The notes beneath the pieces were generated by a model that was not told the origin of the DNA, made no database searches, and saw nothing but the letters and a program-made list of their open reading frames with translations. Both the position numbers and the translations under genes were made by a program. 64,000 bases of DNA from Pseudomonadota bacterium (GTDB lineage: Bacteria > Pseudomonadota > Gammaproteobacteria > Burkholderiales > Rhodocyclaceae), in the NCBI GenBank assembly GCA_018262095.1, contig JAGTRW010000017.1:1-64000 (forward strand). Reading direction: 5' to 3'. This document shows, piece by piece, positions 1 to 64,000 of the stretch; position 1 is the stretch's first letter; every line of letters begins with the position of its first letter.

Positions 1-100
1 CCCAACCCCCTTGTCCCCCAAGGGGCTGTCCTGCGGGGCATCAGTGGGGCGTCGACTACTCCCTCCCCTGAAAAGGGGAGGGATGGGGAGGGGTTTAAAG
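1..100. repeat. GC-rich dispersed intergenic repeat, copy 1
   Basis: Non-coding stretch downstream of ureC built of C- and G-runs. Read on the minus strand it contains TGATGCCCCGCAGGA followed by CTTGGGGGACAAGGGGG, and nearly the same two blocks recur on the plus strand in the spacer between urtC and urtB. A second shared block is CCTTTTCAGGGG. The order of the blocks differs between the copies. I infer a dispersed genomic repeat; no protein is supported here. Confidence 0.6.
60..83 (-). terminator. perfect hairpin downstream of ureC
   Basis: A 10-bp perfect stem with a GAAA loop lies about 40 bases past the ureC stop. There is no T-run after it, so it is not a classical intrinsic terminator. 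It may simply be part of the repeat, or may stabilise the transcript end. If ureE, ureF and ureG continue to the left, it would lie inside the operon. Confidence 0.35.
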
Positions 101-121
101 TCGTATCGTTCACGCGGGGCC

Positions 122-1827
<1,706 letters not shown>

Positions 1828-1831
<4 letters not shown>

Positions 1832-2133
1832 AGTGCTCCCTGGATCAGGCCGTTGAAGCCATAGACCTGGCGTTCGCCAGCCAGCGCGACGAGCTGCACG
1901 GTGCGGCTCTGGCCCGGTTCGAAGCGCACCGCGGTGCCGGCCGCGATGTCGAGTCGGAAGCCGCGCGCCGCCGCGCGGTCGAAATCGAGCGCTGCGTTGG
2001 TCTCGAAGAAGTGGTAGTGCGAGCCGACCTGGACCGGCCGGTCGCCGGTATTGGCGACCACCAGCGTCAGCGTTTGGCGGCCGCTGTTGAGTTCGATTTC
2101 GCCGGGTTCGACGAGCATTTCACCTGGAATCAT
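1828..2133 (-). CDS. ureB: urease subunit beta UreB
   Basis: Small structural subunit of urease, 101 aa, the usual size where beta and gamma are separate proteins. It begins [19 protein letters not shown], the family start, and contains the [12 protein letters not shown] and [21 protein letters not shown] motifs. It lies 13 bases after ureA and overlaps ureC by four bases. Confidence 0.97.
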
Positions 2134-2146
2134 CGCAATCCACCTC

Positions 2147-2449
2147 TCAGACGATCGGGTTGTGGACGGTCACCAGCTTGGTGCCGTCGGGAAAGGTCGC
2201 CTCGACCTGGATTTCGGGGATCATCTCCGCGACGCCGTCCATCACCTCGTCGCGCGCGAGGATCTGCGTGCCTTCGCTCATCAGCTGCGCGACGCTGGTC
2301 CCGTCGCGCGCGCCCTCCATGATCGCGCAGCTGATCAGCGCCACCGCTTCCGGATAGTTGAGTTTCAGGCCGCGCGCGCGGCGTCGTTCGGCGAGCAGGC
2401 CGGCGGTGAAGATCAGCAGCTTGTCTTTCTCTCTTGGGGTCAGTTCCAT
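2147..2449 (-). CDS. ureA: urease subunit gamma UreA
   Basis: Smallest urease subunit, exactly 100 aa as expected. It begins [23 protein letters not shown] and ends [14 protein letters not shown], both diagnostic of UreA. It packs with UreB and UreC into the (alpha-beta-gamma)3 enzyme. It lies 16 bases downstream of ureD and is part of the same transcript as the ureide genes upstream. Confidence 0.98.
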
Positions 2450-2465
2450 AAAATCTCCTCGAAAA

Positions 2466-3314
2466 TCAAGTGGCCCAGATGCGCGGCGCCAGCGCGGGGC
2501 GGCCGAGCAGCGCCGGGCGTAGCAGTTGCCAGAGGGCGATGAACCAGTGTCTTGCGGCCTCGCTGTGGTGACCGAGGTAGCGCGCGACGAGCAGGCCGGG
2601 AAGCGCGGTCACGCCGTGTTCGGCGCCGTCGGCGGGGACGCATTGGCGACAGGCGGCGAGCAGCGCGGCAAGGTCGACGTCGGCCGGCAAGGTCGCCAGC
2701 AGCGTCGCGCAGGCCGACGCGCCGGACCAGCCGGCGGCGCTGCCGAGCAGCGCGTCGCCGCCGGCGATCTGTCCGCGCTCGAGCCACAACGCTCGTCCCG
2801 CGCGTTCGATGCGTGTGTGCAGTGCGAGGTGGCCGTTGATGAACGATTCGCCGGCGGCGCGGCGGCCGAGGCAGAGGATTTCCCAGCCCAGGTAGCGACT
2901 GTCGGCAGCAAGCTCGACGCGAGTTTCCATGCGGCTCAGGGCGCCGTCGAAGACGATCGTTTCCTGCGGCAGCCATTCGAGAATGCTGCCGGCCGCCAGC
3001 CTGAAATCAAGGACCTGTGCGGCCTGCGTGCCGCCCGAGCGGTACCATTTGCCGGCGCCGGGCGTCGTGATCTGGGCGTGCGCCGCGTCGCCGACATGCG
3101 CTTCGATGTGCAGCTGATCACCGCCGGCGATTCCCGACGGCGGATGCAGCAGGATCGCCTGGCAGACTTCGTCGCCCTCGGGGTAGAGCGCTTTTTGCAC
3201 GCGCAGTGGCCCGCAGTGCACGCGTTCGCTAAGCCGCGTCGCGGCGCCGCTGCGCGTGAAGCCGAGCTTGATTTGGGCGTGCCAGCCGGCAGTGGGGGGG
3301 GCGGGGGCGTTCAT
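2466..3314 (-). CDS. ureD: urease accessory protein UreD
   Basis: UreD (UreH) family scaffold that with UreF and UreG delivers nickel to apo-urease. The 282 aa show the family blocks [42 protein letters not shown] and [11 protein letters not shown]. Its ATG follows directly on the TGA of the ureidoglycolate lyase gene without any spacer, so the two are co-translated. The order ureD-A-B-C is the common betaproteobacterial one. Confidence 0.95.
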
Positions 3315-3839
3315 TCAGCGATCGATGCCGAGTTGCCAGTGGGTGATGTCGATTTCCTCGCAATTGTTGCCGGGACCGAGCCGGTCGGCAACCAGAAAAT
3401 CACCGTCGCAGAGCGCCAACAGCGGATGGTGCCAGACGCCGCGGCGGAAGTTGATCCCCTGCCCGCGCTGGCTTACGAAGACCTGCAGCGCGCTCGCCTC
3501 GATGCGCTGCGGATCGGGCCGGGCACTGGCGACGACGATCAGGAAGGATTGTCCGTGCAGAGGAACGAAGGCCTGCGAGCCGAGCGGGTGGCATTCGAGC
3601 GTGTCGAGCGCGAACGGCGCGCGCCGCGCACTGGCCTGAAAGATGCTCAACGCCAATCGTCCGTCAGCGTCGGCTTCGAGCTGCGCCAAGTCGTTGAAAC
3701 GCTGGCTGCTGGCGGCGTTGATCGCTTGGCTGGAGCGCCCGGCGCATTCGATGACCTGGCCGAACGGTGCGAAGGCCGCGACGGTCAGTTCGGCGACCGG
3801 CAGCCGCTGGCGCGGCGCAGCGCTCAGCGCATTTCTCAT
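3315..3839 (-). CDS. allA: ureidoglycolate lyase AllA
   Basis: Cytoplasmic enzyme that splits ureidoglycolate into glyoxylate and urea. It resembles E. coli AllA along its length: ECHPLGSQAFVPL, QGINFRRGVWHHPLLAL and a C-terminal D.GPGNNCEE. I place the start at the ATG preceded by GAGGTGAAAAC (174 aa; E. coli AllA is about 160). An ATG 45 bases upstream is possible and would overlap allantoicase. It lies between allantoicase and urease genes, the enzymes before and after it in the pathway. Confidence 0.92.
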   Translation of the reverse strand: MRNALSAAPRQRLPVAELTVAAFAPFGQVIECAGRSSQAINAASSQRFNDLAQLEADADGRLALSIFQASARRAPFALDTLECHPLGSQAFVPLHGQSFLIVVASARPDPQRIEASALQVFVSQRGQGINFRRGVWHHPLLALCDGDFLVADRLGPGNNCEEIDITHWQLGIDR

Positions 3840-3859
3840 CGCAGTTTTCACCTCATTTT

Positions 3860-4888
3860 TCACCACTCGACCGCCTTCCCCCACAGCCGCAGCCGCGAGA
3901 CGCCGCCGTCCGGATGCAGGTTGAAGCGAACGTGCGTGATCGGCGGGTGCGCGACGAGCTGGCTGTCAAACGCATGCTGATGGTCGGCGGCGAGCGCCGT
4001 TTCCGGCAGCAGCGTCGGCCAGAACTGCGACTGGGTGATCAGCGCGTGTTCGCCGACGCCGGGTGAAAAACCGCCTTGCAGCGACGCGCGATCTGGGAAA
4101 TTGCCCTTGAAATGCGCGGTATCGACTTCTATCCGGCTGATGCTGCCGGCGGCGCCGAGCGCGATGACGCACCAGTCGAAACCCGGCTCGCGCCGACGCC
4201 GGGTTTCCCAGCCGTCGCCCATGTCGAGGCCGCGGCCGGGGCGCAGCAGATTGTCGGGATGGCCGTAATGGGCGTCGTTCCAGGCCACCGCGTAGGCGCC
4301 ATTGAGCGCCGCCGCGAGGTCGATCAAACCGTCGCTGGTGGCCTCGGCACGGCCCGCCGGTCGGCCATAGACGCGCAGTCGCGCGACGCCGCCGTCGGGT
4401 AGGATATTGAGTCGCAGATGACTATAGATCGTCGCGCGCACGCTAGCCGGCAGCGCCAGCAGGTGATGTTGATTGCCCTGCAACGCGACCGCCGGCAACA
4501 CGGCCTGCCAGCTTCCTGCCGCGTCCGGATCATCACCCAGCGCGCAGCCGTCGAGCGACGCGGCGGGCGGGTAGTTGCCGGTGAAAAAACTGGTGTCGAT
4601 GTCGACGCCGGCGATTCGCCCCGGTCGCGCCAGTCGGACGACGCACCAGTCGTTGCCGGTGCTGCGCCGCCGGCGCGATTCCCAGCCGTCCATCCATTTG
4701 CCGTTGGCATCGTATTTTCCGGCGACGAAGACCGCCGGCAGGGCGTCGAGCAGACGCGCCATCGGCGCGAAGAAGTCGTCGGAACAGGCGACCGCCGTGG
4801 CGCCCAGGCGCGCGTCGGCGAGATTGATTTGCTGACGGGTCCAGTCGGGCAATTGGGCTGCGGGGGCGTGCGTCGTAATCTGTGTCAT
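3860..4888 (-). CDS. alc: allantoicase
   Basis: Hydrolyses allantoate to ureidoglycolate and urea. The protein is a tandem duplication, as in known allantoicases. Each half carries a GWE.RRRR....DWCVVRLA.PG.I..V.VDT..F.GN.P block: once near residues 70-120 (TSFFTGNYPPAASLDG) and again near 230-285 (TAHFKGNFPDRASLQG). Each half ends with a Y/FNLHPDGGV.RLR.WG-like strand. The start chosen, ATG before TQITTHAP, gives 342 aa, normal for the family; an ATG 13 codons upstream would overlap the ABC ATPase gene. Confidence 0.95.
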   Translation of the reverse strand: MTQITTHAPAAQLPDWTRQQINLADARLGATAVACSDDFFAPMARLLDALPAVFVAGKYDANGKWMDGWESRRRRSTGNDWCVVRLARPGRIAGVDIDTSFFTGNYPPAASLDGCALGDDPDAAGSWQAVLPAVALQGNQHHLLALPASVRATIYSHLRLNILPDGGVARLRVYGRPAGRAEATSDGLIDLAAALNGAYAVAWNDAHYGHPDNLLRPGRGLDMGDGWETRRRREPGFDWCVIALGAAGSISRIEVDTAHFKGNFPDRASLQGGFSPGVGEHALITQSQFWPTLLPETALAADHQHAFDSQLVAHPPITHVRFNLHPDGGVSRLRLWGKAVEW

Positions 4889-4898
4889 GGCGAAAAAA

Positions 4899-5627
4899 TC
4901 AGTTGATTGAACCGATGAAGTTGGCAAGCTCGGGCGTCTTCGGATGAGCGAACAGCTCGGCCGGTGTTCCCGATTCGTGGATTCGTCCTTCGTGCATGAA
5001 TACTAAACGGTCGCCGACCTCGCGCGCAAAGCGCATCTCGTGCGTCACCATGATCAGCGTCATGCCCTCGGCGGCAAGCGTCTTGACCACCGCCAGCACT
5101 TCGTTCACCAGTTCGGGATCGAGCGCCGAGGTGATTTCGTCGCACAGCAGCACGCGCGGCTGCATCGCCAGCGCGCGCGCAATCGCCACGCGCTGCTGCT
5201 GCCCGCCCGACAACTGGTCGGGATAGGCGTCGTACTTCTCGGACAGGCCGACCTTGTCAAGCACGCTGCGGGCGATCGTTTCGCATTCGCCGCGCGGCGT
5301 TTTTTTGACCACCTGTGGCGCGAGCATCACGTTCTCGCCGACCGACAGATGCGGGAACAGGTTGAACTGCTGAAAGACCATTCCGACCTTCTGACGCAAT
5401 TCGCGCAGATTGGTCTGGCCGGCGTGCAAGCGCTCGCCGTCGACCTCGACCAGGCCGTCCTCGAAGCTCTCGAGGCCGTTGATCGAGCGCAGCAGCGTGC
5501 TCTTGCCCGAGCCGCTGCGGCCGATCAGCGCGACCACTTCGCCCTGCTTGATGCGCAGGTCGATGCCCTTGAGCACATGGTTGCTGCCGAAGTGCTTGTG
5601 CAAACCGTCAATGCGTACGAGATTCAC
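4899..5627 (-). CDS. polar amino acid-type ABC transporter ATP-binding protein
   Basis: GlnQ/HisP-type ATPase. It shows Walker [10 protein letters not shown], the [13 protein letters not shown]-loop, signature LSGGQQQR, Walker [13 protein letters not shown] and the switch histidine in MVTHEM. The preferred start is a GTG (translated [13 protein letters not shown]) preceded by AAAGGA, giving 242 aa; a TTG five codons earlier is less likely. It overlaps the upstream permease gene by 20 bases and is followed after 10 bases by allantoicase. I therefore infer that the transported solute is a ureide such as allantoate rather than an ordinary amino acid. Confidence 0.93.
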
Positions 5628-6264
5628 GGGAATTCCTTTCAAGACGACGCGAAAATGCCGACAGCGGATAACACAGGATGAAGTAGCCCAGTGCCACCAG
5701 ACCGAAGACCAGGAAGGGCTTGTAGGTGGCGTTGGCGAGCATCGATCCGGTCTTGGTCAGTTCGACGAAACCGATGATCGAGGTCACCGCCGTACCCTTG
5801 ACGACCTGCACCGAGAAGCCGACCGTCGGCGCGATGGCGATGCGGCGCGCCTGCGGCAGGATGACGTAGCGCATCTGTTCGAAATGCGACAGCGCCAGGC
5901 TGGCCGACGCTTCCCACTGGCCCTTGGCGACCGACTCGACGCAGGCTCGCCAGATTTCGCCGAGGTAGGCGCTGGTAAACAGCGTCAGCCCGAGCGCGGC
6001 GGCGAGCCAGGGCGAGAGTTCGATGCCGATCAGGCTGCTGCCGAAGAAAATGATGAACAGCTGCATCAGCAGCGGCGTTCCTTGGAAGACCTCGATATAG
6101 CCTTGCGCCAGACGGCGCAGCCAGGTGCGCTTGGCGATTCGCGCGAAGAGCAGCGCCAGGCCCGAGACGCCGCCGAGGACGAAGGCGCAGAGCGACAGGC
6201 CGAGCGTCCACATGGCGCCATCCGCCAGGTTGCGGGCGACGTCCCAGGTCGAGATGTCGTTCAT
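5608..6264 (-). CDS. ABC transporter permease (His/Glu/Gln/opine type), second subunit
   Basis: Integral membrane subunit with the family EAA loop (ASASLALSHFEQMRYVILPQARRIAIAPTVGF) and about five hydrophobic segments. The start is the ATG of MNDISTWDVARNL, which overlaps the stop of the other permease gene in an ATGA. This gives 218 aa, typical for this family. A longer open frame upstream of this ATG is out-of-frame sequence of the neighbouring permease. It forms the channel together with the next gene upstream. Confidence 0.93.
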   Translation of the reverse strand: MNDISTWDVARNLADGAMWTLGLSLCAFVLGGVSGLALLFARIAKRTWLRRLAQGYIEVFQGTPLLMQLFIIFFGSSLIGIELSPWLAAALGLTLFTSAYLGEIWRACVESVAKGQWEASASLALSHFEQMRYVILPQARRIAIAPTVGFSVQVVKGTAVTSIIGFVELTKTGSMLANATYKPFLVFGLVALGYFILCYPLSAFSRRLERNSRESRTH

Positions 6265-6929
6265 GCGCGTCTCCCGCCGAGCAGCCGTCGGCCGCCGCGG
6301 ATCATGATCTGGCGCACCAGCAGCGCGAGAACGAAATACATCGCGGTGACGATGAAATAGGTTTCGAAGGCGCGGAAATTGCGCGACTGGATGAAGTTGG
6401 CGGCGAAGGTCAGTTCCTCGGCGGCGATCTGCGAGCAGACCGACGAGCCGAGCATGACGATCACCACCTGGCTGCAGATCGCCGGCCAGACCTTGCGCAG
6501 CGCCGGCGGCAACACCACCTGGCGGAAGATCTGCGCGCGCGTCATGGCCAGCGACTGCGCCGCCTCGATCTGACCGCGCGGCGTCGCTTCGATTCCGGCG
6601 CGGATGATTTCGGTGGTGTAGGCGCCCAGATTGATCACCATCGCCAGGATCGCCGCCTGCCATTCGTTGATCTGGACGCCGAGCGACGGCAGGCCAAAGA
6701 AGATGAAGAACAGCTGGACCAGGAACGGCGTGTTGCGAACGGCCTCGACATAGACCGCGAAGACCTTGTCGTACGGCGCGATGCGCCAGGCGCGCGAGAC
6801 CGCACCGAGAACGCCGATGGCCAGGCCGAAGACCGTTCCGGTCGCGGTCAGCGCCAGCGTGCGCAGCGTCCCGGCGAGCAGCACCTCGCGATATTCGAGG
6901 ACGGCGGCAAAATCGAAGGAGTAGGCCAT
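6261..6929 (-). CDS. ABC transporter permease (His/Glu/Gln/opine type), first subunit
   Basis: 222-aa inner-membrane permease with the classic motif VEAVRNTPFLVQLFFIFFGLP and EAA loop EAAQSLAMTRAQIFRQVVLPPALR. The start MAYSFDFAAVL is chosen over an ATG 12 codons earlier because it matches the compact N terminus of the family. It is the partner of the next permease, translationally coupled, and lies just downstream of the binding protein gene. Confidence 0.92.
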   Translation of the reverse strand: MAYSFDFAAVLEYREVLLAGTLRTLALTATGTVFGLAIGVLGAVSRAWRIAPYDKVFAVYVEAVRNTPFLVQLFFIFFGLPSLGVQINEWQAAILAMVINLGAYTTEIIRAGIEATPRGQIEAAQSLAMTRAQIFRQVVLPPALRKVWPAICSQVVIVMLGSSVCSQIAAEELTFAANFIQSRNFRAFETYFIVTAMYFVLALLVRQIMIRGGRRLLGGRRA

Positions 6930-6977
6930 GGCGTTTGCTCCGGTACCGCCGGTGACGAGCGGCACCCGTGAGGTGGA

Positions 6978-7769
6978 TTAGAGATTGGCCGGCAACGCCG
7001 CGTGCAGCCAGCGCTGCGACACCTGATTGAGGTCGCCCGAGCGCTTGAGCTTGGCGATCACCTCATTGACCCTGGCCAGCAAGGCGGCCTCGCCCTTGTT
7101 GACTGCGACGTAGCAAGGCGAATCCTTGATCAGGAACTTGGTGTCGAGGCGGCGCAGCTTCGAGCTTTCATTGACCGCCGCGGCGACGACGTTGCCGGTG
7201 GCGATCAACTGGACCTGGCCCGAGAGATACGCCGAAATCGTCGAGTTATTGTCCTCGAAACGCTTGATGCTGGTGTTGGCCGGCGCGACCTTGCTGAACT
7301 CGAGGTCTTCGACCGAGCCGCGCGTGACGCCGACGGTCTTGCCGGCGGTATCGGCGGCGCTCTTGATCGGCAGATCGGCAGGGCCGAAGATGCCGTTATA
7401 GAAGGGCGCGTAGGCGACCGAGAAATCGATCACCTTTTCGCGCTCGGCGTTTTTCCCCAGGCTCGAAATCACCAGATCGGCCTTGCCGGTGGTCAGGTAG
7501 GGGACGCGGTTGGTGCTGCTGACCGGGATCAGTTCGACCTTGAGCTTGAGTTCGCGGCCGATCAGGTTGGCGACGTCGATGTCGTAGCCGCGCGGCTTGA
7601 GGTCGGGACCAACCGTCCCGAAGGGCGGGAAATCCTGCGGCACGGCGATGCGCAGCGTGCCGCTCTTTTCGGCGGAAGCCAGCGCGTCGGCGTGGGCGTT
7701 GAGCGCGATGGCGCTGCTGCCGAGGATGGCGGTGGCGATCAAGGTGCGGAGAAACAGGCGCTTGTTCAT
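6978..7769 (-). CDS. periplasmic substrate-binding protein of the ureide-cluster ABC transporter
   Basis: SBP_bac_3 family protein, 263 aa, starting MNKRLFLRTLIATAILGSSA with a signal peptide cleaved after NAHA. The mature part begins ALASAEKSGTLRIAVPQDFPPFG and has PRGYDIDVANLIGREL and GKADLVISSLGKNAEREKVIDFS, typical of cluster-3 binding proteins. It lies first among the transporter genes, after the GntR gene. Neighbouring allantoicase and urease make allantoate or a related ureide the likely ligand; this is inference. Confidence 0.92.
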   Translation of the reverse strand: MNKRLFLRTLIATAILGSSAIALNAHADALASAEKSGTLRIAVPQDFPPFGTVGPDLKPRGYDIDVANLIGRELKLKVELIPVSSTNRVPYLTTGKADLVISSLGKNAEREKVIDFSVAYAPFYNGIFGPADLPIKSAADTAGKTVGVTRGSVEDLEFSKVAPANTSIKRFEDNNSTISAYLSGQVQLIATGNVVAAAVNESSKLRRLDTKFLIKDSPCYVAVNKGEAALLARVNEVIAKLKRSGDLNQVSQRWLHAALPANL

Positions 7770-7797
7770 GAGGCGACTCCCGGAGGGTTGAAGGAAA

Positions 7798-8475
7798 CTA
7801 GGGCTGGACAAAGGAAAGGCCGACGCGCTTGGCGGCGGCCAGCAGGTGTCGCTGCATCGCGCGGCGCGCCGCAGCAGCGTCGGCGGCAACGATCGCGTCG
7901 AGAATCAATTGGTGTTCGTCGAAGGTCTGCCAGATGTGTTGGCGATCGGCGAACGGCAGGCGCAGGCTGAACGCCAGTTGCGCCTTGAACTGCTCGGCGA
8001 TGGCCAGCAGCCCGGCGTTCCCCGACAATTCGGCGACGCTCAGGTGAAAACGCAGATCCTCGTCGGCGGCGGTCACTAGGTCGCAGGTGCTCAGCGCCGC
8101 CTGCATCGCGCTCAGGCTGGCCGTCAGCGGCGAAAGCTCGGCGCCTCTGGCGCCGCGCGCGGCGAGGCTGGCATTGGCCGGTTCGACGACGTAGCGCAAT
8201 TGGTAGATGGCGGCCGGCGGCATGGCGCTTGGACCGGCCGGCAGATCCTTGGGCGACGGCCGCGTTCCGGCGGTCACGAAGACTCCCTTGCCCGGATGCG
8301 AACGCAGCAGTCCCAGCGCCTCGAGCATCGAGATCGCCTCGCGCAGCGAAGCGCGACTGATGCCCAGACTCTCGGACAGTTCGCGTTGCGGCGGCAGCGC
8401 CGTCCCGGCCTGGTAGTGGCTGGAAAAAATCTGCCGTTGCAAGGTTTGCGCAGCAATGTTGGAGACGCTTGGCAT
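7798..8475 (-). CDS. FCD-domain GntR family regulator of the ureide operon
   Basis: 225 aa. N-terminal winged helix (GTALPPQRELSESLGISRASLREAISMLEALGLL) is followed by an all-helical FCD ligand domain with histidines in DLRFHLSVAELSGN and DEHQLILDAI. This is the FadR subfamily, which usually binds small acids. It is the first gene of the run transporter - alc - allA - ureDABC, so a local repressor that senses a ureide or glyoxylate-type intermediate is the simplest reading. Confidence 0.92.
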   Translation of the reverse strand: MPSVSNIAAQTLQRQIFSSHYQAGTALPPQRELSESLGISRASLREAISMLEALGLLRSHPGKGVFVTAGTRPSPKDLPAGPSAMPPAAIYQLRYVVEPANASLAARGARGAELSPLTASLSAMQAALSTCDLVTAADEDLRFHLSVAELSGNAGLLAIAEQFKAQLAFSLRLPFADRQHIWQTFDEHQLILDAIVAADAAAARRAMQRHLLAAAKRVGLSFVQP

Positions 8476-8494
8476 GGTTTTGACAGTTCAGACC

Positions 8495-8503
8495 GGTAAG
8501 ACC
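8495..8503. promoter_or_regulatory. candidate FCD-GntR operator
   Basis: The sequence CGGTAAGACCA lies 20 bases upstream of the gntR start codon. Its core GGT-N3-ACC matches the consensus reported for FadR-type regulators (TGGTNNNACCA with mismatches allowed). The position would allow autoregulation of the whole minus-strand operon. This is a motif match only. Confidence 0.4.
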
Positions 8504-8746
8504 AGATGGACTGACTTACGCATGATCCATGCCATTTAGCCGCGGGGAGCTTGAAAGTCTCCTAGCACATTGATTATTAGAAAGAAATTAAATTAGCGCG
8601 CGGCGCGAAACGGTGGCGCCGATGCCCCAAGCTTGTGATGAGCACGACGCGAGCCGTGTTTCTTGGTGCATTTTCGACAGGCGCCGGCCGCGTCGTTTTA
8701 CGCAAAGCGCTGATTCTTCTGAGGACGTGAGGCGGCCGGGGGCATT

Positions 8747-9700
8747 TCAAACGTTGTGTTGCGCGGTGACTTCCTGCTTGATCCATTGCCGAAACGTCTG
8801 AACCACCGCCTTGCCGACGTCTTTCTCGGCGATCACCATGTAGTACGAATACGCCGATGGCAGCGAGATCGGAAAGGGGATGACCAGACGACCCGCGGCG
8901 ACGTCCGATTCGATATGTTGCTTGATGACCAGTGCAACGCCTTGCCCTTCGAGAACGGCTTCGTGGACCAGAACGGAATTGGAGTAGCGCGGCCCGCTTT
9001 CCGCGTCGACTCCGCGAAGCTTGGCCAATTTCAACCACGCATGCCAACTCGGCCTTTTGTCGACCGCGGGAATCATCTCGTCATGGATCAGGACCTGGTG
9101 CCGAAGGTCGCGCAAGGCGTGCAACGGCCGCTCCGAGTCGATTAGGCTCGGACTGCAGACCACGACGTATTCGGGGGTGAGCAGTCTTTCCACCCAATAT
9201 CCCGGATATTCGCCGGTGCCGAAACGGATCGCCACTTCGCCGACGTCGGCGCGCGGGTCTACCGGCCTGCCGGCCATCTTGGCCAATGTTCCCGGCCCGT
9301 CGATATGGTCGGGATTGCTGTTGATCCGGATGGCGATGTCCGGGTGCTCGGCCGAGAACTCGGAGACGTGGTGGACCAGCCATCGCGTGGCAAACGACGG
9401 CGGCGCGCTGAAGTTGAGACTGCGCGAGCGGATTCGTTGCGTACTCTCGACGCCGGCGACGAAGCACTCAAGCCCTTCACGAACGTTTCGAATCATCGAC
9501 ACGCCGTGCTCGGTCAGCTGCAGCGTGTTGCAGCTTCGCGCAAACAACTCGACGGCGAGGTAGGACTCCAGTTTCTTGATCTGCTGACTGACCGCCGACG
9601 GCGTGACGTTGAGTTCCGCAGCGGCCTGCTTGAAGCTCAGGTGGCGCGCGGCGGCTTCAAAAGTGCGGAAAGTCGATAGCGGTGGCAGGCGGTAAGCCAA
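8747..9700 (-). CDS. LysR family regulator, GcvA-like
   Basis: 317 aa with an N-terminal HTH (LSTFRTFEAAARHLSFKQAAAELNVTPSAVSQQIKKLESYL) and a LysR substrate domain. The opening PPLSTFRTFEAAARHLSF is characteristic of GcvA-like members (glycine cleavage, beta-lactamase regulators). It is separated from the gntR gene by about 270 bases in which I see nothing convincing. It faces a small plus-strand ORF across about 215 bases. The target is unknown. Confidence 0.92.
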   Translation of the reverse strand: MAYRLPPLSTFRTFEAAARHLSFKQAAAELNVTPSAVSQQIKKLESYLAVELFARSCNTLQLTEHGVSMIRNVREGLECFVAGVESTQRIRSRSLNFSAPPSFATRWLVHHVSEFSAEHPDIAIRINSNPDHIDGPGTLAKMAGRPVDPRADVGEVAIRFGTGEYPGYWVERLLTPEYVVVCSPSLIDSERPLHALRDLRHQVLIHDEMIPAVDKRPSWHAWLKLAKLRGVDAESGPRYSNSVLVHEAVLEGQGVALVIKQHIESDVAAGRLVIPFPISLPSAYSYYMVIAEKDVGKAVVQTFRQWIKQEVTAQHNV

Positions 9701-9915
9701 ATTGACCTCGATAGAACAAGGCGATTAGTTTTTCTAACGACGGTGATTATAAATCATCGTTTGCCTCGCGTTTCCATGCGCCATAAATTGAAGTCGAGCG
9801 ATTGGTTCGTGAGAGATAAGTCAATCCAGGCACGCCGGCCATCGGTTCGCAGCCGCCCGGTATTTGAAGCTTTTGCAGCGAACCGCTAGCGATCGCACTT
9901 CGTAAAGGGTTTGCA

Positions 9916-10254
9916 ATGGAAAACAGCATACAAGGATCGTGCATCTCAGTGCCCGTCCCGACAGCGTTGTACGTCAGCCTGCTCGATCAACTGAGCGGGG
10001 CGAGCCGCGATGGCGCAGAACCCGCGAGCGTCGTGAGCGCCATTCTGCGGAAATATCTGGACGACGTCCGCAGCGATCCGCCAAGACAGCGGCGCACCAG
10101 GCTGGCGCTCGACTGGTCGGACGATCGGCTCATGTTCGGTGCGCCGCCGGCGCCAACGGCAGTCAAGGCGCAAGTGTCGGCGAAGAAGTCCGAGCCAGGC
10201 AACGACTGGTGCATCGGCTGTGGCTGTCCGTCAGAGGATCTGCTGTCCTTGTAG
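9916..10254 (+). CDS. hypothetical protein, 112 aa, possible ribbon-helix-helix start and cysteine-rich end
   Basis: I do not recognise this protein. Residues about 9-50 (SVPVPTALYVSLLDQLSG then PASVVSAILRKYLDDV) look like a strand and two helices of a ribbon-helix-helix fold. The middle is basic and Pro-rich, and the end has NDWCIGCGCPSEDLL, a small Cys cluster. It stands alone between divergent LysR and convergent urtE genes. The upstream ribosome site is weak. Codon use is ordinary for the window, but other frames are also open here, so reality is moderately likely only. Confidence 0.5.
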   Translation: MENSIQGSCISVPVPTALYVSLLDQLSGASRDGAEPASVVSAILRKYLDDVRSDPPRQRRTRLALDWSDDRLMFGAPPAPTAVKAQVSAKKSEPGNDWCIGCGCPSEDLLSL

Positions 10255-10263
10255 GCGAGCCGC

Positions 10264-11037
10264 TCAGACCGCCAGGGCTTCGCGCACGCCATCCTGGTCC
10301 ATGTTGCAACCCCGGCCGCGCATGATGATTTCGCCGCGCTCCATGAGCAGGTAATGGTCGGCTAGATCGCGTGCGAAATCGTAGTACTGCTCGACCAGCA
10401 AAATGGCGACGCGGCCGCTCTCGGCGACCTGGCGAATGGCGTGCTGGACTTCCTCGCGTTGCTCGACCGCGCGGCTGGTGCTGGTCTCCAGTCGTTGTTG
10501 CTGGGCCACGATGCGGATCGCGCGGCCGATGTCCTTGATGATCGACGGCTGGATTCCCTCGGTCGGCTCGTCGAGGATCAGGATTTTGGGGTTCATGGCC
10601 AGTGCGCGGCCGATCGCCAGCTGTTGTTGCTGGCCGCCGGAGAGGTCGCCGCCGCGGCGTCCCAACATGCTTTTGAGGACCGGAAAGAGATCGAAGACCA
10701 GATCGGGAATCTTGCTGCCGCGCGGCTGCGTGGCGAGTCCCATCAGCAGGTTTTCTTCGACCGTCAGGCGCGGGAAAATTTCGCGGCCCTGCGGCACGTA
10801 GCCGATGCCTTGACTGACGCGCTGATGCGGCGCGGCAGTGGTGATGTCCTGTCCACAGAAGACCATCGTTCCGTTGCGCGCCGGAACCAGCCCCATCAGG
10901 CATTTCATCAGCGTCGTCTTGCCGACGCCGTTGCGGCCGAGCAGAGCGGTCACCTGTCCCATCGGCACCTCGAAGCTCAAGTTGCGCAGGATGTGGCTGC
11001 CGCCGTAGTACTGGTTGAGGTTATCTACTTGGAGCAT
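10264..11037 (-). CDS. urtE: urea ABC transporter ATP-binding protein UrtE
   Basis: Second ATPase of the urea transporter (LivF-like). Walker A is GRNGVGKTT, signature LSGGQQQQLAIGRAL, Walker B ILILDEPTEG, then IQPSIIKDI, typical of UrtE. It has 257 aa, about 25 more than the usual 230. The excess is a polar, helical insertion near residues 173-200 (QRLETSTSRAVEQREEVQHA) between Walker B and the final VAILLVEQYYDFARDLAD block. It is separated from urtD by a 660-base repeat region rather than being adjacent as in most urt operons. Confidence 0.95.
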   Translation of the reverse strand: MLQVDNLNQYYGGSHILRNLSFEVPMGQVTALLGRNGVGKTTLMKCLMGLVPARNGTMVFCGQDITTAAPHQRVSQGIGYVPQGREIFPRLTVEENLLMGLATQPRGSKIPDLVFDLFPVLKSMLGRRGGDLSGGQQQQLAIGRALAMNPKILILDEPTEGIQPSIIKDIGRAIRIVAQQQRLETSTSRAVEQREEVQHAIRQVAESGRVAILLVEQYYDFARDLADHYLLMERGEIIMRGRGCNMDQDGVREALAV

Positions 11038-11153
11038 TGGTTTCTCCTCAAACGGTTGCGGCGTGGTTGCGCCGGGTTTCGCCCCGACGGCGGATGGGCT
11101 GTCATTCCGAGCGTAGCGAGGAATCTTAGGCGCTGAGTTCCGCCTTGACGGCG

Positions 11154-11189
11154 GGTGACTTTTTCTTGCGTCGCCAAGAAAAAGTCACC
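11154..11189. repeat. 15-bp perfect inverted repeat, left boundary hairpin
   Basis: Stem GGTGACTTTTTCTTG, loop CGTCGC, complementary arm. It marks the urtE-side boundary of the repeat core. It could act as a bidirectional transcription barrier, but its T-run is within the stem rather than after it. Confidence 0.6.
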
Positions 11190-11606
11190 AAAAAGAAGGC
11201 GACCCCCGGTTTCGCGCCCCTGCTGCGCAGGGGTTCCTTGCGCTACTCGGCTGGCCGGGCACCCCAGGAGTACTTCCTCGCGATGCTTCGTATCGCTCAG
11301 GGCGCGGCTGCGCAACTCGGGGCTACGCCCCTCAGACAGTGCTCGCCGACGTCCCCCGGCCAGCCTGCGTTGCTCAGCGCGGCGCAGGGGGACCCACAAG
11401 GCAGGTCGAATCGACCTCCAGAGGTGACACTGCTGCCTTGATTTTCCCCCTTTGGCGACGCCGAGCAGCGCCATTGCGCCCGGGGTTTCGGCGAGGACTG
11501 TTTGAGCCCCGCAGGGGCGAGTTCCGCAGCCGCCGGGTGCAATGCCGCAGCGCAGGGCACCGCGCCGCAGGCGCGGCGGCGACAGCGGGGTCGCCTTTTC
11601 TTTGGC

Positions 11607-11636
11607 TACTTTCTTTTGGCGAAGCAAAAGAAAGTA
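11607..11636. repeat. 12-bp perfect inverted repeat, right boundary hairpin
   Basis: Stem TACTTTCTTTTG, loop GCGAAG, complementary arm, extendable by GGC/GCC after one bulged base. It mirrors the hairpin at the other end in design (pyrimidine-rich arm, six-base loop), which suggests that both delimit one repeat unit of about 480 bp. Confidence 0.6.
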
Positions 11637-11697
11637 TGCCCGCGCGTCAGGCGCGGAACCCGACCGTTGAGTACTAGACGACGCAACGGTCGCAGAT

Positions 11698-12543
11698 TCA
11701 GCGCCCAAGATACACCTCGATCACCCGTTGATCGTTCTGCACGCTGTCGAGGTCGCCCTCGGCGAGGACCGATCCCTCGTGCAGCACCGAGACCTTGCCG
11801 CTGAGTTCCTTGATGAACGCCATGTCGTGTTCGACGACGACCAGTGAATGCTTGCCGGCGAGCGAAACGAAGAGCTCGGCGGTGCGCATCGTTTCGTCGT
11901 CGGTCATTCCGGCGACCGGCTCGTCGAGCAGCAGCAGTTTGGGCTGCTGCACCAGCAGCATGCCGATTTCAAGCCATTGCTTCTGGCCGTGCGACAAGAG
12001 CCCGGCCGGGCGGTCGGCCTCTGCGTCGAGGCGGATCTGGCGCAGCGTGTCGGCGACGGCGTCGCGCGCATCGCCCGCGAGGCGCGCGCACAGGCTGCGG
12101 CTAACGCGCTTGTCGGTCTTCATCGCCAGTTCGAGATTCTGGAAAACGCTGTGCTGCTCGAAGATCGTCGGCTTCTGGAACTTGCGGCCGATCCCGGCGT
12201 GCGCGATTTCGGGTTCGGTGAGGTGGGTCAAGTCGATGCTCTGGCCGAAGAAGGCGCTGCCCGAGTCGGGCCGCGTCTTGCCGGTGATGACGTCCATCAT
12301 CGTCGTCTTGCCGGCGCCGTTGGGCCCGATGATGCAGCGCAGCTCGCCGGCGTCGATGGCCAGCGTGAGCTTGTTGAGCGCCTTGAAGCCGTCGAAGCTG
12401 ACGGTGATGTCTTCCAGGTAGAGGATGACGTTGTGCGAGATGTCGAGCGTTTTCTGCTGGCCGAGGGTGGTCGAGCGATAAGCCGGCGCGCATTGCTCGG
12501 GATCGATACCGATCACCTTGCGAAAGAATTCCCTGGTGCTCAT
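11698..12543 (-). CDS. urtD: urea ABC transporter ATP-binding protein UrtD
   Basis: LivG-like ATPase of the urea transporter: VSFDGFKALNKL, Walker A GPNGAGKTT, GRKFQKPTIFEQHSVFQNLELAM, signature LSHGQKQWLEIGMLL and Walker B LLLLDEPVAGMTDDE. The HGQKQWLEIGML form is typical of UrtD. The start MSTREFFRKV gives 281 aa and overlaps the urtC stop in an ATGA; the open frame continues far upstream only as an out-of-frame shadow of urtC. It has an N-terminal extension of about 35 residues before the ATPase fold, as many UrtD proteins do. Confidence 0.95.
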   Translation of the reverse strand: MSTREFFRKVIGIDPEQCAPAYRSTTLGQQKTLDISHNVILYLEDITVSFDGFKALNKLTLAIDAGELRCIIGPNGAGKTTMMDVITGKTRPDSGSAFFGQSIDLTHLTEPEIAHAGIGRKFQKPTIFEQHSVFQNLELAMKTDKRVSRSLCARLAGDARDAVADTLRQIRLDAEADRPAGLLSHGQKQWLEIGMLLVQQPKLLLLDEPVAGMTDDETMRTAELFVSLAGKHSLVVVEHDMAFIKELSGKVSVLHEGSVLAEGDLDSVQNDQRVIEVYLGR

Positions 12544-13652
12544 GCGCGTGCTCCCCGTGATTGACGCAGCTTCTTCCATAACCCGAGCAGACCGTTCGGC
12601 AGCAGCAGCGTCACCAGGATGAACAGCAGACCGAGGAAGAACAGCCAGTATTCGGGGAACGAGACGGTGAACCAGCTCTTGGCCAGATTGACGACGAAGG
12701 CGCCGATCACCGGGCCGATCAGCGTGCCGCGACCGCCGACGGCGACCCATATCGCGATCTCGATCGAATTGGCGGTGCTCATCTCCGACGGGTTGATGAT
12801 CCCGACCTGCGGCACGTAGAGCGCGCCGGCGATGGCGCACAGTACGGCCGACAGCGTCCAGACGAAGAGCTTGTACCACAGCGGGTTGTAGCCGATGAAC
12901 ATGACGCGCGATTCGGCGTCGCGGATCGCCGTGAGCACACGGCCGTATTTCGAGGCGACCAGCGCGCGCGCGAAGATCAAGGTGGCCGCCAGCATCAGCG
13001 CCGAGAGGCCGAACAGCACGAGGCGGGTATACGGCGAGGTGATGCTGTAGCCCAGAATACGCTTGAAGTCGGTGAAGCCGTTGTTGCCGCCGAAACCCGT
13101 TTCGTTGCGGAAGAAGAGCAGCATCGCGGCGTAGGTCAGCGCCTGCGTGATGATCGAGAAATAGACGCCCTTGATTCGCGAGCGGAAGGCGAAGTAGCCG
13201 AAGACGAAGGCGATCAGCGCCGGAACGACGACGACCAGCAGCGCGACCCACCACAGGCTGTCGGAGCCGCTCCAGTACCACGGCAGTCGCTTCCAGTCGA
13301 GAAACACCATGAAGTCGGGAAGATCGCTCTGGTAGCTGCCGTCGCGTCCGATCTGGCGCATCAGGTACATGCCGAAGGCGTAGCCGCCGAGCGCGAAGAA
13401 GAGGCCGTGGCCGAGCGACAGGATGCCGCCGTAACCCCAGATCAGGTCCATCGCCACGGCCACGACGGCGTAGCACATGATCTTGCCGAACAGCGTGATG
13501 GCGTAGGCCGAGACGTGAAACGCATTGTCCGGCGGTACCAGCAGATGCAGCAGCGGAACCGCGATCAGCGTGAGCGCGAGGAAGACGGCGAGCGCCAGCG
13601 CGCTCTTGCGGTCGAGCGCGGAAAGGAAGCGCTGGGTCAAGGGTTTACGCAT
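12540..13652 (-). CDS. urtC: urea ABC transporter permease UrtC
   Basis: LivM-like inner-membrane permease of 370 aa with about ten hydrophobic segments. Family blocks include GYGGILSLGHGLFFALGGYAFGMYLM and NNGFTDFKRILGY, followed by an RDAESRVMFIGYNPLWYKLF coupling loop. It is coupled to urtD by a four-base overlap. A repeat-containing spacer of about 190 bases separates it from urtB. Confidence 0.95.
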   Translation of the reverse strand: MRKPLTQRFLSALDRKSALALAVFLALTLIAVPLLHLLVPPDNAFHVSAYAITLFGKIMCYAVVAVAMDLIWGYGGILSLGHGLFFALGGYAFGMYLMRQIGRDGSYQSDLPDFMVFLDWKRLPWYWSGSDSLWWVALLVVVVPALIAFVFGYFAFRSRIKGVYFSIITQALTYAAMLLFFRNETGFGGNNGFTDFKRILGYSITSPYTRLVLFGLSALMLAATLIFARALVASKYGRVLTAIRDAESRVMFIGYNPLWYKLFVWTLSAVLCAIAGALYVPQVGIINPSEMSTANSIEIAIWVAVGGRGTLIGPVIGAFVVNLAKSWFTVSFPEYWLFFLGLLFILVTLLLPNGLLGLWKKLRQSRGARA

Positions 13653-13669
13653 GGCGGCATCCGAGGGAA

Positions 13670-13800
13670 TTTACCCCCCTGATGCCCCGCAGGAAATCCT
13701 CCTGGGGGACAAGGGGGGGCAGGGGGGTTGATAGCGATTGAAAAAACGAAGCCCCACCCCCCCCCAGCCCCCTTTTCAGGGGGGAGCAGGCCAGGGCGGA
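13670..13800. repeat. GC-rich dispersed repeat, copy 2, inside the urt operon
   Basis: Spacer between urtB and urtC containing GATGCCCCGCAGGA, CTGGGGGACAAGGGGG and CCCCCTTTTCAGGGGGG. The same three blocks occur in inverted orientation and permuted order at the left edge of the window. No ORF or promoter is evident. The G-runs and C-runs could slow or attenuate transcription between urtB and urtC. Confidence 0.6.
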
Positions 13801-13844
13801 GCAGGCAAGTTGCCGCGTGGTAATGGTTGTCATGATTCCCGGCC

Positions 13845-15422
13845 TCATTCGACTGAGCGTCCCTTGAGGGCGAAGATGCCCTGCGGACGCTTCTGGATGA
13901 AAACGATGATGAAGACGAGTACGGCGATCTTGGCGATCACCGCGCCGGCCCAGCCTTCGAGCAGCTTGGTCGCGACGCCCAGGCCGAGCGCCGCCCACAC
14001 CGCGCCGGCGAGCTGGCCGACGCCGCCGAGAACGACGACCATGAAGGCATCGACGATGTAGCCCTGGCCCATGTCCGGACCGACGTTGGAGATCTGCGAC
14101 AACGCGAGCCCCCCGAGTCCGGCGATTCCGGCGCCGAGCGCGAAGGCCAGGGTGTCGATGCGCGCGGTCGGTACGCCGACGCAGCCGGCCATCGCGCGGT
14201 TTTGCGTCACGGCGCGGACGAACATGCCGAGCCGCGTCTTGTTCATCAGCACCCAGACCAGCGTCAGAACGAACAGCGCGAAGCCGACGATGACGATGCG
14301 GTTCCACGGCAGGATCAGGTTGGGCAGGAGTTCGATTCCGCCCGACATCCAGCTCGGGTTCGAGACTTCGACGTTCTGCGCGCCGAACAGCACGCGCGCC
14401 GCCTGGATCAGCACCAGCGAGACGCCCCAGCTGGCGAGCAGCGTCTCCAGCGTGCGCCCGTAGAGCCAGCGGATCACGGTGCGCTCCATCAGCACGCCGA
14501 CCGCCGCAGCGGCGAAGAAGGCGACCGGGATCGCCGCCGGCAGATACCAGTCGATGGCCTGCGGAAAATAGCTGCGAAAGACGCTCTGCATCGCGTAGGC
14601 GGCGTAAGCGCCGACCATCAAGAGCTCGCCGTGCGCCATGTTGATCACCCCCATCACGCCGTAGGTGATCGCCAGGCCGAGCGCGCCGAGCAGCAGGATG
14701 CTGCCGAGCGACAGGCCGGAAAAGACGCGGCCCAGGTTCTCGGCACGCGCCAGGCGTGCGTCGATCGCCTTGGTCGCTGAAATCGTCGCGAAGCGCACCC
14801 GGTTGTCGGGCTCTTTGGCCTTGTCGGTGAGCGGCAGCAGCACGCTCTTGATCGCCGGCGAAGACGTTTCGCTGAGCGCGCGGACCGCCGCCAGGCGCAC
14901 CACCGGGTCGGCGCTGCCGAGGCTCGCCTGGGCGTGCGCCAGCGTCAGCAGCGCGCGGATCCGCGCGTCGCTCTCTTTTTCCAGCGCGCGCGCCAGCAGC
15001 GGCGCCATTTCGCCGCTGACGCTGCTTTGCAGCTTCTGCGCCGAAGCCAGGCGAACATTGACGTCGGTATCGAAGAGCTTGAGCGCGGCCAGCGCACTCG
15101 CCAGTTCGCCGCGAATGCGGTTGTTGATGGTGACCGACTCGGCGTTCTCGGGGGCCTTGATCGGCGTGCCGGTCGCGGCGTCGAAGGCCTTGTCGCCGTC
15201 GATGATGACGACCTGGTCGCCGGCCAGATAGAGGCCGTCTTCGGCCATCGCCGCCAGCACGCGCAGCGTGTCGGGGTCGGCGCTCAGCGTCAGCTGCTGA
15301 ATCGCGGCGACCTTGACGCTCGAATCGTCGTCGGCCAGCTGGCGCACCAGCGCCGCGTCGGGCGCCGCATGCGCCGACAGGCAACAGGCGTACAGCAAAA
15401 ATAGAAACAGGGCTCTGGTCAT
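13845..15422 (-). CDS. urtB: urea ABC transporter permease UrtB
   Basis: 525 aa. It has a signal-like start (MTRALFLFLLYACCLSAHA) and an extracytoplasmic helical-repeat region to about residue 220. A LivH-like permease follows (LGSILLLGALGLAITYGVMGVINMAHGELLMVGAYAAYAMQ; NRAMAGCVGVPTARIDTLAFALGAGIAGLGG). The long N-terminal domain is normal for UrtB. It has its own upstream palindrome and follows a terminator after urtA, so it probably starts a separate transcript urtBCDE. Confidence 0.95.
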   Translation of the reverse strand: MTRALFLFLLYACCLSAHAAPDAALVRQLADDDSSVKVAAIQQLTLSADPDTLRVLAAMAEDGLYLAGDQVVIIDGDKAFDAATGTPIKAPENAESVTINNRIRGELASALAALKLFDTDVNVRLASAQKLQSSVSGEMAPLLARALEKESDARIRALLTLAHAQASLGSADPVVRLAAVRALSETSSPAIKSVLLPLTDKAKEPDNRVRFATISATKAIDARLARAENLGRVFSGLSLGSILLLGALGLAITYGVMGVINMAHGELLMVGAYAAYAMQSVFRSYFPQAIDWYLPAAIPVAFFAAAAVGVLMERTVIRWLYGRTLETLLASWGVSLVLIQAARVLFGAQNVEVSNPSWMSGGIELLPNLILPWNRIVIVGFALFVLTLVWVLMNKTRLGMFVRAVTQNRAMAGCVGVPTARIDTLAFALGAGIAGLGGLALSQISNVGPDMGQGYIVDAFMVVVLGGVGQLAGAVWAALGLGVATKLLEGWAGAVIAKIAVLVFIIVFIQKRPQGIFALKGRSVE

Positions 15423-15486
15423 GAAATTTCCGTCCGCAATGAGTGCAGTGCAACGACAGCTTAGGGACTGGCGCGCCGATCAGGAA

Positions 15487-15502
15487 TACGTCGTATTGCG
15501 TA
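15487..15502. promoter_or_regulatory. candidate response-regulator site upstream of urtB
   Basis: The plus strand reads TACGTCG-TA-TTGCGTA, two heptamers spaced by two bases, in a wider block GGAATACG....ATTGCGTAGGG. The same block with the same spacing is found upstream of urtA. It lies about 65-80 bases upstream of the urtB start codon and just after the urtA terminator, a promoter-proximal position. The 7-2-7 layout of TAC-type heptamers is what NarL/LuxR-family regulators use, and such a regulator gene lies 3 kb away. Confidence 0.6.
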
Positions 15503-15524
15503 GGGCCAAGCCCTTGGCGCACAC

Positions 15525-15552
15525 GAAAAAACGGGGGCCGCAGCCCCCGTTC
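15525..15552 (-). terminator. intrinsic terminator of urtA
   Basis: On the minus strand a 9-bp perfect stem (AACGGGGGC / GCCCCCGTT) with loop TGCG runs straight into a T-tract of six. It begins about 20 bases after the urtA stop, a textbook position. It separates urtA from urtBCDE transcriptionally, perhaps giving the binding protein a higher level than the membrane parts. Confidence 0.85.
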
Positions 15553-15571
15553 GATGGCGTGAGTCGGCTGA

Positions 15572-16843
15572 TTACTTGCTTTCGGGCTCGTCCTTCTTGG
15601 TGTCGTTGCCGGCGATGTACGGGCTCCACGGTTGCGCCTTGATCGGTCCCGGCGTTTTCCAGACGACGTTGAACTGGCCGTCGGCCTTGATTTCGCCGAT
15701 GAACACCGATTTGTGCAGATGGTGGTTCTTCTCGTCCATGGTCGAGGTGATCCCGCTCGGCGCCTTGAAGGTCTGGCCGGCCATCGCCGCGATCACCTTG
15801 TCGACGTCGGTCGATTTCGCCTTCTCGACCGCCTGCTTCCACATGTGGATGCCGATATAGGTCGCTTCCATCGGATCGTTGGTCACAACCTTGGCGGCGT
15901 TCGGCAGCTTCTGTTTCTTGGCCCAGTCCTGGTACATCTTGACGAACTTGGTGTTCTCCGGGTTCTTGAGCGACATGAAGTAGTTCCACGACGCCAGGTG
16001 CCCGACCAGCGGCTTGGTATCGACGCCGCGCAGTTCCTCTTCGCCGACCGAGAAGGCGACCACCGGAACGTCGGTCGCCTTGAGGCCGGCGTTGCCCAGT
16101 TCCTTGTAGAACGGAACGTTCGAATCGCCGTTGATGGTCGAGACGACCGCAGTCTTCTTGCCTTCGCCGGCGAACTTCTTGATCTTGGCGATGATCGTCT
16201 GGTAATCGGAATGGCCGAACGGCGTGTACTCTTCCATGATGTCGGCGTCACTGACGCCCTTGGATTTGAGGAAAGCGCGCAGGATCTTGTTGGTCGTCCG
16301 CGGATAGACGTAGTCGGTGCCGAGCAGAACGAAGCGCTTGGCTTCGCCGCCGTCCTTGCTCATCAGGTATTCGACGGCGGGAATGGCCTGCTGGTTGGGC
16401 GCCGCGCCGGTGTAGAAGACGTTCTTTTCGAGTTCTTCACCTTCGTACTGCACCGGGTAGAAGAGCAAGCCGTTGAGTTCCTTGTAGACCGGCAGCACCG
16501 ACTTGCGCGAGACCGATGTCCAGCAGCCGAAGGTCACCGCGACCTTGTCCTTGGTCAGCAGCTGGCGCGCCTTCTCGGCGAACAGCGGCCAGTTCGACGC
16601 CGGGTCGACGACGACCGGCTCGAGCTTCTTGCCGAGCACGCCGCCGGACTTGTTGATTTCGTCGATGGTCATCAGCACGGTTTCCTTGAGCGCGGTCTCG
16701 GAAATGGCCATGGTGCCGGACAGCGAGTGCAGCACGCCGACCTTGATGGTGTCGGCGGCGTGGGCGCCGAACGAGGCGAGGCCGATCGAGGCCAGTGCCG
16801 TGCACAGCACGGTGGCCTTGATGAAATTGCGACGTGATTTCAT
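15572..16843 (-). CDS. urtA: urea ABC transporter substrate-binding protein UrtA
   Basis: Periplasmic urea-binding protein, 423 aa, with signal peptide MKSRRNFIKATVLCTALASI...FGAHA. The mature part starts ADTIKVGVLHSLSGTMAISE. NGLLFYPVQYEGEE, YTGAAPNQQAIPAVEYLM, KRFVLLGTDYVYPRTTN and ATYIGIHMWKQAV are hallmark UrtA blocks. The start is fixed by AAGGAG nine bases upstream. Its own terminator follows and its own regulatory palindrome precedes it. Confidence 0.97.
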   Translation of the reverse strand: MKSRRNFIKATVLCTALASIGLASFGAHAADTIKVGVLHSLSGTMAISETALKETVLMTIDEINKSGGVLGKKLEPVVVDPASNWPLFAEKARQLLTKDKVAVTFGCWTSVSRKSVLPVYKELNGLLFYPVQYEGEELEKNVFYTGAAPNQQAIPAVEYLMSKDGGEAKRFVLLGTDYVYPRTTNKILRAFLKSKGVSDADIMEEYTPFGHSDYQTIIAKIKKFAGEGKKTAVVSTINGDSNVPFYKELGNAGLKATDVPVVAFSVGEEELRGVDTKPLVGHLASWNYFMSLKNPENTKFVKMYQDWAKKQKLPNAAKVVTNDPMEATYIGIHMWKQAVEKAKSTDVDKVIAAMAGQTFKAPSGITSTMDEKNHHLHKSVFIGEIKADGQFNVVWKTPGPIKAQPWSPYIAGNDTKKDEPESK

Positions 16844-16931
16844 GGTGCATCTCCTTAAGGGGGGCGTGGAATGAAGTCGAAGCGGTAGTGCAACGCAACG
16901 CCAGATTAAGGAAGGGCAGCTGATGCGGGAA

Positions 16932-16947
16932 TACGCAAGATTGCGTA
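16932..16947. promoter_or_regulatory. candidate response-regulator palindrome upstream of urtA
   Basis: Perfect inverted repeat TACGCAA-GA-TTGCGTA, 89-104 bases upstream of the urtA start codon. It is flanked by GGAA on one side and GGG on the other exactly as in the urtB copy. The heptamer resembles NarL-type TAC half sites in 7-2-7 arrangement. The nearby LuxR-type response regulator is the obvious candidate to bind it; CRP/FNR-type binding is unlikely given the sequence. Confidence 0.65.
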
Positions 16948-17108
16948 GGGGCTGCTCGGCCGGCAGGCTACGGAGCCAACGCCGGAAGAGGAAAGTCTTG
17001 CGCAAGGCACAAAACCTGCTTTGTGATAGGGGCTTTCGCTTGCCAAGCGGAAAAGCGCGATGCTTTGCACCGTTTTCGTGTTCGATCGGCTTCCCTGGAC
17101 ACTGGAAT

Positions 17109-17130
17109 GGTGCGTAAGCACCTGTTTTTT
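17109..17130 (+). terminator. hairpin with T-run in the mcp leader
   Basis: GGTGC-GTAA-GCACC followed by TGTTTTTT on the plus strand. It lies about 140 bases before the chemoreceptor start, with no plus-strand gene upstream of it. It could be an attenuator in the mcp leader or a fortuitous stem; the stem is only five base pairs. Confidence 0.35.
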
Positions 17131-17271
17131 GGGAGAGGGCTCCCGTCACAAATAATTGAACATGGGCGCCCAATGCATCAACGTCGTCGACCAAAGCGGC
17201 GAGGCAGGACAACCAAGGTCTGGGTCATCACGATGGGCCTCGCTGATTACATCCATCGCATCGAGATTCGC

Positions 17272-18906
17272 ATGATTTCAAAATACACCAACTCACTCAA
17301 GGCGCTGCTGCTGATCCTCGTCGTCGTCTGCGGCGCCGGCTTCGCGATTCTGTTGCTGCAGGGCCAGGTCGCGCTGCGTAGCGTCGAACACGCGGCGGTG
17401 CAGATGGGCGACGGCAAGGACATCGTTGCCGATATCCTGCCGCCGCCGCTTTACATCATCGAGACTCACCTGGTGGCCTATCAGTTGCTTGACCAGCCGC
17501 TCGCTGAGCGGGCGGCGCTCGCCGAACAGTTCACCCAGTTGAAAAAGGACTACGTGGCACGCAACGTCTATTGGCAGGGCAAACAGTCAGCGATCGATGC
17601 GACAGCGTATGCGTCGCTGCTCGGGGTGCAGAAGGAAAAAGGCGAAGCCTATTGGCAACGTCTGGAACAGGATTTCCTGCCCGCCGTCCTGGCCGGTCGC
17701 GACGACGAGGCACGAGCCGCGTTCGCCGATCTCAAACAACTCTATTCGGCGCATCGCGCCGGCGTCGATGCGACCGTGAAGGTGGCCTCCGGCTGGTCGG
17801 ACGCCCGCCTCGCCGACCTCTCGGTGACGACGCAGAACGCTCTTTGGGTGCTGTCGGTGGTGGCGGCGCTCTGCCTGGTCGTTGCCGTTCTGCTCTACCT
17901 GCTCGTTTCGCGCCGCATCGGTCGTCTGCTCGGCGCCGAACCTGAGGAACTGCGCGCCGAAATGGTCCGTCTGGCGGCCGGCGACCTGCGCTTGTCAGCG
18001 CGCGGGGGCCCGGACGGCAGCGTGCTGGGCGCCCTGCAACACGCGCAGCAAAGAATCCGCTTGCTGCTCGAGCAAACGGGACTGGCCGCGCAGCAGGTCG
18101 ATCAGCGCGTCGGCCAGGTTCAGCTGAGCTTCGATCAACTCGACACGAATGCTCGTCATCTCGCCGATGCGGCGATGGCGACCAGTTCGGCGATGGAAGA
18201 AATATCGGCCAGCGTGGCGATGATTTTCGAGCAGGCAACGTTCGCCGAAACGGTCGCCGCCGACGCGGTGCGTCAAGCGCAAAGCGGTACCGACGCTTGC
18301 GCCGAGAATCAGGCCAGCGTCGAGCACATTGCCCAGGCCAGCGCCCAGGCGCAGCGCTCGGTGTCGCTGCTGGGCGAACAGTCGAAGGAGGTTGCCGGCA
18401 TCGTTCAGACGATCCGTTCGATCGCCGACCAGACCAATCTGCTGGCACTCAACGCGGCGATCGAGGCGGCGCGCGCCGGCGAACAGGGACGCGGTTTTGC
18501 GGTGGTCGCCGACGAAGTGCGCAAGCTCGCCGAACACACCGCGCAGGCGACCGAGGAGATTACCAAGCTGATCGGCAGAATTCAGAACGGCATCGAGCAG
18601 ACCGTCGCGTCGTTCAACGCGAGCGTTGCCGACATTCAAAGCGGTCGGCAAAGTGCCGAACAGTCGGGGCAGGCGCTTTCTCTTATCCACCAGCGCGTCG
18701 ACGCGCTGACGGCGGGCGTCGCCGATATCGTCAATGCCACGCGCGAGGTCAATAGCGCGGCTCGGCAGATCAACGACAACCTGGCCAGCGTCAGCCGCCT
18801 GGCCGATGCCGGCAGCGCCGCCTCGCACGACACCGCCGATGCCGGCAAGGCCTTGGGCGAAGTTGCCGTGCGCATGAACCAGTCGCTCAGCGCCTTCCAG
18901 TGCTGA
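17272..18906 (+). CDS. methyl-accepting chemotaxis protein
   Basis: 544 aa. TM1 is at about residues 8-30 ([21 protein letters not shown]). A periplasmic helical sensor domain carries the motif [15 protein letters not shown], known from a group of chemoreceptors. TM2 lies near 183-208, followed by a divergent HAMP, then the signalling hairpin with tip [43 protein letters not shown]. No C-terminal CheR/CheB pentapeptide. I chose MISKYTNS as start; an ATG 13 codons upstream after AAGG is possible. Its place between urtA and the permease-kinase suggests taxis to urea or a ureide. Confidence 0.93.
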
Positions 18907-18975
18907 AAGTGTCGAGGGATCATTCCGCTGCGCTGCGCTGAGGCGTGGCCGTCCGTTCAGATCGCCAGCCCGGGG

Positions 18976-19899
18976 TCAGGTCCCTCGGATCTTGCTCATC
19001 GCCAGGTTGGCGGCGGCGGTTCGCGTTTCGACGCCGAGTTTTTCGAACACGTGCTCGAGGTGCTTGGTGACGGTTCGCGGGCTGCTGCCGACGATCTCGC
19101 CGATGTCGCGGCTGGTCTTGCCGAGCGTCACCCAGTAGAGCACTTCGGCTTCGCGCTGGGTCAGGCGAAAGGCGGCGATCAGCGAGTCGATCGCCGAAGC
19201 GTCGTTCTCCTCGCGCAGAACGACCAGCCATTCGTCGTCGCCGGTCTGGTCGTGGAACGAGGCGAGCAATCGCCGGCAGCCCTGCGCGACGAGCAAGGCC
19301 GCCGGTTCGCCGCCTTCGCGCCGCGCGCGCTGCGCGGCGGCAATCCAGTCGAGCAGTTCCTGCGGCGCGACTTCCTCGGGGTTGGCGAAATAGTCCTTGA
19401 GCAATGACCGGGCGAGCGGCGTCTGCCACACCACTTTGCCGTCGCGCGAACGCACGGCGACTGTCGCCTGGCCGAAGGCGTCGAGCGCGCTGCGCGCCTG
19501 CTTCATCTGCCGCGCGTTGTGCATGTGCGCGGCGATTCGCGCCAGTACCTGCGCCGGCTGCAGCGGCTTGGTGACATAGTCGGCGGCGCCGGCGGCAAAG
19601 GCGGCGACGACGTGCTCGGTCTCGGTGAGACCGGTCATGAAGACGATCGGAATGTGATGCGTCGTAAAGTCGGCCTTGAGCCGGCGAGCGACCTCGAAGC
19701 CGTCGATTCCGGGCATCAGCGCGTCAAGCAGGATGACGTCGGGCAGGCTCTGGCGCGCGCGCTGCAGCGCCGACTCGCCGTTGGTCGCGACCAGTACCGT
19801 GTAGCCCGCTTCGTCGAGCGCGTCGTGCAGCAGCGAGAGGTTTTCGGGGATGTCGTCGACGATCAGCACGATGTCGGTGACGCTTCGATCAATGGGCAT
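18976..19899 (-). CDS. LuxR-type response regulator (REC - linker/PAS-like - HTH)
   Basis: 307 aa. Receiver domain with phosphoacceptor Asp about residue 59 (DVILLDALMPGIDGFE) and acidic pair VDD near 14-16. A middle region (about 140-235) resembles a small PAS-like module. A C-terminal LuxR HTH follows (LTQREAEVLYWVTLGKTSRDIGEIVGSSPRTVTKHLEHVFEKLGVETRTAAA). The start MPIDRSVTDIV overlaps the kinase gene by 11 bases, so it is the cognate partner. Likely targets are the urtA and urtB palindromes. It is convergent with the chemoreceptor gene with a 69-base gap. Confidence 0.95.
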   Translation of the reverse strand: MPIDRSVTDIVLIVDDIPENLSLLHDALDEAGYTVLVATNGESALQRARQSLPDVILLDALMPGIDGFEVARRLKADFTTHHIPIVFMTGLTETEHVVAAFAAGAADYVTKPLQPAQVLARIAAHMHNARQMKQARSALDAFGQATVAVRSRDGKVVWQTPLARSLLKDYFANPEEVAPQELLDWIAAAQRARREGGEPAALLVAQGCRRLLASFHDQTGDDEWLVVLREENDASAIDSLIAAFRLTQREAEVLYWVTLGKTSRDIGEIVGSSPRTVTKHLEHVFEKLGVETRTAAANLAMSKIRGT

Positions 19900-22800
19900 C
19901 GCGTGCCTTTCTGATGATTTCCTTGATGGCGTCGAACTGGAAGCCGCGCGCCAACTCGCGCAGCACGCGGACGAACTCGCCGTGTGCCGGGCTCTCGCGT
20001 TCGATCTCGCCGAGCTTGTTGAGAATGCCGCGCAGATAGCCGAGGCTGACCAGTTCGTCGAGCGCGGCGAGCTGCTCCCGATCCGGCGGCACCAGCGGTT
20101 GCGGCGCCGGCGCGGCAGGTGCTGCGGCCGGCGGCGGCGTTTCGGCACTGACCCATTGCAGGCCGAGCTTGCGGCCGATCCAGTCGAGCAGTTCGTCGAC
20201 GCGCAGCGGTTTGACGATGAAATCATCAAAGGCGATCACCACGTCGTTGTCGAGCCCCTTGTCGAAGGCGTTGGCCGAGAGGATCGCGATGTGCGCGTCG
20301 CAGAGCTGCTCTTCGCGGATTCGGCGAATCGTCTCCCAGCCGTCGATGCCGGGCATCGCCAGGTCCATGAAGATGAGGTGCGGCGCGAAGCTGGGCAGGA
20401 GTTGCAGGCATTCGTAGCCGCTCGCTGCCTGCTCGATCTCGAAGCCGAGCGGGTCGAGAACGCTCTGCAGCATCTCGCGGTCGACTTTTTCGTTGTCGAC
20501 GACCAGGATGCGGCGGCGGATGCCGACGTAGCCGATCGGCCGCGCGCGCGGCAAGCCGCGCATCCCCGCTTCCGAACTGGCGGCCGGCAGGAACAGGCGG
20601 ATGCGAAAGACGCTGCCTTGCTTGGGCGTACTGACAACCTGCAACTCGCCGCCCATCAGGTCGGTGAGCATGCGCGCGATGGTCAGGCCGACGCCGCTGC
20701 CGCCGGCCTGCGCGCTGCTGCCGCGAACGAAGGGCTCGAAGATTCGTTCGAGCTCTTCGGGCGGGATGCCGGGGCCGCTGTCGCGAATTTCGAAGGTGAT
20801 CATTCCCAGGCGGCTTTCGACGCGCAGGCTGACTTCGCCGCGCAGCGTGAACTTGACGGCGTTGCCGAGCACGTTGATCAGGATCTGGCGCAGCCTTCGC
20901 TCGTCGACGCGCACCACCGCCGGCAGTTCGTCGCTCGCCTGGTAGGAAAAACCCAGTCCCTTGTTGCGCGCCTGCAACTCGAACATGCCGACGATCTGCT
21001 GCAGAAAATCGGGAAAATCGAGCGGCTTGACGTCGAGCGTGAGCTTGCCGCCTTCGATTCTCGCGATGTCGAGCGTTCCCTCGATCACCGACAACAGGTG
21101 GTCGCCGCTCTTGCGGATGACGCCCACCGCCTGCCGGCGGTTGGGCGGGATCGCCTCGTCGCCGTCGAGGATCTGCGCGTAGCCGAGGATGCTGTTGAGC
21201 GGTGTGCGCAACTCGTGGCTGATCGCCGTGATGTAACGGCTCTTGGCGAGGTTGGCCTGGTCGGCGGCCTGTTTGGCCTTTTGCAGCTGCTCGTCGGTGC
21301 GCTGGTGCGAGTCGATTTCCTGCATCAGCAAGCGCGTCTGGCGGTTCGACTCTTCCTGCGCCACCCGCCGGCTCTGGTGCGTCAGCACCATCCACCAGGC
21401 GGCGATGCCGGAGAGCAGCAGCAAGCCCGAAAAGGCTTTGATGAAGGTCTGTTGCAGATGCGCAATCAACTCGGCTTGCGCCGCGCCGAGCGTCAGCACT
21501 TCATGCGTATAGAGCAGGCCGAGCAGTCCGGCGAGCAGCGGGATGATTCCGGCCATCAACAGCAGGTAATGCGCCAGCCCGGTTTCGAGGTAAGGGACGA
21601 GCGCTGCGGGAAGAATGCGGTGCAGCGCGCTCTTCCATTGCGCGGCGAGATTGGCGCCGGGCTTGCACAGGTCGTCGCAGCGCGCGTCGAGCGAGCAGCA
21701 CAGCGAGCAGATGGTACCGCCGTAAGCCGGGCAGTGCGCGGTGTCGTCGCTTTCGTAGTCGCGTTCGCAGATGCAGCAACGCTGCATCCCGGTCGCTGGC
21801 GCGCTGCCACGTTTGACCAGGTAATAGCGGCCGCCGGTCGCCCAGGCGATCAGCGGCGCGCTGACGAAGGCGGCGAGCAGCGCGATGAACGACGCGTAGG
21901 GCTGCAGCGCTGCGCCGAGCAAGCCGGCGAAAGCGGCGATCGACAGCAGCGAGGCGATGCTCATGGCGCCGACGCCGACCGGGTTGATGTCGTAGAGATG
22001 GCTGCGCTTGAACTCGATGTGCGGTGGCGACAGCCCCAGCGGCTTGTTGATCGTGAGGTCGGCAACCACCGCGGCCATCCACGAGATGGCGATATTCGAA
22101 TAGAGACCGAGGATCTGGCCGAGCACCTGGAAGACGTCGAGTTCCATCAGCAAGAGCGCGATCAGCGTGTTGAAGACGACCCAGACGACGCGTCCGGGAT
22201 GGCTGTGCGTCAGGCGCGCAAAGAAATTCGACCAGGCCAGCGAGCCGGCATAAGCGTTGGTGACGTTGATCTTGAGCTGTGAGATGACGACGAACAGGAC
22301 CGTCGCGGCGATCGCCAGCGCCGAGTTGGAAAAGACGTGAGAGAAGCCGATCAGGTACATCTGGTTGGGGTCGACGGCTTTGGCTGCGGGGACCGAATTG
22401 CGCAGCGCGAGATAGGCGAGCAGCGCGCCGCCGAGCATCTTGGCGACGCCGGGGACGACCCAGCCGGGGCCGCCGAGCACCACCGCCAGCCACCAGCGGC
22501 GAGCGCTTTTTGCCGTTCGCTCGGGCATGAAGCGCAGGTAGTCGGCCTGCTCGCCCATCTGCGTCACCAGCGCGATGCCGACGGTGAGCGCGGCGCCGAA
22601 CAGCGGCATCGAGAACTCGCCGCCTTGCCCCTGTTCGCCCGGGTAGCGCAACAGACCGCTGAGTACCTCGGGCTGCTGCACCAGCAGGAAGGCGTAGGGC
22701 AGTACCAGCAAGGCCAGCCACAGCGGTTGCGTCCATGCCTGCAGCCGGCTGATCACGGTGACGCCGTGGGTGACCAGCGGGATCACCGCCAGCGCGCAGA

Positions 22801-23293
22801 TCAGGTAGCCCCAGCGCGGCGGGATATGGAACGCCAGTTCGAGCGCGTAGGCCATGATCGCCGCTTCGAGCGCGAAGAAGATGAAGGTGAACGACGCATA
22901 GATCAGCGAGGTGATCGTCGATCCGATGTAGCCGAAGCCCGCGCCGCGCGTCAGCAGGTCCATGTCGAGGCCGTAGCGCGCTGCGGCGTGGCTGATCGGC
23001 AGGCCGATCAGAAAGATGATCAGCCCAGTCGCCAGGATCGCCCAGAAAGCGTTGATGAAGCCGCTGCCCACCAGCATGGTCGCGCCGACCGCTTCGAGCA
23101 CCAGAAACGACGCGGCGCCGAAGGCGGTATTGGCGACGCGAATTTCCGACCATTTGCGGAAGCTGTGCGGCGTGAAGCGCAGCGCGTAGTCCTCGAGCGT
23201 CTCGTTGGCGACCCAGGTGTTGTAGTCGCGCCTGATCTTGACCACTCGCTGGAGCGGCTCGGCGACGGATTCGACAGAAGGGGGTCGGGTCAT
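19889..23293 (-). CDS. NCS1 permease - hybrid histidine kinase fusion (transceptor)
   Basis: 1134 aa with an unusual order. Residues about 1-490 form a complete NCS1-family (cytosine/purine/allantoin/hydantoin) permease of about 12 helices, starting with NETLEDYALRFTPHSFRKWSE. Residues about 503-545 are a cysteine-rich module (CCICE...HCPAYGGTICSLCCSLDARCDDLCKP). Two further TM segments and a coiled coil follow (to about 680). Then come HisKA with His693 (ISHELRTPLNS), HATPase (to about 910) and a receiver with Asp977. The C-terminal helical tail of about 90 residues lacks an HPt histidine motif. It pairs with the overlapping LuxR-type regulator. By analogy with CrbS-type SLC5 kinases, it probably senses a nitrogenous solute while, or instead of, transporting it. 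Confidence 0.93.
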   Translation of the reverse strand: MTRPPSVESVAEPLQRVVKIRRDYNTWVANETLEDYALRFTPHSFRKWSEIRVANTAFGAASFLVLEAVGATMLVGSGFINAFWAILATGLIIFLIGLPISHAAARYGLDMDLLTRGAGFGYIGSTITSLIYASFTFIFFALEAAIMAYALELAFHIPPRWGYLICALAVIPLVTHGVTVISRLQAWTQPLWLALLVLPYAFLLVQQPEVLSGLLRYPGEQGQGGEFSMPLFGAALTVGIALVTQMGEQADYLRFMPERTAKSARRWWLAVVLGGPGWVVPGVAKMLGGALLAYLALRNSVPAAKAVDPNQMYLIGFSHVFSNSALAIAATVLFVVISQLKINVTNAYAGSLAWSNFFARLTHSHPGRVVWVVFNTLIALLLMELDVFQVLGQILGLYSNIAISWMAAVVADLTINKPLGLSPPHIEFKRSHLYDINPVGVGAMSIASLLSIAAFAGLLGAALQPYASFIALLAAFVSAPLIAWATGGRYYLVKRGSAPATGMQRCCICERDYESDDTAHCPAYGGTICSLCCSLDARCDDLCKPGANLAAQWKSALHRILPAALVPYLETGLAHYLLLMAGIIPLLAGLLGLLYTHEVLTLGAAQAELIAHLQQTFIKAFSGLLLLSGIAAWWMVLTHQSRRVAQEESNRQTRLLMQEIDSHQRTDEQLQKAKQAADQANLAKSRYITAISHELRTPLNSILGYAQILDGDEAIPPNRRQAVGVIRKSGDHLLSVIEGTLDIARIEGGKLTLDVKPLDFPDFLQQIVGMFELQARNKGLGFSYQASDELPAVVRVDERRLRQILINVLGNAVKFTLRGEVSLRVESRLGMITFEIRDSGPGIPPEELERIFEPFVRGSSAQAGGSGVGLTIARMLTDLMGGELQVVSTPKQGSVFRIRLFLPAASSEAGMRGLPRARPIGYVGIRRRILVVDNEKVDREMLQSVLDPLGFEIEQAASGYECLQLLPSFAPHLIFMDLAMPGIDGWETIRRIREEQLCDAHIAILSANAFDKGLDNDVVIAFDDFIVKPLRVDELLDWIGRKLGLQWVSAETPPPAAAPAAPAPQPLVPPDREQLAALDELVSLGYLRGILNKLGEIERESPAHGEFVRVLRELARGFQFDAIKEIIRKARDAH

Positions 23294-23367
23294 GGCGCTT
23301 CGTTTCCGGAGAAGACGCGATTGTAACCTCCGGCGTCATCGGCCACGCCAGTGCGGCGCCGGCGCGC

Positions 23368-23856
23368 TCAATCGCGGCGCAGATTCTGGCGCAATACCCG
23401 CATGTTCGAACGGCAGAAACCGAGGCGCTCGTAGAACGCCAGCGCCGGCGCATTGCCTTGGTCGGCGAGCAGCGTGACGCGCGTTATTCCGGCCGCCCGC
23501 GCCCAGTCGAAAACATGTTCGACCAGCTGGCGACCGAGCTGGCGGCCGCGCCATCGCGCCTTGACGATCACGTCTTCGAGCAGCAGCACCGGGCAGCCTT
23601 CGGCGGTGCTGATGGTGAGCAGCGCGTTGGCCATTCCGGCGACTTGATCGCCCGCGCGCAGGACGAAGAGTCGGCCAAGCTGCGGATTGTCGAGAATCAG
23701 GCGCAAGCCGCGCAGCTGCTTGTCGCGTTCGGGCGAAAAATCGCATTCGAGCGTAAACAGCTCGGCCAGCAGGTCGGCCAGCGCTTCGAGATCGGCGGCG
23801 CTGGCGAAATCGACGGTGATTTTCCCGGCCGGCCGGAACGGCGACGCGACGCTCAT
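23368..23856 (-). CDS. GNAT family N-acetyltransferase
   Basis: 162 aa with the GNAT fold: VLLLEDVIVKARWRGRQLGRQLVEHVFDWARAAG (motif A, acetyl-CoA loop RGRQLGRQL) and ITRVTLLADQGNAPALAFYERLGF (motif B). The start MSVASPFRPAGK overlaps the nifQ stop in an ATGA, so it is co-translated with nifQ. The acceptor is unknown; GNAT genes do occur near nifQ in some diazotrophs, but no function is established for this one. Confidence 0.88.
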   Translation of the reverse strand: MSVASPFRPAGKITVDFASAADLEALADLLAELFTLECDFSPERDKQLRGLRLILDNPQLGRLFVLRAGDQVAGMANALLTISTAEGCPVLLLEDVIVKARWRGRQLGRQLVEHVFDWARAAGITRVTLLADQGNAPALAFYERLGFCRSNMRVLRQNLRRD

Positions 23857-24407
23857 GCCGTTTCGGGTCCGAAGCAGACCCGGTAATCGCAGCAATCGGC
23901 GCAGTGCGGCGACTTGCAGATCGGCACGCCGGCGCGTTGGCACAATTGGCGATAGAAGAATTTCTTCCACTTCATGTCGCCGACATTCTTCGCCGCCAGG
24001 CTCGGGAAATGCGTCTGCATCAGGCTAGACAGCACGGCGCGGTTGGGCAGGCCGAGGTCCTGCCAGAGGTGGTTTTCGCCCAGGCTCGCCGAGGCGATGG
24101 CGTAGGCGAGCCAAGTCTGCTGTTCGGCGTTCGACGCGCGGTGCTCGAGCAGCAGCTCGACGATTTCATCAAATTCGTCGAACTCCGCAGGCGCCGCGCA
24201 ACGCTCGCCGTTGGCGAACGACAGGCCGCAGAAGAATTCATCGAGCAGTTTCTGGAAACAGCGCTCGCTCAAGCCGCGGATCAGCGGTTGCCGGCTGGCG
24301 CGCAGCGATTGGTCGATGACGCCGGCGAAGGCGAGCGTCGCCGGGTCGCCGGGCCGGCGAGCGCGGGCCAGCGGTATGTTCGAAGAGTCGGTTGGGCGAG
24401 TGTTCAT
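23853..24407 (-). CDS. nifQ: nitrogen fixation protein NifQ
   Basis: 184 aa. Molybdenum-iron-sulfur protein that supplies molybdenum for FeMo-cofactor synthesis on NifEN/NifH. The C-terminal signature C-x4-C-x2-C-x5-C is complete (CKSPHCADCCDYRVC), and MKWKKFFYRQLCQRAG just before it is also typical. Transcribed divergently from nifE, with a candidate sigma-54 promoter of its own and shared NifA boxes. It is unusual in heading a two-gene unit with a GNAT gene. Confidence 0.95.
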   Translation of the reverse strand: MNTRPTDSSNIPLARARRPGDPATLAFAGVIDQSLRASRQPLIRGLSERCFQKLLDEFFCGLSFANGERCAAPAEFDEFDEIVELLLEHRASNAEQQTWLAYAIASASLGENHLWQDLGLPNRAVLSSLMQTHFPSLAAKNVGDMKWKKFFYRQLCQRAGVPICKSPHCADCCDYRVCFGPETA

Positions 24408-24440
24408 GGCGTTCTCCGGTCGTTGCCTGGCGATCCATAA

Positions 24441-24455
24441 GCAAGACTCCTTCCA
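24441..24455 (-). promoter_or_regulatory. candidate sigma-54 promoter of nifQ
   Basis: Minus strand TGGAAGGAGTCTTGC: GG and GC are separated by exactly ten bases, and the -12 element TTGC is perfect. The -24 element TGGAAGG departs from TGGCACG. The predicted start lies about 20-25 bases before the nifQ ATG. Acceptable given the adjacent NifA boxes. Confidence 0.6.
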
Positions 24456-24509
24456 TGCCGGTCGATGCGCCCGATTCCCCGTTTTGGGCAGGTTCGGGCT
24501 TTCTGCGAG

Positions 24510-24525
24510 TGTCGCGTTTCAGACA
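24510..24525. promoter_or_regulatory. NifA upstream activating sequence 1
   Basis: TGT-CGCGTTTCAG-ACA, a perfect TGT-N10-ACA NifA box. It lies about 55 bases from the nifQ -24 element and about 97 from that of nifE, both workable distances for NifA looping; it may chiefly serve nifQ. Confidence 0.8.
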
Positions 24526-24550
24526 ATCGGCGCCCGGCTGTCAGCTGCGC

Positions 24551-24566
24551 TGTCGCGATCGCCACA
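24551..24566. promoter_or_regulatory. NifA upstream activating sequence 2
   Basis: TGT-CGCGATCGCC-ACA, a second perfect NifA box, itself nearly palindromic in the core. It is 56 bases upstream of the nifE -24 element. The A+T-rich tract between them (GAAAAATAAATCTTTTTAAA) is where an IHF bend would be expected, though I do not claim an exact IHF consensus. Confidence 0.82.
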
Positions 24567-24621
24567 ATCGTTGAGAAAAATAAATCTTTTTAAAAACATC
24601 TGCTTGCCGTTTTGTTTCGAC

Positions 24622-24637
24622 TGGGCACGGCGCTTGC
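24622..24637 (+). promoter_or_regulatory. sigma-54 promoter of the nifE operon
   Basis: TGGGCACGGCGCTTGC: GG-N10-GC with near-consensus -24 (GGCACG) and -12 (TTGC) elements. Transcription would begin about 12 bases further on, leaving a leader of roughly 15-20 bases that contains AAAGGA before the nifE ATG. Confidence 0.85.
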
Positions 24638-24664
24638 GTTGTCTCCAGCGAAAGGATCACTGCC

Positions 24665-26071
24665 ATGAAAACCAGCGAGATCGCCGTTCTGCTCAACGAA
24701 CCGGCCTGCGCCCACAACGCCAAGGAGAAATCCGGCTGCGTCCGGCCCAAGCCGGGTGCCACGGCCGGCGGCTGTTCGTTCGACGGCGCGCAGATCGCGC
24801 TGCTGCCGATTGCCGACGTCGCGCACATCGTCCATGGTTCGATCGCCTGCGCCGGCAGCTCGTGGGACAACCGCGGAACGCGAACGACCGGCCCGGCGCT
24901 TTACCGCATCGGCATGACCACCGATCTCACCGAGCAGGACGTGATCATGGGGCGCGGCGAAAAACGCCTGTTTCATTCGATCAAGCAGGCCATCGACCGC
25001 TATTCGCCGGCCGCCGTCTTCGTCTATTCGACCTGCATTTCGGCGATGGTCGGCGACGATCTGGATGCCGTCTGCAAGGCCGCCGCCGAGCGCTGGGGCG
25101 TTCCGGTGGTGCCGGTCGATTGCGCCGGTTTCTACGGCAGCAAGAACCTCGGCAACCGCATCGCCGGCGAGGCGATGAGCCGCCATGTGATCGGCACGCG
25201 CGAGCCCGATGCGGTTCCCGCGTCAGCGCAGCGTCCCGGAATCCGCGTGCACGACGTGAGCCTGATCGGCGAATACAACATCGCCGGCGAATTCTGGCAC
25301 GTCGCGCCGCTCTTCGACGAACTGGGGCTGCGCATCATCGCCTCGCTGTCGGGCGATTCGCGCTTTTCCGAGATCCAGACCATGCACCGCGCGCAAGCGA
25401 GCATGGTGGTCTGCGCCAAGGCTCTGCTCAACGTCGCGCGCAAGGTCCACGAGCGCTGGGGAGTTCCTTTCTTCGAAGGCAGCTTCTACGGCATTGCCGA
25501 TACCTCGCAAGCGCTGCGCGATTTCGCGCGGCTGATCGGCGACGACGATCTTGCGGCGCGTACCGAAGCGCTGATCGCGCGCGAGGAAGCGAAGATCAAC
25601 GCCGAGCTTGACCCCTGGCGCGCTCGCCTCAAGGGCAAGCGCGCACTGCTCTACACCGGTGGCGTCAAGTCCTGGTCGGTGGTTTCGGCCTTGCAGGACC
25701 TGGGAATGGAGGTGGTCGCCACCGGCACCAAGAAATCGACCGGCGAAGACAAGGCGCGCATCCGCGAACTGATGGGCGAGGACGCCAGGATGATCGACGA
25801 CGGCAGTCCGAAAGTCCTGCTCTCCGCCTACCACGACTACGGCGCCGACATCCTGATCGCCGGCGGCCGCAATCTCTACACCGCGCTCAAGGCGCGAATT
25901 CCCTTCCTCGACATCAATCAGGAGCGCGAGTTCGGCTACGCCGGGTACACGGGAATGATCGAGCTCGCTCGCCAGCTGGCGCTGACCATCGACAGCCCGG
26001 TCTGGGCGGCGGTGCGCGATCCGGCACCGTGGGCGCCAAGCAAGGCGGTCGGTCTGCCGCTGACTTTCTGA
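24665..26071 (+). CDS. nifE: nitrogenase iron-molybdenum cofactor biosynthesis protein NifE
   Basis: 468 aa. Alpha-type subunit of the NifEN scaffold on which the NifB-cofactor is matured to FeMo-co. It retains the NifD-like cysteines for the NifEN cluster ([36 protein letters not shown]) and the C-terminal blocks [15 protein letters not shown] and [17 protein letters not shown] stretch of 19 bases separates it from nifN. First gene of the NifA-dependent operon; nifHDK are not in the window. Confidence 0.97.
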
Positions 26072-26090
26072 CCAGACAGGAGAAAACATC

Positions 26091-27467
26091 GTGGCCGAAA
26101 TCATCAAACGTTCGAAAGCGCTGGCGGTCAATCCGCTCAAGGCCAGCCAGCCGGTCGGCGCGGCGCTCGCTTTCCTCGGCCTGCGCGACGCCATCCCGAT
26201 GCTGCATGGATCGCAAGGCTGCACGGCCTTCGGCAAGGTGTTCTTCGTTCGCCATTTTCGCGAGCCGATCGCCTTGCAGACGACGGCGATGGATCAGATT
26301 TCGACGGTGATGAACGCCGACGAGAACGTCATCGAAGGCCTCAGGACGATCTGTGAAAAGAGCGCGCCGGAGGTCATCGGCCTGCCGACGACCAGCCTCT
26401 CGGAAGCGCAGGGCGCCGACATCAAGCGCCTGGTTCGCGAGTTCCGCAGCCGCTACCCGCAGTTTGCCGATGTCGCGGTCGTTGCGGTCAATACGCCGGA
26501 CTATGGCGGCTGCCTGGAGTCGGGTTTCGCGCTGGCGCTCGAAGCGATTGTCGACGTGCTGGTTCCCGAGACGCGTCATTCCGGCCGGCGCCACAAGCAG
26601 GTCAATGTGCTGGCCTCGTCGATGCTGAGCCCCGGCGACATCGAATCGATCAAGGAATGGATAGCGTGCTTCGGTCTGCGCCCGGTGGTGCTGCCCGATA
26701 TCGGTGATTCGCTCGACGGTCATCTGGCCGAGGGCGAGTACACGCCGCTGACGCTGGGCGGAACGCCGCGCAGCGAGATCGAGACGATGGGCGAATCGGT
26801 CGCGACGCTGGTGATCGGCCGCTCGCTGTCGCGCGTCGCCGATTTGATGAAGTCGCGCAGCGGCGTTCCCGACTACCGTTTCGATCACCTGATGGGGCTC
26901 GCGGCCAGCGATGCGTTCACCCAGACGCTCGCCGAGATCTCCGGCCAGGCGGTTCCCGCCAGGATCGAACGTCAGCGCGCGCAGTTGCAGGACGCGATGG
27001 TCGATAGCCATTTCATGCTCGGTTTTGCGCGCATCGGACTGGCGCTCGATCCCGATCTGCTGCTCGGTTTTGCAGCGTTCTTCGCCGGGCTCGGCGCCGA
27101 GATTGTCGCCGCCGTCTCTCCCGCGCGGTCCGATGCGCTGGCCGACATCGCCTGCCAGAGCGTGCACATCGGCGACCTCGAAGACCTCGAACACGCCGCA
27201 GCGGCGGCGGGCGCACAACTGCTGGTGAGCAGCTCGCATGGCCTGCAAGCCGCGCAGCGCCTCGGAATTCCGCTGCTGCGCGCCGGTTTCCCGCAATACG
27301 ACTGGGTCGGCGGTTACGCGCGCGGCTGGGCGGGCTACCGCAACGCGCGCCAGGCCTTGTTCGATATTTCCAATCTTCTTCTGGGACAGCACCATGAAAT
27401 CCCTGCCTATCGATCGATCTATCGCACCGATCCGGCGCCAGCTTGCGCTGGCCTGGTCCGCCACTGA
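26091..27467 (+). CDS. nifN: nitrogenase iron-molybdenum cofactor biosynthesis protein NifN
   Basis: 458 aa, beta-type partner of NifE. GTG start preceded by CAGGAGAAAACATC, a strong ribosome site. Diagnostic blocks are [50 protein letters not shown] and [17 protein letters not shown]. It ends [17 protein letters not shown], close to the usual NifN C terminus. Its last 74 bases are probably shared with the N-terminal extension of NifX. Confidence 0.97.
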
Positions 27468-27897
27468 CCGGGTGCCGGCGATGTTCAAGGTCGCTTTCGC
27501 CACCTCCGATCGCGTCTCGGTCAATCAGCACTTCGGTGCCAGCGCCGGCTTCGCGATCTACGCCGTCGACGGTGAGCGGTCGCGCCTGGTCGAGGTGGCC
27601 GAGTATCCGGCCGAGTCGATGGATGGAAACGAAAACAAGTTGGCCGAGCGGATTTCGACATTGGCCGATTGCGCCGCCGTCTATTGCCTGGCGGTCGGCG
27701 GCTCGGCAGTACGCCAGTTGTTGGCCAGCGGCGTCCAGCCGGTGCGCCTGGAAAGCGCCTGCGCCATCGACGCGCTGTTGCTTGAATTGCGCCGAGCGAT
27801 CTGCGTCGGCGGCGTGGCCTGGGTCGACCAGCGCGTCAAGCGCGAAGCGCCGGCCAGCCGCTTCGACCGGATGGCCGAAGAGGGGTGGCACGAATGA
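27394..27897 (+). CDS. nifX: nitrogen fixation protein NifX
   Basis: Carrier of NifB-co / FeMo-co precursors. The NifX/NifB-like domain starts [31 protein letters not shown] and ends [13 protein letters not shown]. Two starts compete. The upstream ATG ([19 protein letters not shown], 167 aa) gives the leader seen in other NifX proteins (about 155-165 aa) but overlaps nifN by 74 bases. The internal ATG (138 aa) sits just after nifN. I prefer the first on length, though its ribosome site is poor. Confidence 0.9.
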
Positions 27898-28355
27898 ACG
27901 ACATCGTCGAACGCCAGGGAACGGTCGTCGGTTTCGCTGACGGCCTGGCGCAAATCACTCTGGAGCCTGAGCCGGGCTGCGGCGGCTGCGCCAGCCGTGG
28001 CCACTGCGCGTCGGGCAGCGCCGCGCCGAAGCTGATCAAGATGGCTTTGCCCGAGCACACCCGGCTGGGCGATGCGGTGACGATTTCGACGCCATCGTCG
28101 TCGGTGGCGCTGGCGGCGCTCACCGGTTACCTGCTGCCGCCGCTCTGCCTGCTGCTCGGCGCGCTCGGCGCGGCCAGTTGTTATGCCGGCGACCTTGCCG
28201 CCGTGCTCGGCGCAGCGCTCGGTTTGTTCGCCGGGCTGTTGCTGGTGCGCCTGATTTCCACCGGTGTGGTCGGCCGGGGATTCGCTTCCCCGGACTGTCA
28301 TCCCGGATCACCGTCCGCTTTTCGACCTGCTTCACTTCCCGGAGAACTTCCATGA
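27894..28355 (+). CDS. RseC/MucC family (SoxR-reducing system) membrane protein
   Basis: 153 aa. N-terminal half with cysteines CGGCASRGHC (C-x2-C-x5-C) followed by two TM helices (VALAALTGYLLPPLCLLLGALGA and LAAVLGAALGLFAGLLLVRLI). This is the RseC/RsxC-associated fold, usually found with Rnf/Rsx electron transport complexes. Here it is embedded in the nif operon, overlapping nifX (ATGA) and the next gene (ATGA). It may help electron delivery or cluster protection for nitrogenase; this is inference. Confidence 0.85.
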   Translation: MNDIVERQGTVVGFADGLAQITLEPEPGCGGCASRGHCASGSAAPKLIKMALPEHTRLGDAVTISTPSSSVALAALTGYLLPPLCLLLGALGAASCYAGDLAAVLGAALGLFAGLLLVRLISTGVVGRGFASPDCHPGSPSAFRPASLPGELP

Positions 28356-28825
28356 GCGTCATTTCAGTGCCTGTCTTCGCCGGCGATCCCATCCTCAAGA
28401 CCGATTTCGTCAAGGAAATGCTGCGCCAGATTCGCGCGCTCGACAGCTATGGCCAATACGACGGCCAGCCCGCCGAGCGCCTGCTTGCGCCGCTGATTCT
28501 GACCCGCGAACGCAAGGCCGAGATTCCGTTGATCGGCGATCCCGACGAGATCACGGTCGCTTACCTCAAGGCCTTCTACAACGCCATCGCCGTGTTGATC
28601 GAGAAGGAATGCGGATTGCTGGCGGTGTCGTTGATCCACCTGAGCCATGAAGGCTTCGGCCGGGTGCTGATTACCGTCGGCAAGCTGGTGGTGCTCGACC
28701 GGACGCTGCGCGACGTCCATCGCTTCGGCTTTGCCAGCCTGTCGAAGATGAAGGACGAGGCCGACAAGTACCTCTCGGTGGCGATCGAAATCATCGGCCA
28801 GTTTCCCGACGTGGCCGGACTTTAG
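28352..28825 (+). CDS. NifX-associated nitrogen fixation protein (DUF269)
   Basis: 157 aa, beginning MSVISVPVFAGDPILKTDFVKEMLRQIRALDSYGQYD, the typical opening of the family found directly downstream of nifX in many diazotrophs. Further family blocks are PLIGDPDEITVAYLKAFYNA and LVVLDRTLRDVHRFGF. No enzyme activity is known; a role in FeMo-co handling or electron supply is presumed. Coupled to the rseC-like gene by ATGA. Confidence 0.93.
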   Translation: MSVISVPVFAGDPILKTDFVKEMLRQIRALDSYGQYDGQPAERLLAPLILTRERKAEIPLIGDPDEITVAYLKAFYNAIAVLIEKECGLLAVSLIHLSHEGFGRVLITVGKLVVLDRTLRDVHRFGFASLSKMKDEADKYLSVAIEIIGQFPDVAGL

Positions 28826-28828
28826 CGT

Positions 28829-29038
28829 ATGGATGGCGACGACCTCAAAGCGCTGGACAAAGAGGTGAAAAAGCTCAAGCGCATCGCCGGCGAGTGGGCT
28901 GCAAAAATGCACGATCTGGTCGAGGAACGTTTGCCGGCAGCTTATGAGGAGATTCCCGGCATCGCGCAAGCGACCTACGACGCCTGTAAATCCTGGGCAG
29001 ACGCCAACGCGCGGCTGGCCGCCGAACACTTTGACTGA
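28829..29038 (+). CDS. CCE_0567-like small metalloprotein (DUF683)
   Basis: 69 aa. Two-helix protein of the family encoded in nif clusters just after the DUF269 gene: DDLKALDKEVKKLKRIAGEWAAKMHDLVEERLPA...YEEIPGIAQATYDACKSWADAN. The motifs KMHDLVEE and ACKSW are those proposed to bind metal in cyanobacterial members. Three bases after the DUF269 stop. Confidence 0.9.
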   Translation: MDGDDLKALDKEVKKLKRIAGEWAAKMHDLVEERLPAAYEEIPGIAQATYDACKSWADANARLAAEHFD

Positions 29039-29047
29039 GGAAATGAA

Positions 29048-29353
29048 ATGGAAAACATCACTGGCCTGACCCTTGGCGGCACCCCCTGGACGCCGGAATT
29101 CGTGACCGCGCTCGACCCCAAGAAATGCATCGGCTGCGGCCGCTGCTTCAAGGTCTGTCCGCGCGACGTGCTCGACCTCATCGTTCGTGGCGAGGAGATG
29201 GAAATCGACGACGACGAGGATTACGACGAGGACGATACCGCGTCGGTGATGACGCTGGCCAATTCCGCCGACTGCATCGGCTGCGGCGCCTGCGGCCGCG
29301 TCTGCCCGAAAGGCTGTTACAGCTACGCCGCCCAGCCGCCGCTCAACGCCTGA
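29048..29353 (+). CDS. fdxB: nif-specific ferredoxin III (FdxB)
   Basis: 101 aa, two [4Fe-4S] motifs: CIGCGRCFKVCPRD and CIGCGACGRVCPKG. They are separated by a very acidic stretch (EEMEIDDDEDYDEDD), the layout of ferredoxin III of nif clusters. It starts MENITGLTLGGTPWTPEFV, diagnostic. Likely an electron donor to nitrogenase or to cofactor assembly. Confidence 0.95.
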   Translation: MENITGLTLGGTPWTPEFVTALDPKKCIGCGRCFKVCPRDVLDLIVRGEEMEIDDDEDYDEDDTASVMTLANSADCIGCGACGRVCPKGCYSYAAQPPLNA

Positions 29354-29365
29354 CATGAGCGCAAA

Positions 29366-29500
29366 TTAACCACAACGAACACGGCGGTCACAACGAAACC
29401 GAAAGCAATCACGTTGACCATCGTTTTCTTCGCTTCAACCCGCCGGGATTGGTCTCGCTTCATGTTCGTTGTGCACGTTGTGGTTCAACTGTATTCAAAG
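29366..29500. repeat. inverted-repeat-bounded spacer upstream of nifU
   Basis: The spacer between fdxB and nifU begins TTAACCACAACGAACACGG and ends CATGTTCGTTGTGCACGTTG then TGGTT. The outer arms AACCACAACG / CGTTGTGGTT and the inner ACAACGAACA / TGTTCGTTGT are complementary. The left half parallels the AACCACGGAG...GCACGGAGGACACGAAGAG repeat found between the siderophore receptor and PepSY genes, so it looks like a diverged member of the same family. Confidence 0.5.
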
Positions 29501-29510
29501 GAGCATCGTC

Positions 29511-30404
29511 ATGTGGGATTACTCTGAAAAAGTTCGCGAACACTTCTACCATCCGCGTAACGCCGGTCCGCTGGTCGATGCCAATGCCGTCGGCGACGTC
29601 GGCTCGATCAAGTGCGGCGACGCCTTGCGGCTGATGCTCAAGGTCGATCCGCAGAGCGAGCTGATCGTCGATGCCCACTTTCAGACCTTCGGTTGCGGAT
29701 CGGCGATCGCCTCGTCGTCGGCATTGACCGAGATCGTCAAGGGCAAAACGCTCGACGAAGCGCTTAAGGTCAGCAACCAGGAAATCGCCGACTACCTCGA
29801 CGGCCTGCCGCCCGAGAAGATGCATTGCTCGGTGATGGGGCGCGAAGCGCTGCACGCCGCCGTCGCCAATTTTCGCGGCGAGGTCTGGAACGACGACCAT
29901 AGCGAAGGGGCGATGGTCTGCAAGTGCTTCGCGGTCGATGCGGTGCTGATCGAGAAGGTGATTCGCGACAACAAGCTGTCGACGGTCGAGCAGGTGACCC
30001 ACTACACCAAGGCCGGCGGCGGCTGTTCGAGCTGTCACGAAGGCGTCGAGGAAATCCTCGCCAAGGTCGCGCAGGAGCGCTGCACCGCGCCGGCGGTCGC
30101 CGTACAGCCGCCTGCCGCCGCCGTTCCGCCAGCAAAACCGAGGCTCACCAACTTCCAGCGCATGCGTCGGATCGAGGAAGTCGTCGAATCGATCAGGCCG
30201 ATGCTGCAGCGCGACCACGGCGACATCGAAATCGTCGAAGTCGATGGGAAAAACGTCTATGTCAATCTCAAGGGCGCCTGCCAGGGCTGCATGATGGAGC
30301 AGGCGACGCTCTCCGGAATCCAGGCGCAACTGATCGATGCGCTGGGCGAATTCGTCCAGTTGCTGCCCGCCGCAATGCTCGGCCGGCCGGCCTTGGCGAG
30401 CTAG
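29511..30404 (+). CDS. nifU: iron-sulfur cluster assembly scaffold NifU
   Basis: 297 aa with the full three-domain NifU. An IscU-like domain ([19 protein letters not shown]; cluster cysteines in [28 protein letters not shown]) comes first. A central [2Fe-2S] domain ([15 protein letters not shown]...[10 protein letters not shown]) follows. A C-terminal Nfu domain (GACQGCMM) sits after a Pro/Ala linker. It builds clusters for nitrogenase with NifS. The ATG follows AAAGGAGCATCGTC. The final two bases of its stop codon belong to the following palindromic element. Confidence 0.97.
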
Positions 30405-30565
30405 TGGTCTGCTTCGCAATTCCCGCAACATGAAAACGCGCCTTTCGCTCCGTGGCGTTGTTGCTCATCCTCGCCATAGCTACGGCTATGGCTGCGGTTC
30501 GCGCCTAGCCACAGAGCGAAATCCATCGTTTTCATCCTGTTACTTCACTTACGAAGCAGACCACT
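30403..30565. repeat. 163-bp palindromic MITE-like element between nifU and nifS
   Basis: Terminal inverted repeats AGTGGTCTGCTTCG / CGAAGCAGACCACT are perfect over 14 bases. Inner arms (CTTTCGCTCCGTGGC / GCCACAGAGCGAAA) pair next, and the centre is a perfect GCCATAGC-TACG-GCTATGGC hairpin. No ORF. It supplies the end of the nifU stop codon and stops seven bases before the nifS ATG, leaving nifS without an obvious ribosome site. I see no clear target-site duplication. Confidence 0.75.
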
Positions 30566-30571
30566 GACACC

Positions 30572-31780
30572 ATGGACCCCATCTACCTCGACAACAACGC
30601 GACGACCGCCTGCGATCCCGAAGTGGTCGCCGCCATGCTGCCTTTCTTTACCGAGCAGTTTGGCAATCCCTCGTCGATGCACAGTTTCGGCAACCAGGTC
30701 GGGCTGGCGATCAAGGATGCTCGCCAGCGCGTACAGGCGCTGCTCGGCGCCGAACACGATTCGGAGATCGTGTTTACCTCGTGCGGCACCGAATCGGACT
30801 CGACCGCCATCCTCTCGGCGCTCAAGGCGCAGCCCGAGCGCAATCAGATCATCACCACGGTCGTCGAGCATCCGGCGATCCTGACGCTGTGCGACTCTCT
30901 GGAAAAGGACGGCGTGGTCGTGCATCGCCTCGGCGTCGACAAGAAAGGCCGGATCGACCTCGACGAGTACAAGTCGCTGCTTTCGCCACGCACGGCGATC
31001 GTCTCGGTGATGTGGGCCAACAACGAAACCGGAACGCTGTTTCCGGTCGAGACGATGGCCGAGATGGCGCACGGCGTCGGCGCGATGTTCCACAGCGACG
31101 CCGTGCAGGCGGTCGGCAAGGTGGCGATCGACCTCAAGCAGACGCAGATCGACATGCTCTCGCTCTCCGGGCACAAGCTGCATGCGCCCAAGGGCGTCGG
31201 CGTGCTCTACGTGCGGCGCAATACGCGCTTTCGCCCGCTGCTGCGCGGCGGACATCAGGAACGCGGCCGGCGCGCCGGAACCGAGAACAGCGCGGCTATC
31301 GTCGGACTCGGCGTCGCCGCGCAACTGGCCGTCGAGCACCTGGCTTTTGAGAACCGCGAGGTCAAACGCCTGCGCGATCGGCTCGAAGCGGGAATCCTGC
31401 CGCAGGTGCCGTGTTCGTTCGTGACCGGCGATCCGGGCAACCGCCTGCCCAATACCGCCAACATCGCCTTCGAGTACGTCGAGGGCGAGGCGATCCTGCT
31501 GCTGCTCAACAAGCAGGGTATTGCCGCATCGAGCGGTTCGGCCTGCACTTCGGGTTCGCTCGAGCCATCGCACGTGATGCGCGCGATGGGGATTCCCTAT
31601 ACCGCGGCGCACGGAACGATCCGCTTTTCGCTGTCGCGTTACACCAGCGAAGCGCAGATCGACCGGGTCATCGCCGCCGTTCCGCCGATCATCGCGCAGC
31701 TGCGCCAGCTCTCGCCGTATTGGGGCGAGCGCGGGCCAGTCGCCGGGGCCGATGGTGGTTTCGCGCCTGCCTATGCGTGA
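30572..31780 (+). CDS. nifS: cysteine desulfurase NifS
   Basis: 402 aa PLP enzyme, sulfur donor for NifU. Schiff-base lysine is in SLSGHKLHAPKGVGVLY, PLP contacts in NNATTACDPEV and NNETGTLFPVE, and the persulfide cysteine in SSGSACTSGSLEPSHVM, the NifS/class I loop. N terminus MDPIYLDNNATT fixes the start. Separated from nifU by the palindromic element, so its translation may depend on sequence provided by that element. Confidence 0.96.
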   Translation: MDPIYLDNNATTACDPEVVAAMLPFFTEQFGNPSSMHSFGNQVGLAIKDARQRVQALLGAEHDSEIVFTSCGTESDSTAILSALKAQPERNQIITTVVEHPAILTLCDSLEKDGVVVHRLGVDKKGRIDLDEYKSLLSPRTAIVSVMWANNETGTLFPVETMAEMAHGVGAMFHSDAVQAVGKVAIDLKQTQIDMLSLSGHKLHAPKGVGVLYVRRNTRFRPLLRGGHQERGRRAGTENSAAIVGLGVAAQLAVEHLAFENREVKRLRDRLEAGILPQVPCSFVTGDPGNRLPNTANIAFEYVEGEAILLLLNKQGIAASSGSACTSGSLEPSHVMRAMGIPYTAAHGTIRFSLSRYTSEAQIDRVIAAVPPIIAQLRQLSPYWGERGPVAGADGGFAPAYA

Positions 31781-32211
31781 AAAACAAGCCTGAAGACCTC
31801 GGTTCGCAAGCACGGAGAGCACGCAGAAAAGGCGATCTCGTAGACGGTGAGTGGCTTGGTTCGACCTACAGAAGTCATTCAGTCCTGTTCGGTATCAACG
31901 GCAGCTTGCGGAATTGAGCTACCCTTGCTTCCGGCAAAACGTACGTCGAATGTTCGTCTTCGCCAGCCGATCAGGGACGATGCCAGAGGCAAGTGCTACA
32001 CGGACTTCTGGCGGTTCGAAGACCGCGCAATACGGAGTCGGTCAAGGTTTCGGGGCGCGGCCGATAGAATTTCTGCAATGTGGCGAGCGGCTGGTCGCTC
32101 GATGGCTTCGACATCGTCGTGCAGTTCACGTGCGACGTCACTTTCAAGATCCGCTGTGTCATCCTTGTTCGCGATCGCCGTCTTGAGTGCAGCAGAGCGT
32201 TAGCTCCGGCC
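31781..32211. other. 430-bp non-coding region after nifS
   Basis: Contains GCACGGAGAGCACGCAGAAAAGG near its start, matching one end of the CACGGAG repeat family seen at about 57 kb. The rest is lower in GC than the coding DNA and carries several short frames on both strands with no recognisable protein. It could be decayed mobile DNA. No convincing terminator for the nif operon was found. Confidence 0.4.
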
Positions 32212-33141
32212 TCATTTTTTCAGGAACAGTGCGGCGCACACGCCGCGCAACCAGCCGTTTCCCGCGTCGCGATGATAGCGGGTATGCCAGTGCTGTTTGA
32301 CGGTAAACGACGAGATGGCGAAGGGGCTGGGAAAGACCCGCAAATCGCCGATGCGCGCCAGCGTCTCGCCGATCTGGCGCGGCAGGGTGATGATCAGGTC
32401 GGTGCTTGAGACGATCGCCGCCAGGCCCAGAAAACCCGGCAATTCGAGCACCACCCGGCGGTCGATGTGCTGGCGGTCGAGCGCGGCATCGAGCAGTCGA
32501 TGGCCGGTGCCCGAGACGATGCCGATGTGCTCCTCGCGCTGATAGTCGGCGAGCGACAGCTGATCGCCGATACGCGGGTGGCGCGCGTTGGCCAGGCACA
32601 CCCAGTCCTGGGTAAACAAACTCTGCTGGTAGAAGCCCGCGCCGAGTTCCGGAATCAGGCCGAGCGCCAGGTCGGCTTCGCCCGATTCGAGCGCGTGCCC
32701 GGTCTGCGCATCGATGCGTGTCGCGCCGAGGCGTATCCCCGGTGCGATCGACCGCACATGGGCGAGTAACTGCGGCAGCAGGGTGACGTGACTCGCGTCG
32801 GTCATGCAGATGTGGAAGCGGCGCTCTGAGCTCGCCGGGTCGAACTTCGAATCCCAGTTGGAGAGATGACGCAGTGATTCGAGCGCTTCGCGCGCCGTCG
32901 CAATCATCGCGTCGGCGACCGGCGTCGGCTGCATTCCCGACGGCGTGCGCACGAACAGCGGGTCGCCCAGTTGCTGGCGCAGCTTACTCAGCCAGATGCT
33001 GACCGTCGGCTGCGCGAGGCCGAGCTGCTCGGCGGCGCGCGTGACGCTGCGCGTGCTGTAGAGCAGATCGAAGAGCTGCAGCAGACTGGCCTCGAGCAGC
33101 GGCGCGTGGTTCTCTTCTCTCTTCATGATTGCGTTCCGCAA
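32212..33141 (-). CDS. LysR family regulator, NahR/LinR-like
   Basis: 309 aa (304 if the second ATG, MKREENHA, is used). HTH is LLYSTRSVTRAAEQLGLAQPTVSIWLSKLRQQLGDPLFVRTPSGMQPTP, characteristic of the NahR/NodD-like branch that often activates degradation of aromatic or organic acids. The C-terminal effector domain is complete. Divergent from the next operon across about 100 bases, so it most likely controls it. Confidence 0.93.
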   Translation of the reverse strand: MRNAIMKREENHAPLLEASLLQLFDLLYSTRSVTRAAEQLGLAQPTVSIWLSKLRQQLGDPLFVRTPSGMQPTPVADAMIATAREALESLRHLSNWDSKFDPASSERRFHICMTDASHVTLLPQLLAHVRSIAPGIRLGATRIDAQTGHALESGEADLALGLIPELGAGFYQQSLFTQDWVCLANARHPRIGDQLSLADYQREEHIGIVSGTGHRLLDAALDRQHIDRRVVLELPGFLGLAAIVSSTDLIITLPRQIGETLARIGDLRVFPSPFAISSFTVKQHWHTRYHRDAGNGWLRGVCAALFLKK

Positions 33142-33240
33142 TGGCTAATATTGTCCTTATTGCATATACAGGATATCAGGCTCTGGCTAAAGTTGGCCCA
33201 AGATTTCAACGACGCCAAAACGACGGCACGGAGTTTCCCA

Positions 33241-34178
33241 TGAAAATATGCTTTCTCGGCGCCGGCGCGCTGGGTTGTTCAATCGGCGGCGTGCTCGCCG
33301 CCGGCGGATCGGACGTCTCTCTGGTCGATCGCTATCAGGCACATGTCGATGCGATCAATGAATCCGGTCTGCGCATGCGCGTCGGCGACGAAGAAAAAGT
33401 CGTCAAGGTTAAGGCCTATGACGACTGTCGGGAAATCGGTCCAGTCGATCTGATCATCGTGCTGGTCAAGTCCTTCCATACGCGGGCGGCGATCGAGTCG
33501 GCCGGCCCGCTGATCGGCGAGAAGACGATGGTGATGTCGATCCAGAACGGCCTGGGCCACGAGGAAATCCTCGCCGAGGTCGTCGGCCGCGAGCGCGTGC
33601 TGGCCGCCAAGACCTACGTCGGCGGCGTCTTCCTCGAACCCGGTCACATCATCTCGGGGTCGAAGGGCAAGCAAACCTACATCGGCGAACTCGACGGCCA
33701 ACTGACTCCTCGACTCCAGGCGGTTGTCGACGAATTCAACCGTGCCGGTCTGCTGGCAACCGCCAGCACCAACATTTACGGCACCATGTGGGACAAATTG
33801 CTGGTCAATGTCGCGACCGGTGCCCTGTGCGCAATCACCAAACTGCCTTACGGCGGGCTCTACAGCGTTCCGGAAATCGAGGCTTGCGCGCTGGCGGCGG
33901 TTGCCGAAGGCATCGCCGTGGCCCGCGCCAACCACATCACGCTTACGTCTGAAGATCCCAAATATTTCTGGCGGCTCGCCGCCGAGGGACTGCCCGCCGA
34001 ATTCAAGACGTCGATGCTGCAAAGCCTCGAGAAAGGCGAGCCGACCGAGGTCGACTTCATCAACGGCTCGGTCGTTCGCTGGGGCGCGCGGTCGGCCATC
34101 CCGACGCCGGTCAATCAGACGCTGCTGGCCTGCACCAAGGGCATCGAGCGCTGGCTGGCGGACTACGCCGGGAAATAA
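33241..34178 (+). CDS. ketopantoate reductase family protein (PanE/ApbA)
   Basis: 312 aa NAD(P)-dependent reductase. N-terminal Rossmann motif MKICFLGAGALGCSIGGVLAAGG; VLVKSFHTRAA and SIQNGLGHEE follow the 2-dehydropantoate 2-reductase pattern. The C-terminal helical domain has the TMWDKLLVNVATGALCAIT block with the catalytic lysine. Because it heads a catabolic-looking operon next to a LysR gene, it probably reduces another 2-oxo acid rather than serving pantothenate synthesis. Start at the ATG after CGGAGTTTCCC. Confidence 0.9.
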
Positions 34179-34190
34179 GGAATAACGATC

Positions 34191-34577
34191 ATGGCCTACG
34201 CAAAAAAATCGTACGTCGAACACGTCGCGGTGCGCGTCAAAGACATCGACTGGCACATCCGTTTTTTCAAGGACGTGCTGGGAATGACGATGCGCGAGGA
34301 AACGCCCGCCGGCCAGAATCCGTATCAGTTCTGGACGATCGGCGGCATGCAGCTGATGTCCGACCCGAACTTCGCCGGCCCCGAAGGCCGCCTTGCGCAC
34401 CTCGGGATCATGACCGAAGACCTCGACGAAGCGCTGACCGAAGCCGCGAAGTGGGGCGTCAGCGAATTGCCGCAGGGCCGCAACTGGCTGGCCTTGCCCG
34501 ACGGTCTGCAACTGGAGCTGATTCAGGCCCATGGCAACGGCGTCGCAGAAGCCTTGGCGGCCAAGTCGCGCGCCTGA
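34191..34577 (+). CDS. VOC (glyoxalase/dioxygenase fold) family protein
   Basis: 128 aa, single pair of beta-alpha-beta-beta-beta modules: YVEHVAVRVKDIDWHIRFFKDVLGM at the start and NWLALPDGLQLELIQ at the end. The first His and the late Glu are candidate metal ligands. Twelve bases after the reductase gene. Too short for an extradiol dioxygenase of the HPPD type; an isomerase, epimerase or lyase step is possible. Confidence 0.85.
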   Translation: MAYAKKSYVEHVAVRVKDIDWHIRFFKDVLGMTMREETPAGQNPYQFWTIGGMQLMSDPNFAGPEGRLAHLGIMTEDLDEALTEAAKWGVSELPQGRNWLALPDGLQLELIQAHGNGVAEALAAKSRA

Positions 34578-34606
34578 ACCCTCAATCATTCATTGGAGCC
34601 AAAAGC

Positions 34607-35065
34607 ATGGCCACGGAACTGTATTTCGACGAAATCAAGGTCGGCGACAAGGGCATCAGCCCGACCTACACCTTCACCGAGGCGCGAATCAACGCCTACG
34701 CCGAACTGACCGGTGACTTTACCCCGGTGCACATCGACGAGGAATACGCCAGAAAAACCCCGTTCGGCACGCGCGTCGCGCACGGGCTGTTCGGCCTGTC
34801 GGTCGCCGACGGCCTCAAGACGCAAAGCGATTATTGCTTCCAGCCGGGGATGTCGCTGGGCTGGGAGTGGAGCTTCGTGGCACCGATCAAGATCGGCGAC
34901 ATCTGCCACATCGAGTTCTACGTCGAGAGCGCGCGCGAGTCCAAGAGCCGTCCGGGCTGGGGCATAGTCATCGTTCCCGTCGAATTGATCAACCAGCGCG
35001 GCGAAGTCGTGCAAAAGGGCCAGCACCGCGTGATGGTCCCCTGCCGCCCGAAAACCACTGTCTGA
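34607..35065 (+). CDS. MaoC family dehydratase
   Basis: 152 aa hot-dog fold protein. The motif AYAELTGDFTPVHIDEEYARKTPFGTRVAHGLFGLSVADGL contains the MaoC hydratase catalytic D...H pair. GWEWSFVAPIKIGDICHIEFYVES follows. The start MATELYFDEIK is preceded by TTGGAGCC. In an operon with a CoA-transferase it would hydrate or dehydrate an enoyl-CoA type intermediate. Confidence 0.9.
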   Translation: MATELYFDEIKVGDKGISPTYTFTEARINAYAELTGDFTPVHIDEEYARKTPFGTRVAHGLFGLSVADGLKTQSDYCFQPGMSLGWEWSFVAPIKIGDICHIEFYVESARESKSRPGWGIVIVPVELINQRGEVVQKGQHRVMVPCRPKTTV

Positions 35066-35078
35066 AAGCGAACCCTCC

Positions 35079-36317
35079 ATGACCACTCAAGCACTGCCGC
35101 TCGCCGGAATCCGCGTCATCGACTACAGCCACTTCCTGGCCGGTCCCTTTGTTTCGCGCAATCTCGCGGCGCTTGGCGCCGAGGTGATCAAGGTCGAACG
35201 CCCGACGGCCGGCGACGCCGGTCGCGCGCACGCCTATTTCATCGACGGGCAAAGCGGCTACTATCTGCAGCAGAACATGGGCAAGCAGGGCCTGTGCATC
35301 AACCTCAAGGATCCGCGCGGCCTCAAGATGCTGCACCAGCTCGTCGAAGGTGCCGACGTCTTCGTCGAGAACTACCGCCCGGGAGCACTGGGCAAGCTCG
35401 GCCTGGGCTACGAGGAACTGTCGAAAATCAACCCCGGTCTGGTCTATTGTTCGATTTCGGCGTACGGCCACAGCGGTCCGGATTCGCACCGCGCCGGATT
35501 CGGCCTGATCGCCGAAGCCAAGAGCGGCATCATGGCCATGGTTGGCTCGCCCGGCGAGACGCCGCCGCTGCTGCGCATCGCGCTCGGCGACATGTATACC
35601 GGCGCCAACAGCGTCGCGGCGATCTGCGCGGCGCTGCTCGGCCGCGTCAAGTCGGGACGCGGCCAGCACATCGACATGGCGCTCTACGACTGTCTGGTCT
35701 CGATGCACGAATACGCGATCCAGTGCTACACGCTTTCCGGCGGCAAGGAAGTTCCGCAGCCGTCCGGCAACGACCTGCCCAACTCGACGCTCTACGGATC
35801 GTTCACCGCGTCCGACGGCCATCTGGTGATCGCCGCTCAGGTCGACGACGCCTGGAAACGCCTCGCGCTGCTGATCGGCGGGCAGGCGCTGGCGGCCGAC
35901 ACGCGCTTCCACTCGGCGGCCGGGCGCAACGCAAACCGCCTCGAAATCCTGCCGCTGGTTCGCGCCTGGGTCGCCGGCCGCACGGTGGCCGAGGCGCTGG
36001 CCGCGCTCGACGCCATCGACGTGCCGTCGGCCAAGGTCCAGCGCATCGACGAGGTGCTCGCCGACCCGCAAATCAAGGCGCGCGGCATGGTCGTCGAACA
36101 ACAGCACCCGGTGCTCGGAAAAATCAGTCTGGGCAACCTGCCGTACCACTTCTCCGGCTACGACACGACGCAGACCGAGCCAGCGCCGCTGCTCGGCCAG
36201 CACAACCGGCAGATCGCCGGCGCGCTCGGGTATACAGCCGAGCAGATCGACGCCATGGTCAGCGATGGCGTGCTCTATGCCGAAGCGGCCGTGGCTAGTC
36301 TCGGTTCGGACGCGTAG
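35079..36317 (+). CDS. CoA transferase, family III (CaiB/BaiF)
   Basis: 412 aa. Starts LPLAGIRVIDYSHFLAGPFVSRNLAALGAEVIKVERPTAGDAGR; then KQGLCINLKDPRGLKMLHQLVEGADVFVENYRPGALGKLGLGYEEL. IALGDMYTGANSV holds the conserved Asp that forms the CoA mixed anhydride. Likely activates the pathway's carboxylic acid using a CoA thioester. Thirteen bases after the MaoC gene. Confidence 0.94.
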   Translation: MTTQALPLAGIRVIDYSHFLAGPFVSRNLAALGAEVIKVERPTAGDAGRAHAYFIDGQSGYYLQQNMGKQGLCINLKDPRGLKMLHQLVEGADVFVENYRPGALGKLGLGYEELSKINPGLVYCSISAYGHSGPDSHRAGFGLIAEAKSGIMAMVGSPGETPPLLRIALGDMYTGANSVAAICAALLGRVKSGRGQHIDMALYDCLVSMHEYAIQCYTLSGGKEVPQPSGNDLPNSTLYGSFTASDGHLVIAAQVDDAWKRLALLIGGQALAADTRFHSAAGRNANRLEILPLVRAWVAGRTVAEALAALDAIDVPSAKVQRIDEVLADPQIKARGMVVEQQHPVLGKISLGNLPYHFSGYDTTQTEPAPLLGQHNRQIAGALGYTAEQIDAMVSDGVLYAEAAVASLGSDA

Positions 36318-36327
36318 GAAGCGAATC

Positions 36328-37155
36328 ATGACCGACAAGTACGCCGTGATCGGCAATCCGATCGGACACACCAAGTCGCCGCTAATCCATTCGACCTTCG
36401 CTAGGCAGACCGGTCAGGACATCGCCTACGGCGTCATCGAAGGACCGCTCGACGGCTTTTGCCAAACCGTCGATTCGTTCCGCGCGGCGGGTGGTTGCGG
36501 CTTGAACGTCACCGCCCCGTTCAAGCTCGACGCCTTCGCCTACGCCACCGACCTCACCGAGCAGGCGCAGCTCGCCGGTGCGGTCAATGCGCTGAAGTTC
36601 GAGGGCGACCAGGTCTTCGCGCAGAACTTCGACGGCATCGGGCTCACTCGCGACATCGTGCACAACCTCGGTTTTCCTATGCAGGGCAAGCGAGTGCTGC
36701 TGCTCGGCGCCGGCGGCGCGGCGCGTGGCGCGCTGCTGCCTATCCTCGCGCAGCAGCCGGCCAAGCTGCTGATCGTCAATCGCACCGAGAGCAAGGCTCA
36801 TGCGTTGGTCGCGCAATTTTCCAACTTCGGTGAGCTGGCGGCCGCGTCTTATCCCGAGCTGAGCGCTTCGCCTGAAACCTTCGATGTCGTCATCAACGCC
36901 ACCTCGGCGAGTCTGCGCGGCGAACTGCCGCCGGTGCACACCGATGTTTTGTCGCCCGATGGGCTGGCTTACGAGCTGGTCTATGGCAAGGGCCTGACGC
37001 CCTTCCTGCGGCTCGCCCAGGGCACCGGCGTGCGCCGTTTGGCCGACGGCGTCGGCATGCTGGTCGAACAGGCCGCCGAGGCCTTCGCGTGGTGGCGCGG
37101 CGTACGGCCCGACACCCGCACCGTCATCACGACGCTGACCGTGCCGCTGGTCTGA
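36328..37155 (+). CDS. shikimate/quinate dehydrogenase family protein (AroE-like)
   Basis: 275 aa. AIGNPIGHTKSP-type opening (YAVIGNPIGHTKSPLIHSTFARQ), catalytic Lys in LNVTAPFKLDAF, catalytic Asp in AQNFDGIGLTRDI (most AroE have NTDG, here NFDG), NADP loop LLLGAGGAARGALLPIL. Ten bases after the CoA-transferase gene, in a catabolic operon with a dehydroquinase, so it may work on quinate, shikimate or an analogue rather than in aromatic amino acid synthesis. Confidence 0.88.
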   Translation: MTDKYAVIGNPIGHTKSPLIHSTFARQTGQDIAYGVIEGPLDGFCQTVDSFRAAGGCGLNVTAPFKLDAFAYATDLTEQAQLAGAVNALKFEGDQVFAQNFDGIGLTRDIVHNLGFPMQGKRVLLLGAGGAARGALLPILAQQPAKLLIVNRTESKAHALVAQFSNFGELAAASYPELSASPETFDVVINATSASLRGELPPVHTDVLSPDGLAYELVYGKGLTPFLRLAQGTGVRRLADGVGMLVEQAAEAFAWWRGVRPDTRTVITTLTVPLV

Positions 37156-37207
37156 GAGCCGGGCCACCATCCACCTCACTATTTGTTCACCCATCGAAAG
37201 GACCATC

Positions 37208-37651
37208 ATGAAAATCCTCATGCTCCACGGCATCAACCACAATATGTTCGGCAAACGCGACCCGGCGCAGTACGGAACGATCACGCTGGCCGAGATCGAC
37301 GCCAGTCTGCAGAAGCTCGCCAAGGAACTTGGCGTCGAGGTCGAGAGTTTTCAGACCAACTGCGAAGGCGCGATGTGCGACCGGATACACCAGGGCTTCT
37401 TCGATAACGTTGACGCCGTGGTCATCAATGCCGGCGCCTGGACCCACTACAGCTACGGCCTGCGCGACGCACTGGCGATCATCACCGGGCCGGTCGTCGA
37501 AGTGCATATGTCGAACATCCACGCGCGCGAGGAATTCCGCCACCACTCGGTCTTCGCCGAAATTGCCACCGGCCAGATCTGCGGTTTCGGTGCCGATACC
37601 TACCTGCTCGGGCTAAGAGCCGCCGTCGCTGCGGTTCAGGCCAAGGCTTGA
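37208..37651 (+). CDS. type II 3-dehydroquinate dehydratase family protein (AroQ-like)
   Basis: 147 aa, the size of type II dehydroquinases. The core is conserved: KRDPAQYG (active-site Arg and Tyr), INAGAWTHYSYGLRDAL, VEVHMSNIHAREEFRHHSVFAEIATGQICGFG. The N-terminal motif is MLHGINHNMFG instead of the common NGPNLNLLG, and the EGELID-type block is NCEGAMCDRIH. These changes suggest a specialised catabolic form. Fifty-two bases after the aroE-like gene, with ribosome site GAAAGGACC. Confidence 0.85.
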   Translation: MKILMLHGINHNMFGKRDPAQYGTITLAEIDASLQKLAKELGVEVESFQTNCEGAMCDRIHQGFFDNVDAVVINAGAWTHYSYGLRDALAIITGPVVEVHMSNIHAREEFRHHSVFAEIATGQICGFGADTYLLGLRAAVAAVQAKA

Positions 37652-37749
37652 GCGCAGACGGATGAGCCGCGGCAGAAAGCATCTCGAGCAGTGGTACTTT
37701 TTTACGGACGGCCTCTCCGTTTCGAGGCTTATCTAGCGAGGAGTCAAAG

Positions 37750-38760
37750 ATGAAAATAAGGAAATTTTCCGGACATGCAGCGCTGGCGTTGTGCGCGCTG
37801 ATCCTTGGGGCGACGGCGCAGGCTCAGGTCGGCGAGCATACGTTCCGGATGTCGCATGCCGGCGCGACGGGACACCCGGGGGTTCTGGGCGCCGAGAAAT
37901 GGGCCGAACTGGTCAAGGAGAAAAGCGGCGGCAAGATGCAGATCAAAGTCTTCGCCAACGGCGTTCTCGGCGGCGACGTCCAGGCGCTGTCGGCGGTGCA
38001 GGGCGGCACCGTTGATTTCACCGCGATGAACTCGGGAATCCTGCAAACGCAGGTCAAGGAATTCGCGATTTTCGACTTCCCGTTCATGTTCGAAAACGGC
38101 AAGGAGGCCGACGCGATTCTCGACGGCGCCTTCGGCAAGCAACTCGCCGACAAGCTGCCAGCCAAGGGCCTGGTCAACCTCGCCTACTGGGAACTCGGCT
38201 TCCGCAACCTGACCAACAGCAAGCGTCCGATCGCCAAGGCCGACGACATCGCCGGCCTCAAGATTCGCGTGATCCAGTCGCCGATTTACATCGAGACCTT
38301 CAACACGCTGGGCGCCAATGCCGTGCCGATGCCGATCACCGAGGTGTATACGGCGATGGAACAGAAGATCATCGACGGGCACGAGAACCCCTTCTCGGTA
38401 ATCGAGACCAGCAAGTTCTATGAGGTCCAGAAGTACCTGACCGTCAGCAACCACATCTACAACCCGCAGTCGCTGCTCGCCAGCAAGAAGAAATGGGACG
38501 CGCTGACCAAGGACGAACAGGCGCTGCTGCTGTCGACGGCGGCCGAAGCGACGAAGTGGCAACGTGAAAACGCGCGAAAGATGTCCGACGAGTCGCTGGC
38601 TACCCTCAAGAAGACGATGACCGTCACGGTGCTGCCGCCGGAAGAAATCGCCAAGATCCGGGCCAAGATCAAACCGGTGATCGACAAGTTCAGCCAGAAC
38701 GTTGGGCCAGAACTCGTGGCCCAATTGCAAACGGAACTGGAAAAAGGTCGCAAGAAATAA
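37750..38760 (+). CDS. TRAP transporter substrate-binding protein (DctP family)
   Basis: 336 aa with signal peptide MKIRKFSGHAALALCALILGATAQAQ. The mature part has the DctP fold: GHPGVLGAEKWAELVKEKSGGKMQIKVFANGVLGGD, FDFPFMF and the conserved Arg region GLKIRVIQSPIYIETFNTLGANAVPMPITEVYTAMEQKIIDGHENP. No DctQ or DctM gene follows; a strong hairpin comes directly after the stop. It would have to use membrane subunits encoded elsewhere or act as an orphan. Confidence 0.93.
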   Translation: MKIRKFSGHAALALCALILGATAQAQVGEHTFRMSHAGATGHPGVLGAEKWAELVKEKSGGKMQIKVFANGVLGGDVQALSAVQGGTVDFTAMNSGILQTQVKEFAIFDFPFMFENGKEADAILDGAFGKQLADKLPAKGLVNLAYWELGFRNLTNSKRPIAKADDIAGLKIRVIQSPIYIETFNTLGANAVPMPITEVYTAMEQKIIDGHENPFSVIETSKFYEVQKYLTVSNHIYNPQSLLASKKKWDALTKDEQALLLSTAAEATKWQRENARKMSDESLATLKKTMTVTVLPPEEIAKIRAKIKPVIDKFSQNVGPELVAQLQTELEKGRKK

Positions 38761-38763
38761 GGC

Positions 38764-38804
38764 GCTCGAGTACCTCCGTGGCATAGCCACGGAGGTACTC
38801 GAGC
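38764..38804. terminator. 19-bp perfect hairpin immediately after dctP
   Basis: Two perfectly complementary 19-base arms (starting GCTCGAGTACC) with a three-base ATA loop, three bases after the stop codon, then a smaller GGTGCC / GGCACC stem. No T-run follows. It should form a very stable RNA structure that stops transcription weakly or protects the 3' end of the message. Confidence 0.65.
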
Positions 38805-39520
38805 AAGCGGTGCCTCGACTCGGCACCACTGGCTGGTTGATGTCGTGCAATTTTAGCCTCTAAAGGTAACAGGTCCGCCTTACGAATCCGATCAGGAAAT
38901 TGAGGAAAGTCTCCTTTCTTACAGCGCCATCCCCGGTCGATTATTGCTTTATCGACCGGGAGCAACGGAATTTCAAATCGGCTGAGAGGAGAGTAAATCG
39001 GACCTGTTACCTTTGGATGCAAACCCCTCAACGCCGAGCGAGTTGCCTTCGGAAGCACCAATGCAGTTCTAATCGCTGGTTCTGATCGTACGGTCGTCGC
39101 CGCGCCCATCGGATGTTGATGCGTACTGGATTCCGCAGCCGAAAACGTCGACCGAACAATGAAGTTGCTTACAGAGGGAGCGGCGGCAACCTGAGTGTGG
39201 CAGTCATCTGTATGGCAGCTTGGCGACCGCTCCGAGCGGCAGCAACTGGCCGACGACCGCCAAAGGGAATGACTTTTGCATCGGGAAGCGCGTCAGCGAA
39301 GGCGAAATGGCGCTTGCGGCCCAACGCGGAAGCGGCGTGCTTGAAAAAGCCAGACGTTCAGGACCGTTTGACGTGAGCCCCAAGCCATGGCCTGCGGCGG
39401 GTTGGCGGCGCGAGAGAAGGGAACGGGGCAATTGGGGCGAGACAGCAAACCGCCCGAAAGTCGCTCCGAGACGTTCAGTTAAAGGCAATCACTTAAAAGG
39501 TGTGACTTGAGAGATGGCAT
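38805..39520. other. repeat-rich 700-bp non-coding region
   Basis: Includes a 153-bp palindromic element (separate entry) and then about 500 bases with short open frames on both strands that have no recognisable domains, no consistent ribosome sites and overlapping alternatives. I see no supported gene. It may hold decayed mobile DNA between the catabolic operon and the phzF-like gene. Confidence 0.5.
38862..39014. repeat. 153-bp palindromic element with perfect 16-bp ends
   Basis: The ends are AAAGGTAACAGGTCCG and its exact reverse complement. The centre is a 10-bp perfect stem, CCCGGTCGAT / ATCGACCGGG. Base composition is lower in GC than nearby genes. No coding capacity. The structure is that of a non-autonomous miniature inverted-repeat element or large REP unit. 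Confidence 0.7.
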
Positions 39521-40414
39521 TCAACCGCCTACCTGCATTGCATTCGGGTCGAGAAAACCGTGAGCGACGGGCCAGACTTCCGCTCTTACGAGAAGCCCTC
39601 CGACGGTGTCGCGGCGGACTCGGATCTTGCTTGGGCGATGGGCAAAACGGCCTTGTGCAAGCTCTAGGGGCAAATTCGGATCAGCGAGGCCGAGGTCAAA
39701 GAGATATGCCGCAGCTGGGCCTGCGGCGCTACCCGTCGCGACATCTTCTACCCGGCCAAGATTGTCCCAAGTCCTAACCTCGAGGCCCGCAACATCAAGC
39801 ACAAGGACGAACTTCGCCCCAAGCGCGGCAAGCTGTACTTCAAGGTCGGTGCCGCTGATCGCCGCTCGCCCGAGAGCTTCAGGGCGAACCGGAATAATGA
39901 GGTACGGCAGCCCTGTCGAAATAACCCGCGCGGAGAGCCCGGCGGTGAGGTCGTTGGACTGCAGACCGAGCCGCGCCAAGACTGGCTGTAACTCTGTCGG
40001 GGCAATGGGAGCACCAAAAATCGCCGCACCTTGATTCATTTCGGAGAGATAGAATCCGCTCATCTTCGTTGTGCAGACTGCTACTTCCCCGGAGGTGAGT
40101 TTCAGAATCCACGAGCTCGCGTTGGCCTCTGGCGTTTGGCTACGGTGAAGTACCGTTGCGGCCCCAAGAACTGGGTGACCTGCGAATGGAAGCTCCTCTT
40201 CCATTGTAAAAACACGAGCACGGGCGCTAGTGGTGGTGATCTCCGAAAGGAAAATTGACTCGAACTGTTTCATCTCTTGGGTCAAGCGTTGCATGACCGG
40301 CACGGACCATCCCTCCGTGTTCAGGAAGACGGTCAATCCGTTTCCGGTTAGCGGACGCGTTGCAAAGACATCAACGTGAAAGAACGACGGCATAGTCATC
40401 GGGATAGGAGTCAT
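39521..40414 (-). CDS. PhzF family isomerase/epimerase-like protein
   Basis: 297 aa, two-lobed diaminopimelate-epimerase fold of the PhzF group: FFHVDVFATRPLTGNGLTVFL, the first-lobe motif MEEELPFAGHPVLGAA and the second-lobe motif VEDVATGSAAGPAAAYL. The substrate is unknown; most members outside phenazine clusters are unassigned. Several in-frame ATGs lie near the start (MTPIPMTMPSFF), and the third is closest to the usual beginning. Its neighbours give no clue, and codon use is slightly less GC-rich than around it. Confidence 0.88.
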   Translation of the reverse strand: MTPIPMTMPSFFHVDVFATRPLTGNGLTVFLNTEGWSVPVMQRLTQEMKQFESIFLSEITTTSARARVFTMEEELPFAGHPVLGAATVLHRSQTPEANASSWILKLTSGEVAVCTTKMSGFYLSEMNQGAAIFGAPIAPTELQPVLARLGLQSNDLTAGLSARVISTGLPYLIIPVRPEALGRAAISGTDLEVQLAALGAKFVLVLDVAGLEVRTWDNLGRVEDVATGSAAGPAAAYLFDLGLADPNLPLELAQGRFAHRPSKIRVRRDTVGGLLVRAEVWPVAHGFLDPNAMQVGG

Positions 40415-40524
40415 CAGTTATTGGTGCTGCGGAGTGCATCTATGCCAACTAACGGATAGGGGCCGTACGTGAGCGCCTCCAGGCCGGGCGTCATTGTCAG
40501 CGGACCTGCAATCATACAGGCGCT

Positions 40525-40983
40525 TTACCGGCCGGGCGCCGAGTGGCTGGCCAGAAAGCGATCGAGGTGCGCGGCAAAGGCTTGTCGTTCGCTGTGACTC
40601 ATCGGTGGCGGGCCGCCGGTCTGCACGCCGCTGGCGCGCAGGCTCTCCATGAAGTTGCGCATGGTCAGCAGCGGCCCGATGTTGGCCGCCGAATACCACT
40701 CGCCGCGGTGGCTCAGAACGTGGCCGCCTTTTTCGATGACCTGCGCGGCGAGCGGCAGGTCGCTGCTGATCACCAGGTCGCCGGCGGCGAGCCGCTTGAC
40801 GATTTCGTTGTCGGCGACGTCGAAGCCGGCATGCACCTGGACGCTGCGGATGAAAGGCGACGGCGGAACATGCAGCGTCTGGTTGGCGACGAGCGTCAGC
40901 GGGATTTTGCTGCGCGTCGCGGCGCGGAAGAGGATCTCCTTGATCACCTTGGGGCAGGCGTCGGCGTCGACCCAGATCTGCAT
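40525..40983 (-). CDS. YaiI/YqxD family protein (DUF188)
   Basis: 152 aa, PIN-like/NYN nuclease-type fold of unknown role. Hallmarks are [58 protein letters not shown] and a C-terminal RDFA-like zone ([20 protein letters not shown]). The start ATG overlaps the stop of the AI-2E transporter gene by one base. Confidence 0.93.
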
Positions 40984-42005
40984 CAGATCAGTCCGCGCGC
41001 CGAAAGCTCGTCCTTGAGCCAGGCGTAACAGATCGGGGCGGCGATCAGCCCGGGCAGACCGAAGGCGCTTTCCATCACCAGCATGGCGGTCAGCAGTTCC
41101 CAGGCGCGCGCGTTGATCTGGGTGCCGACGATGCGCGCGTTGAGCAGATATTCGAGTTTGTGGATGAACACCAGGTAACACAGCGACGATATCGCCAGTT
41201 GCGGCGAGACGGCCATGCTGATGACGACGATCACCGAGTTGGAGATCAGGTTGCCGATCACCGGCAGCAGGCCGGCGATGAAGGTCGCGGCGATCATCGT
41301 CTTGGTCAGCGGCATATGGATGTCGAGCAGCGGCAGCGCGATGGCCAGGTAGATCGTGGTGAACGCGGTGTTGAGTGCGGAAATTCGAATCTGCGCGAAG
41401 ACGACGCGGCGAAAGGCCTCGCCCATCCTGAAGACGCGTTCGGCGAGCGCGCGGGCGAGCGGCGCATTGCTGCCGTCGGCGAAAGCTTCGCGCAGCGACA
41501 CCATGGCGCCGATGATCATGCCGATCAGCACGTGCGCCAGCGAATGCCCGGTTTTGGTTCCGATCGACTGCAGTTGGACGGCGTGTTCGCGCAGCCAGCG
41601 GCTCACGGTGTCGCTGATGCCCTGGCTACTGCTCGGCAGATAGTCGGCCAGCCATTGCGGCAGCGTCGTGCGCGAGGCGTCGAGAACGTCGGCCATCTTG
41701 GCGAGCAGCGCCGGCAGGCTGCCGCCTTCGCTGCGCATGAAGACGATCAGGCCGAAGCCGGCCGCGCTGACCGTGCCGATCACCAGTAAGGCCACCAGCG
41801 CGATGGCCACGGCCTTGGCGCGTCGCGTCGACAGGCGGCGCGCGAAGAGCGGGGTGATCACATGCACCAGCTCATAGACCAGCAGGCCGGCGATCAGCGC
41901 CGGCAGCAGCCGAAGATAGAGAACGAACACGATGCCCGCGACAGCCAGAATCCAGGCCGCATAGTCACAGGGCGTGGCTTTGTTGATGTCGTTTGCTCGC
42001 GTCAT
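40983..42005 (-). CDS. AI-2E family transporter
   Basis: 340 aa membrane protein with 7-8 helices. Opens with [34 protein letters not shown] and closes with [19 protein letters not shown] and a [19 protein letters not shown] end. Such proteins include exporters of AI-2 and sodium/lithium antiporters; the actual substrate is not predictable. Overlaps the flavoprotein gene by four bases (ATGA). Confidence 0.9.
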
Positions 42006-43267
42006 CGCTCAAGCTTAGCACGCGCGGCAAGCCGGGCGAGCCAGGCCGAGGCGCCATGACCGGCGGCGTGGCCGGTCGACAGGCAGGCGGTGAGCAGATA
42101 GCCGCCGGTCGGCGCTTCCCAGTCGAGCATTTCGCCGGCGCAGAAGACGCCGGGTAGCTGGCGGATCATCAATTGCTCGTCGAGCGCTTCGAACAGCACG
42201 CCGCCAGCGCTGCTGATCGCCTCGTCGAGCGGGCGCGGTGCGGTCAGGCGCAGCGGCAGCGCCTTGATCGCCGCCGCCAGCTTGCCCGCGTCGAGAAAAT
42301 CGTCGCGCGCGATGCATTCGTGCAGCAGCGCGCTCTTGACGCCCTTCAAACCCAGCCGGCCGTGCAGGTGGCTGGCGAGCGAACGCGAGCCGCGCGGATG
42401 CGCGATCTCGGCGATCACTCGCGCGAGCGGGTGGCCGGGCAACAGGTCGATCGTCAGCGTCGCGCTGCCAATCTTATCGATGGCGTCGCGCAGCGGTGCC
42501 GAGAGCGCGTAGATCAGGCCGCCCTCGACGCCGTTTTCGGTGATCACGAACTCGCCCGGCCGCCGATGTGCCTTGCCGCCGCCGTCGGTGAACGAGGCGA
42601 CCACCGACTTGACCGGCGTTCCGGCAAAGCGGCTCTTGAGATGCTCGCTCCAGGCGATGTCGAAGCCGCAGTTGGCCGGGCGCAGCGGCGCGACCGCAAC
42701 GCCCGCGTTTTCGAGCAGCGCCACCCAGCGTCCGTCCGAGCCGAGCTTGGCCCAACTGCCGCCGCCGAGCGCCAGCACGACGGCGTCGACGATCACCGTT
42801 TGTTCGCCGGCCGTCGCCGAAAAGCGCAGTGCCCAGCGGCCGTCGGCCGAACTTTCGACGCCGCACCAGCGCTGGCGCACGTGAAAGCGAACGCCGGCCT
42901 GGCGCAGCCGGTGCAGCCAGGCGCGCAGCAGCGGCGCGGCCTTCATCCCGGTCGGAAAGACGCGCCCCGAACTGCCGACGAAGGTTGATAGTCCGAGATC
43001 GTCAATCCATTGGCGCAACTCATCGGGGCCGAAGTCGTCGAGCAGCGGCGCGATGCGGTCCTGGCGCGCGCCGTAGCGCGCGCGAAAGGCGCCGGCTTCT
43101 TCAGCGTGCGTGATGTTCATTCCGCCCTTGCCGGCCATCAGGAACTTGCGGCCGAGCGACGGCATCGCCTCGAAGACCTCGACCTCATTGGCGGCGCTGC
43201 GGCTCAAAACCTCGGCGGCCATCAGTCCGGCCGGCCCGCCGCCGATGATGGCTACGCTCTGCGCCAC
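42002..43267 (-). CDS. HI0933/BaiN-like NAD(P)/FAD-dependent oxidoreductase
   Basis: 421 aa from a GTG start (VAQSVAIIGGGPAGLMAAEVLSR) two bases after the murI stop. Dinucleotide motif GGGPAGLMAA, then SLGRKFLMAGKGGMNITHAEE, the signature of this family; LGGGSWAKLGSDGRW; C-terminal FCAGEMLDWEAPTGGYLLTACLSTG. Belongs to the subfamily where GKGGLNLTHSE precedes a helical insert. Physiological substrate unknown. Confidence 0.9.
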   Translation of the reverse strand: MAQSVAIIGGGPAGLMAAEVLSRSAANEVEVFEAMPSLGRKFLMAGKGGMNITHAEEAGAFRARYGARQDRIAPLLDDFGPDELRQWIDDLGLSTFVGSSGRVFPTGMKAAPLLRAWLHRLRQAGVRFHVRQRWCGVESSADGRWALRFSATAGEQTVIVDAVVLALGGGSWAKLGSDGRWVALLENAGVAVAPLRPANCGFDIAWSEHLKSRFAGTPVKSVVASFTDGGGKAHRRPGEFVITENGVEGGLIYALSAPLRDAIDKIGSATLTIDLLPGHPLARVIAEIAHPRGSRSLASHLHGRLGLKGVKSALLHECIARDDFLDAGKLAAAIKALPLRLTAPRPLDEAISSAGGVLFEALDEQLMIRQLPGVFCAGEMLDWEAPTGGYLLTACLSTGHAAGHGASAWLARLAARAKLER

Positions 43268-43269
43268 GT

Positions 43270-44088
43270 CTAGACCGCCGCCAGGCGCGCCGGAGCGGCC
43301 AGTTGCGCGGCCAGCCGCGTCAGGCCGAGCGCGGCGAGCGCCGCCGGCAAACGCCCGGGGTCGGCGCTGGCGAGCAGCGTCAGCCGGCCTCGACCGGCAG
43401 TAGCGGGCGCGCTGCTCAGGCGTTGGCACTGGCGCGCGACGGCGTCGGCGACGTCGACCAGCAGCGCGCGGCCGGCGACGATCGGTTCGAGCACCGGCGT
43501 GAGAAAAGCGTAGTGGGTGCAGCCCAGCACGATGCGGTCGGCGCCGGCGGCCAGCGTCGGCGCCAGATGCTGGCGCACGTCCTCGGCAAAGCCTGCGTCG
43601 TCAAGCTGCAGCGTTTCGACGCGCGTTGCCCAGCCGGGGCAGGGCAGGACGTCGACCGCAAGCGCTGCGGCGTGCCGCCGGATCAGGCGCGAGAGCCGCT
43701 CGCTGCGCGCCGTCGAGGTGGTCGTCAGCACCGCGATGCGGCCGCTTTTGGACGCCTTCGCGGCCGGCTTGATTCCCGGTTCGACGCCGACCACCGGGAC
43801 GCCGGGCAGGCTTTCGCGCAGCGCCGAAACGGCGGCGGCGGTCGCCGTGTTGCAGGCGACGACGATCATCGTGCAGCCGTGCTCGACGAGCTGGCGGCCG
43901 ATCTTGAGCACGCGGTCGCGGATGAAAGCATCGCTCTTGTTGCCGTAGGGAACGTGCGCGGTGTCGGCGAAGTAGATGAGATCGGCGCCCGGCAGCGATC
44001 GCGCGATCGACGAGAGCACCGAGAGGCCGCCGAGCCCGCTGTCGAAAACACCGATCGTGTCGCCCGGCGCAGACATCGGCGTCAGCAC
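43270..44088 (-). CDS. murI: glutamate racemase MurI
   Basis: Converts L- to D-glutamate for peptidoglycan. 272 aa, with IGVFDSGLGGLSVLSSI (first catalytic region), FADTAHVPYGNKS, VACNTATAAAVSALRE (catalytic Cys) and VLGCTHYAFLTPVLE (second catalytic Cys). Either the first ATG (MLTPMSAPGD) or the one four codons later may start. Overlaps the PACE gene by seven bases. Confidence 0.96.
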   Translation of the reverse strand: MLTPMSAPGDTIGVFDSGLGGLSVLSSIARSLPGADLIYFADTAHVPYGNKSDAFIRDRVLKIGRQLVEHGCTMIVVACNTATAAAVSALRESLPGVPVVGVEPGIKPAAKASKSGRIAVLTTTSTARSERLSRLIRRHAAALAVDVLPCPGWATRVETLQLDDAGFAEDVRQHLAPTLAAGADRIVLGCTHYAFLTPVLEPIVAGRALLVDVADAVARQCQRLSSAPATAGRGRLTLLASADPGRLPAALAALGLTRLAAQLAAPARLAAV

Positions 44089-44525
44089 GGGCTGGCGATC
44101 GGGAAGATGCGATCGTAGCCGAGGTTGAAAACGTAGGCGTAGGCGACGTAGGCGGCCGCCAGGGCGGCGTCGGCGGCGAGCGCGTCAAGCCAGGACATGC
44201 CCGTCCACGCCATGACGATCGGCAGGCTGATGGCGAGCAGTCCGAGTTCGAAGCCGGCGGCGTGAATGACTCGCCATGGCGTGCTGCGCTGGTCGGCGGC
44301 GCGACCGCTGCAGCGCCCCTCGAGCCAGTCGAAAGACGTCGTGTAGGCGGCGTTCCACAGCGCGGCGATCAGCGCAATGAGCGCCAGCAGGCCGATCGAA
44401 TCGCTGGCCGCAACGCCGCTCGCCCAGGCGAACGGCGGCGTGATCAGGATCAGTCCGCCGACCTCGAAGAGGATCACTTGGCGCGCGCGATCGAGCGGCG
44501 AACGCAGCTTGGGTTTGGGGTTCAT
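44082..44525 (-). CDS. PACE family efflux protein
   Basis: 147 aa, four TM helices in two repeated pairs: RARQVILFEVGGLILITPPFAW...LWNAAYTTSFDWLEGR and RVIHAAGFELGLLAISLPIVMAW...YVAYAYVFNLGYDRIFP. The conserved RxxHxxxFE, paired N...FD/YD and basic motifs fit the proteobacterial antimicrobial compound efflux family (AceI-type). It probably exports a cationic biocide or short polyamine. Confidence 0.85.
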   Translation of the reverse strand: MNPKPKLRSPLDRARQVILFEVGGLILITPPFAWASGVAASDSIGLLALIALIAALWNAAYTTSFDWLEGRCSGRAADQRSTPWRVIHAAGFELGLLAISLPIVMAWTGMSWLDALAADAALAAAYVAYAYVFNLGYDRIFPIASPC

Positions 44526-44604
44526 CTTAAGGAGTCGCGTTCAGAAAGCATTTCGCGCCCATTCTACAGGAACTCGCAAACGCGCCCGGAACCCGCACCG
44601 GGCG

Positions 44605-44632
44605 GCCTGACGTTTCCTGGGGCGTCAGGCGC
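44605..44632 (-). terminator. hairpin over the stop of the GGDEF-EAL gene
   Basis: GCCTGACG and CGTCAGGC form an eight-base stem that includes the TGA of the composite c-di-GMP gene. A second stem CGCCCGG / CCGGGCG follows about 20 bases on. No T-run. It likely ends or stabilises the signalling operon transcript. Confidence 0.4.
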
Positions 44633-47567
44633 CGCTGTTCAACTGGCCATAGCGGCGAAAAGCGTCGCGCAACGCTTCGAGCAATTCCTCGTCGCGCCAG
44701 GGCTTGGTCAGGAAGCGTGAAATCTCGCCGCGATTGATCGCTTCGGTGAGGCTGTCGAGCCCGGTGTAGCCCGAGAGCACCATACGGATGGTCTTGGGGT
44801 GCATCAGGCGGACGCGGGCGAGCAATTCGGTGCCGCTCATGCCGGCCATCCGCTGATCGGAGAGAATCACCCCGACCGGGTGCTGCGCCAGCAGCGACAA
44901 GGCTTCTTCGCCGTTGCTGGCGCTCAGGATGCGATAGTTCTCGCGGCGCAAGACGCGTTTGAGCGAAGCCAGAACGCTCGGCTCGTCATCGACCAGCAAT
45001 AGCGTGCTGAGCGCTTCGTTATCGAGCGGGATTTGCGTCGGATGGAACGCGCTCAGGAAGTCGGTCATGGCGTCGGCCGGCAGCGGCCGGCTGACCAGAT
45101 AGCCTTGCATCACATCGCATTGCAGCGAACGCAGGTGGCGCGCCTGACCCGGGGTCTCGACGCCTTCGGCGATGACTTCGAGGTTGAGACTATGGCCCAG
45201 CGCGATCACCGCCTTGACGATCGAGGCATTGCCGTTGTTGCTCGTCATGTCGCGAACGAAAGCCATGTCGACCTTGAGCTCGTGGACTTCGAGTTGTTGC
45301 AGATAGGCGAGCGAAGAATAGCCGGTGCCGAAGTCGTCGATCGACAGGCGAACGCCGATCGCCCTGAGCTCGGCGAGCACTCTGAATGACTGCTCGCGAT
45401 CGGCCATGATGCAGCTCTCGGTGATTTCGAGCACCAGCTGTTGGGGAGCGATTCCCGTTTCCTGCAAGGCCGCGTTGACCGTTTCGAGCAGACGGCCGCG
45501 GCTCAGTTGGATCGGCGAGACATTGACGGCGATCCGGCGCAGCTGGAGCCCGGCGTCCGCCCACCGTCTAAGCTGCCGGCACGCGGTGCGCAGCACCCAG
45601 TCGCCGAGCGCGACCACGTAGCCGTTCTCTTCGGCGAGCGGGATGAAGTCGCCCGGCCCAATCAGTCCGCGCAGCGGGTGCTGCCAGCGCACCAGCGCTT
45701 CGACGCCGACGATTTCGCCGCTGATCAGGTCGGCCTGCGGTTGATAGTGCAGGCGCAACTCGTCGCGCTCGACGGCGCGCCGCAGATCGGCTTCGAGCGT
45801 CAGCCGTTCCTTGGCGCGGCTGGTCATCTCCGACGAGAAAAAGCGCAGAATGCCGCGGCCGTTGAGTTTGGCCTGATGCAGCGCGGCGTCGGCGTTGCTC
45901 TGCAGCGTTTCGGCGTCATCGCCGTCGTTGGGATAAAGCGCGATGCCGATGCTGGCGCCGACATAGACGCTGTGGCCGCCAAGCTCGAACGGCTTGGCCA
46001 GCGCATCGATCATGCGCTGCGCGGCGAGGTCGATCCACGGCATGCCTTCGCTGTGGTTGAGAATGATGTTGAACTCGTCGCCGCCGATGCGCGCGATCGC
46101 GTCGATATCAGGCAGCTGTTCCTTGAGCCGTTTGCCGGCCTCGATCAAGAGCTGGTCGCCCAGGCTGTGGCCGAGGCTTTCGTTGATCGTCTTGAAATTG
46201 TCCAGATCGATGAACAGCAGGGAAAACTGCGTCTGATCGCGTTCGGCGCGTTGCAAGGTATGCTCGAGCAGTTCGCGGAACAGCGAGCGATTGGGCAAGC
46301 CGGTCAGCGGATCGCGATTGATGAAGAAGTCGAGCCGTTCCTCGGCGTCGCGGCGTGCCGAAATGTCGTGATGCGAGCCGCGTTGGCCGAGCGATTTGCC
46401 GTCGGCGTCGAGCACCGTCCGGCAGACCTGTTCGATCCAGCGTTCGCTGCCGTCCTTGGCGCGGATGCGGAAAATCAGCGGCGTCGGGTCGGCGCTCGCT
46501 GCCGCCGGGCCCTGTGCTTTCCAGGCCGCCAGATCGTCCGGGTGGATGATTTTTTCCATCAGCCCGGGGTCGGCGAAAAAATCCTCGGGCGAATAGCCCG
46601 ACTCGTCGATGCACGCCGGCGAGACATAGAGGTAGCTGCCGTCGGGCGCCACCCAGTATTCCCAGTTCGGCGAATAGTCGGCGAGGATGCGGTACTTCTC
46701 TTCGCTCTTGTTGAGCAGCGCCGTGCGCTGGGCGACCAGTTGTTCGAGGAAGCGCTGCAGCCGCGACAGTTCGAGGTGGGTGCGAACGCGCGCGCGCACT
46801 TCGTCGATGTCGAAGGGTTTGGTGATGTAGTCGGCGGCACCGATGTCGAAGCCGCGGACCTTCTGCTGCGTGGCATCGACGACGGTGACGAAGATCACCG
46901 GGATGCGGTTGCCGGCGGTCGTCGCCTTGATGCGGCGACAGACCTCGTAGCCGTTCATTCCGGGCATCACGATGTCGAGCAACACCAGATCCGGCGGACT
47001 CGCCCCTTGCACCAGTTCGATCGCCTTGGCGCCCGAATTGGCGACCATGATGCGGTAGTCGTCCTTGAGCGCTTCGAGCAGCTCGTGAATGTTTTCCGGG
47101 ACGTCGTCGACGACCAGCAGCGATGCCGGATGGTCAGGGTCCGCGTGCTGGGCGATGTCGAAGGTGTCGGGCTGGCTTCGATAGCGCTGCAATTCGAGCT
47201 GGATGCGAATGCGCAGGTGCAGCAGCTCGGGATTGACCGGCTTGGTGATGTAATCGGCGACGCCGAGCGCCAGGCCGCGCGCCTCGTCGGCCGCTTCCGA
47301 CAGCGCGGTGACGAAGATCACCGGGATTTGCGCGGTGGCGGGGTCGGCCTTGAGGCGGGCGAGAACCGAGTAGCCGTCCATTCCGGGCATCTTGATGTCG
47401 AGCAGGATGAGGTCGGGGACGGGCTGGCGCTGCGCCAGTTCGAGCGCCTTTTCGCCGCCGGTGGCGGCGATGATCGCATAGTCGTCGCGCAGGATGTTCA
47501 TCAGCGCGTGCAGATTCTCGTTGACGTCGTCGACGATGAGGATGCGCGGGCGGGCAGTTCCATTCAT
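44625..47567 (-). CDS. REC-REC-PAS-GGDEF-EAL-REC response regulator
   Basis: 980 aa. Two receivers (about 8-125, [15 protein letters not shown]; about 150-270, [15 protein letters not shown]) precede a PAS domain (about 290-410). The diguanylate cyclase has intact GGDEF at 495-499. The phosphodiesterase has intact EAL at 623-625 plus [19 protein letters not shown] and VIAEGVET. A third receiver follows at the C terminus (about 860-975, [14 protein letters not shown]). No RxxD inhibitory site is evident just before GGDEF. Both catalytic domains look active, so it may make or break c-di-GMP under phosphorelay from the coupled kinase. Confidence 0.95.
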
Positions 47568-50500
47568 GATCGTGTCTCTTCGCTGGTGCTGCTGAATGTT
47601 TTCTGCACTTGGCGGAGCAGCGCTTGCGCGGCGTCGATATCAAACACCTCGACGTGGGCGGCGATGGCGGCGATTTGCGCCGCCCGCGGACTGTCGCCGA
47701 CGCCGGCGCGTAGCTCGGCGAGCAAGGCTTCGGCGCGTCCCAGATCGTAGTTGAGCGCCTCGCTGAGGCGCTGCAGCCGGTCGCGCAACTGCGTGGGATC
47801 GAGCGCAATGGCGGCAGCTGGCGGTGCTGTCGTCGGGGTCGCCGCCAGCGTGTCGATGTCGTGCATCACGTTCTGCAGCAGGCGGCCCAACTGCTCGAGC
47901 TGGACCGTGCCTGGGCGGTTTTCGCGCTTGAGTTCGGCGTCGATCGTCGTCACCTGGTCGTAGAGTGCCGAGGCGCCGATGTTGCCGGTGATGCCTTTGA
48001 GCTGGTGGCAGTAATCCTCGGCCTGGCGCAGATCGGCACCGCTCGCCAGGTGCTGCAGCTGATTCGCTGCGTCGGCGTAGTTTTCGCGGAAGCGGCGCAG
48101 TTGCCGCCGATAGGCGTCGACCTTGCCGCCGATGCGGCGAACGCCTTCGCGCGTGTCGAGGCTGCCGAGCGCCAGCAGCTCAGGCGGAAATTCGGCCACC
48201 GGCGCGGCCGGCATCGGAGCGCCGCTGCGGCCTTGCGGCAGGCGGATCCATTTGGCCAGAACGTCGATCAGGTGGTCGGGCGAGATCGGCTTGGTGAGGT
48301 GATCGTTCATCCCCGCAGCGCGGCAATTCTCGGCGTCGTGCGCCATCGCCAGCGCGGTCATGGCGATGATCGGCAGGCTCGCGAAGCGCTCGTCGCCAGC
48401 ATCCGCCAGCGCGCGGATGCGGCGCGACGCTTCGAGGCCGTCCATCACCGGCATCTGGACGTCCATCAGCACGGCGTCGTAAGCGGTGCGCTGAACCTTC
48501 TCGACCGCCTGCTCGCCGTTGATCGCTTCGTCGACCGCAATCCCTTCGCTGTGCAGCAGTTCGCTGGCGAATTCGCGGTTGATGTCGTTGTCTTCGACCA
48601 GCAGCAGCCGCGCACCGGCCAGCCGGCCGCTGCTGGCGAGATTGGGCGGCGCTCGGCGCGGCGTGCCGGCATCGTCCAGAACCCGGCCGCGACCGAGCGC
48701 CGAGAGCAGGCTGTCGAGCAGCGTCGAAGGCGACACCGGTTTGACCAGGAACCCATCGACGCCCGCCTGCTCGGCGAGCCGGATCACGTCCTCGCGGCCG
48801 TAGGCGGTGATCATCACCACCTTGGGCTGATGCTTGATCGAAAAATTGCCGTGGATTCGTCGCGTCGCCTCGTCGCCGTTCATCCCGGGCATGCGCCAGT
48901 CCATCAGCACCAGGTCGTAGGGCGCGTCGCCGGCGCTTTCGAACGCGGCGAGCGCCGCCGGGCCATTGGCTGCCGTGCCGACCGCGATGTGGAAGTAACG
49001 CAGCATTTCGGCGATGATTTCGCGCGACACTTCGTTGTCATCGACGACCAGCACGCGGACTCCGGCGAGCAAGGGCCCGGCCTTCTCGACCAGTTCGCGC
49101 TGCCGAGTCTGTGCCTGCCGCGCGATCTTGAGCTCGACCGTGAAGCAGATCGTCGTTCCCTTGCCGGGCTGGCTGTCCTCGATCCAGATCCGTCCGCCCA
49201 TCAGCGCGACGAGGTTCTTGCAGATCGCGAGTCCCAGTCCGGTGCCGCCGAAGCGGCGCGTCGTCGATTGGTCGGCCTGGGTGAACTTCTCGAACAGTGT
49301 GTCCTGGATTTCGGGAGCGATGCCGACGCCCGAATCGCGGACATAGACCTGCAGGGTCAGATCGGTTTCGCTCGCCGTGATGCAGCGGAAGCCGAGTTCG
49401 ACCTGACCCTGCTCGGTGAACTTGACGGCATTGCCGCACAGATTGAGCAGTACCTGTCCGAGGCGCAGCGGATCGCCGATCAGGATCGGCGGAATCGCCA
49501 CATCGTAGCGCACCAGGAATTCGATTCCCTTGTGCTCGGATTGATAGCCGATGGCGTCGGTGAGCTGTTCGAGGACGCTGTCGAGGCCGAACTCGATGCT
49601 TTCGATTTCGAGCTTGCCGGCTTCGATCTTGGAGAAATCGAGGATGTCGTTGATGATTCCGAGCAGCGAATGCGCGGCGCCCTGCGCCTTGGCCAGCTGG
49701 TTGTGCTGGCTCGGCGTCAGATCGCTCTTGAGCGCCAGATAGAGCATGCCGAGAATGGCGTTCATCGGCGTGCGGATCTCGTGGCTCATATTGGCTAGGA
49801 ACTGCCCCTTGGCCAGGTTGGCGGTTTCGGCCGATTCCTTGGCCAGCTGCAATTCGCCGGTGCGCTGGGCGACGATCCGCTCAAGGTTGTGGTTGAGCCC
49901 GTCGAGTTCGCGTAGCGACTCGAAGAGCTTGGCGCGGTTTTCGTTGAGCGCGCTGACCAGCTCGCCAAGCTCGTCGGGGTAGGGGTAGTCGATTTTTTCG
50001 ACCGGCGCGTCGCTGCTCCGGAAACGCCAGTTGGCGACCGATCGCGCGACCCGGGTCACGGGATCGGAGAGGCGGTAGCGGATGGTCCACAAAAAGAGCA
50101 TCCACAGCGCGCTGGCGACGACGACCGAATCGAGGATCACCACCAGCATGCTGTATTTTGTTCGATCCCAGACCACGTAGTGGTTCGAATACATCTTGAG
50201 CTGGCCGATTACTTCGTTTTCGGCGCGCAGCGATTGATGAACGAGCGGGACCACGCTTTGTTTGATGCGATTCGGAAAAAATCCCGCCGGCGGGTTGTAG
50301 GGCATGGGCCGGTCACCGTCGGCGGCCAGGATCTCGCCGCTCGCCGATTCGATCGTCACGCCGGTGACGATGGCGTTTTTTCGCACGTCGCTGACGATCG
50401 ACACCAGTTGCGGGCCGTCGAGCGCCCACAGCGCGTTGCTGACGCTGGGGCCGACCGTTTGGCCCAGCGACGCCAAGTCGCGATCAATGTCGTTGCTGAC

Positions 50501-50611
50501 GCTGACGTAGTTGATGGCGAGTTCGGCCAGCGTCATTCCCAGGGCGATCAGCAGGTACCACGGAAACATCGTGTACAACAGCCGTCGGGAGAGCGTCTGG
50601 GCGGCAAACAT
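47564..50611 (-). CDS. hybrid sensor histidine kinase (periplasmic sensor, HAMP, HK, REC, REC, HPt)
   Basis: 1015 aa. TM1 near residues 12-35, a periplasmic domain of about 120 residues, TM2 near 160-180, HAMP. HisKA with His277 ([11 protein letters not shown]), HATPase with [14 protein letters not shown]. Two receivers follow ([26 protein letters not shown]). A C-terminal HPt domain has the histidine in [15 protein letters not shown]. Full phosphorelay in one protein, BarA/EvgS-like. Coupled by ATGA to the GGDEF-EAL gene and preceded by a binding-protein gene that could feed it a ligand. Confidence 0.95.
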
Positions 50612-50629
50612 CAGCGTCTCTCAAGCATC

Positions 50630-51517
50630 TTAATGCCACCACCAACGGGTATCGGGCTCGGCGGTTCCGGCCGGCAGGATCGGGTTGGCGAGGCGGATGA
50701 CTTGGCGCTTGTTCCTGGCGAGCTGCGCGATTTCAGTCGCGTGATACGTTTCGAACAGCTGGCGAAACGATCCGTCGGCCAGCGCGAGTTTGAGCCCGCG
50801 TTCGATCCGTTGCGCCAGCGCGGTGTTCTCGCGGCTCACCCAGAAATAGACCGGATACGGGAAAAACAGCGCTTTGGTTTGCTCGACGGCGAGCTGCGGG
50901 TAGCTTTGCTTGCGATCCTCGAGTTCGCGCGCCGCTTCGTTGAGACCGCGCGGGAATGCGTCGAAGCGGCCGGCGGATAACATGGCGAAGAGCTTTTCGT
51001 AGGCCGGCGAAGTCTCGACGGTAAACCCGTTGGCGCGCATGATCGGCAGGTCGGCCCACTGGCTGTTGAGGCCGAAGATCAACTGCCGGCGCAGCGTCTT
51101 TTCGTCCATCCGCGCGATGCGCGCCTGGTCGGCGGCGCGAATCACGAAGATGCGGAAGCCGACGATGCCGCGCAGGATGTCGATCTTGATCGGCCGCATT
51201 TGCGCTTCGCGCTCGGCGTTGGTTCCCAGCGCGATGACGTCGATCGCTCCGGATTGCAGCAACTGGACGCCTCGATTCTGGGTGATGTCTTCGGCGAAGG
51301 GGACGAGCCGCGACGATTCGCCGCCGTTTGACGAATGCGCCAGCGCGAGTTCAAGCAGCTTCCAGCGATATTCGTAGATCGGGCCGGCCGGGAAGTAGCG
51401 GATCGTCGTCTCGCCGGCGCTCGCTGGCGAGACGAAAGCCAAGCACAACGAGGCCAGGATCAGCGCGGTTGCAAGTCGGCGGACGACCATCGCGAACAGA
51501 TGTGCTCTTTTGCCCAT
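50630..51517 (-). CDS. periplasmic binding protein (SBP family 3-like), probable kinase partner
   Basis: 295 aa from MGKRAHLFAMVVRRLATALIL, preceded by GGAGGAAGCGCAAGG; signal peptide ends near SPASA. An ATG ten codons upstream is less likely. It has a diverged binding-protein fold (QLLQSGAIDVIALGTNAEREAQM; GRFDAFPRGLNEAARELEDR) lacking any ABC permease next to it. It lies 18 bases before the hybrid kinase, the usual arrangement of a periplasmic sensor component. Confidence 0.82.
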   Translation of the reverse strand: MGKRAHLFAMVVRRLATALILASLCLAFVSPASAGETTIRYFPAGPIYEYRWKLLELALAHSSNGGESSRLVPFAEDITQNRGVQLLQSGAIDVIALGTNAEREAQMRPIKIDILRGIVGFRIFVIRAADQARIARMDEKTLRRQLIFGLNSQWADLPIMRANGFTVETSPAYEKLFAMLSAGRFDAFPRGLNEAARELEDRKQSYPQLAVEQTKALFFPYPVYFWVSRENTALAQRIERGLKLALADGSFRQLFETYHATEIAQLARNKRQVIRLANPILPAGTAEPDTRWWWH

Positions 51518-51657
51518 CCTTGCGCTTCCTCCATCCCTCGTAAGCACTCAAAAGCGATTTTTCGATAATCGATTTTTTTTCTGAAAGTCTATACCGAACC
51601 ACGCGCTTCTGTCATGAAATACCGGTATGACGTTAGTGATAAGCCTGGCGTGCTCAC

Positions 51658-52002
51658 TCAGCGTGCTGCTTGTACGACGATTTCGATGCGGTAACCGGGG
51701 CTGGCGAGCTTCGCTTGAACGCAGGCGCGCGCCGGCGCGCAGCCTTCGGGAACCCAGTCGTCCCACACCGCGTTCATGGCACCGATCTCGGTGATGTCGG
51801 CAAGATAGATGGTGACCTGCAGCAGTCGCGACTTGTCGCTGCCGGCGCTGATCAGGGTCTGCTCGACGCTGGCCAGCACTTCGCGCGTCTGCGCGCTGAT
51901 GTCGCCGTCGAGATTCTGGGCGACTTCGACCAGATATACGGTGTCGCCGAAAGCGACGGAATCCGAGTAGCGGCGGGTTGTCCCGCGCCGTTCAATAGTC
52001 AT
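51658..52002 (-). CDS. RidA/Rid family protein
   Basis: 114 aa. YjgF/YER057c/UK114 fold: DTVYLVEVAQNLDGDISAQTREVLASVEQTLISAGSDKSRLLQVTIYLADI, then MNAVWDDWVPEGCAPARACVQAKLASPGYRIEIVVQA. Of the RidA imine-deaminase landmarks, the arginine region (ARACVQAKLA) is present, and the final EIVVQA resembles the usual IE(I/V)...A. It may detoxify reactive enamines or have another Rid-subgroup role. Lies after the fumarase terminator. Confidence 0.9.
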   Translation of the reverse strand: MTIERRGTTRRYSDSVAFGDTVYLVEVAQNLDGDISAQTREVLASVEQTLISAGSDKSRLLQVTIYLADITEIGAMNAVWDDWVPEGCAPARACVQAKLASPGYRIEIVVQAAR

Positions 52003-52013
52003 TTTCTGCTCCG

Positions 52014-52044
52014 GAAAAAAAGAAGCCGGCACAGGGCCGGCTTC
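52014..52044 (-). terminator. intrinsic terminator of the fumarase gene
   Basis: Minus strand GAAGCCGGC / GCCGGCTTC nine-base perfect stem with a five-base loop followed by seven T. It begins about 18 bases after the fumarase stop and lies just before the RidA start, so RidA probably has its own promoter or depends on readthrough. Confidence 0.85.
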
Positions 52045-52061
52045 GTTATGGGCTTTACGGC

Positions 52062-53624
52062 TTAGTGCTTGCTGTCGAAGAGGTAGGAGACCGGGATCTT
52101 GCCGATCTTTTCGCACCATTCTTTGGGGCCGGTCTTGTGCACCGCGCTGCCGTTCGAATCGACGGCGACGGTGACCGGCATGTCCTGCAGGTCGAACTCG
52201 TAGATCGCTTCCATGCCGAGGTCGGCGAAAGCGACGACCTTGGCGCCCTTGATCGCCTTGGCCACCAGATAGGCGGCGCCGCCGACGGCCATCAGGTACG
52301 CCGACTTGTTGTCGCGGATCGCCTCGATGGCGAGCGGGCCGCGCTCGGACTTGCCGACCATCGAGATGAGCCCGGTCTTCTCGAGCATCATTCGCGTGAA
52401 CTTGTCCATTCGCGTCGCCGTCGTCGGGCCCGCCGGTCCGACCACTTCGTCGCGCACCGGGTCGACCGGGCCGACGTAGTAGATCACGCGGTTGGTGAAA
52501 TCGACCGGCAGTTTTTCGCCCTTGGCGAGCATGTCGGCGATTCGCTTGTGCGCGGCGTCGCGGCCGGTCAGCATCTTGCCGTTCAAGAGCAGCTTCTGGC
52601 CCGGCGTCCAGGCGGCGACCTGCGCTTTGGTCAGCGTGTTGAGGTCGACGCGCGTCGCCTGTTTGAGGTCGGGCGTCCAGGTCACCGCCGGCCAGTCTTC
52701 GAGCTTGGGCGGAACCAGCTTGGCCGGACCCGAGCCGTCGAGGTGGAAGTGGATGTGACGCGTCGCGGCGCAGTTGGGAACCAGCGCGACCGGCAGGTTG
52801 GCGGCGTGGCACGGGTAGTCGAGGACCTTGACGTCGAGCACGGTGGTCAGTCCACCGAGCCCTTGCGCGCCGATACCCAGCGCGTTGATCTTCTCGTGCA
52901 GTTCGAGGCGCAGTTCCTCGGCTCGAGTGAGCTTGGCGCCGGTCTTGGCGAATTCGGCCGCTTTGGCCTTGAGCTCGTGCATGTTGCACGGCGCCATGAT
53001 TGACTCCTTGGCCATCAGCATCGCCTTTTCCGGCGTTCCGCCGATGCCGACACCGATGATACCCGGCGGGCACCAGCCGGCGCCCATCGTCGGCACGGTT
53101 TTCAAAATCCAGTCGACGAGATCGTCGGACGGGTTGAGCATGGCGAACTTGGCCTTGGCTTCGGAGCCGCCGCCCTTGGCCGCGCAGATCACCTCGACGT
53201 GGTTGCCCGGGACGATCTCGAAATGCACGACGGCCGGGGTGTTGTCCTTGGTGTTGTTGCGCTTGCCGGCGGGGTCGGCGAGCACCGAGGCGCGCAGCGG
53301 ATTGTCCGGGTTGGTGTAGGCGCGGCGTACGCCTTCGTTGATCATCTCCTGCAAGCTCATGGTCGCGTCGGGCCACTGGATGTCCATGCCGACCTTGAGG
53401 AAGACCATGCCGATTCCGGTGTCCTGGCAGATCGGACGGTGGCCTTCGGCCGACATGCGCGAGTTGGTCAGGATCTGCGCGATCGCATCCTTGGCCGCCG
53501 GCGATTCTTCGCGCTCGTAAGCTTGGCCGAGCGCGGTGATGAAGTCGAGCGGGTGGTAATAACTGATGTACTGGAAGGCGTCGGCGACGCTCTGGATCAG
53601 GTCTTCCTGTTTGATGGCGGTCAT
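52062..53624 (-). CDS. class I fumarate hydratase
   Basis: 520 aa [4Fe-4S] enzyme, fumarate to malate. The alpha part has ISYYHPLDFITALGQAYEREESPAAKDAIAQIL, RPICQDTGIGMVFLKVG (cluster Cys) and GIGVGIGGTPEKAM. The beta part has GPVDPVRDEVVGPAGPTTATRMDKFT and GLISMVGKSERG. Alpha and beta regions are fused in one chain, the FumA/FumB-type organisation. Ends in its own terminator. Confidence 0.95.
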   Translation of the reverse strand: MTAIKQEDLIQSVADAFQYISYYHPLDFITALGQAYEREESPAAKDAIAQILTNSRMSAEGHRPICQDTGIGMVFLKVGMDIQWPDATMSLQEMINEGVRRAYTNPDNPLRASVLADPAGKRNNTKDNTPAVVHFEIVPGNHVEVICAAKGGGSEAKAKFAMLNPSDDLVDWILKTVPTMGAGWCPPGIIGVGIGGTPEKAMLMAKESIMAPCNMHELKAKAAEFAKTGAKLTRAEELRLELHEKINALGIGAQGLGGLTTVLDVKVLDYPCHAANLPVALVPNCAATRHIHFHLDGSGPAKLVPPKLEDWPAVTWTPDLKQATRVDLNTLTKAQVAAWTPGQKLLLNGKMLTGRDAAHKRIADMLAKGEKLPVDFTNRVIYYVGPVDPVRDEVVGPAGPTTATRMDKFTRMMLEKTGLISMVGKSERGPLAIEAIRDNKSAYLMAVGGAAYLVAKAIKGAKVVAFADLGMEAIYEFDLQDMPVTVAVDSNGSAVHKTGPKEWCEKIGKIPVSYLFDSKH

Positions 53625-53773
53625 TGCGGACTTTCTATCGGAGGTTGATGGTCAATTGCGTAAAAGCGGGCGCGCGCAGCGATCCGTCAATACGACCGGT
53701 CGCCACGGGCTGAACCCCGAAATTCTAGCACCAATCAAGCGCTCGTCCGCAGATCGCTGCGTGCCATAGCCTG

Positions 53774-53802
53774 ACGCCCTGATGCGCGCAGCGCGTCAGG
53801 GC
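53774..53802 (-). terminator. hairpin downstream of exbD
   Basis: CGCCCTGA / TCAGGGCG arms with an inner GCGC-rich loop, about 15 bases after the exbD stop. No T-run, so a weak or Rho-assisted end is possible. The remaining spacer to fumarase (about 130 bases) shows nothing further. Confidence 0.45.
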
Positions 53803-53817
53803 GGGGGCGCTGCAGCG

Positions 53818-54240
53818 CTATCGGTGCGGCGATGGGTCGGTGACGAAGCCGATTCGGGTAAGGCCCTGACGAGCCGCTTCCGACATCACCTGCGCGACCT
53901 TCTCGTAAGGCGTCGTGCGTTCGGCGCGGATCTGCAGTTCGGGCTGCGGCTGCAGCGCTGCGGCGACCTTGAGGCGCTCGGAAAACTGCGCTGCGTCGAC
54001 GCGTTCGCCGTTCCAGTAAAGCTGGCCGGCATCGTCGATCGCCAACTGCATACTCTCGGACTTGCTCTGGTTGGCCGACGAGGCGGCCTTGGGCAGGTCG
54101 ACCTTGACGGCGTGCGTGAGCAGCGGCGCGGTGACCATGAAGATGATCAGCAGCACCAACATCACGTCGATCAGCGGCACCATATTGATCTGCGCGAGTT
54201 CCTCGTGGTCGTCGTCGCTTTCCAGGCTGGCAAAGGCCAT
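53818..54240 (-). CDS. exbD: biopolymer transport protein ExbD
   Basis: 140 aa, one TM helix near residues 20-42 (INMVPLIDVMLVLLIIFMVTAPLL) with the proton-path Asp in PLIDVM, then a periplasmic domain. Part of the TonB-ExbB-ExbD motor that energises outer-membrane receptors. Follows exbB by 12 bases. Confidence 0.95.
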   Translation of the reverse strand: MAFASLESDDDHEELAQINMVPLIDVMLVLLIIFMVTAPLLTHAVKVDLPKAASSANQSKSESMQLAIDDAGQLYWNGERVDAAQFSERLKVAAALQPQPELQIRAERTTPYEKVAQVMSEAARQGLTRIGFVTDPSPHR

Positions 54241-54252
54241 GGTCGTTCTCTC

Positions 54253-55044
54253 TTAACGGACGGCAAAGCCGGGATGAGTCGGTTGAGCGGCTTGGGCGCG
54301 CGTCATGGCGATCACTTTTTCGCTGGTGGTGCGCGCGTCGGTGAGCATCGGCGAGGTCTTGATGCCGGTCGCCAGGAAGGCGAAGACGTCGTAGGCGAAG
54401 GCGTTGAGCCGCGCCAGCGTGTTGCGGTTGGCGCGCGCGAAAGCGTTGTAGGCGACGGCCGCGGGAATCGCGACGGCAAGGCCGGCGGCGGTCATGATCA
54501 GCGCTTCGCCGACCGGTCCGGCGACCTTGTCGAGCGTTCCCTGGCCGGATACGCTGATGGCGATCAGCGCATGGTAGATCCCCCAGACGGTGCCGAACAG
54601 ACCGACGAAGGGCGCCGCCGAGGCGACCGTGGCGAGGAAGGTCTGGCCGAATTCGAGGCGGCTGCGATCCTCGTCGATGGCGCGTTTGAGCGCGCGCGTG
54701 AGCAGCTCGTCGGGCGCGCCGGCGTCGATCAGCGCGCGACGCTCGCCGGAGTCACCCAGCCGGCTGTGCTGTTCGATTGCCGTGAAGCCGTGGTGCAAGA
54801 GATGCGAGAAAGGCTCGGGCGTGCCGTTCCGGCTGATTCCGGCAGCCACGGCTGCGAGGTTCGGCGCGTCCCAGAAGGCGGCGAGAAAGGATTCGCTGCG
54901 CCGTTTCATGCGCAGCACCAGCACGCCCTTGGTGACGATCAGGGACCAGGTGCCAGTCGACGCGATGAGCATCAGCGCCAGCACGCAACGTGCAACACCA
55001 TCGGCGTTGCCAAGGAAGTGGGCAAAGCCCATTGGATTTTCCAT
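54253..55044 (-). CDS. exbB: MotA/TolQ/ExbB proton channel protein ExbB
   Basis: 263 aa. TM1 near 15-40. TM2-TM3 are in LATVASAAPFVGLFGTVWGIYHALIAIS and GPVGEALIMTAAGLAVAIPAAVAYNAF, both diagnostic of ExbB. Starts MENPMGFAHFLGNADGVARC. Between tonB and exbD as expected, with nine bases to tonB. Confidence 0.95.
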   Translation of the reverse strand: MENPMGFAHFLGNADGVARCVLALMLIASTGTWSLIVTKGVLVLRMKRRSESFLAAFWDAPNLAAVAAGISRNGTPEPFSHLLHHGFTAIEQHSRLGDSGERRALIDAGAPDELLTRALKRAIDEDRSRLEFGQTFLATVASAAPFVGLFGTVWGIYHALIAISVSGQGTLDKVAGPVGEALIMTAAGLAVAIPAAVAYNAFARANRNTLARLNAFAYDVFAFLATGIKTSPMLTDARTTSEKVIAMTRAQAAQPTHPGFAVR

Positions 55045-55053
55045 ATCAGACTC

Positions 55054-55716
55054 TCAGCTTCTCAGGTTAAAAACGATGGGGACGAGTACCCAGGCGTCGA
55101 CCGCTTCGTCGCCGCGCCTGGCCGGGACGAATTTCCAGCGCGCCACCGCGTCCTGCGCCGACTGGTCGAGGCGCGGCCAGGCGCTGCTGCTCTTGATCTC
55201 GATGCGGCTGGCGCGGCCGCCGGCGTCGACCAGCACGTGCAAGACGACGCGGCCTTGTTCGCCCAGCTTGCGCGACAGCGATGGATAAGCCGGTGCCGGA
55301 TTGGCGAGATAGGCGGCGTCGAAGCGCGGCGCCGAAACAGAGGCTGGGGCGATGGTGCCGGTGGGGCCAGGTGCGGCGGCGAGCGAAACCGTTTCACCGG
55401 CCGGCGCGGCTGCGGTGGCGGCGCCGGGAGCGTCGCTGTGGGCGGCGAGCAGCGGCGGGTGGCTCGCCGCCGCGGTTTTCGCTTGCGCACGGACCGGCTT
55501 GGTCTCGACGCGGTTTTGCGTCGGGGCGCTCGGTAGCGAGACTCGCGCCGTCGGCGCAACGAGCTGCACCGTCAGGGTGGTGAGAGGGCGGGGGGGCGGC
55601 ACGACATCGAGCGAGGCGAGTCGCGCGAGCACCGCGGCGTGGGCCGCAACGATGAGCGCGATGGTTCCCGCCGCGCAGCGGCGGGCTTCTGGGTAAGCCT
55701 GTGTGCCTTGCTTCAT
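55054..55716 (-). CDS. tonB: energy transducer TonB
   Basis: 220 aa. N-terminal TM anchor (TIALIVAAHAAVLARLASL), then a Pro/Ala-rich periplasmic linker. The C-terminal TonB domain is NPAPAYPSLSRKLGEQGRVVLHVLVDAGGRASRIEIKSSSAWPRLDQSAQDAVARWKFVPARRG. It overlaps the PepSY gene by four bases and serves the siderophore receptor two genes upstream. Confidence 0.93.
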   Translation of the reverse strand: MKQGTQAYPEARRCAAGTIALIVAAHAAVLARLASLDVVPPPRPLTTLTVQLVAPTARVSLPSAPTQNRVETKPVRAQAKTAAASHPPLLAAHSDAPGAATAAAPAGETVSLAAAPGPTGTIAPASVSAPRFDAAYLANPAPAYPSLSRKLGEQGRVVLHVLVDAGGRASRIEIKSSSAWPRLDQSAQDAVARWKFVPARRGDEAVDAWVLVPIVFNLRS

Positions 55717-56954
55717 GGCGCGCTCCGGTCGCGGTACTGCCTGCGGCTACGACGCTTGCGCCACCAGACATAGGCGCCGGTTGCCGAGAGCATCGCCACG
55801 ACGAAGCCCATCGACGAGATCAGGATGCGTCCGGGAAGGCCGAGCAGGCGACCCGAGTGCAGTGGAAACTGGGCCTGGACGAAGAGGTCGGCGACCGTAC
55901 CTCGCCACGGCAGTCGTTCGCCAAGCAGGCGGCCATCCTGGCCGTCGAAGTACAGGCGCGGCGGGCCGACGCCGGCGGCGCCGTGGTCGCCGCCTGGAAC
56001 GAAGAACTGCACGCCATAAACGCCGAAGGCGGTCGAGTAGAAGACGCTGCCCGGCGGTTCACGCCAGTCGCGGCGCTGCGCTTCGGCCTGCGCGCAGTCG
56101 ACGATGGCGGCGAAGTCGACTTGAGCTTCGATCGGCTGGTCCGGGTCGGCCATCCGGCGCGTATCGAATGGCGTCGGCGTGACTTGAGAGACCGCCGACA
56201 GCACCGGGTAGAAGACTTCGCGGTAGAGGTTGAGCGAGAAGGCGGTGAACGCCAGGATCAAGAGCAAGGCCCAGGTCCACAGGCTGAACGCGCGGTGCAG
56301 GTCGAAATTGAGTTTGTAACTGCCTGCGCCGCGGCGGATTCGCCACGAGGTCTGCCAGCGCTGATACCACGAGCGGCTCGCCGCGGCGCGGCGCGGCGGC
56401 GCCGGAAACGTCAGGTAAACGCCGGTGAAGCAATCGACCGTCCACAACAGCGCGACGGTGCCGAGCAGCCAGATTCCCCAGCGATCGCTGCCCCACATCG
56501 GCGGCAGGTGCAGCGAAAAATGCAGCTTGTAAAGGAAGGAAACGAAGGTTTCCCGAGTGATCGGCCAAACCGCGCCCCATTCGCGGCGGCCCAGCTCGGC
56601 GCCGTCGGCGGGGTCGATGAAGACCTGGTTGTAGCCGGCAGCGAAAGGCCGGCCGGTCGCTGGGTCGATCCGCGCTTGAACGCCGAAGGCCAGCGATTGC
56701 CCGGCCTCGGCGACGAGCGGAATGAAACTGACCCGCACGCGCGCGTCGCGCGCCTCAATCCGGCGCGCCAGGGCGAGCGAGGACATTGCCGGCACGGCGG
56801 GGGAGCGCGTCGGCACGTGCATCAGCTGCGGGTTGAGCAGCTTGTCGAGCTCGTGGTCCCACGAAATGATCGCGCCGGTGAGTCCGGTGACGAACAGAAA
56901 GGGAACCATCAACAGGCCGACGTAGCGGTGGATCAGGACGCAGATGGCGCGCAT
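55713..56954 (-). CDS. PepSY-associated TM helix domain protein
   Basis: 413 aa from MRAICVLIHRYVGLLMVPFLFVTGLTGAIISWDHELD; an ATG 33 codons upstream runs through repeat DNA and is rejected. Four TM helices in the FpvG/PiuB-like pattern: RYVGLLM...LTGAIISW, KLHFSLHLPPMWGSDRWGIWLLGTVALLWTVDCFTGVYLTFP, DLHRAFSLWTWALLLILAFTAFSLNLY, and GRILISSMGFVVAMLSATGAYVWWRKRR. These proteins act as inner-membrane reductases in siderophore-iron release. Confidence 0.92.
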   Translation of the reverse strand: MRAICVLIHRYVGLLMVPFLFVTGLTGAIISWDHELDKLLNPQLMHVPTRSPAVPAMSSLALARRIEARDARVRVSFIPLVAEAGQSLAFGVQARIDPATGRPFAAGYNQVFIDPADGAELGRREWGAVWPITRETFVSFLYKLHFSLHLPPMWGSDRWGIWLLGTVALLWTVDCFTGVYLTFPAPPRRAAASRSWYQRWQTSWRIRRGAGSYKLNFDLHRAFSLWTWALLLILAFTAFSLNLYREVFYPVLSAVSQVTPTPFDTRRMADPDQPIEAQVDFAAIVDCAQAEAQRRDWREPPGSVFYSTAFGVYGVQFFVPGGDHGAAGVGPPRLYFDGQDGRLLGERLPWRGTVADLFVQAQFPLHSGRLLGLPGRILISSMGFVVAMLSATGAYVWWRKRRSRRQYRDRSAP

Positions 56955-56974
56955 GAGAATGCTCGAAGAAAAAT

Positions 56975-57115
56975 GCGAAGGAGCGAAGCACGCAGGGCAC
57001 GGAGAAAAGGCACGTTGAGGGTCTAGGAGCGATCGCCCGACAGGTGAATGCACCTAAGCACCCGTTCCATTGCTTTCTCTTCGTGTCCTCCGTGCACTCC
57101 GTGGTTAATCGGGGC
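56975..57115. repeat. CACGGAG-type dispersed repeat
   Basis: Spacer between the siderophore receptor and PepSY genes. The minus strand reads AACCACGGAGTGCACGGAGG, then CTTTTCTCCGTGCCCTGCGT near the other end. The two ends are imperfect inverted repeats. The same motif recurs partially after nifS and in diverged form before nifU. I recognise this type as a common intergenic repeat of proteobacteria; no gene is present. Confidence 0.6.
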
Positions 57116-59326
57116 CTAAAAATCGACCGTCGCCGACAGCGCGAAAGTGCGCGGCGCGCCGAGCACCAGGTAACCGGCGCCGGGGTAGCCGCCGGCCGAC
57201 GCCCAGTAGCTGCGGTCGGCAACGTTATCGACGCGCGCGCGCAGCGTCAGCGCGCGCCCGGCGACTTCGGTGACGTAACGTGCGCCGAGGTCGAAGCGCG
57301 ACCACGACGGCAGTTCGAGCGTGTTGGCCGCGTCGGCGTACTGCGGCGAAGTGTGGATCGCACGTCCCGTAAGCGTCAGCCCGCGCAGCGCCGGAACGTC
57401 CAGAATGTCCCACTCGACGCCGGCATTGACCTGCTGGTGCGGCACGCCGATGACGTCGTTGCCGTCGTAGAGGCCGCCGGCGGTTTTGATCTGCTTGGCG
57501 TCGAGCGCGGTGATTCCGCCGAGCAGGCGAACGCCATGCAGCGGTTCGCCGTAGAGCGAGAGCTCGACGCCGCGGTTGCGCTGCTCGCCGTCGATCGCAA
57601 AGCTGTTGCCGACGACAAATCCGCTCGGCTTGCTGGTGGTGAAGGCGTTGAGCACGCCGCCGAAGCTGCCGCCGTCGTACTTGACGCCGACCTCCTTCTG
57701 TTTCGAGACGTAGGGCGCGAAGGCCTCGCCGGCGTTGGCGAGCACCACGCCACCGCTGGTCGCCGGCGCGACGTCGCCCTTGGCCAGACTCTCGATGTAG
57801 TTGGCGTAAAGAGAGATCGCGCGCGTCGCCTTGAACACCAGCCCGGCCATCGGGCTGACCCGGCTTTTCCTGTACGACGATTCCTCGGCGCCGCTGTCGT
57901 AGTTGTAGCTGTGCTCTTCGATCGTCTGGTGACGCGCGCCGAGCGTGACCAATAGGCGATCATCGGCGAAGGACAGCGTGTCGGCGAGCGCGACGCTCGA
58001 CGTTTCGGTCTTTTCGGTGGTCCGCGGCGAACTCAGCCTGCCTCCGGTGTAGTAATTGGCGGCCGGCGCGGGGACGGCGATCGGGTTGTAGAGATTGCCG
58101 GCAAAGCCAGCAAAGTTCGACATCGCGTAGGCGTTCTTCGAGTCGAGCGCGTAGGCATTGGCGACCGCGCTCAGACTGTGGCCGACGCTGCCGGTCCGGG
58201 CCTTGGCGCGGATACCGATCTCGCCGGTTTTGACGCTGTCCTCGCGTTCGTTGTCGAAGCGATAGGCGCTGGTGCTGCCGTCGGCGTTCGCCGTCGGGTT
58301 GGCCAGCACGTTGCTTTCCTTGCCCTGGCGCATACCGCCCGCGGCCCAGAGCGTGACCTGGTCGTTGATGTCGTATTCGCCGCGCAGCGTGCCGAAGGCC
58401 TGGCGCTCATTGGCATAGGTCCATGGCTGGGCGAAATTTTTCGAAGCGGCGGGGGCGCTGGGCAGCGTGGTGCTGCCGAACGTCGGTGTCACGCTCGGGC
58501 GCGGCTGGTCGAACTGGTTGTTCTGGTAGCCGAAGTCGGCCGAGACGCGCAGGTCGCTTTGGCGATAGTCGAGTCCGAGCGAGAACAGCGACAGATCGCG
58601 GTCTTCGTCGGCGACGGCGGTGCCGCCATCGCGGCGAACGGCATTGACGCGGATTCCGGTGCTTTGCTCGGGGCCGAAGCGGCGCGCCAGGTCGACTGCC
58701 AGATAGCCTTGACCGCCGCTTTCGACGCCGGCGGTGACTTGCGTCAGCGCCTCGTTGGGCGCGCGCTTGGGCAACAGATTAATGGCGCCGCCGATGCCGC
58801 TGCCGCCGGGTGATGCACCGTTGATGAAGGTGTTGGCGCCACGCAAGACCTCGACGCGTTCAAGCAGTTCGGCTGCGACGTACTGACGCGGCAGCACGCC
58901 GTAGAGGCCGTTGTAAGCCATGTCGTCGGAATAGACCGGGAAGCCGCGAATGACGTAGAGCTCCTGGAAGTTGCCGTAGCCGCGCGCGGTGCGCACCGAC
59001 GGATCGTTGAGCACGACGTCGCTGACGCTTCTGGCCTGCTGGTTCTGGATCAGGTCGAGCGTATAGCTCGTGCTGTTGAACGGCGTGTCCATGACGTCCT
59101 GGTTGCCCATGAAGCCGATCCGGCTGCCGCGCGCGACCTGGCCGCCGGCGTAGGCCGGCGGCAGCCCGGCGGCCGAAGCGTCGGCACTGGCGTTAACGGT
59201 AACGGTCGGCAACTCGGCGGCAGCGCCAGGCGCCTGGTCGGGGGCTGTGGCGGCGCTTTGGGCGTGGGCGGTGAAAGCCAGCAGCATGCTGGCAGCGAGG
59301 GCGGTGAAGTGAAGGTGGGTCGGCAC
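57116..59326 (-). CDS. TonB-dependent siderophore receptor
   Basis: 736 aa outer-membrane receptor. Signal peptide ends in ALAASMLLAFTAHAQ. A plug domain (about 60-190) has QNQQARSVSDVVLNDPSVRTARGYGNFQELYVIRGFPVYSDDMAYNGLYGVLPRQYVAAELLERVEVLRGANTFI-type sequence and GSGIGGAINLLPKRA. A 22-strand barrel follows, ending APRTFALSATVDF with C-terminal Phe. FpvA/FoxA-like siderophore class. Heads the operon receptor - PepSY - tonB - exbB - exbD. The siderophore is not predictable and no biosynthesis genes are present. Confidence 0.94.
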   Translation of the reverse strand: MPTHLHFTALAASMLLAFTAHAQSAATAPDQAPGAAAELPTVTVNASADASAAGLPPAYAGGQVARGSRIGFMGNQDVMDTPFNSTSYTLDLIQNQQARSVSDVVLNDPSVRTARGYGNFQELYVIRGFPVYSDDMAYNGLYGVLPRQYVAAELLERVEVLRGANTFINGASPGGSGIGGAINLLPKRAPNEALTQVTAGVESGGQGYLAVDLARRFGPEQSTGIRVNAVRRDGGTAVADEDRDLSLFSLGLDYRQSDLRVSADFGYQNNQFDQPRPSVTPTFGSTTLPSAPAASKNFAQPWTYANERQAFGTLRGEYDINDQVTLWAAGGMRQGKESNVLANPTANADGSTSAYRFDNEREDSVKTGEIGIRAKARTGSVGHSLSAVANAYALDSKNAYAMSNFAGFAGNLYNPIAVPAPAANYYTGGRLSSPRTTEKTETSSVALADTLSFADDRLLVTLGARHQTIEEHSYNYDSGAEESSYRKSRVSPMAGLVFKATRAISLYANYIESLAKGDVAPATSGGVVLANAGEAFAPYVSKQKEVGVKYDGGSFGGVLNAFTTSKPSGFVVGNSFAIDGEQRNRGVELSLYGEPLHGVRLLGGITALDAKQIKTAGGLYDGNDVIGVPHQQVNAGVEWDILDVPALRGLTLTGRAIHTSPQYADAANTLELPSWSRFDLGARYVTEVAGRALTLRARVDNVADRSYWASAGGYPGAGYLVLGAPRTFALSATVDF

Positions 59327-59473
59327 GGCAGTTGCTCCTTGGGAAAATGCGTCGTCAAGGAGTTGTCGAATGGCTGCACCGTCAACCCTACCCCGCAGCG
59401 CGATTATTTTTTCGGCGCAGCGCGTGCGCGAAACGGCGTCGAGGTCCCATACCTATAAAGTATTCATTGCATA

Positions 59474-59488
59474 CAAATATAATATTTG
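59474..59488. promoter_or_regulatory. A+T-rich palindrome between receptor and tctC genes
   Basis: Perfect inverted repeat CAAATAT-A-ATATTTG in an unusually A+T-rich 60-base stretch between divergent genes, about 150 bases from the receptor start and 110 from tctC. Placement fits a shared promoter/operator. It resembles a Fur box only loosely (A+T-rich trimers), so Fur control of the receptor is plausible but not shown. Confidence 0.4.
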
Positions 59489-59596
59489 CAGTTGATATTC
59501 GTTTGGCACATAGTTTTTCGCACGATAAGCCGGCTTGCCCAGTGGGTCAGCGATCGGCGTCCGGCACACCGTAAAAAACAACCAGGAGAGATCAAA

Positions 59597-60565
59597 ATGT
59601 CGAAGCTAGCAGGCCGCGCCATGGCGGCGCTGATCGGATTCGCCTTTGCCGGCAGCGCGCTGGCGCAGAGCTATCCGGCCAAACCGATCCGCGTGATCGT
59701 TCCGTTCGCTGCCGCTGGCGGCGTCGATCTCGGGACTCGGGCGATCACCGAGAAAATGTCCGAGATCCTCAAGCAGCCGATGATCATCGACAACCGCGGC
59801 GGCGGGGCGACGGTGATCGCCACCGATCTGGCTGCCCGGGCACCGGCCGACGGGTATACGGTGTTCATCGCGCCGACGACGATGGTGATCAACCCCGCCA
59901 TTCGCAGCAAGCTCCCGTATAACTGGGAAACCGATTTCGTTCCGGTGTCGATGATGATGACGCTGCCTTTCGTCGTTTGCGCGAGCCGTGATTTTCCGGC
60001 CAACAATATGAAGGAGTTGGCGCAGTTGGCCAAGGCCAAGCCCGATTCGATCAGCTTCGGCTCGGGCGGCGCCGGCACCGTCGCCCATTTTGCCGGCGAG
60101 TTGTTCGCCCAGCGTTCGGGCGTTTCGATGATCCACGCCGCCTACAAGGGCGAGGGCCCGGCGCTCGGCGACGCGATGGGCGGGCAGATCTCGGTGATGT
60201 TCAGCACGCTGGTCTCGGCTTCGGGTCACCTCAAGCAGGGCCGCATGAAGGCGCTGGCGGTCACCAGCCGCAAGCGCAGCAGCCTGCTGCCCGACATCCC
60301 GACGGCGGCCGAGCAGGGTTATGCCGATTACGACGTCTTCTCGTGGGGCGCGCTGGTCGTTCCAAAAGGCACGCCGCCGAATATCGTCGAAAAACTCAAT
60401 GCCGCCGCCAATGAAGCGATGAAGAGCAAGAGCGTACAGGATCGGCTGATCGCGCTGGGCGCCGAGCCGGGTGGCGGCAGCGCTGCGGAGCTGGCCAAAT
60501 TCATGAAGAGCGAAGCGGCCAAGTGGGCCGACGTCGTGCGCAGAGCCAAGATCGTGATCGAGTAG
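59597..60565 (+). CDS. tripartite tricarboxylate transporter substrate-binding protein (TctC / Bug family)
   Basis: 322 aa periplasmic protein with signal peptide MSKLAGRAMAALIGFAFAGSALAQ and mature start SYPAKPIRVIVPFAAAGGVDLGTRAI, the Bug signature. NRGGGATVIATDLAARAPADGYTV follows. Ribosome site AGGAGAGATCAAA. Its C-terminal lysine-rich end and companion TctB/TctA genes make a complete system, unlike the many orphan Bug proteins of betaproteobacteria. Ligand unknown (organic acid). Confidence 0.93.
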   Translation: MSKLAGRAMAALIGFAFAGSALAQSYPAKPIRVIVPFAAAGGVDLGTRAITEKMSEILKQPMIIDNRGGGATVIATDLAARAPADGYTVFIAPTTMVINPAIRSKLPYNWETDFVPVSMMMTLPFVVCASRDFPANNMKELAQLAKAKPDSISFGSGGAGTVAHFAGELFAQRSGVSMIHAAYKGEGPALGDAMGGQISVMFSTLVSASGHLKQGRMKALAVTSRKRSSLLPDIPTAAEQGYADYDVFSWGALVVPKGTPPNIVEKLNAAANEAMKSKSVQDRLIALGAEPGGGSAAELAKFMKSEAAKWADVVRRAKIVIE

Positions 60566-60571
60566 GCGGTG

Positions 60572-61846
60572 ATGGCGGTCAACCGAAAGATCAAATACGA
60601 CGTGGTGGTCGTCGGCGGCGGCGCCGCCGGCGTCGCCGCCGCGGTCGGCGCGCGGCGACGCGGTGCGCGAACGCTGCTCGTCGAACGCTACGGCTTTCTC
60701 GGCGGCGAAGCGGCGAGCGCCAACGTGCTCTCTTACTGTGGTTTCTACAAGCAGGGCGAGGCGCCGCAGTTGGTCGTCGGCGGCGTCGGCGCGAGCGTGC
60801 TGGCCGGTTTTTCGGATCTGGGCTTCGACGTGGCGCCGATGCGCGCGCCGAGCGGCAACTGGATCGTCATGCTCGATCCGGAAGCGATCAAGTACGCGAT
60901 CGACCGCGTCGCGAGCCTGGCCCAAGTCGACTGCCGCCTGCACTGCAGCCTGATCGGTGCGCATCGTTCGGGCGATCGCATCGACGCGGTGACGCTCATC
61001 GATCACGCCGGTCCTTTCGACGTTGAAGCGGCCGCGTTTGTCGACGCGAGCGGTGACGCCAACCTCGGCTTTGCCGCCGGCGTGCCGTCGATGGCTGACC
61101 TCGAACCCTGGCGTCAGCGCCAGGTCGCGTCTTTCCCGGTGCGCTTCGGCGGCGTTGCGGCGTCGGTCGCGGTCGATCGCGAGGTGCTGGCGTCGCTGAT
61201 GGTTCATTTTCGCAACGACGATCGCCAGGCCTATGTGCGTAGCCACGGCGGCCATTTCATCCGCCTGCCGCGCTCGAACGACATGTGGTGGATGGGCATC
61301 GATCTTGCGACCGATGGTCTCGATTCGGCGAGCCTCGGCGTCGTCGAGCGCAAGGCGCGCGATCTGTCGTGGAAATTCCTCGAGCTGCTGCGCGCGCGTC
61401 TGCCCGGCTTCGAACAAGCCTACATCGTCGCCACCGGTCCGCAGTTGGGCGTTCGCGATAGTCGGCAACTGCAGACGCGCTACCGGATCACCGCGCAAGA
61501 CGTGCTGCAGGGACGCGTCCGCGATGACGGCGTGGCGCTGGGTTGCTGGCCCGCCGAAGTGCATCAGGGGGCCGGCGCAGGTCCGAAATTTCAGCCGGTC
61601 GGCGGCGACGGCTGCTATCATCTGCCGCTCGCTTCACTGCGCGCGATCGGCGTCGATAATTTGTGGCTGGCGGGGCGCGTCATCGGTTGCGATGAACTGG
61701 CCTACGGCTCCTTGCGCGTGATGGGAACGGCTTTTGCAAGCGGGCATGCCGCCGGCGTCGCCGCCGCGCACTGCGCCGAAGGCGGGGCGGCGGACGAGCA
61801 TCAGTTGATCCGGCAGGCGTTGCTGCGTCAGGGGGCGATCCTCTGA
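60572..61846 (+). CDS. FAD-dependent oxidoreductase
   Basis: 424 aa (a GTG one codon upstream is possible). FAD motif YDVVVVGGGAAGVAAAVGARRRGARTLLVERYGFLGGEAASANV, then ASGDANLGFAAGVP. The C-terminal FAD contact is LWLAGRVIGCDELAYGSLRVMGTAFASGHAAGVAAA, typical of the FAD_oxidored (PF12831) group that acts on organic acids or heterodisulfides. Placed between tctC and tctB with close spacing, so it probably oxidises the acid that this transporter imports. Confidence 0.88.
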   Translation: MAVNRKIKYDVVVVGGGAAGVAAAVGARRRGARTLLVERYGFLGGEAASANVLSYCGFYKQGEAPQLVVGGVGASVLAGFSDLGFDVAPMRAPSGNWIVMLDPEAIKYAIDRVASLAQVDCRLHCSLIGAHRSGDRIDAVTLIDHAGPFDVEAAAFVDASGDANLGFAAGVPSMADLEPWRQRQVASFPVRFGGVAASVAVDREVLASLMVHFRNDDRQAYVRSHGGHFIRLPRSNDMWWMGIDLATDGLDSASLGVVERKARDLSWKFLELLRARLPGFEQAYIVATGPQLGVRDSRQLQTRYRITAQDVLQGRVRDDGVALGCWPAEVHQGAGAGPKFQPVGGDGCYHLPLASLRAIGVDNLWLAGRVIGCDELAYGSLRVMGTAFASGHAAGVAAAHCAEGGAADEHQLIRQALLRQGAIL

Positions 61847-61939
61847 GCAAAGTTTAGCGGTCGACGAGGGGTATCGAATAACGATCAGTTTGCACCGGTG
61901 CGGTCGGCAGGCCGGAAGGCGAGCGACAAGGGGGAAACA

Positions 61940-62404
61940 GTGTCATCTCTAATCAAGAGTCCGAAGGATTTCTGGACAGGTGTTTTGTACTTTGGTTTTG
62001 GCGCGATCGCTTTCTGGATCGCTCGCGATTACGCTTTCGGGACGGCGAGCCGGATGGGCGCGGGGTATTTTCCGACGGTGTTGTCAGGGCTGTTGATGTT
62101 CTTCGGTGTTCTTGCGCTGCTGCGCGGCGTCACCCAGCGCGGCGCGCCGTTCGGCGCTTTTGCCTGGAAACCAGCGCTGATCATCACCGCCTCGACGCTG
62201 GCTTTCGGCCTGCTGCTGACGCGCGCCGGGCTGATCGTCTCGCTGATCGTGCTGATTTTCGGCAGCGCTTCGGCGAGTGCGAAGTTCCGCTTCGAATGGC
62301 GAGCCACGCTGCTGGCGTTGGGCCTGATCGCTTTTTGCGTGCTGGTCTTCATCAAGGGGCTGGGGCTGCCGATGCCGCTGTTCGGCTCGTGGTTCGGCGA
62401 ATAA
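61940..62404 (+). CDS. tripartite tricarboxylate transporter small membrane subunit TctB
   Basis: 154 aa from a GTG start preceded by AAGGGGGAAACA (VSSLIKSPKDFWTGVLYFGFG). An ATG 14 codons upstream is in frame but lacks a ribosome site. Four TM helices with the family blocks ASRMGAGYFPTVLSGLLMFFG and KGLGLPMPLFGSWFG. Twelve bases before tctA. Confidence 0.92.
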   Translation: MSSLIKSPKDFWTGVLYFGFGAIAFWIARDYAFGTASRMGAGYFPTVLSGLLMFFGVLALLRGVTQRGAPFGAFAWKPALIITASTLAFGLLLTRAGLIVSLIVLIFGSASASAKFRFEWRATLLALGLIAFCVLVFIKGLGLPMPLFGSWFGE

Positions 62405-62416
62405 GGAGGAATCGAC

Positions 62417-63928
62417 ATGGACGCAAGCATTTTCGCCAACCTCTGGCTCGGGCTGCAAACCGCCGGCAGTTTCATCAACCTCTTCTATTGCCTGATCGGG
62501 GTATTTCTCGGCACGGCGATCGGCGTTCTGCCCGGGCTCGGTCCGGTGGCGACGATCGCCATGCTGCTGCCGATCACCTTCGGCCTGCCGCCGGTGACCT
62601 CGCTGATCATGCTCGCCGGAATCTTCTACGGCGCGCAGTACGGCGGCTCGACAACGGCGATCCTGATCAACCTGCCGGGCGAATCGTCGTCGATCGTCAC
62701 CGCGCTCGACGGCCACGAAATGGCCAAGCAGGGACGCGCCGGCAAGGCGCTGGCCACCGCCGCCTGGGCGTCGTTTTTCGCCGGAACGGTGACGACGATC
62801 CTGATCGCGCTGTTTTCGCCGCCGCTCGCCGAAGTCGCGCTCAAGTTCGGTCCCGCCGAATACTTTTCCCTGATGGTGCTTGGCCTGGTGGCGTCGGTGG
62901 TGCTGGCGCATGGCTCGCTGATGCACGCGCTGGGAATGATCGTCTTCGGCCTGCTGCTCGGCATCGTCGGCACCGACGTCAACTCGGGCGTGGCGCGCTA
63001 CAGCTTCGACCTGCCTGAACTGATCGACGGAATCAACTTCGTCGTCGTCGCGATGGGCGTCTTCGGCCTCGGCGAGATCATCTGCAACCTCGAGACCGAG
63101 ACCGAGCGCAGCCTGATGGTCAAGAAGGTCAGCGGCTTGATGCTCGACCGCAACGACTTCAAGGCGATCGCCGCGCCGGTGTTGCGCGGCACCTTTCTCG
63201 GCTCGATCCTGGGCATTCTGCCCGGCGGCGGCGCGATGCTCTCGTCGTTCGCCGCGTACGCTTTCGAAAAGAAGGTCTCGAAGAACGCGGCCAATTTCGG
63301 CAAGGGCGCGATCGAGGGCGTCGCCGCACCGGAAGCGGCCAACAACGCCGGTGCGCAGGCGTCGTTCATCCCGATGCTGACGCTGGGCATCCCGTCGAAC
63401 CCGGTGATGGCGCTGATGATCGGCGCGATGATCATCCAGGGAATCCAGCCCGGACCGTCGGTGATGGTCGAGCAGCCGGCGCTGTTCTGGGGGCTGGTGG
63501 CGTCGATGTGGATCGGCAACGTGATGCTGGTGATCCTCAATCTGCCGCTGATCGGCTTGTGGGTCAAGATGGTGTCGGTGCCTTACCACCTGCTGTTCCC
63601 GGCGATCCTGGTGTTCTGCTGCATCGGTGTGTTCAGCCTGTCGAATGCCTCGTTCGACATTTACTTTATGGCGATCTTCGGCTTGGCCGGCTATGTTTTC
63701 CGCAAGCTCGAATGCGAGCCGGCGCCGATGCTGCTCGGTTTCATCCTCGGGCCGATGATGGAAGAGTTCCTGCGCCGCGCGCTGCTCTTGTCCAAGGGCA
63801 GCGCGATGGTGTTCGTGACGCGGCCGATCAGCGCGACGATGCTGGTGATGGCGGCCTTGGTGATGGTCTCGGTGATGCTGCCGGCGCTACGCAAGAAACG
63901 CGAGGAAGTCTTCGTCGAGGACGAGTGA
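62417..63928 (+). CDS. tripartite tricarboxylate transporter large membrane subunit TctA
   Basis: 503 aa with about 12 TM helices. Signature regions are IGVLPGLGPVATIAMLLPITFGLPP, FYGAQYGGSTTAILINLPGESSSIVTALDGHEMAKQGRAGKAL, LGILPGGGAMLSSFAAYAFEKK and TLGIPSNPVMALMIGAMIIQGIQPGP. AAGGAGG lies upstream of the ATG. Completes the tctC - oxidoreductase - tctB - tctA operon. Confidence 0.95.
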   Translation: MDASIFANLWLGLQTAGSFINLFYCLIGVFLGTAIGVLPGLGPVATIAMLLPITFGLPPVTSLIMLAGIFYGAQYGGSTTAILINLPGESSSIVTALDGHEMAKQGRAGKALATAAWASFFAGTVTTILIALFSPPLAEVALKFGPAEYFSLMVLGLVASVVLAHGSLMHALGMIVFGLLLGIVGTDVNSGVARYSFDLPELIDGINFVVVAMGVFGLGEIICNLETETERSLMVKKVSGLMLDRNDFKAIAAPVLRGTFLGSILGILPGGGAMLSSFAAYAFEKKVSKNAANFGKGAIEGVAAPEAANNAGAQASFIPMLTLGIPSNPVMALMIGAMIIQGIQPGPSVMVEQPALFWGLVASMWIGNVMLVILNLPLIGLWVKMVSVPYHLLFPAILVFCCIGVFSLSNASFDIYFMAIFGLAGYVFRKLECEPAPMLLGFILGPMMEEFLRRALLLSKGSAMVFVTRPISATMLVMAALVMVSVMLPALRKKREEVFVEDE

Positions 63929-63976
63929 GTCGCCGCTTGGCGGCGCCGGTGCAAGTCAGCCTATACTGGGCCGCTT

Positions 63977-64000
63977 ATGGAACTTCGTCATCTCAGATAC
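63977..64000 (+). CDS. LysR family regulator, first 8 codons only
   Basis: The window ends in MELRHLRY, a very common LysR opening (usually continuing F.AVAE). It lies about 50 bases after tctA, with a small GCCGC/GCGGC stem between. Too short to classify; it would be a plausible regulator of the tct operon. Confidence 0.5.

Follow-up and report, generated by a model that had tools for sequence, protein, structure and literature searches.

An NCS1-like permease fused to a hybrid histidine kinase as a putative sensor of urea or small amides

In the literature examined, sensor kinases fused to a transporter are few in kind, comprising the SLC5/STAC and the Amt types. As far as the available parts of the sources go, the SLC5/STAC kinases CbrA, CrbS and RpuS join a LeuT-fold transporter to a histidine kinase (PMC5715377, PMC9100948, PMC13022988). 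Their ligands are given as histidine, acetate or pyruvate, they serve a dedicated nutrient regulon, and CrbR, a LuxR-family regulator, acts on an inverted repeat. Ks-Amt5, an Amt domain with a histidine kinase, is also a nitrogen-compound transporter turned sensor, with ammonium as its compound (available parts of PMC5764959 and PMC8534201). We weighed the Burkholderia glumae ammonia sensor GrtK as a possible relative and rejected it; the available part of its paper gives it a PilS-like domain and 427 aa (PMC12918730). No urea- or amide-sensing kinase was found among the literature results listed. A 2009 listing for Dechloromonas aromatica RCB contains, in the part available, a histidine kinase of 1131 aa and a CheY-like receiver of 308 aa beside UrtA (PMC2907700); judged by size and gene order this pair is apparently orthologous to the one described below, and the kinase was listed there simply as histidine kinase, with no mention of a permease domain, ligand or target in the available part.

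The fusion described here can be likened to CbrA and CrbS, which supports the comparison with SLC5-type transporter kinases drawn in the initial annotation: a transporter of predicted LeuT fold is fused to a histidine kinase, a dedicated regulon is proposed, and the predicted regulator and operator recall CrbR and its repeat. It differs from the SLC5/STAC kinases in that its transporter is NCS1-like and not SLC5, in that it contains an eight-cysteine linker and a TM hairpin with no STAC domain recognised by Pfam, and in its ligand class, which is probably urea or an amide. From Ks-Amt5, which has the Amt fold and responds to ammonium, it differs in transporter family.

The fusion and its gene neighbourhood

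The window, i.e. the whole 64,000-nucleotide stretch that was analysed, contains the following features around the fusion.

19889..23293, minus strand: fusion of an NCS1-like permease with a hybrid sensor histidine kinase (P0001), 1134 aa (ORF and Pfam)
21809..23233, minus strand: NCS1-like 12-TM permease domain, predicted, residues ~21-495 (Foldseek, hhalign, 47% identity to P0003)
21665..21778, minus strand: Cys-rich linker, residues 506-543 (strict Cys pattern in homologues)
21293..21577, minus strand: predicted TM hairpin with a long helix leading on to the kinase, residues ~573-667 (model helices)
20588..21247, minus strand: HisKA and HATPase_c with phospho-acceptor H693 (Pfam)
20183..20509, minus strand: receiver domain with D977 (Pfam)
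18976..19899, minus strand: LuxR/NarL-type response regulator gene, putative cognate (Pfam receiver and GerE)
15572..16843, minus strand: urtA, urea-binding protein, predicted target (TIGR03407, 591 bits; start codon read)
13845..15422, minus strand: urtB (TIGR03409)
12540..13652, minus strand: urtC (TIGR03408)
11701..12543, minus strand: urtD, start approximate (TIGR03411)
10264..11037, minus strand: urtE (TIGR03410, matching in two stretches)
122..3314, minus strand: urease genes ureD (2466-3314), ureA (2147-2449), ureB (1828-2133) and ureC (122-1831) (family models)

The fusion ORF starts with ATG, has no internal stop and shows GC fractions of 0.65/0.44/0.87 by codon position. Pfam places HisKA at residues 683-749, HATPase_c at 797-902 and Response_reg at 929-1037; with the conserved H693 and D977 as phospho-acceptors, the C-terminal part is a hybrid histidine kinase. 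The neighbouring gene, which overlaps the end of the kinase gene by 11 nt, encodes a receiver (D59, numbered from the first M) followed by a GerE HTH, the Pfam composition of LuxR/NarL regulators. The hairpin was placed from helices 565-594 and 599-659 of the model of homologue set A1, shifted by 8. The linker, the hairpin and the overlapping regulator gene were absent from the initial annotation. Its list of neighbours was borne out by family models, which recover, beside urtA-E, allantoicase, ureidoglycolate lyase, urease alpha/beta/gamma, UreD, NifQ and a chemoreceptor in the window.

We propose, with a probability of roughly 0.7, that the fusion is a urea (or small-amide) sensor kinase derived from an NCS1-type permease, which would act through its regulator on urtA. 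The LeuT-fold domain would bind urea; in other clades its ligand would probably be formamide or acetamide. The occupied permease would alter the pose of the cytoplasmic eight-cysteine linker and the following TM hairpin, moving HisKA between its kinase and phosphatase states. Phosphate would pass from H693 to the receiver D977 and on to the LuxR-type regulator; the latter would bind TACGYMA-N2-TKRCGTA 88 nt before urtA, would also bind a second, imperfect copy ahead of urtB, and would activate the high-affinity urea ABC transporter. Control of the urt genes is supported by the operator and by gene linkage, whereas the binding of urea is putative; we likewise infer the phosphotransfer, activation as the direction of control and the identity of the site-binding regulator.

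The permease domain and its cysteine linker

Residues 9-668 of the fusion gave no credible match to a Pfam family. The NCS1 model PF02133 did not match P0001 at E<=1 and stayed below Pfam's curated cut-off, it was absent even at E<=10 from all 56 homologues of set A1, and a search of the window's whole genome gave zero matches. Because this model misses the domain, NCS1 kinship needed proof by other routes. The misses had at first spoken against NCS1; fold, profile comparison and an intermediate sequence settled the matter.

The four best Foldseek structures for the AlphaFold model (pLDDT 66.6, medium confidence) were three of Mhp1 (best E 3.9e-7) and one of CodB (2.5e-5), with TM-scores of 0.50-0.57 by target length and an rmsd of ~14 A. 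The best SLC5-type structure ranked sixth (E 7.7e-4), below the NCS1 structures, so that by this ranking the fusion lacks the SLC5 domain of the SLC5/STAC kinases. When the fusion permease was aligned by hhalign with 16 PF02133 permeases, the probability was 97.2 (E 3e-11, 416 columns); UrtC as control gave 0.3. The chain is completed by the stand-alone permease P0003, which is 47% identical to the fusion over 522 columns and itself passes PF02133 with 37.7 bits (cut-off 23.5). Other stand-alone relatives (P0004, L406, the distant L103 and L104) did not reach that cut-off. In PDB sequence searches P0001 matched only with its kinase parts among the matches listed, and the A1 profile, L104 and P0003 had zero matches. 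We conclude that the permease domain is akin to NCS1, with a predicted LeuT-type fold closest to Mhp1 and CodB, which upholds the initial claim of an NCS1-type permease on one chain with a hybrid kinase. Predicted fold and distant similarity are shared with Mhp1 and CodB; differences are that the domain falls below Pfam detection, does not keep the Mhp1 aromatics, carries a kinase and lies in a urea/amide context.

Stand-alone relatives help in judging what the domain does. We read nine of their loci, a non-random choice from the plasmid matches listed that includes two near-alike ones (L400, L401), and seven of the nine adjoin urease, formamidase or amidase genes. Klebsiella WP_002916878.1, annotated as cytosine permease, is 47% identical to the fusion along the full permease domain and into part of the Cys tail, and it differs in having no kinase, four instead of eight tail cysteines, and Phe in TM1 in place of E67.

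The pocket of the permease is conserved among the fusions (residue counts, 139 rows), and the eight polar residues tested (E143, Q245, E248, D251, K341, N343, N346 and Y348) are common to all seven stand-alone permeases aligned. The fusion might for this reason be a true transceptor, its permease domain still transporting urea or an amide and its kinase reading flux and not simple binding; CbrA, in the available parts of the papers, is treated as transporter plus kinase (PMC7096432, PMC13022988). Against transport stand E67 of TM1, which is present in 138/139 fusions and replaced by F (6) or Q (1) in the seven stand-alones, the adjoining dedicated urt ABC importer, and the precedent of Ks-Amt5, described as inefficient in translocating ammonium (available part of PMC8534201). 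We find transport by the fusion possible though doubtful, and favour the sensor-kinase reading.

The linker follows the pattern C-x2-C-x11-C-x7-C-x2-CC-x5-C-x3-C. The strict pattern was found in 139/141 homologues as taken, and the remaining two (L187, L204), for which the wrong ORF had been taken, have it in the correct ORF; neither entered the residue counts or the tree. The region has no credible Pfam match in the fusion or in 56 homologues. A 40-aa linker query against 150 genomes matched only the fusion family save for one weak match in G159, traced to L386 and dropped when no motif-bearing ORF was found. Eight cysteines kept in 141/141 homologues and confined in this way to the family could mean that the linker reads metal or redox state as the primary signal and that the permease is a scaffold or secondary input. 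The conserved pocket argues otherwise, as does the shorter tail, C-x2-C...C-x2-C, which five of the nine stand-alone permeases carry without any kinase; because of this the Cys tail probably arrived with the permease. We think it improbable that the cysteines are the primary sensor, and keep to urea or amide binding as the likely input.

Linkage across genomes and the predicted operator

The fusion is common: a profile of its front part matches 60/397 Pseudomonadota genomes sampled, about 1 in 7 (G170 over 40 residues only), and it occurs on many plasmids. Urea or short-amide markers adjoin 58 of 63 phylum-wide fusion loci and none of 16 control regions; the Pfam families FmdA_AmdA and AmiS_UreI, scanned in the fusion loci only and not in the controls, add two more. 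At L219 neither the markers nor follow-up of the locus revealed a linked urea or amide gene. A homologue of the response regulator lies in the stretch around 60 of the 63 copies. Among the 80 closest loci, 43 have urt or ure genes within the available flank, and 13 of the other 37 are shorter than 15 kb. We call fusions linked to urea genes U-type and those beside an fmd-type amide cluster F-type. The latter account for 37/63 phylum-wide loci, hence proximity to urt genes, about which the initial annotation asked, is not a constant feature of the fusion. In these 37 loci de novo clustering and NCBIfam identified FmdA formamidase in 34 and an aliphatic amidase in 20. A formamidase marker from L103 had found 0/63; it was a poor query, given the FmdA genes that the clustering and NCBIfam afterwards brought up in most F-type loci. 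On a tree of 78/139 rows the U/F label requires four changes, eight unlabelled rows being left out of the count.

The putative operator and its weaker copy lie as follows.

16932..16947, unstranded: TACGCAATCTTGCGTA, a putative operator 88 nt upstream of the urtA start (ATG) (consensus TACGYMANNTKRCGTA)
15487..15502, unstranded: a second putative operator, with one mismatch, between urtA and urtB and past a terminator-like hairpin (consensus search)

The motif is a 7-2-7 inverted repeat with the core TACG-N8-CGTA, and TACGCAATCTTGCGTA is the sole zero-mismatch match to TACGYMANNTKRCGTA in the 4.8-Mb genome of the window. Apart from the copy between urtA and urtB, the genome has two one-mismatch sites (C36, C55). 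The core was found upstream of fmdD-type genes in 30/37 loci and of urtA in 11/15 (Markov shuffles, 0.0), and the reversed pattern at the same places in 1/37 and 0/15, respectively. Upstream of ureA it occurred in 0/13. Thirty-six fusion-bearing genomes contain 19 full-consensus sites, of which 16 are at urtA or fmdD, and 18 of these genomes have none; 36 fusion-free genomes contain four, none at urtA. Counts within single genomes are of another kind: one-mismatch core matches in the window are fewer than in shuffles (4 vs 9.5 expected), and across the whole genome the reversed core outnumbers the real one (58 vs 21), as does the reversed consensus with one mismatch (10 vs 4), so there is no genome-wide enrichment. 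What speaks for the operator, which we consider likely, is where the sites lie and how genomes with and without the fusion compare.

Since related genomes share promoters by descent and binding by the regulator is only predicted, the site could belong to another regulator, such as one of global nitrogen control, and the joint occurrence of site and fusion could be a lineage effect. We give this little credence. The core precedes urtA in 17 of 21 tested U-type genomes (G424 was left out), compared with 0/59 that have urtA and lack the fusion, three of which (G313, G465, G402) belong to group f2, and with one of 23 F-only genomes, off-consensus. Three U clades that lie apart on the tree have it, and a 7-2-7 inverted repeat suits a dimer of the NarL/LuxR type. 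The six U-type genomes tested beyond the 15 loci above all carry it, in four of them with urtA ~40-245 kb from the fusion, as judged from coordinates. One gammaproteobacterial clade (L213, L215, L223, L226) lacks the core at urtA, L213 having a one-mismatch form. The link between the fusion and the urt genes, suggested initially from adjacency, is thus borne out by the urea/amide markers and by the operator at urtA.

Ligand and origin of the sensor

Canonical NCS1 members carry allantoin, hydantoin, cytosine or uric acid, and some of the stand-alone relatives are annotated as allantoin or cytosine permease. These substrates do not follow for the fusion, because seven of the nine stand-alone loci point to urea and amides instead. 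One of 80 loci (L023) had an allantoicase marker close to the fusion; this test is partial, since the flanks extend to 9 kb and in the window itself the allantoicase gene is ~15 kb off. In a hand-read alignment F139 and L242 of the fusion occupy the places of the two Mhp1 tryptophans, between which a ringed substrate is sandwiched; the aromatic sandwich therefore looks lost. That the fusion senses purine-derived nitrogen (allantoin, allantoate, hydantoin, cytosine), as proposed in the initial annotation, and controls urea uptake because ureide breakdown ends in urea, as the presence of allantoicase and ureidoglycolate lyase ~15-16 kb off could suggest, is in our view very improbable given these results, the formamidase and aliphatic amidase of F-type loci and the GntR gene of the window's own ureide operon. 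Of the ligands listed in the initial annotation, urea is favoured, and allantoin, allantoate, hydantoin, cytosine and uric acid find no support; the list should be extended by formamide and acetamide.

There is perhaps an even chance that an unrecognised NCS1-like branch carries urea and short amides, in the form of the stand-alone permeases of urease, formamidase and amidase loci that are mislabelled cytosine or allantoin permease. One of them would have turned into a sensor when it was joined to a kinase, its tail cysteines rose from four to eight and it gained an acidic residue in TM1 (E67). The sensor would have moved repeatedly between amide and urea operons, as suggested by the four changes on the tree, and it has the same operator at urtA in the three U clades. 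This would suggest a possible function for the so-called cytosine and allantoin permeases of urease clusters. Because there are stand-alone permeases for comparison, together with a predicted operator and only a handful of target promoters predicted, the change from transporter to receptor can be tested residue by residue.

Position 308 is D in 33/34 U-type and E in 29/36 F-type fusions; as the best of 540 columns it is a mere lead.

The permease-kinase fusion and its surroundings

The initial annotation had placed a permease and a hybrid histidine kinase on one chain, and this observation was right. The reading frame runs from ATG to TGA without an internal stop, its codon-position GC has the pattern of a real gene, and Pfam recognises HisKA (residues 683-749), HATPase_c (797-902) and Response_reg (929-1037), with H693 and D977 as the phospho-acceptors. 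The main features of the neighbourhood are:

19889-23293, minus strand: permease-kinase fusion ORF, 1134 aa
18976-19899: LuxR-type regulator gene (receiver and GerE), next after the kinase gene and starting 11 nt inside it
17023-18906, plus strand: chemoreceptor gene (MCPsignal), divergent from urtA
10264-11037, minus strand: urtE, matched by the UrtE model in two stretches
3315-8475, minus strand: ureide operon (ureidoglycolate lyase, allantoicase, polar-amino-acid-type ABC transporter, GntR regulator)
44625-50611, minus strand: two large consecutive ORFs of 1015 aa (47564-50611) and 980 aa (44625-47567)

Past the regulator gene the order is the divergent chemoreceptor, urtA, urtB, urtC, urtD and urtE, followed by the ureide operon (ABC transporter, GntR, allantoicase, ureidoglycolate lyase) and then by ureD, ureA, ureB and ureC. 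The two-stretch match of urtE could reflect a frameshift or a divergent C-terminus. The ureide operon is perhaps a unit for uptake and breakdown of allantoate, its urea passing to urease. Beside other fusion copies the chemoreceptor had just 27-34% matches in a few of 80 loci, and its conservation is not apparent. The ORFs within 44625-50611 match the kinase and receiver parts of the fusion, and the 44625-47567 ORF begins like a receiver.

A linker between permease and kinase (residues 506-543), which the initial annotation had missed, carries the pattern C-x2-C-x11-C-x7-C-x2-CC-x5-C-x3-C and is followed by a predicted TM hairpin. Of 141 homologues, 139 showed the strict cysteine pattern in the ORF first picked; L187 and L204 show it too once the correct ORF is taken. 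With a 40-residue linker query the sequence was found in 17 of 150 genomes, 19 matches belonging to the fusion family; the remaining match, in genome G159, was weak and without substance on follow-up. In two loci (L228 and L229) the permease, linker and hairpin are kept and the kinase has no receiver, thus the front part of the protein moves as a module.

Across the phylum, 60 of 397 genomes matched the module profile (one of them, G170, by 40 residues only), and the genome-species collection held at least 576 relatives, of which 80 were kept. The permease domain was matched by 532 plasmid records, stand-alone permeases included, 342 of them from Klebsiella. On one Klebsiella IncFIB plasmid (L387, 4897-14369) the fused kinase, urtABCDE and formamidase are clustered. 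The window genome has a second fusion copy on contig C49, adjoining a UrtA-like ABC transporter.

Kinship of the permease domain with NCS1 transporters

The assignment of the permease domain to NCS1 was right in essence, but the curated NCS1 model PF02133 misses the fusion, and at E<=10 it misses all 56 homologues as well. Residues 9-668 were modelled with AlphaFold from 56 homologues, at medium confidence (mean pLDDT 66.6, pTM 0.58). The best four PDB matches of the model were to NCS1 structures, three entries of Mhp1 (best E 3.9e-7) and one of CodB (2.5e-5); other LeuT-fold families ranked lower. TM-scores were 0.50-0.57 by target length, with an rmsd of about 14 A. When profiles were compared, the 16 PF02133 permeases matched with a probability of 97.2 (E 3e-11, 416 columns), against 0.3 for the UrtC control, and the profile of these 16 permeases itself retrieves Mhp1 and CodB. 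P0003, a stand-alone permease, is 47% identical to the fusion over 522 columns and scores 37.7 bits with PF02133 (cut-off 23.5); two other close relatives, P0004 and the L406 permease, do not reach the cut-off. Because fold, profile and the P0003 intermediate indicate kinship while the formal cut-off is failed, we call the domain NCS1-like, an assignment that the predicted fold and the sequence comparisons support.

In its way of working the fusion is like the SLC5/STAC kinases, but it is not one of them, since NCS1-type structures rank first. Among the matches listed in the open-licence literature, neither an NCS1-kinase fusion nor a urea-sensing kinase was found. CbrA is termed a rare transceptor (PMC13022988), Amt5 is described as another transporter-kinase fusion (PMC5764959; PMC8534201), and an apparent orthologue that has the regulator and UrtA alongside is entered as a plain histidine kinase in the paper on the D. 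aromatica genome (PMC2907700).

Urea and amide genes beside the fusion and its relatives

For 63 copies from across the phylum, the surrounding sequence (up to 20 kb) was compared with 16 control stretches lying 500 kb-1 Mb away in the same genomes. UrtA/FmdD-type binding protein or urease markers were found beside 58 of the 63 copies vs none of the 16 controls, and a regulator homologue in 60 of the 63 stretches. Among the loci without markers, L228 and L229 have acetamidase/formamidase and an AmiS/UreI channel, according to models run on the fusion loci, and contig ends truncate L196 and L230, the former nevertheless having the operator; L219 is the one true exception to the urea/amide linkage. 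L228 and L229 also carry a receiver-kinase protein, and in L219 the regulator is followed by a chemoreceptor gene (MCPsignal, HAMP).

The survey of whether the fusion always sits beside urt genes gave a divided answer: 21 loci (U-type) have urt and/or urease genes, but 37 (F-type) have an amide cluster with a UrtA-like ABC transporter, FmdA formamidase (34 loci) and aliphatic amidase (20 loci), which we take to be the fmdDEF system. Among the best 80 loci, urt/ure genes lay within the available flank in 43, and 13 of the 37 others were shorter than 15 kb. The purine or ureide ligand proposed initially was not supported; a sensor of urea or short amides, with a predicted target promoter, is the better description of the system.

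On a rapid tree built from 78 permease domains (short search, long branches), four changes of the U/F label are required among labelled rows, thus the linkage switched repeatedly, presumably from amide to urea. At residue 308 of the fusion (window 22370-22372), 33 of 34 U-type sequences have D and 29 of 36 F-type ones have E, alike in four separately placed U groups. It was the best of 540 alignment columns and is only a lead.

Nine stand-alone permease loci, chosen from the matches listed, were read, and in seven the permease adjoins urease, formamidase or aliphatic amidase:

Urease: K. pneumoniae L388, A. lwoffii L400, A. ursingii L401
Formamidase: M. osloensis L402, Tsukamurella L389
Aliphatic amidase: Arthrobacter U41 L404, Methylovirgula L406
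None of the three adjoining: Streptomyces L403, Arthrobacter NicSoilB11 L405

In Methylovirgula the permease also adjoins formamidase and a hybrid kinase with its regulator; from its size and place this kinase would be the fusion. Eight polar residues (143, 245, 248, 251, 341, 343, 346 and 348) are identical in the sensor and seven aligned stand-alone permeases. Because of these common residues and the neighbouring urease, formamidase and amidase genes, the compound recognised by the sensor probably belongs to the class handled by the permeases that serve urease and amidases. E67 is present in 138 of 139 fusions, its stand-alone equivalents being F (6/7) or Q (1/7). The cysteine tail is shorter in five of the nine stand-alones and absent from three, and has all eight cysteines in that of Methylovirgula. 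The K. pneumoniae permease (L388, 6944-8551), annotated as a cytosine permease, follows ureG in the urease operon and may be a urea permease; the stretch belongs to a 692-kb record also carrying rpoD and dnaG.

A putative operator at urtA and fmdD

When all 4+4 dyads with spacers of 0-14 were counted on upstream regions, TACG-N8-CGTA was the one outstanding palindrome, present in 30 of 37 fmdD-type and 11 of 15 urtA regions, against 0.0 in three Markov shuffles and 1/37 and 0/15 for the reversed pattern. Alignment of the sites gives the consensus TACGYMA-N2-TKRCGTA, an inverted repeat of two heptamers (7-2-7), an arrangement known for NarL-type regulators. Of the seven F-type misses, four differ from the eight fixed letters at one position and two at two positions. 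In the window genome the sites are:

16932-16947: putative operator, no mismatch, 88 nt before the urtA start; the sole such site in the whole genome
15487-15502: one-mismatch operator-like site in the urtA-urtB gap, located after a hairpin that has a T-run
C36:10444-10459 and C55:23002-23017: a pair of similar sites elsewhere in the genome, each with one mismatch

As the chemoreceptor gene is divergent from urtA, the 16932-16947 site lies in a shared promoter region; the chemoreceptor may serve urea chemotaxis. In a Klebsiella plasmid copy the core lies between urtA and the kinase.

The core was found upstream of the best urtA in 9 of 31 fusion-bearing genomes and in none of 59 genomes with urtA but without the fusion. 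The nine comprise every U-type genome of the set (eight, in some of which urtA is remote from the fusion) and the F-type G261, whose site is off-consensus; the remaining 22 are F-type only. Overall, the operator was present at urtA in 17 of 21 U-type genomes vs 0 of 59 fusion-free ones (Fisher p 6e-14, relatedness ignored; G424, a twenty-second U-type genome, is left out). It occurs in three separately placed U clades; in a gammaproteobacterial clade (L213, L215, L223, L226) the core was not found at urtA, L213 having a one-mismatch site. Full-consensus sites numbered 19 in 36 fusion-bearing genomes (16 at urtA or fmdD, 18 genomes without any; reversed control 9) and four in 36 fusion-free genomes (reversed control 20). 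At up to one mismatch the window genome has 4 sites vs 10 for the reversed control, thus the motif is not enriched genome-wide, and its place is the telling part.

With gene content, fold kinship, operator and operator/fusion co-occurrence computed, the best-supported reading is a chain from urea/amide through permease, kinase and regulator to urt. As to ligand, phosphotransfer, DNA binding and sign of control, we infer that urea (or an amide) would occupy the NCS1-like domain, that the cysteine linker and hairpin would relay the change to HisKA, that phosphate would pass from H693 via D977 to the LuxR-type regulator, and that the regulator would bind upstream of urtA and activate urt. CrbS is reported to work through a regulator of the LuxR family and an inverted repeat; this repeat was not found in enterobacteria, organisms without the system (PMC5715377). 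In Azoarcus olearius, urt and urease genes are induced under nitrogen fixation (PMC8467165), an observation consistent with joint nitrogen control.
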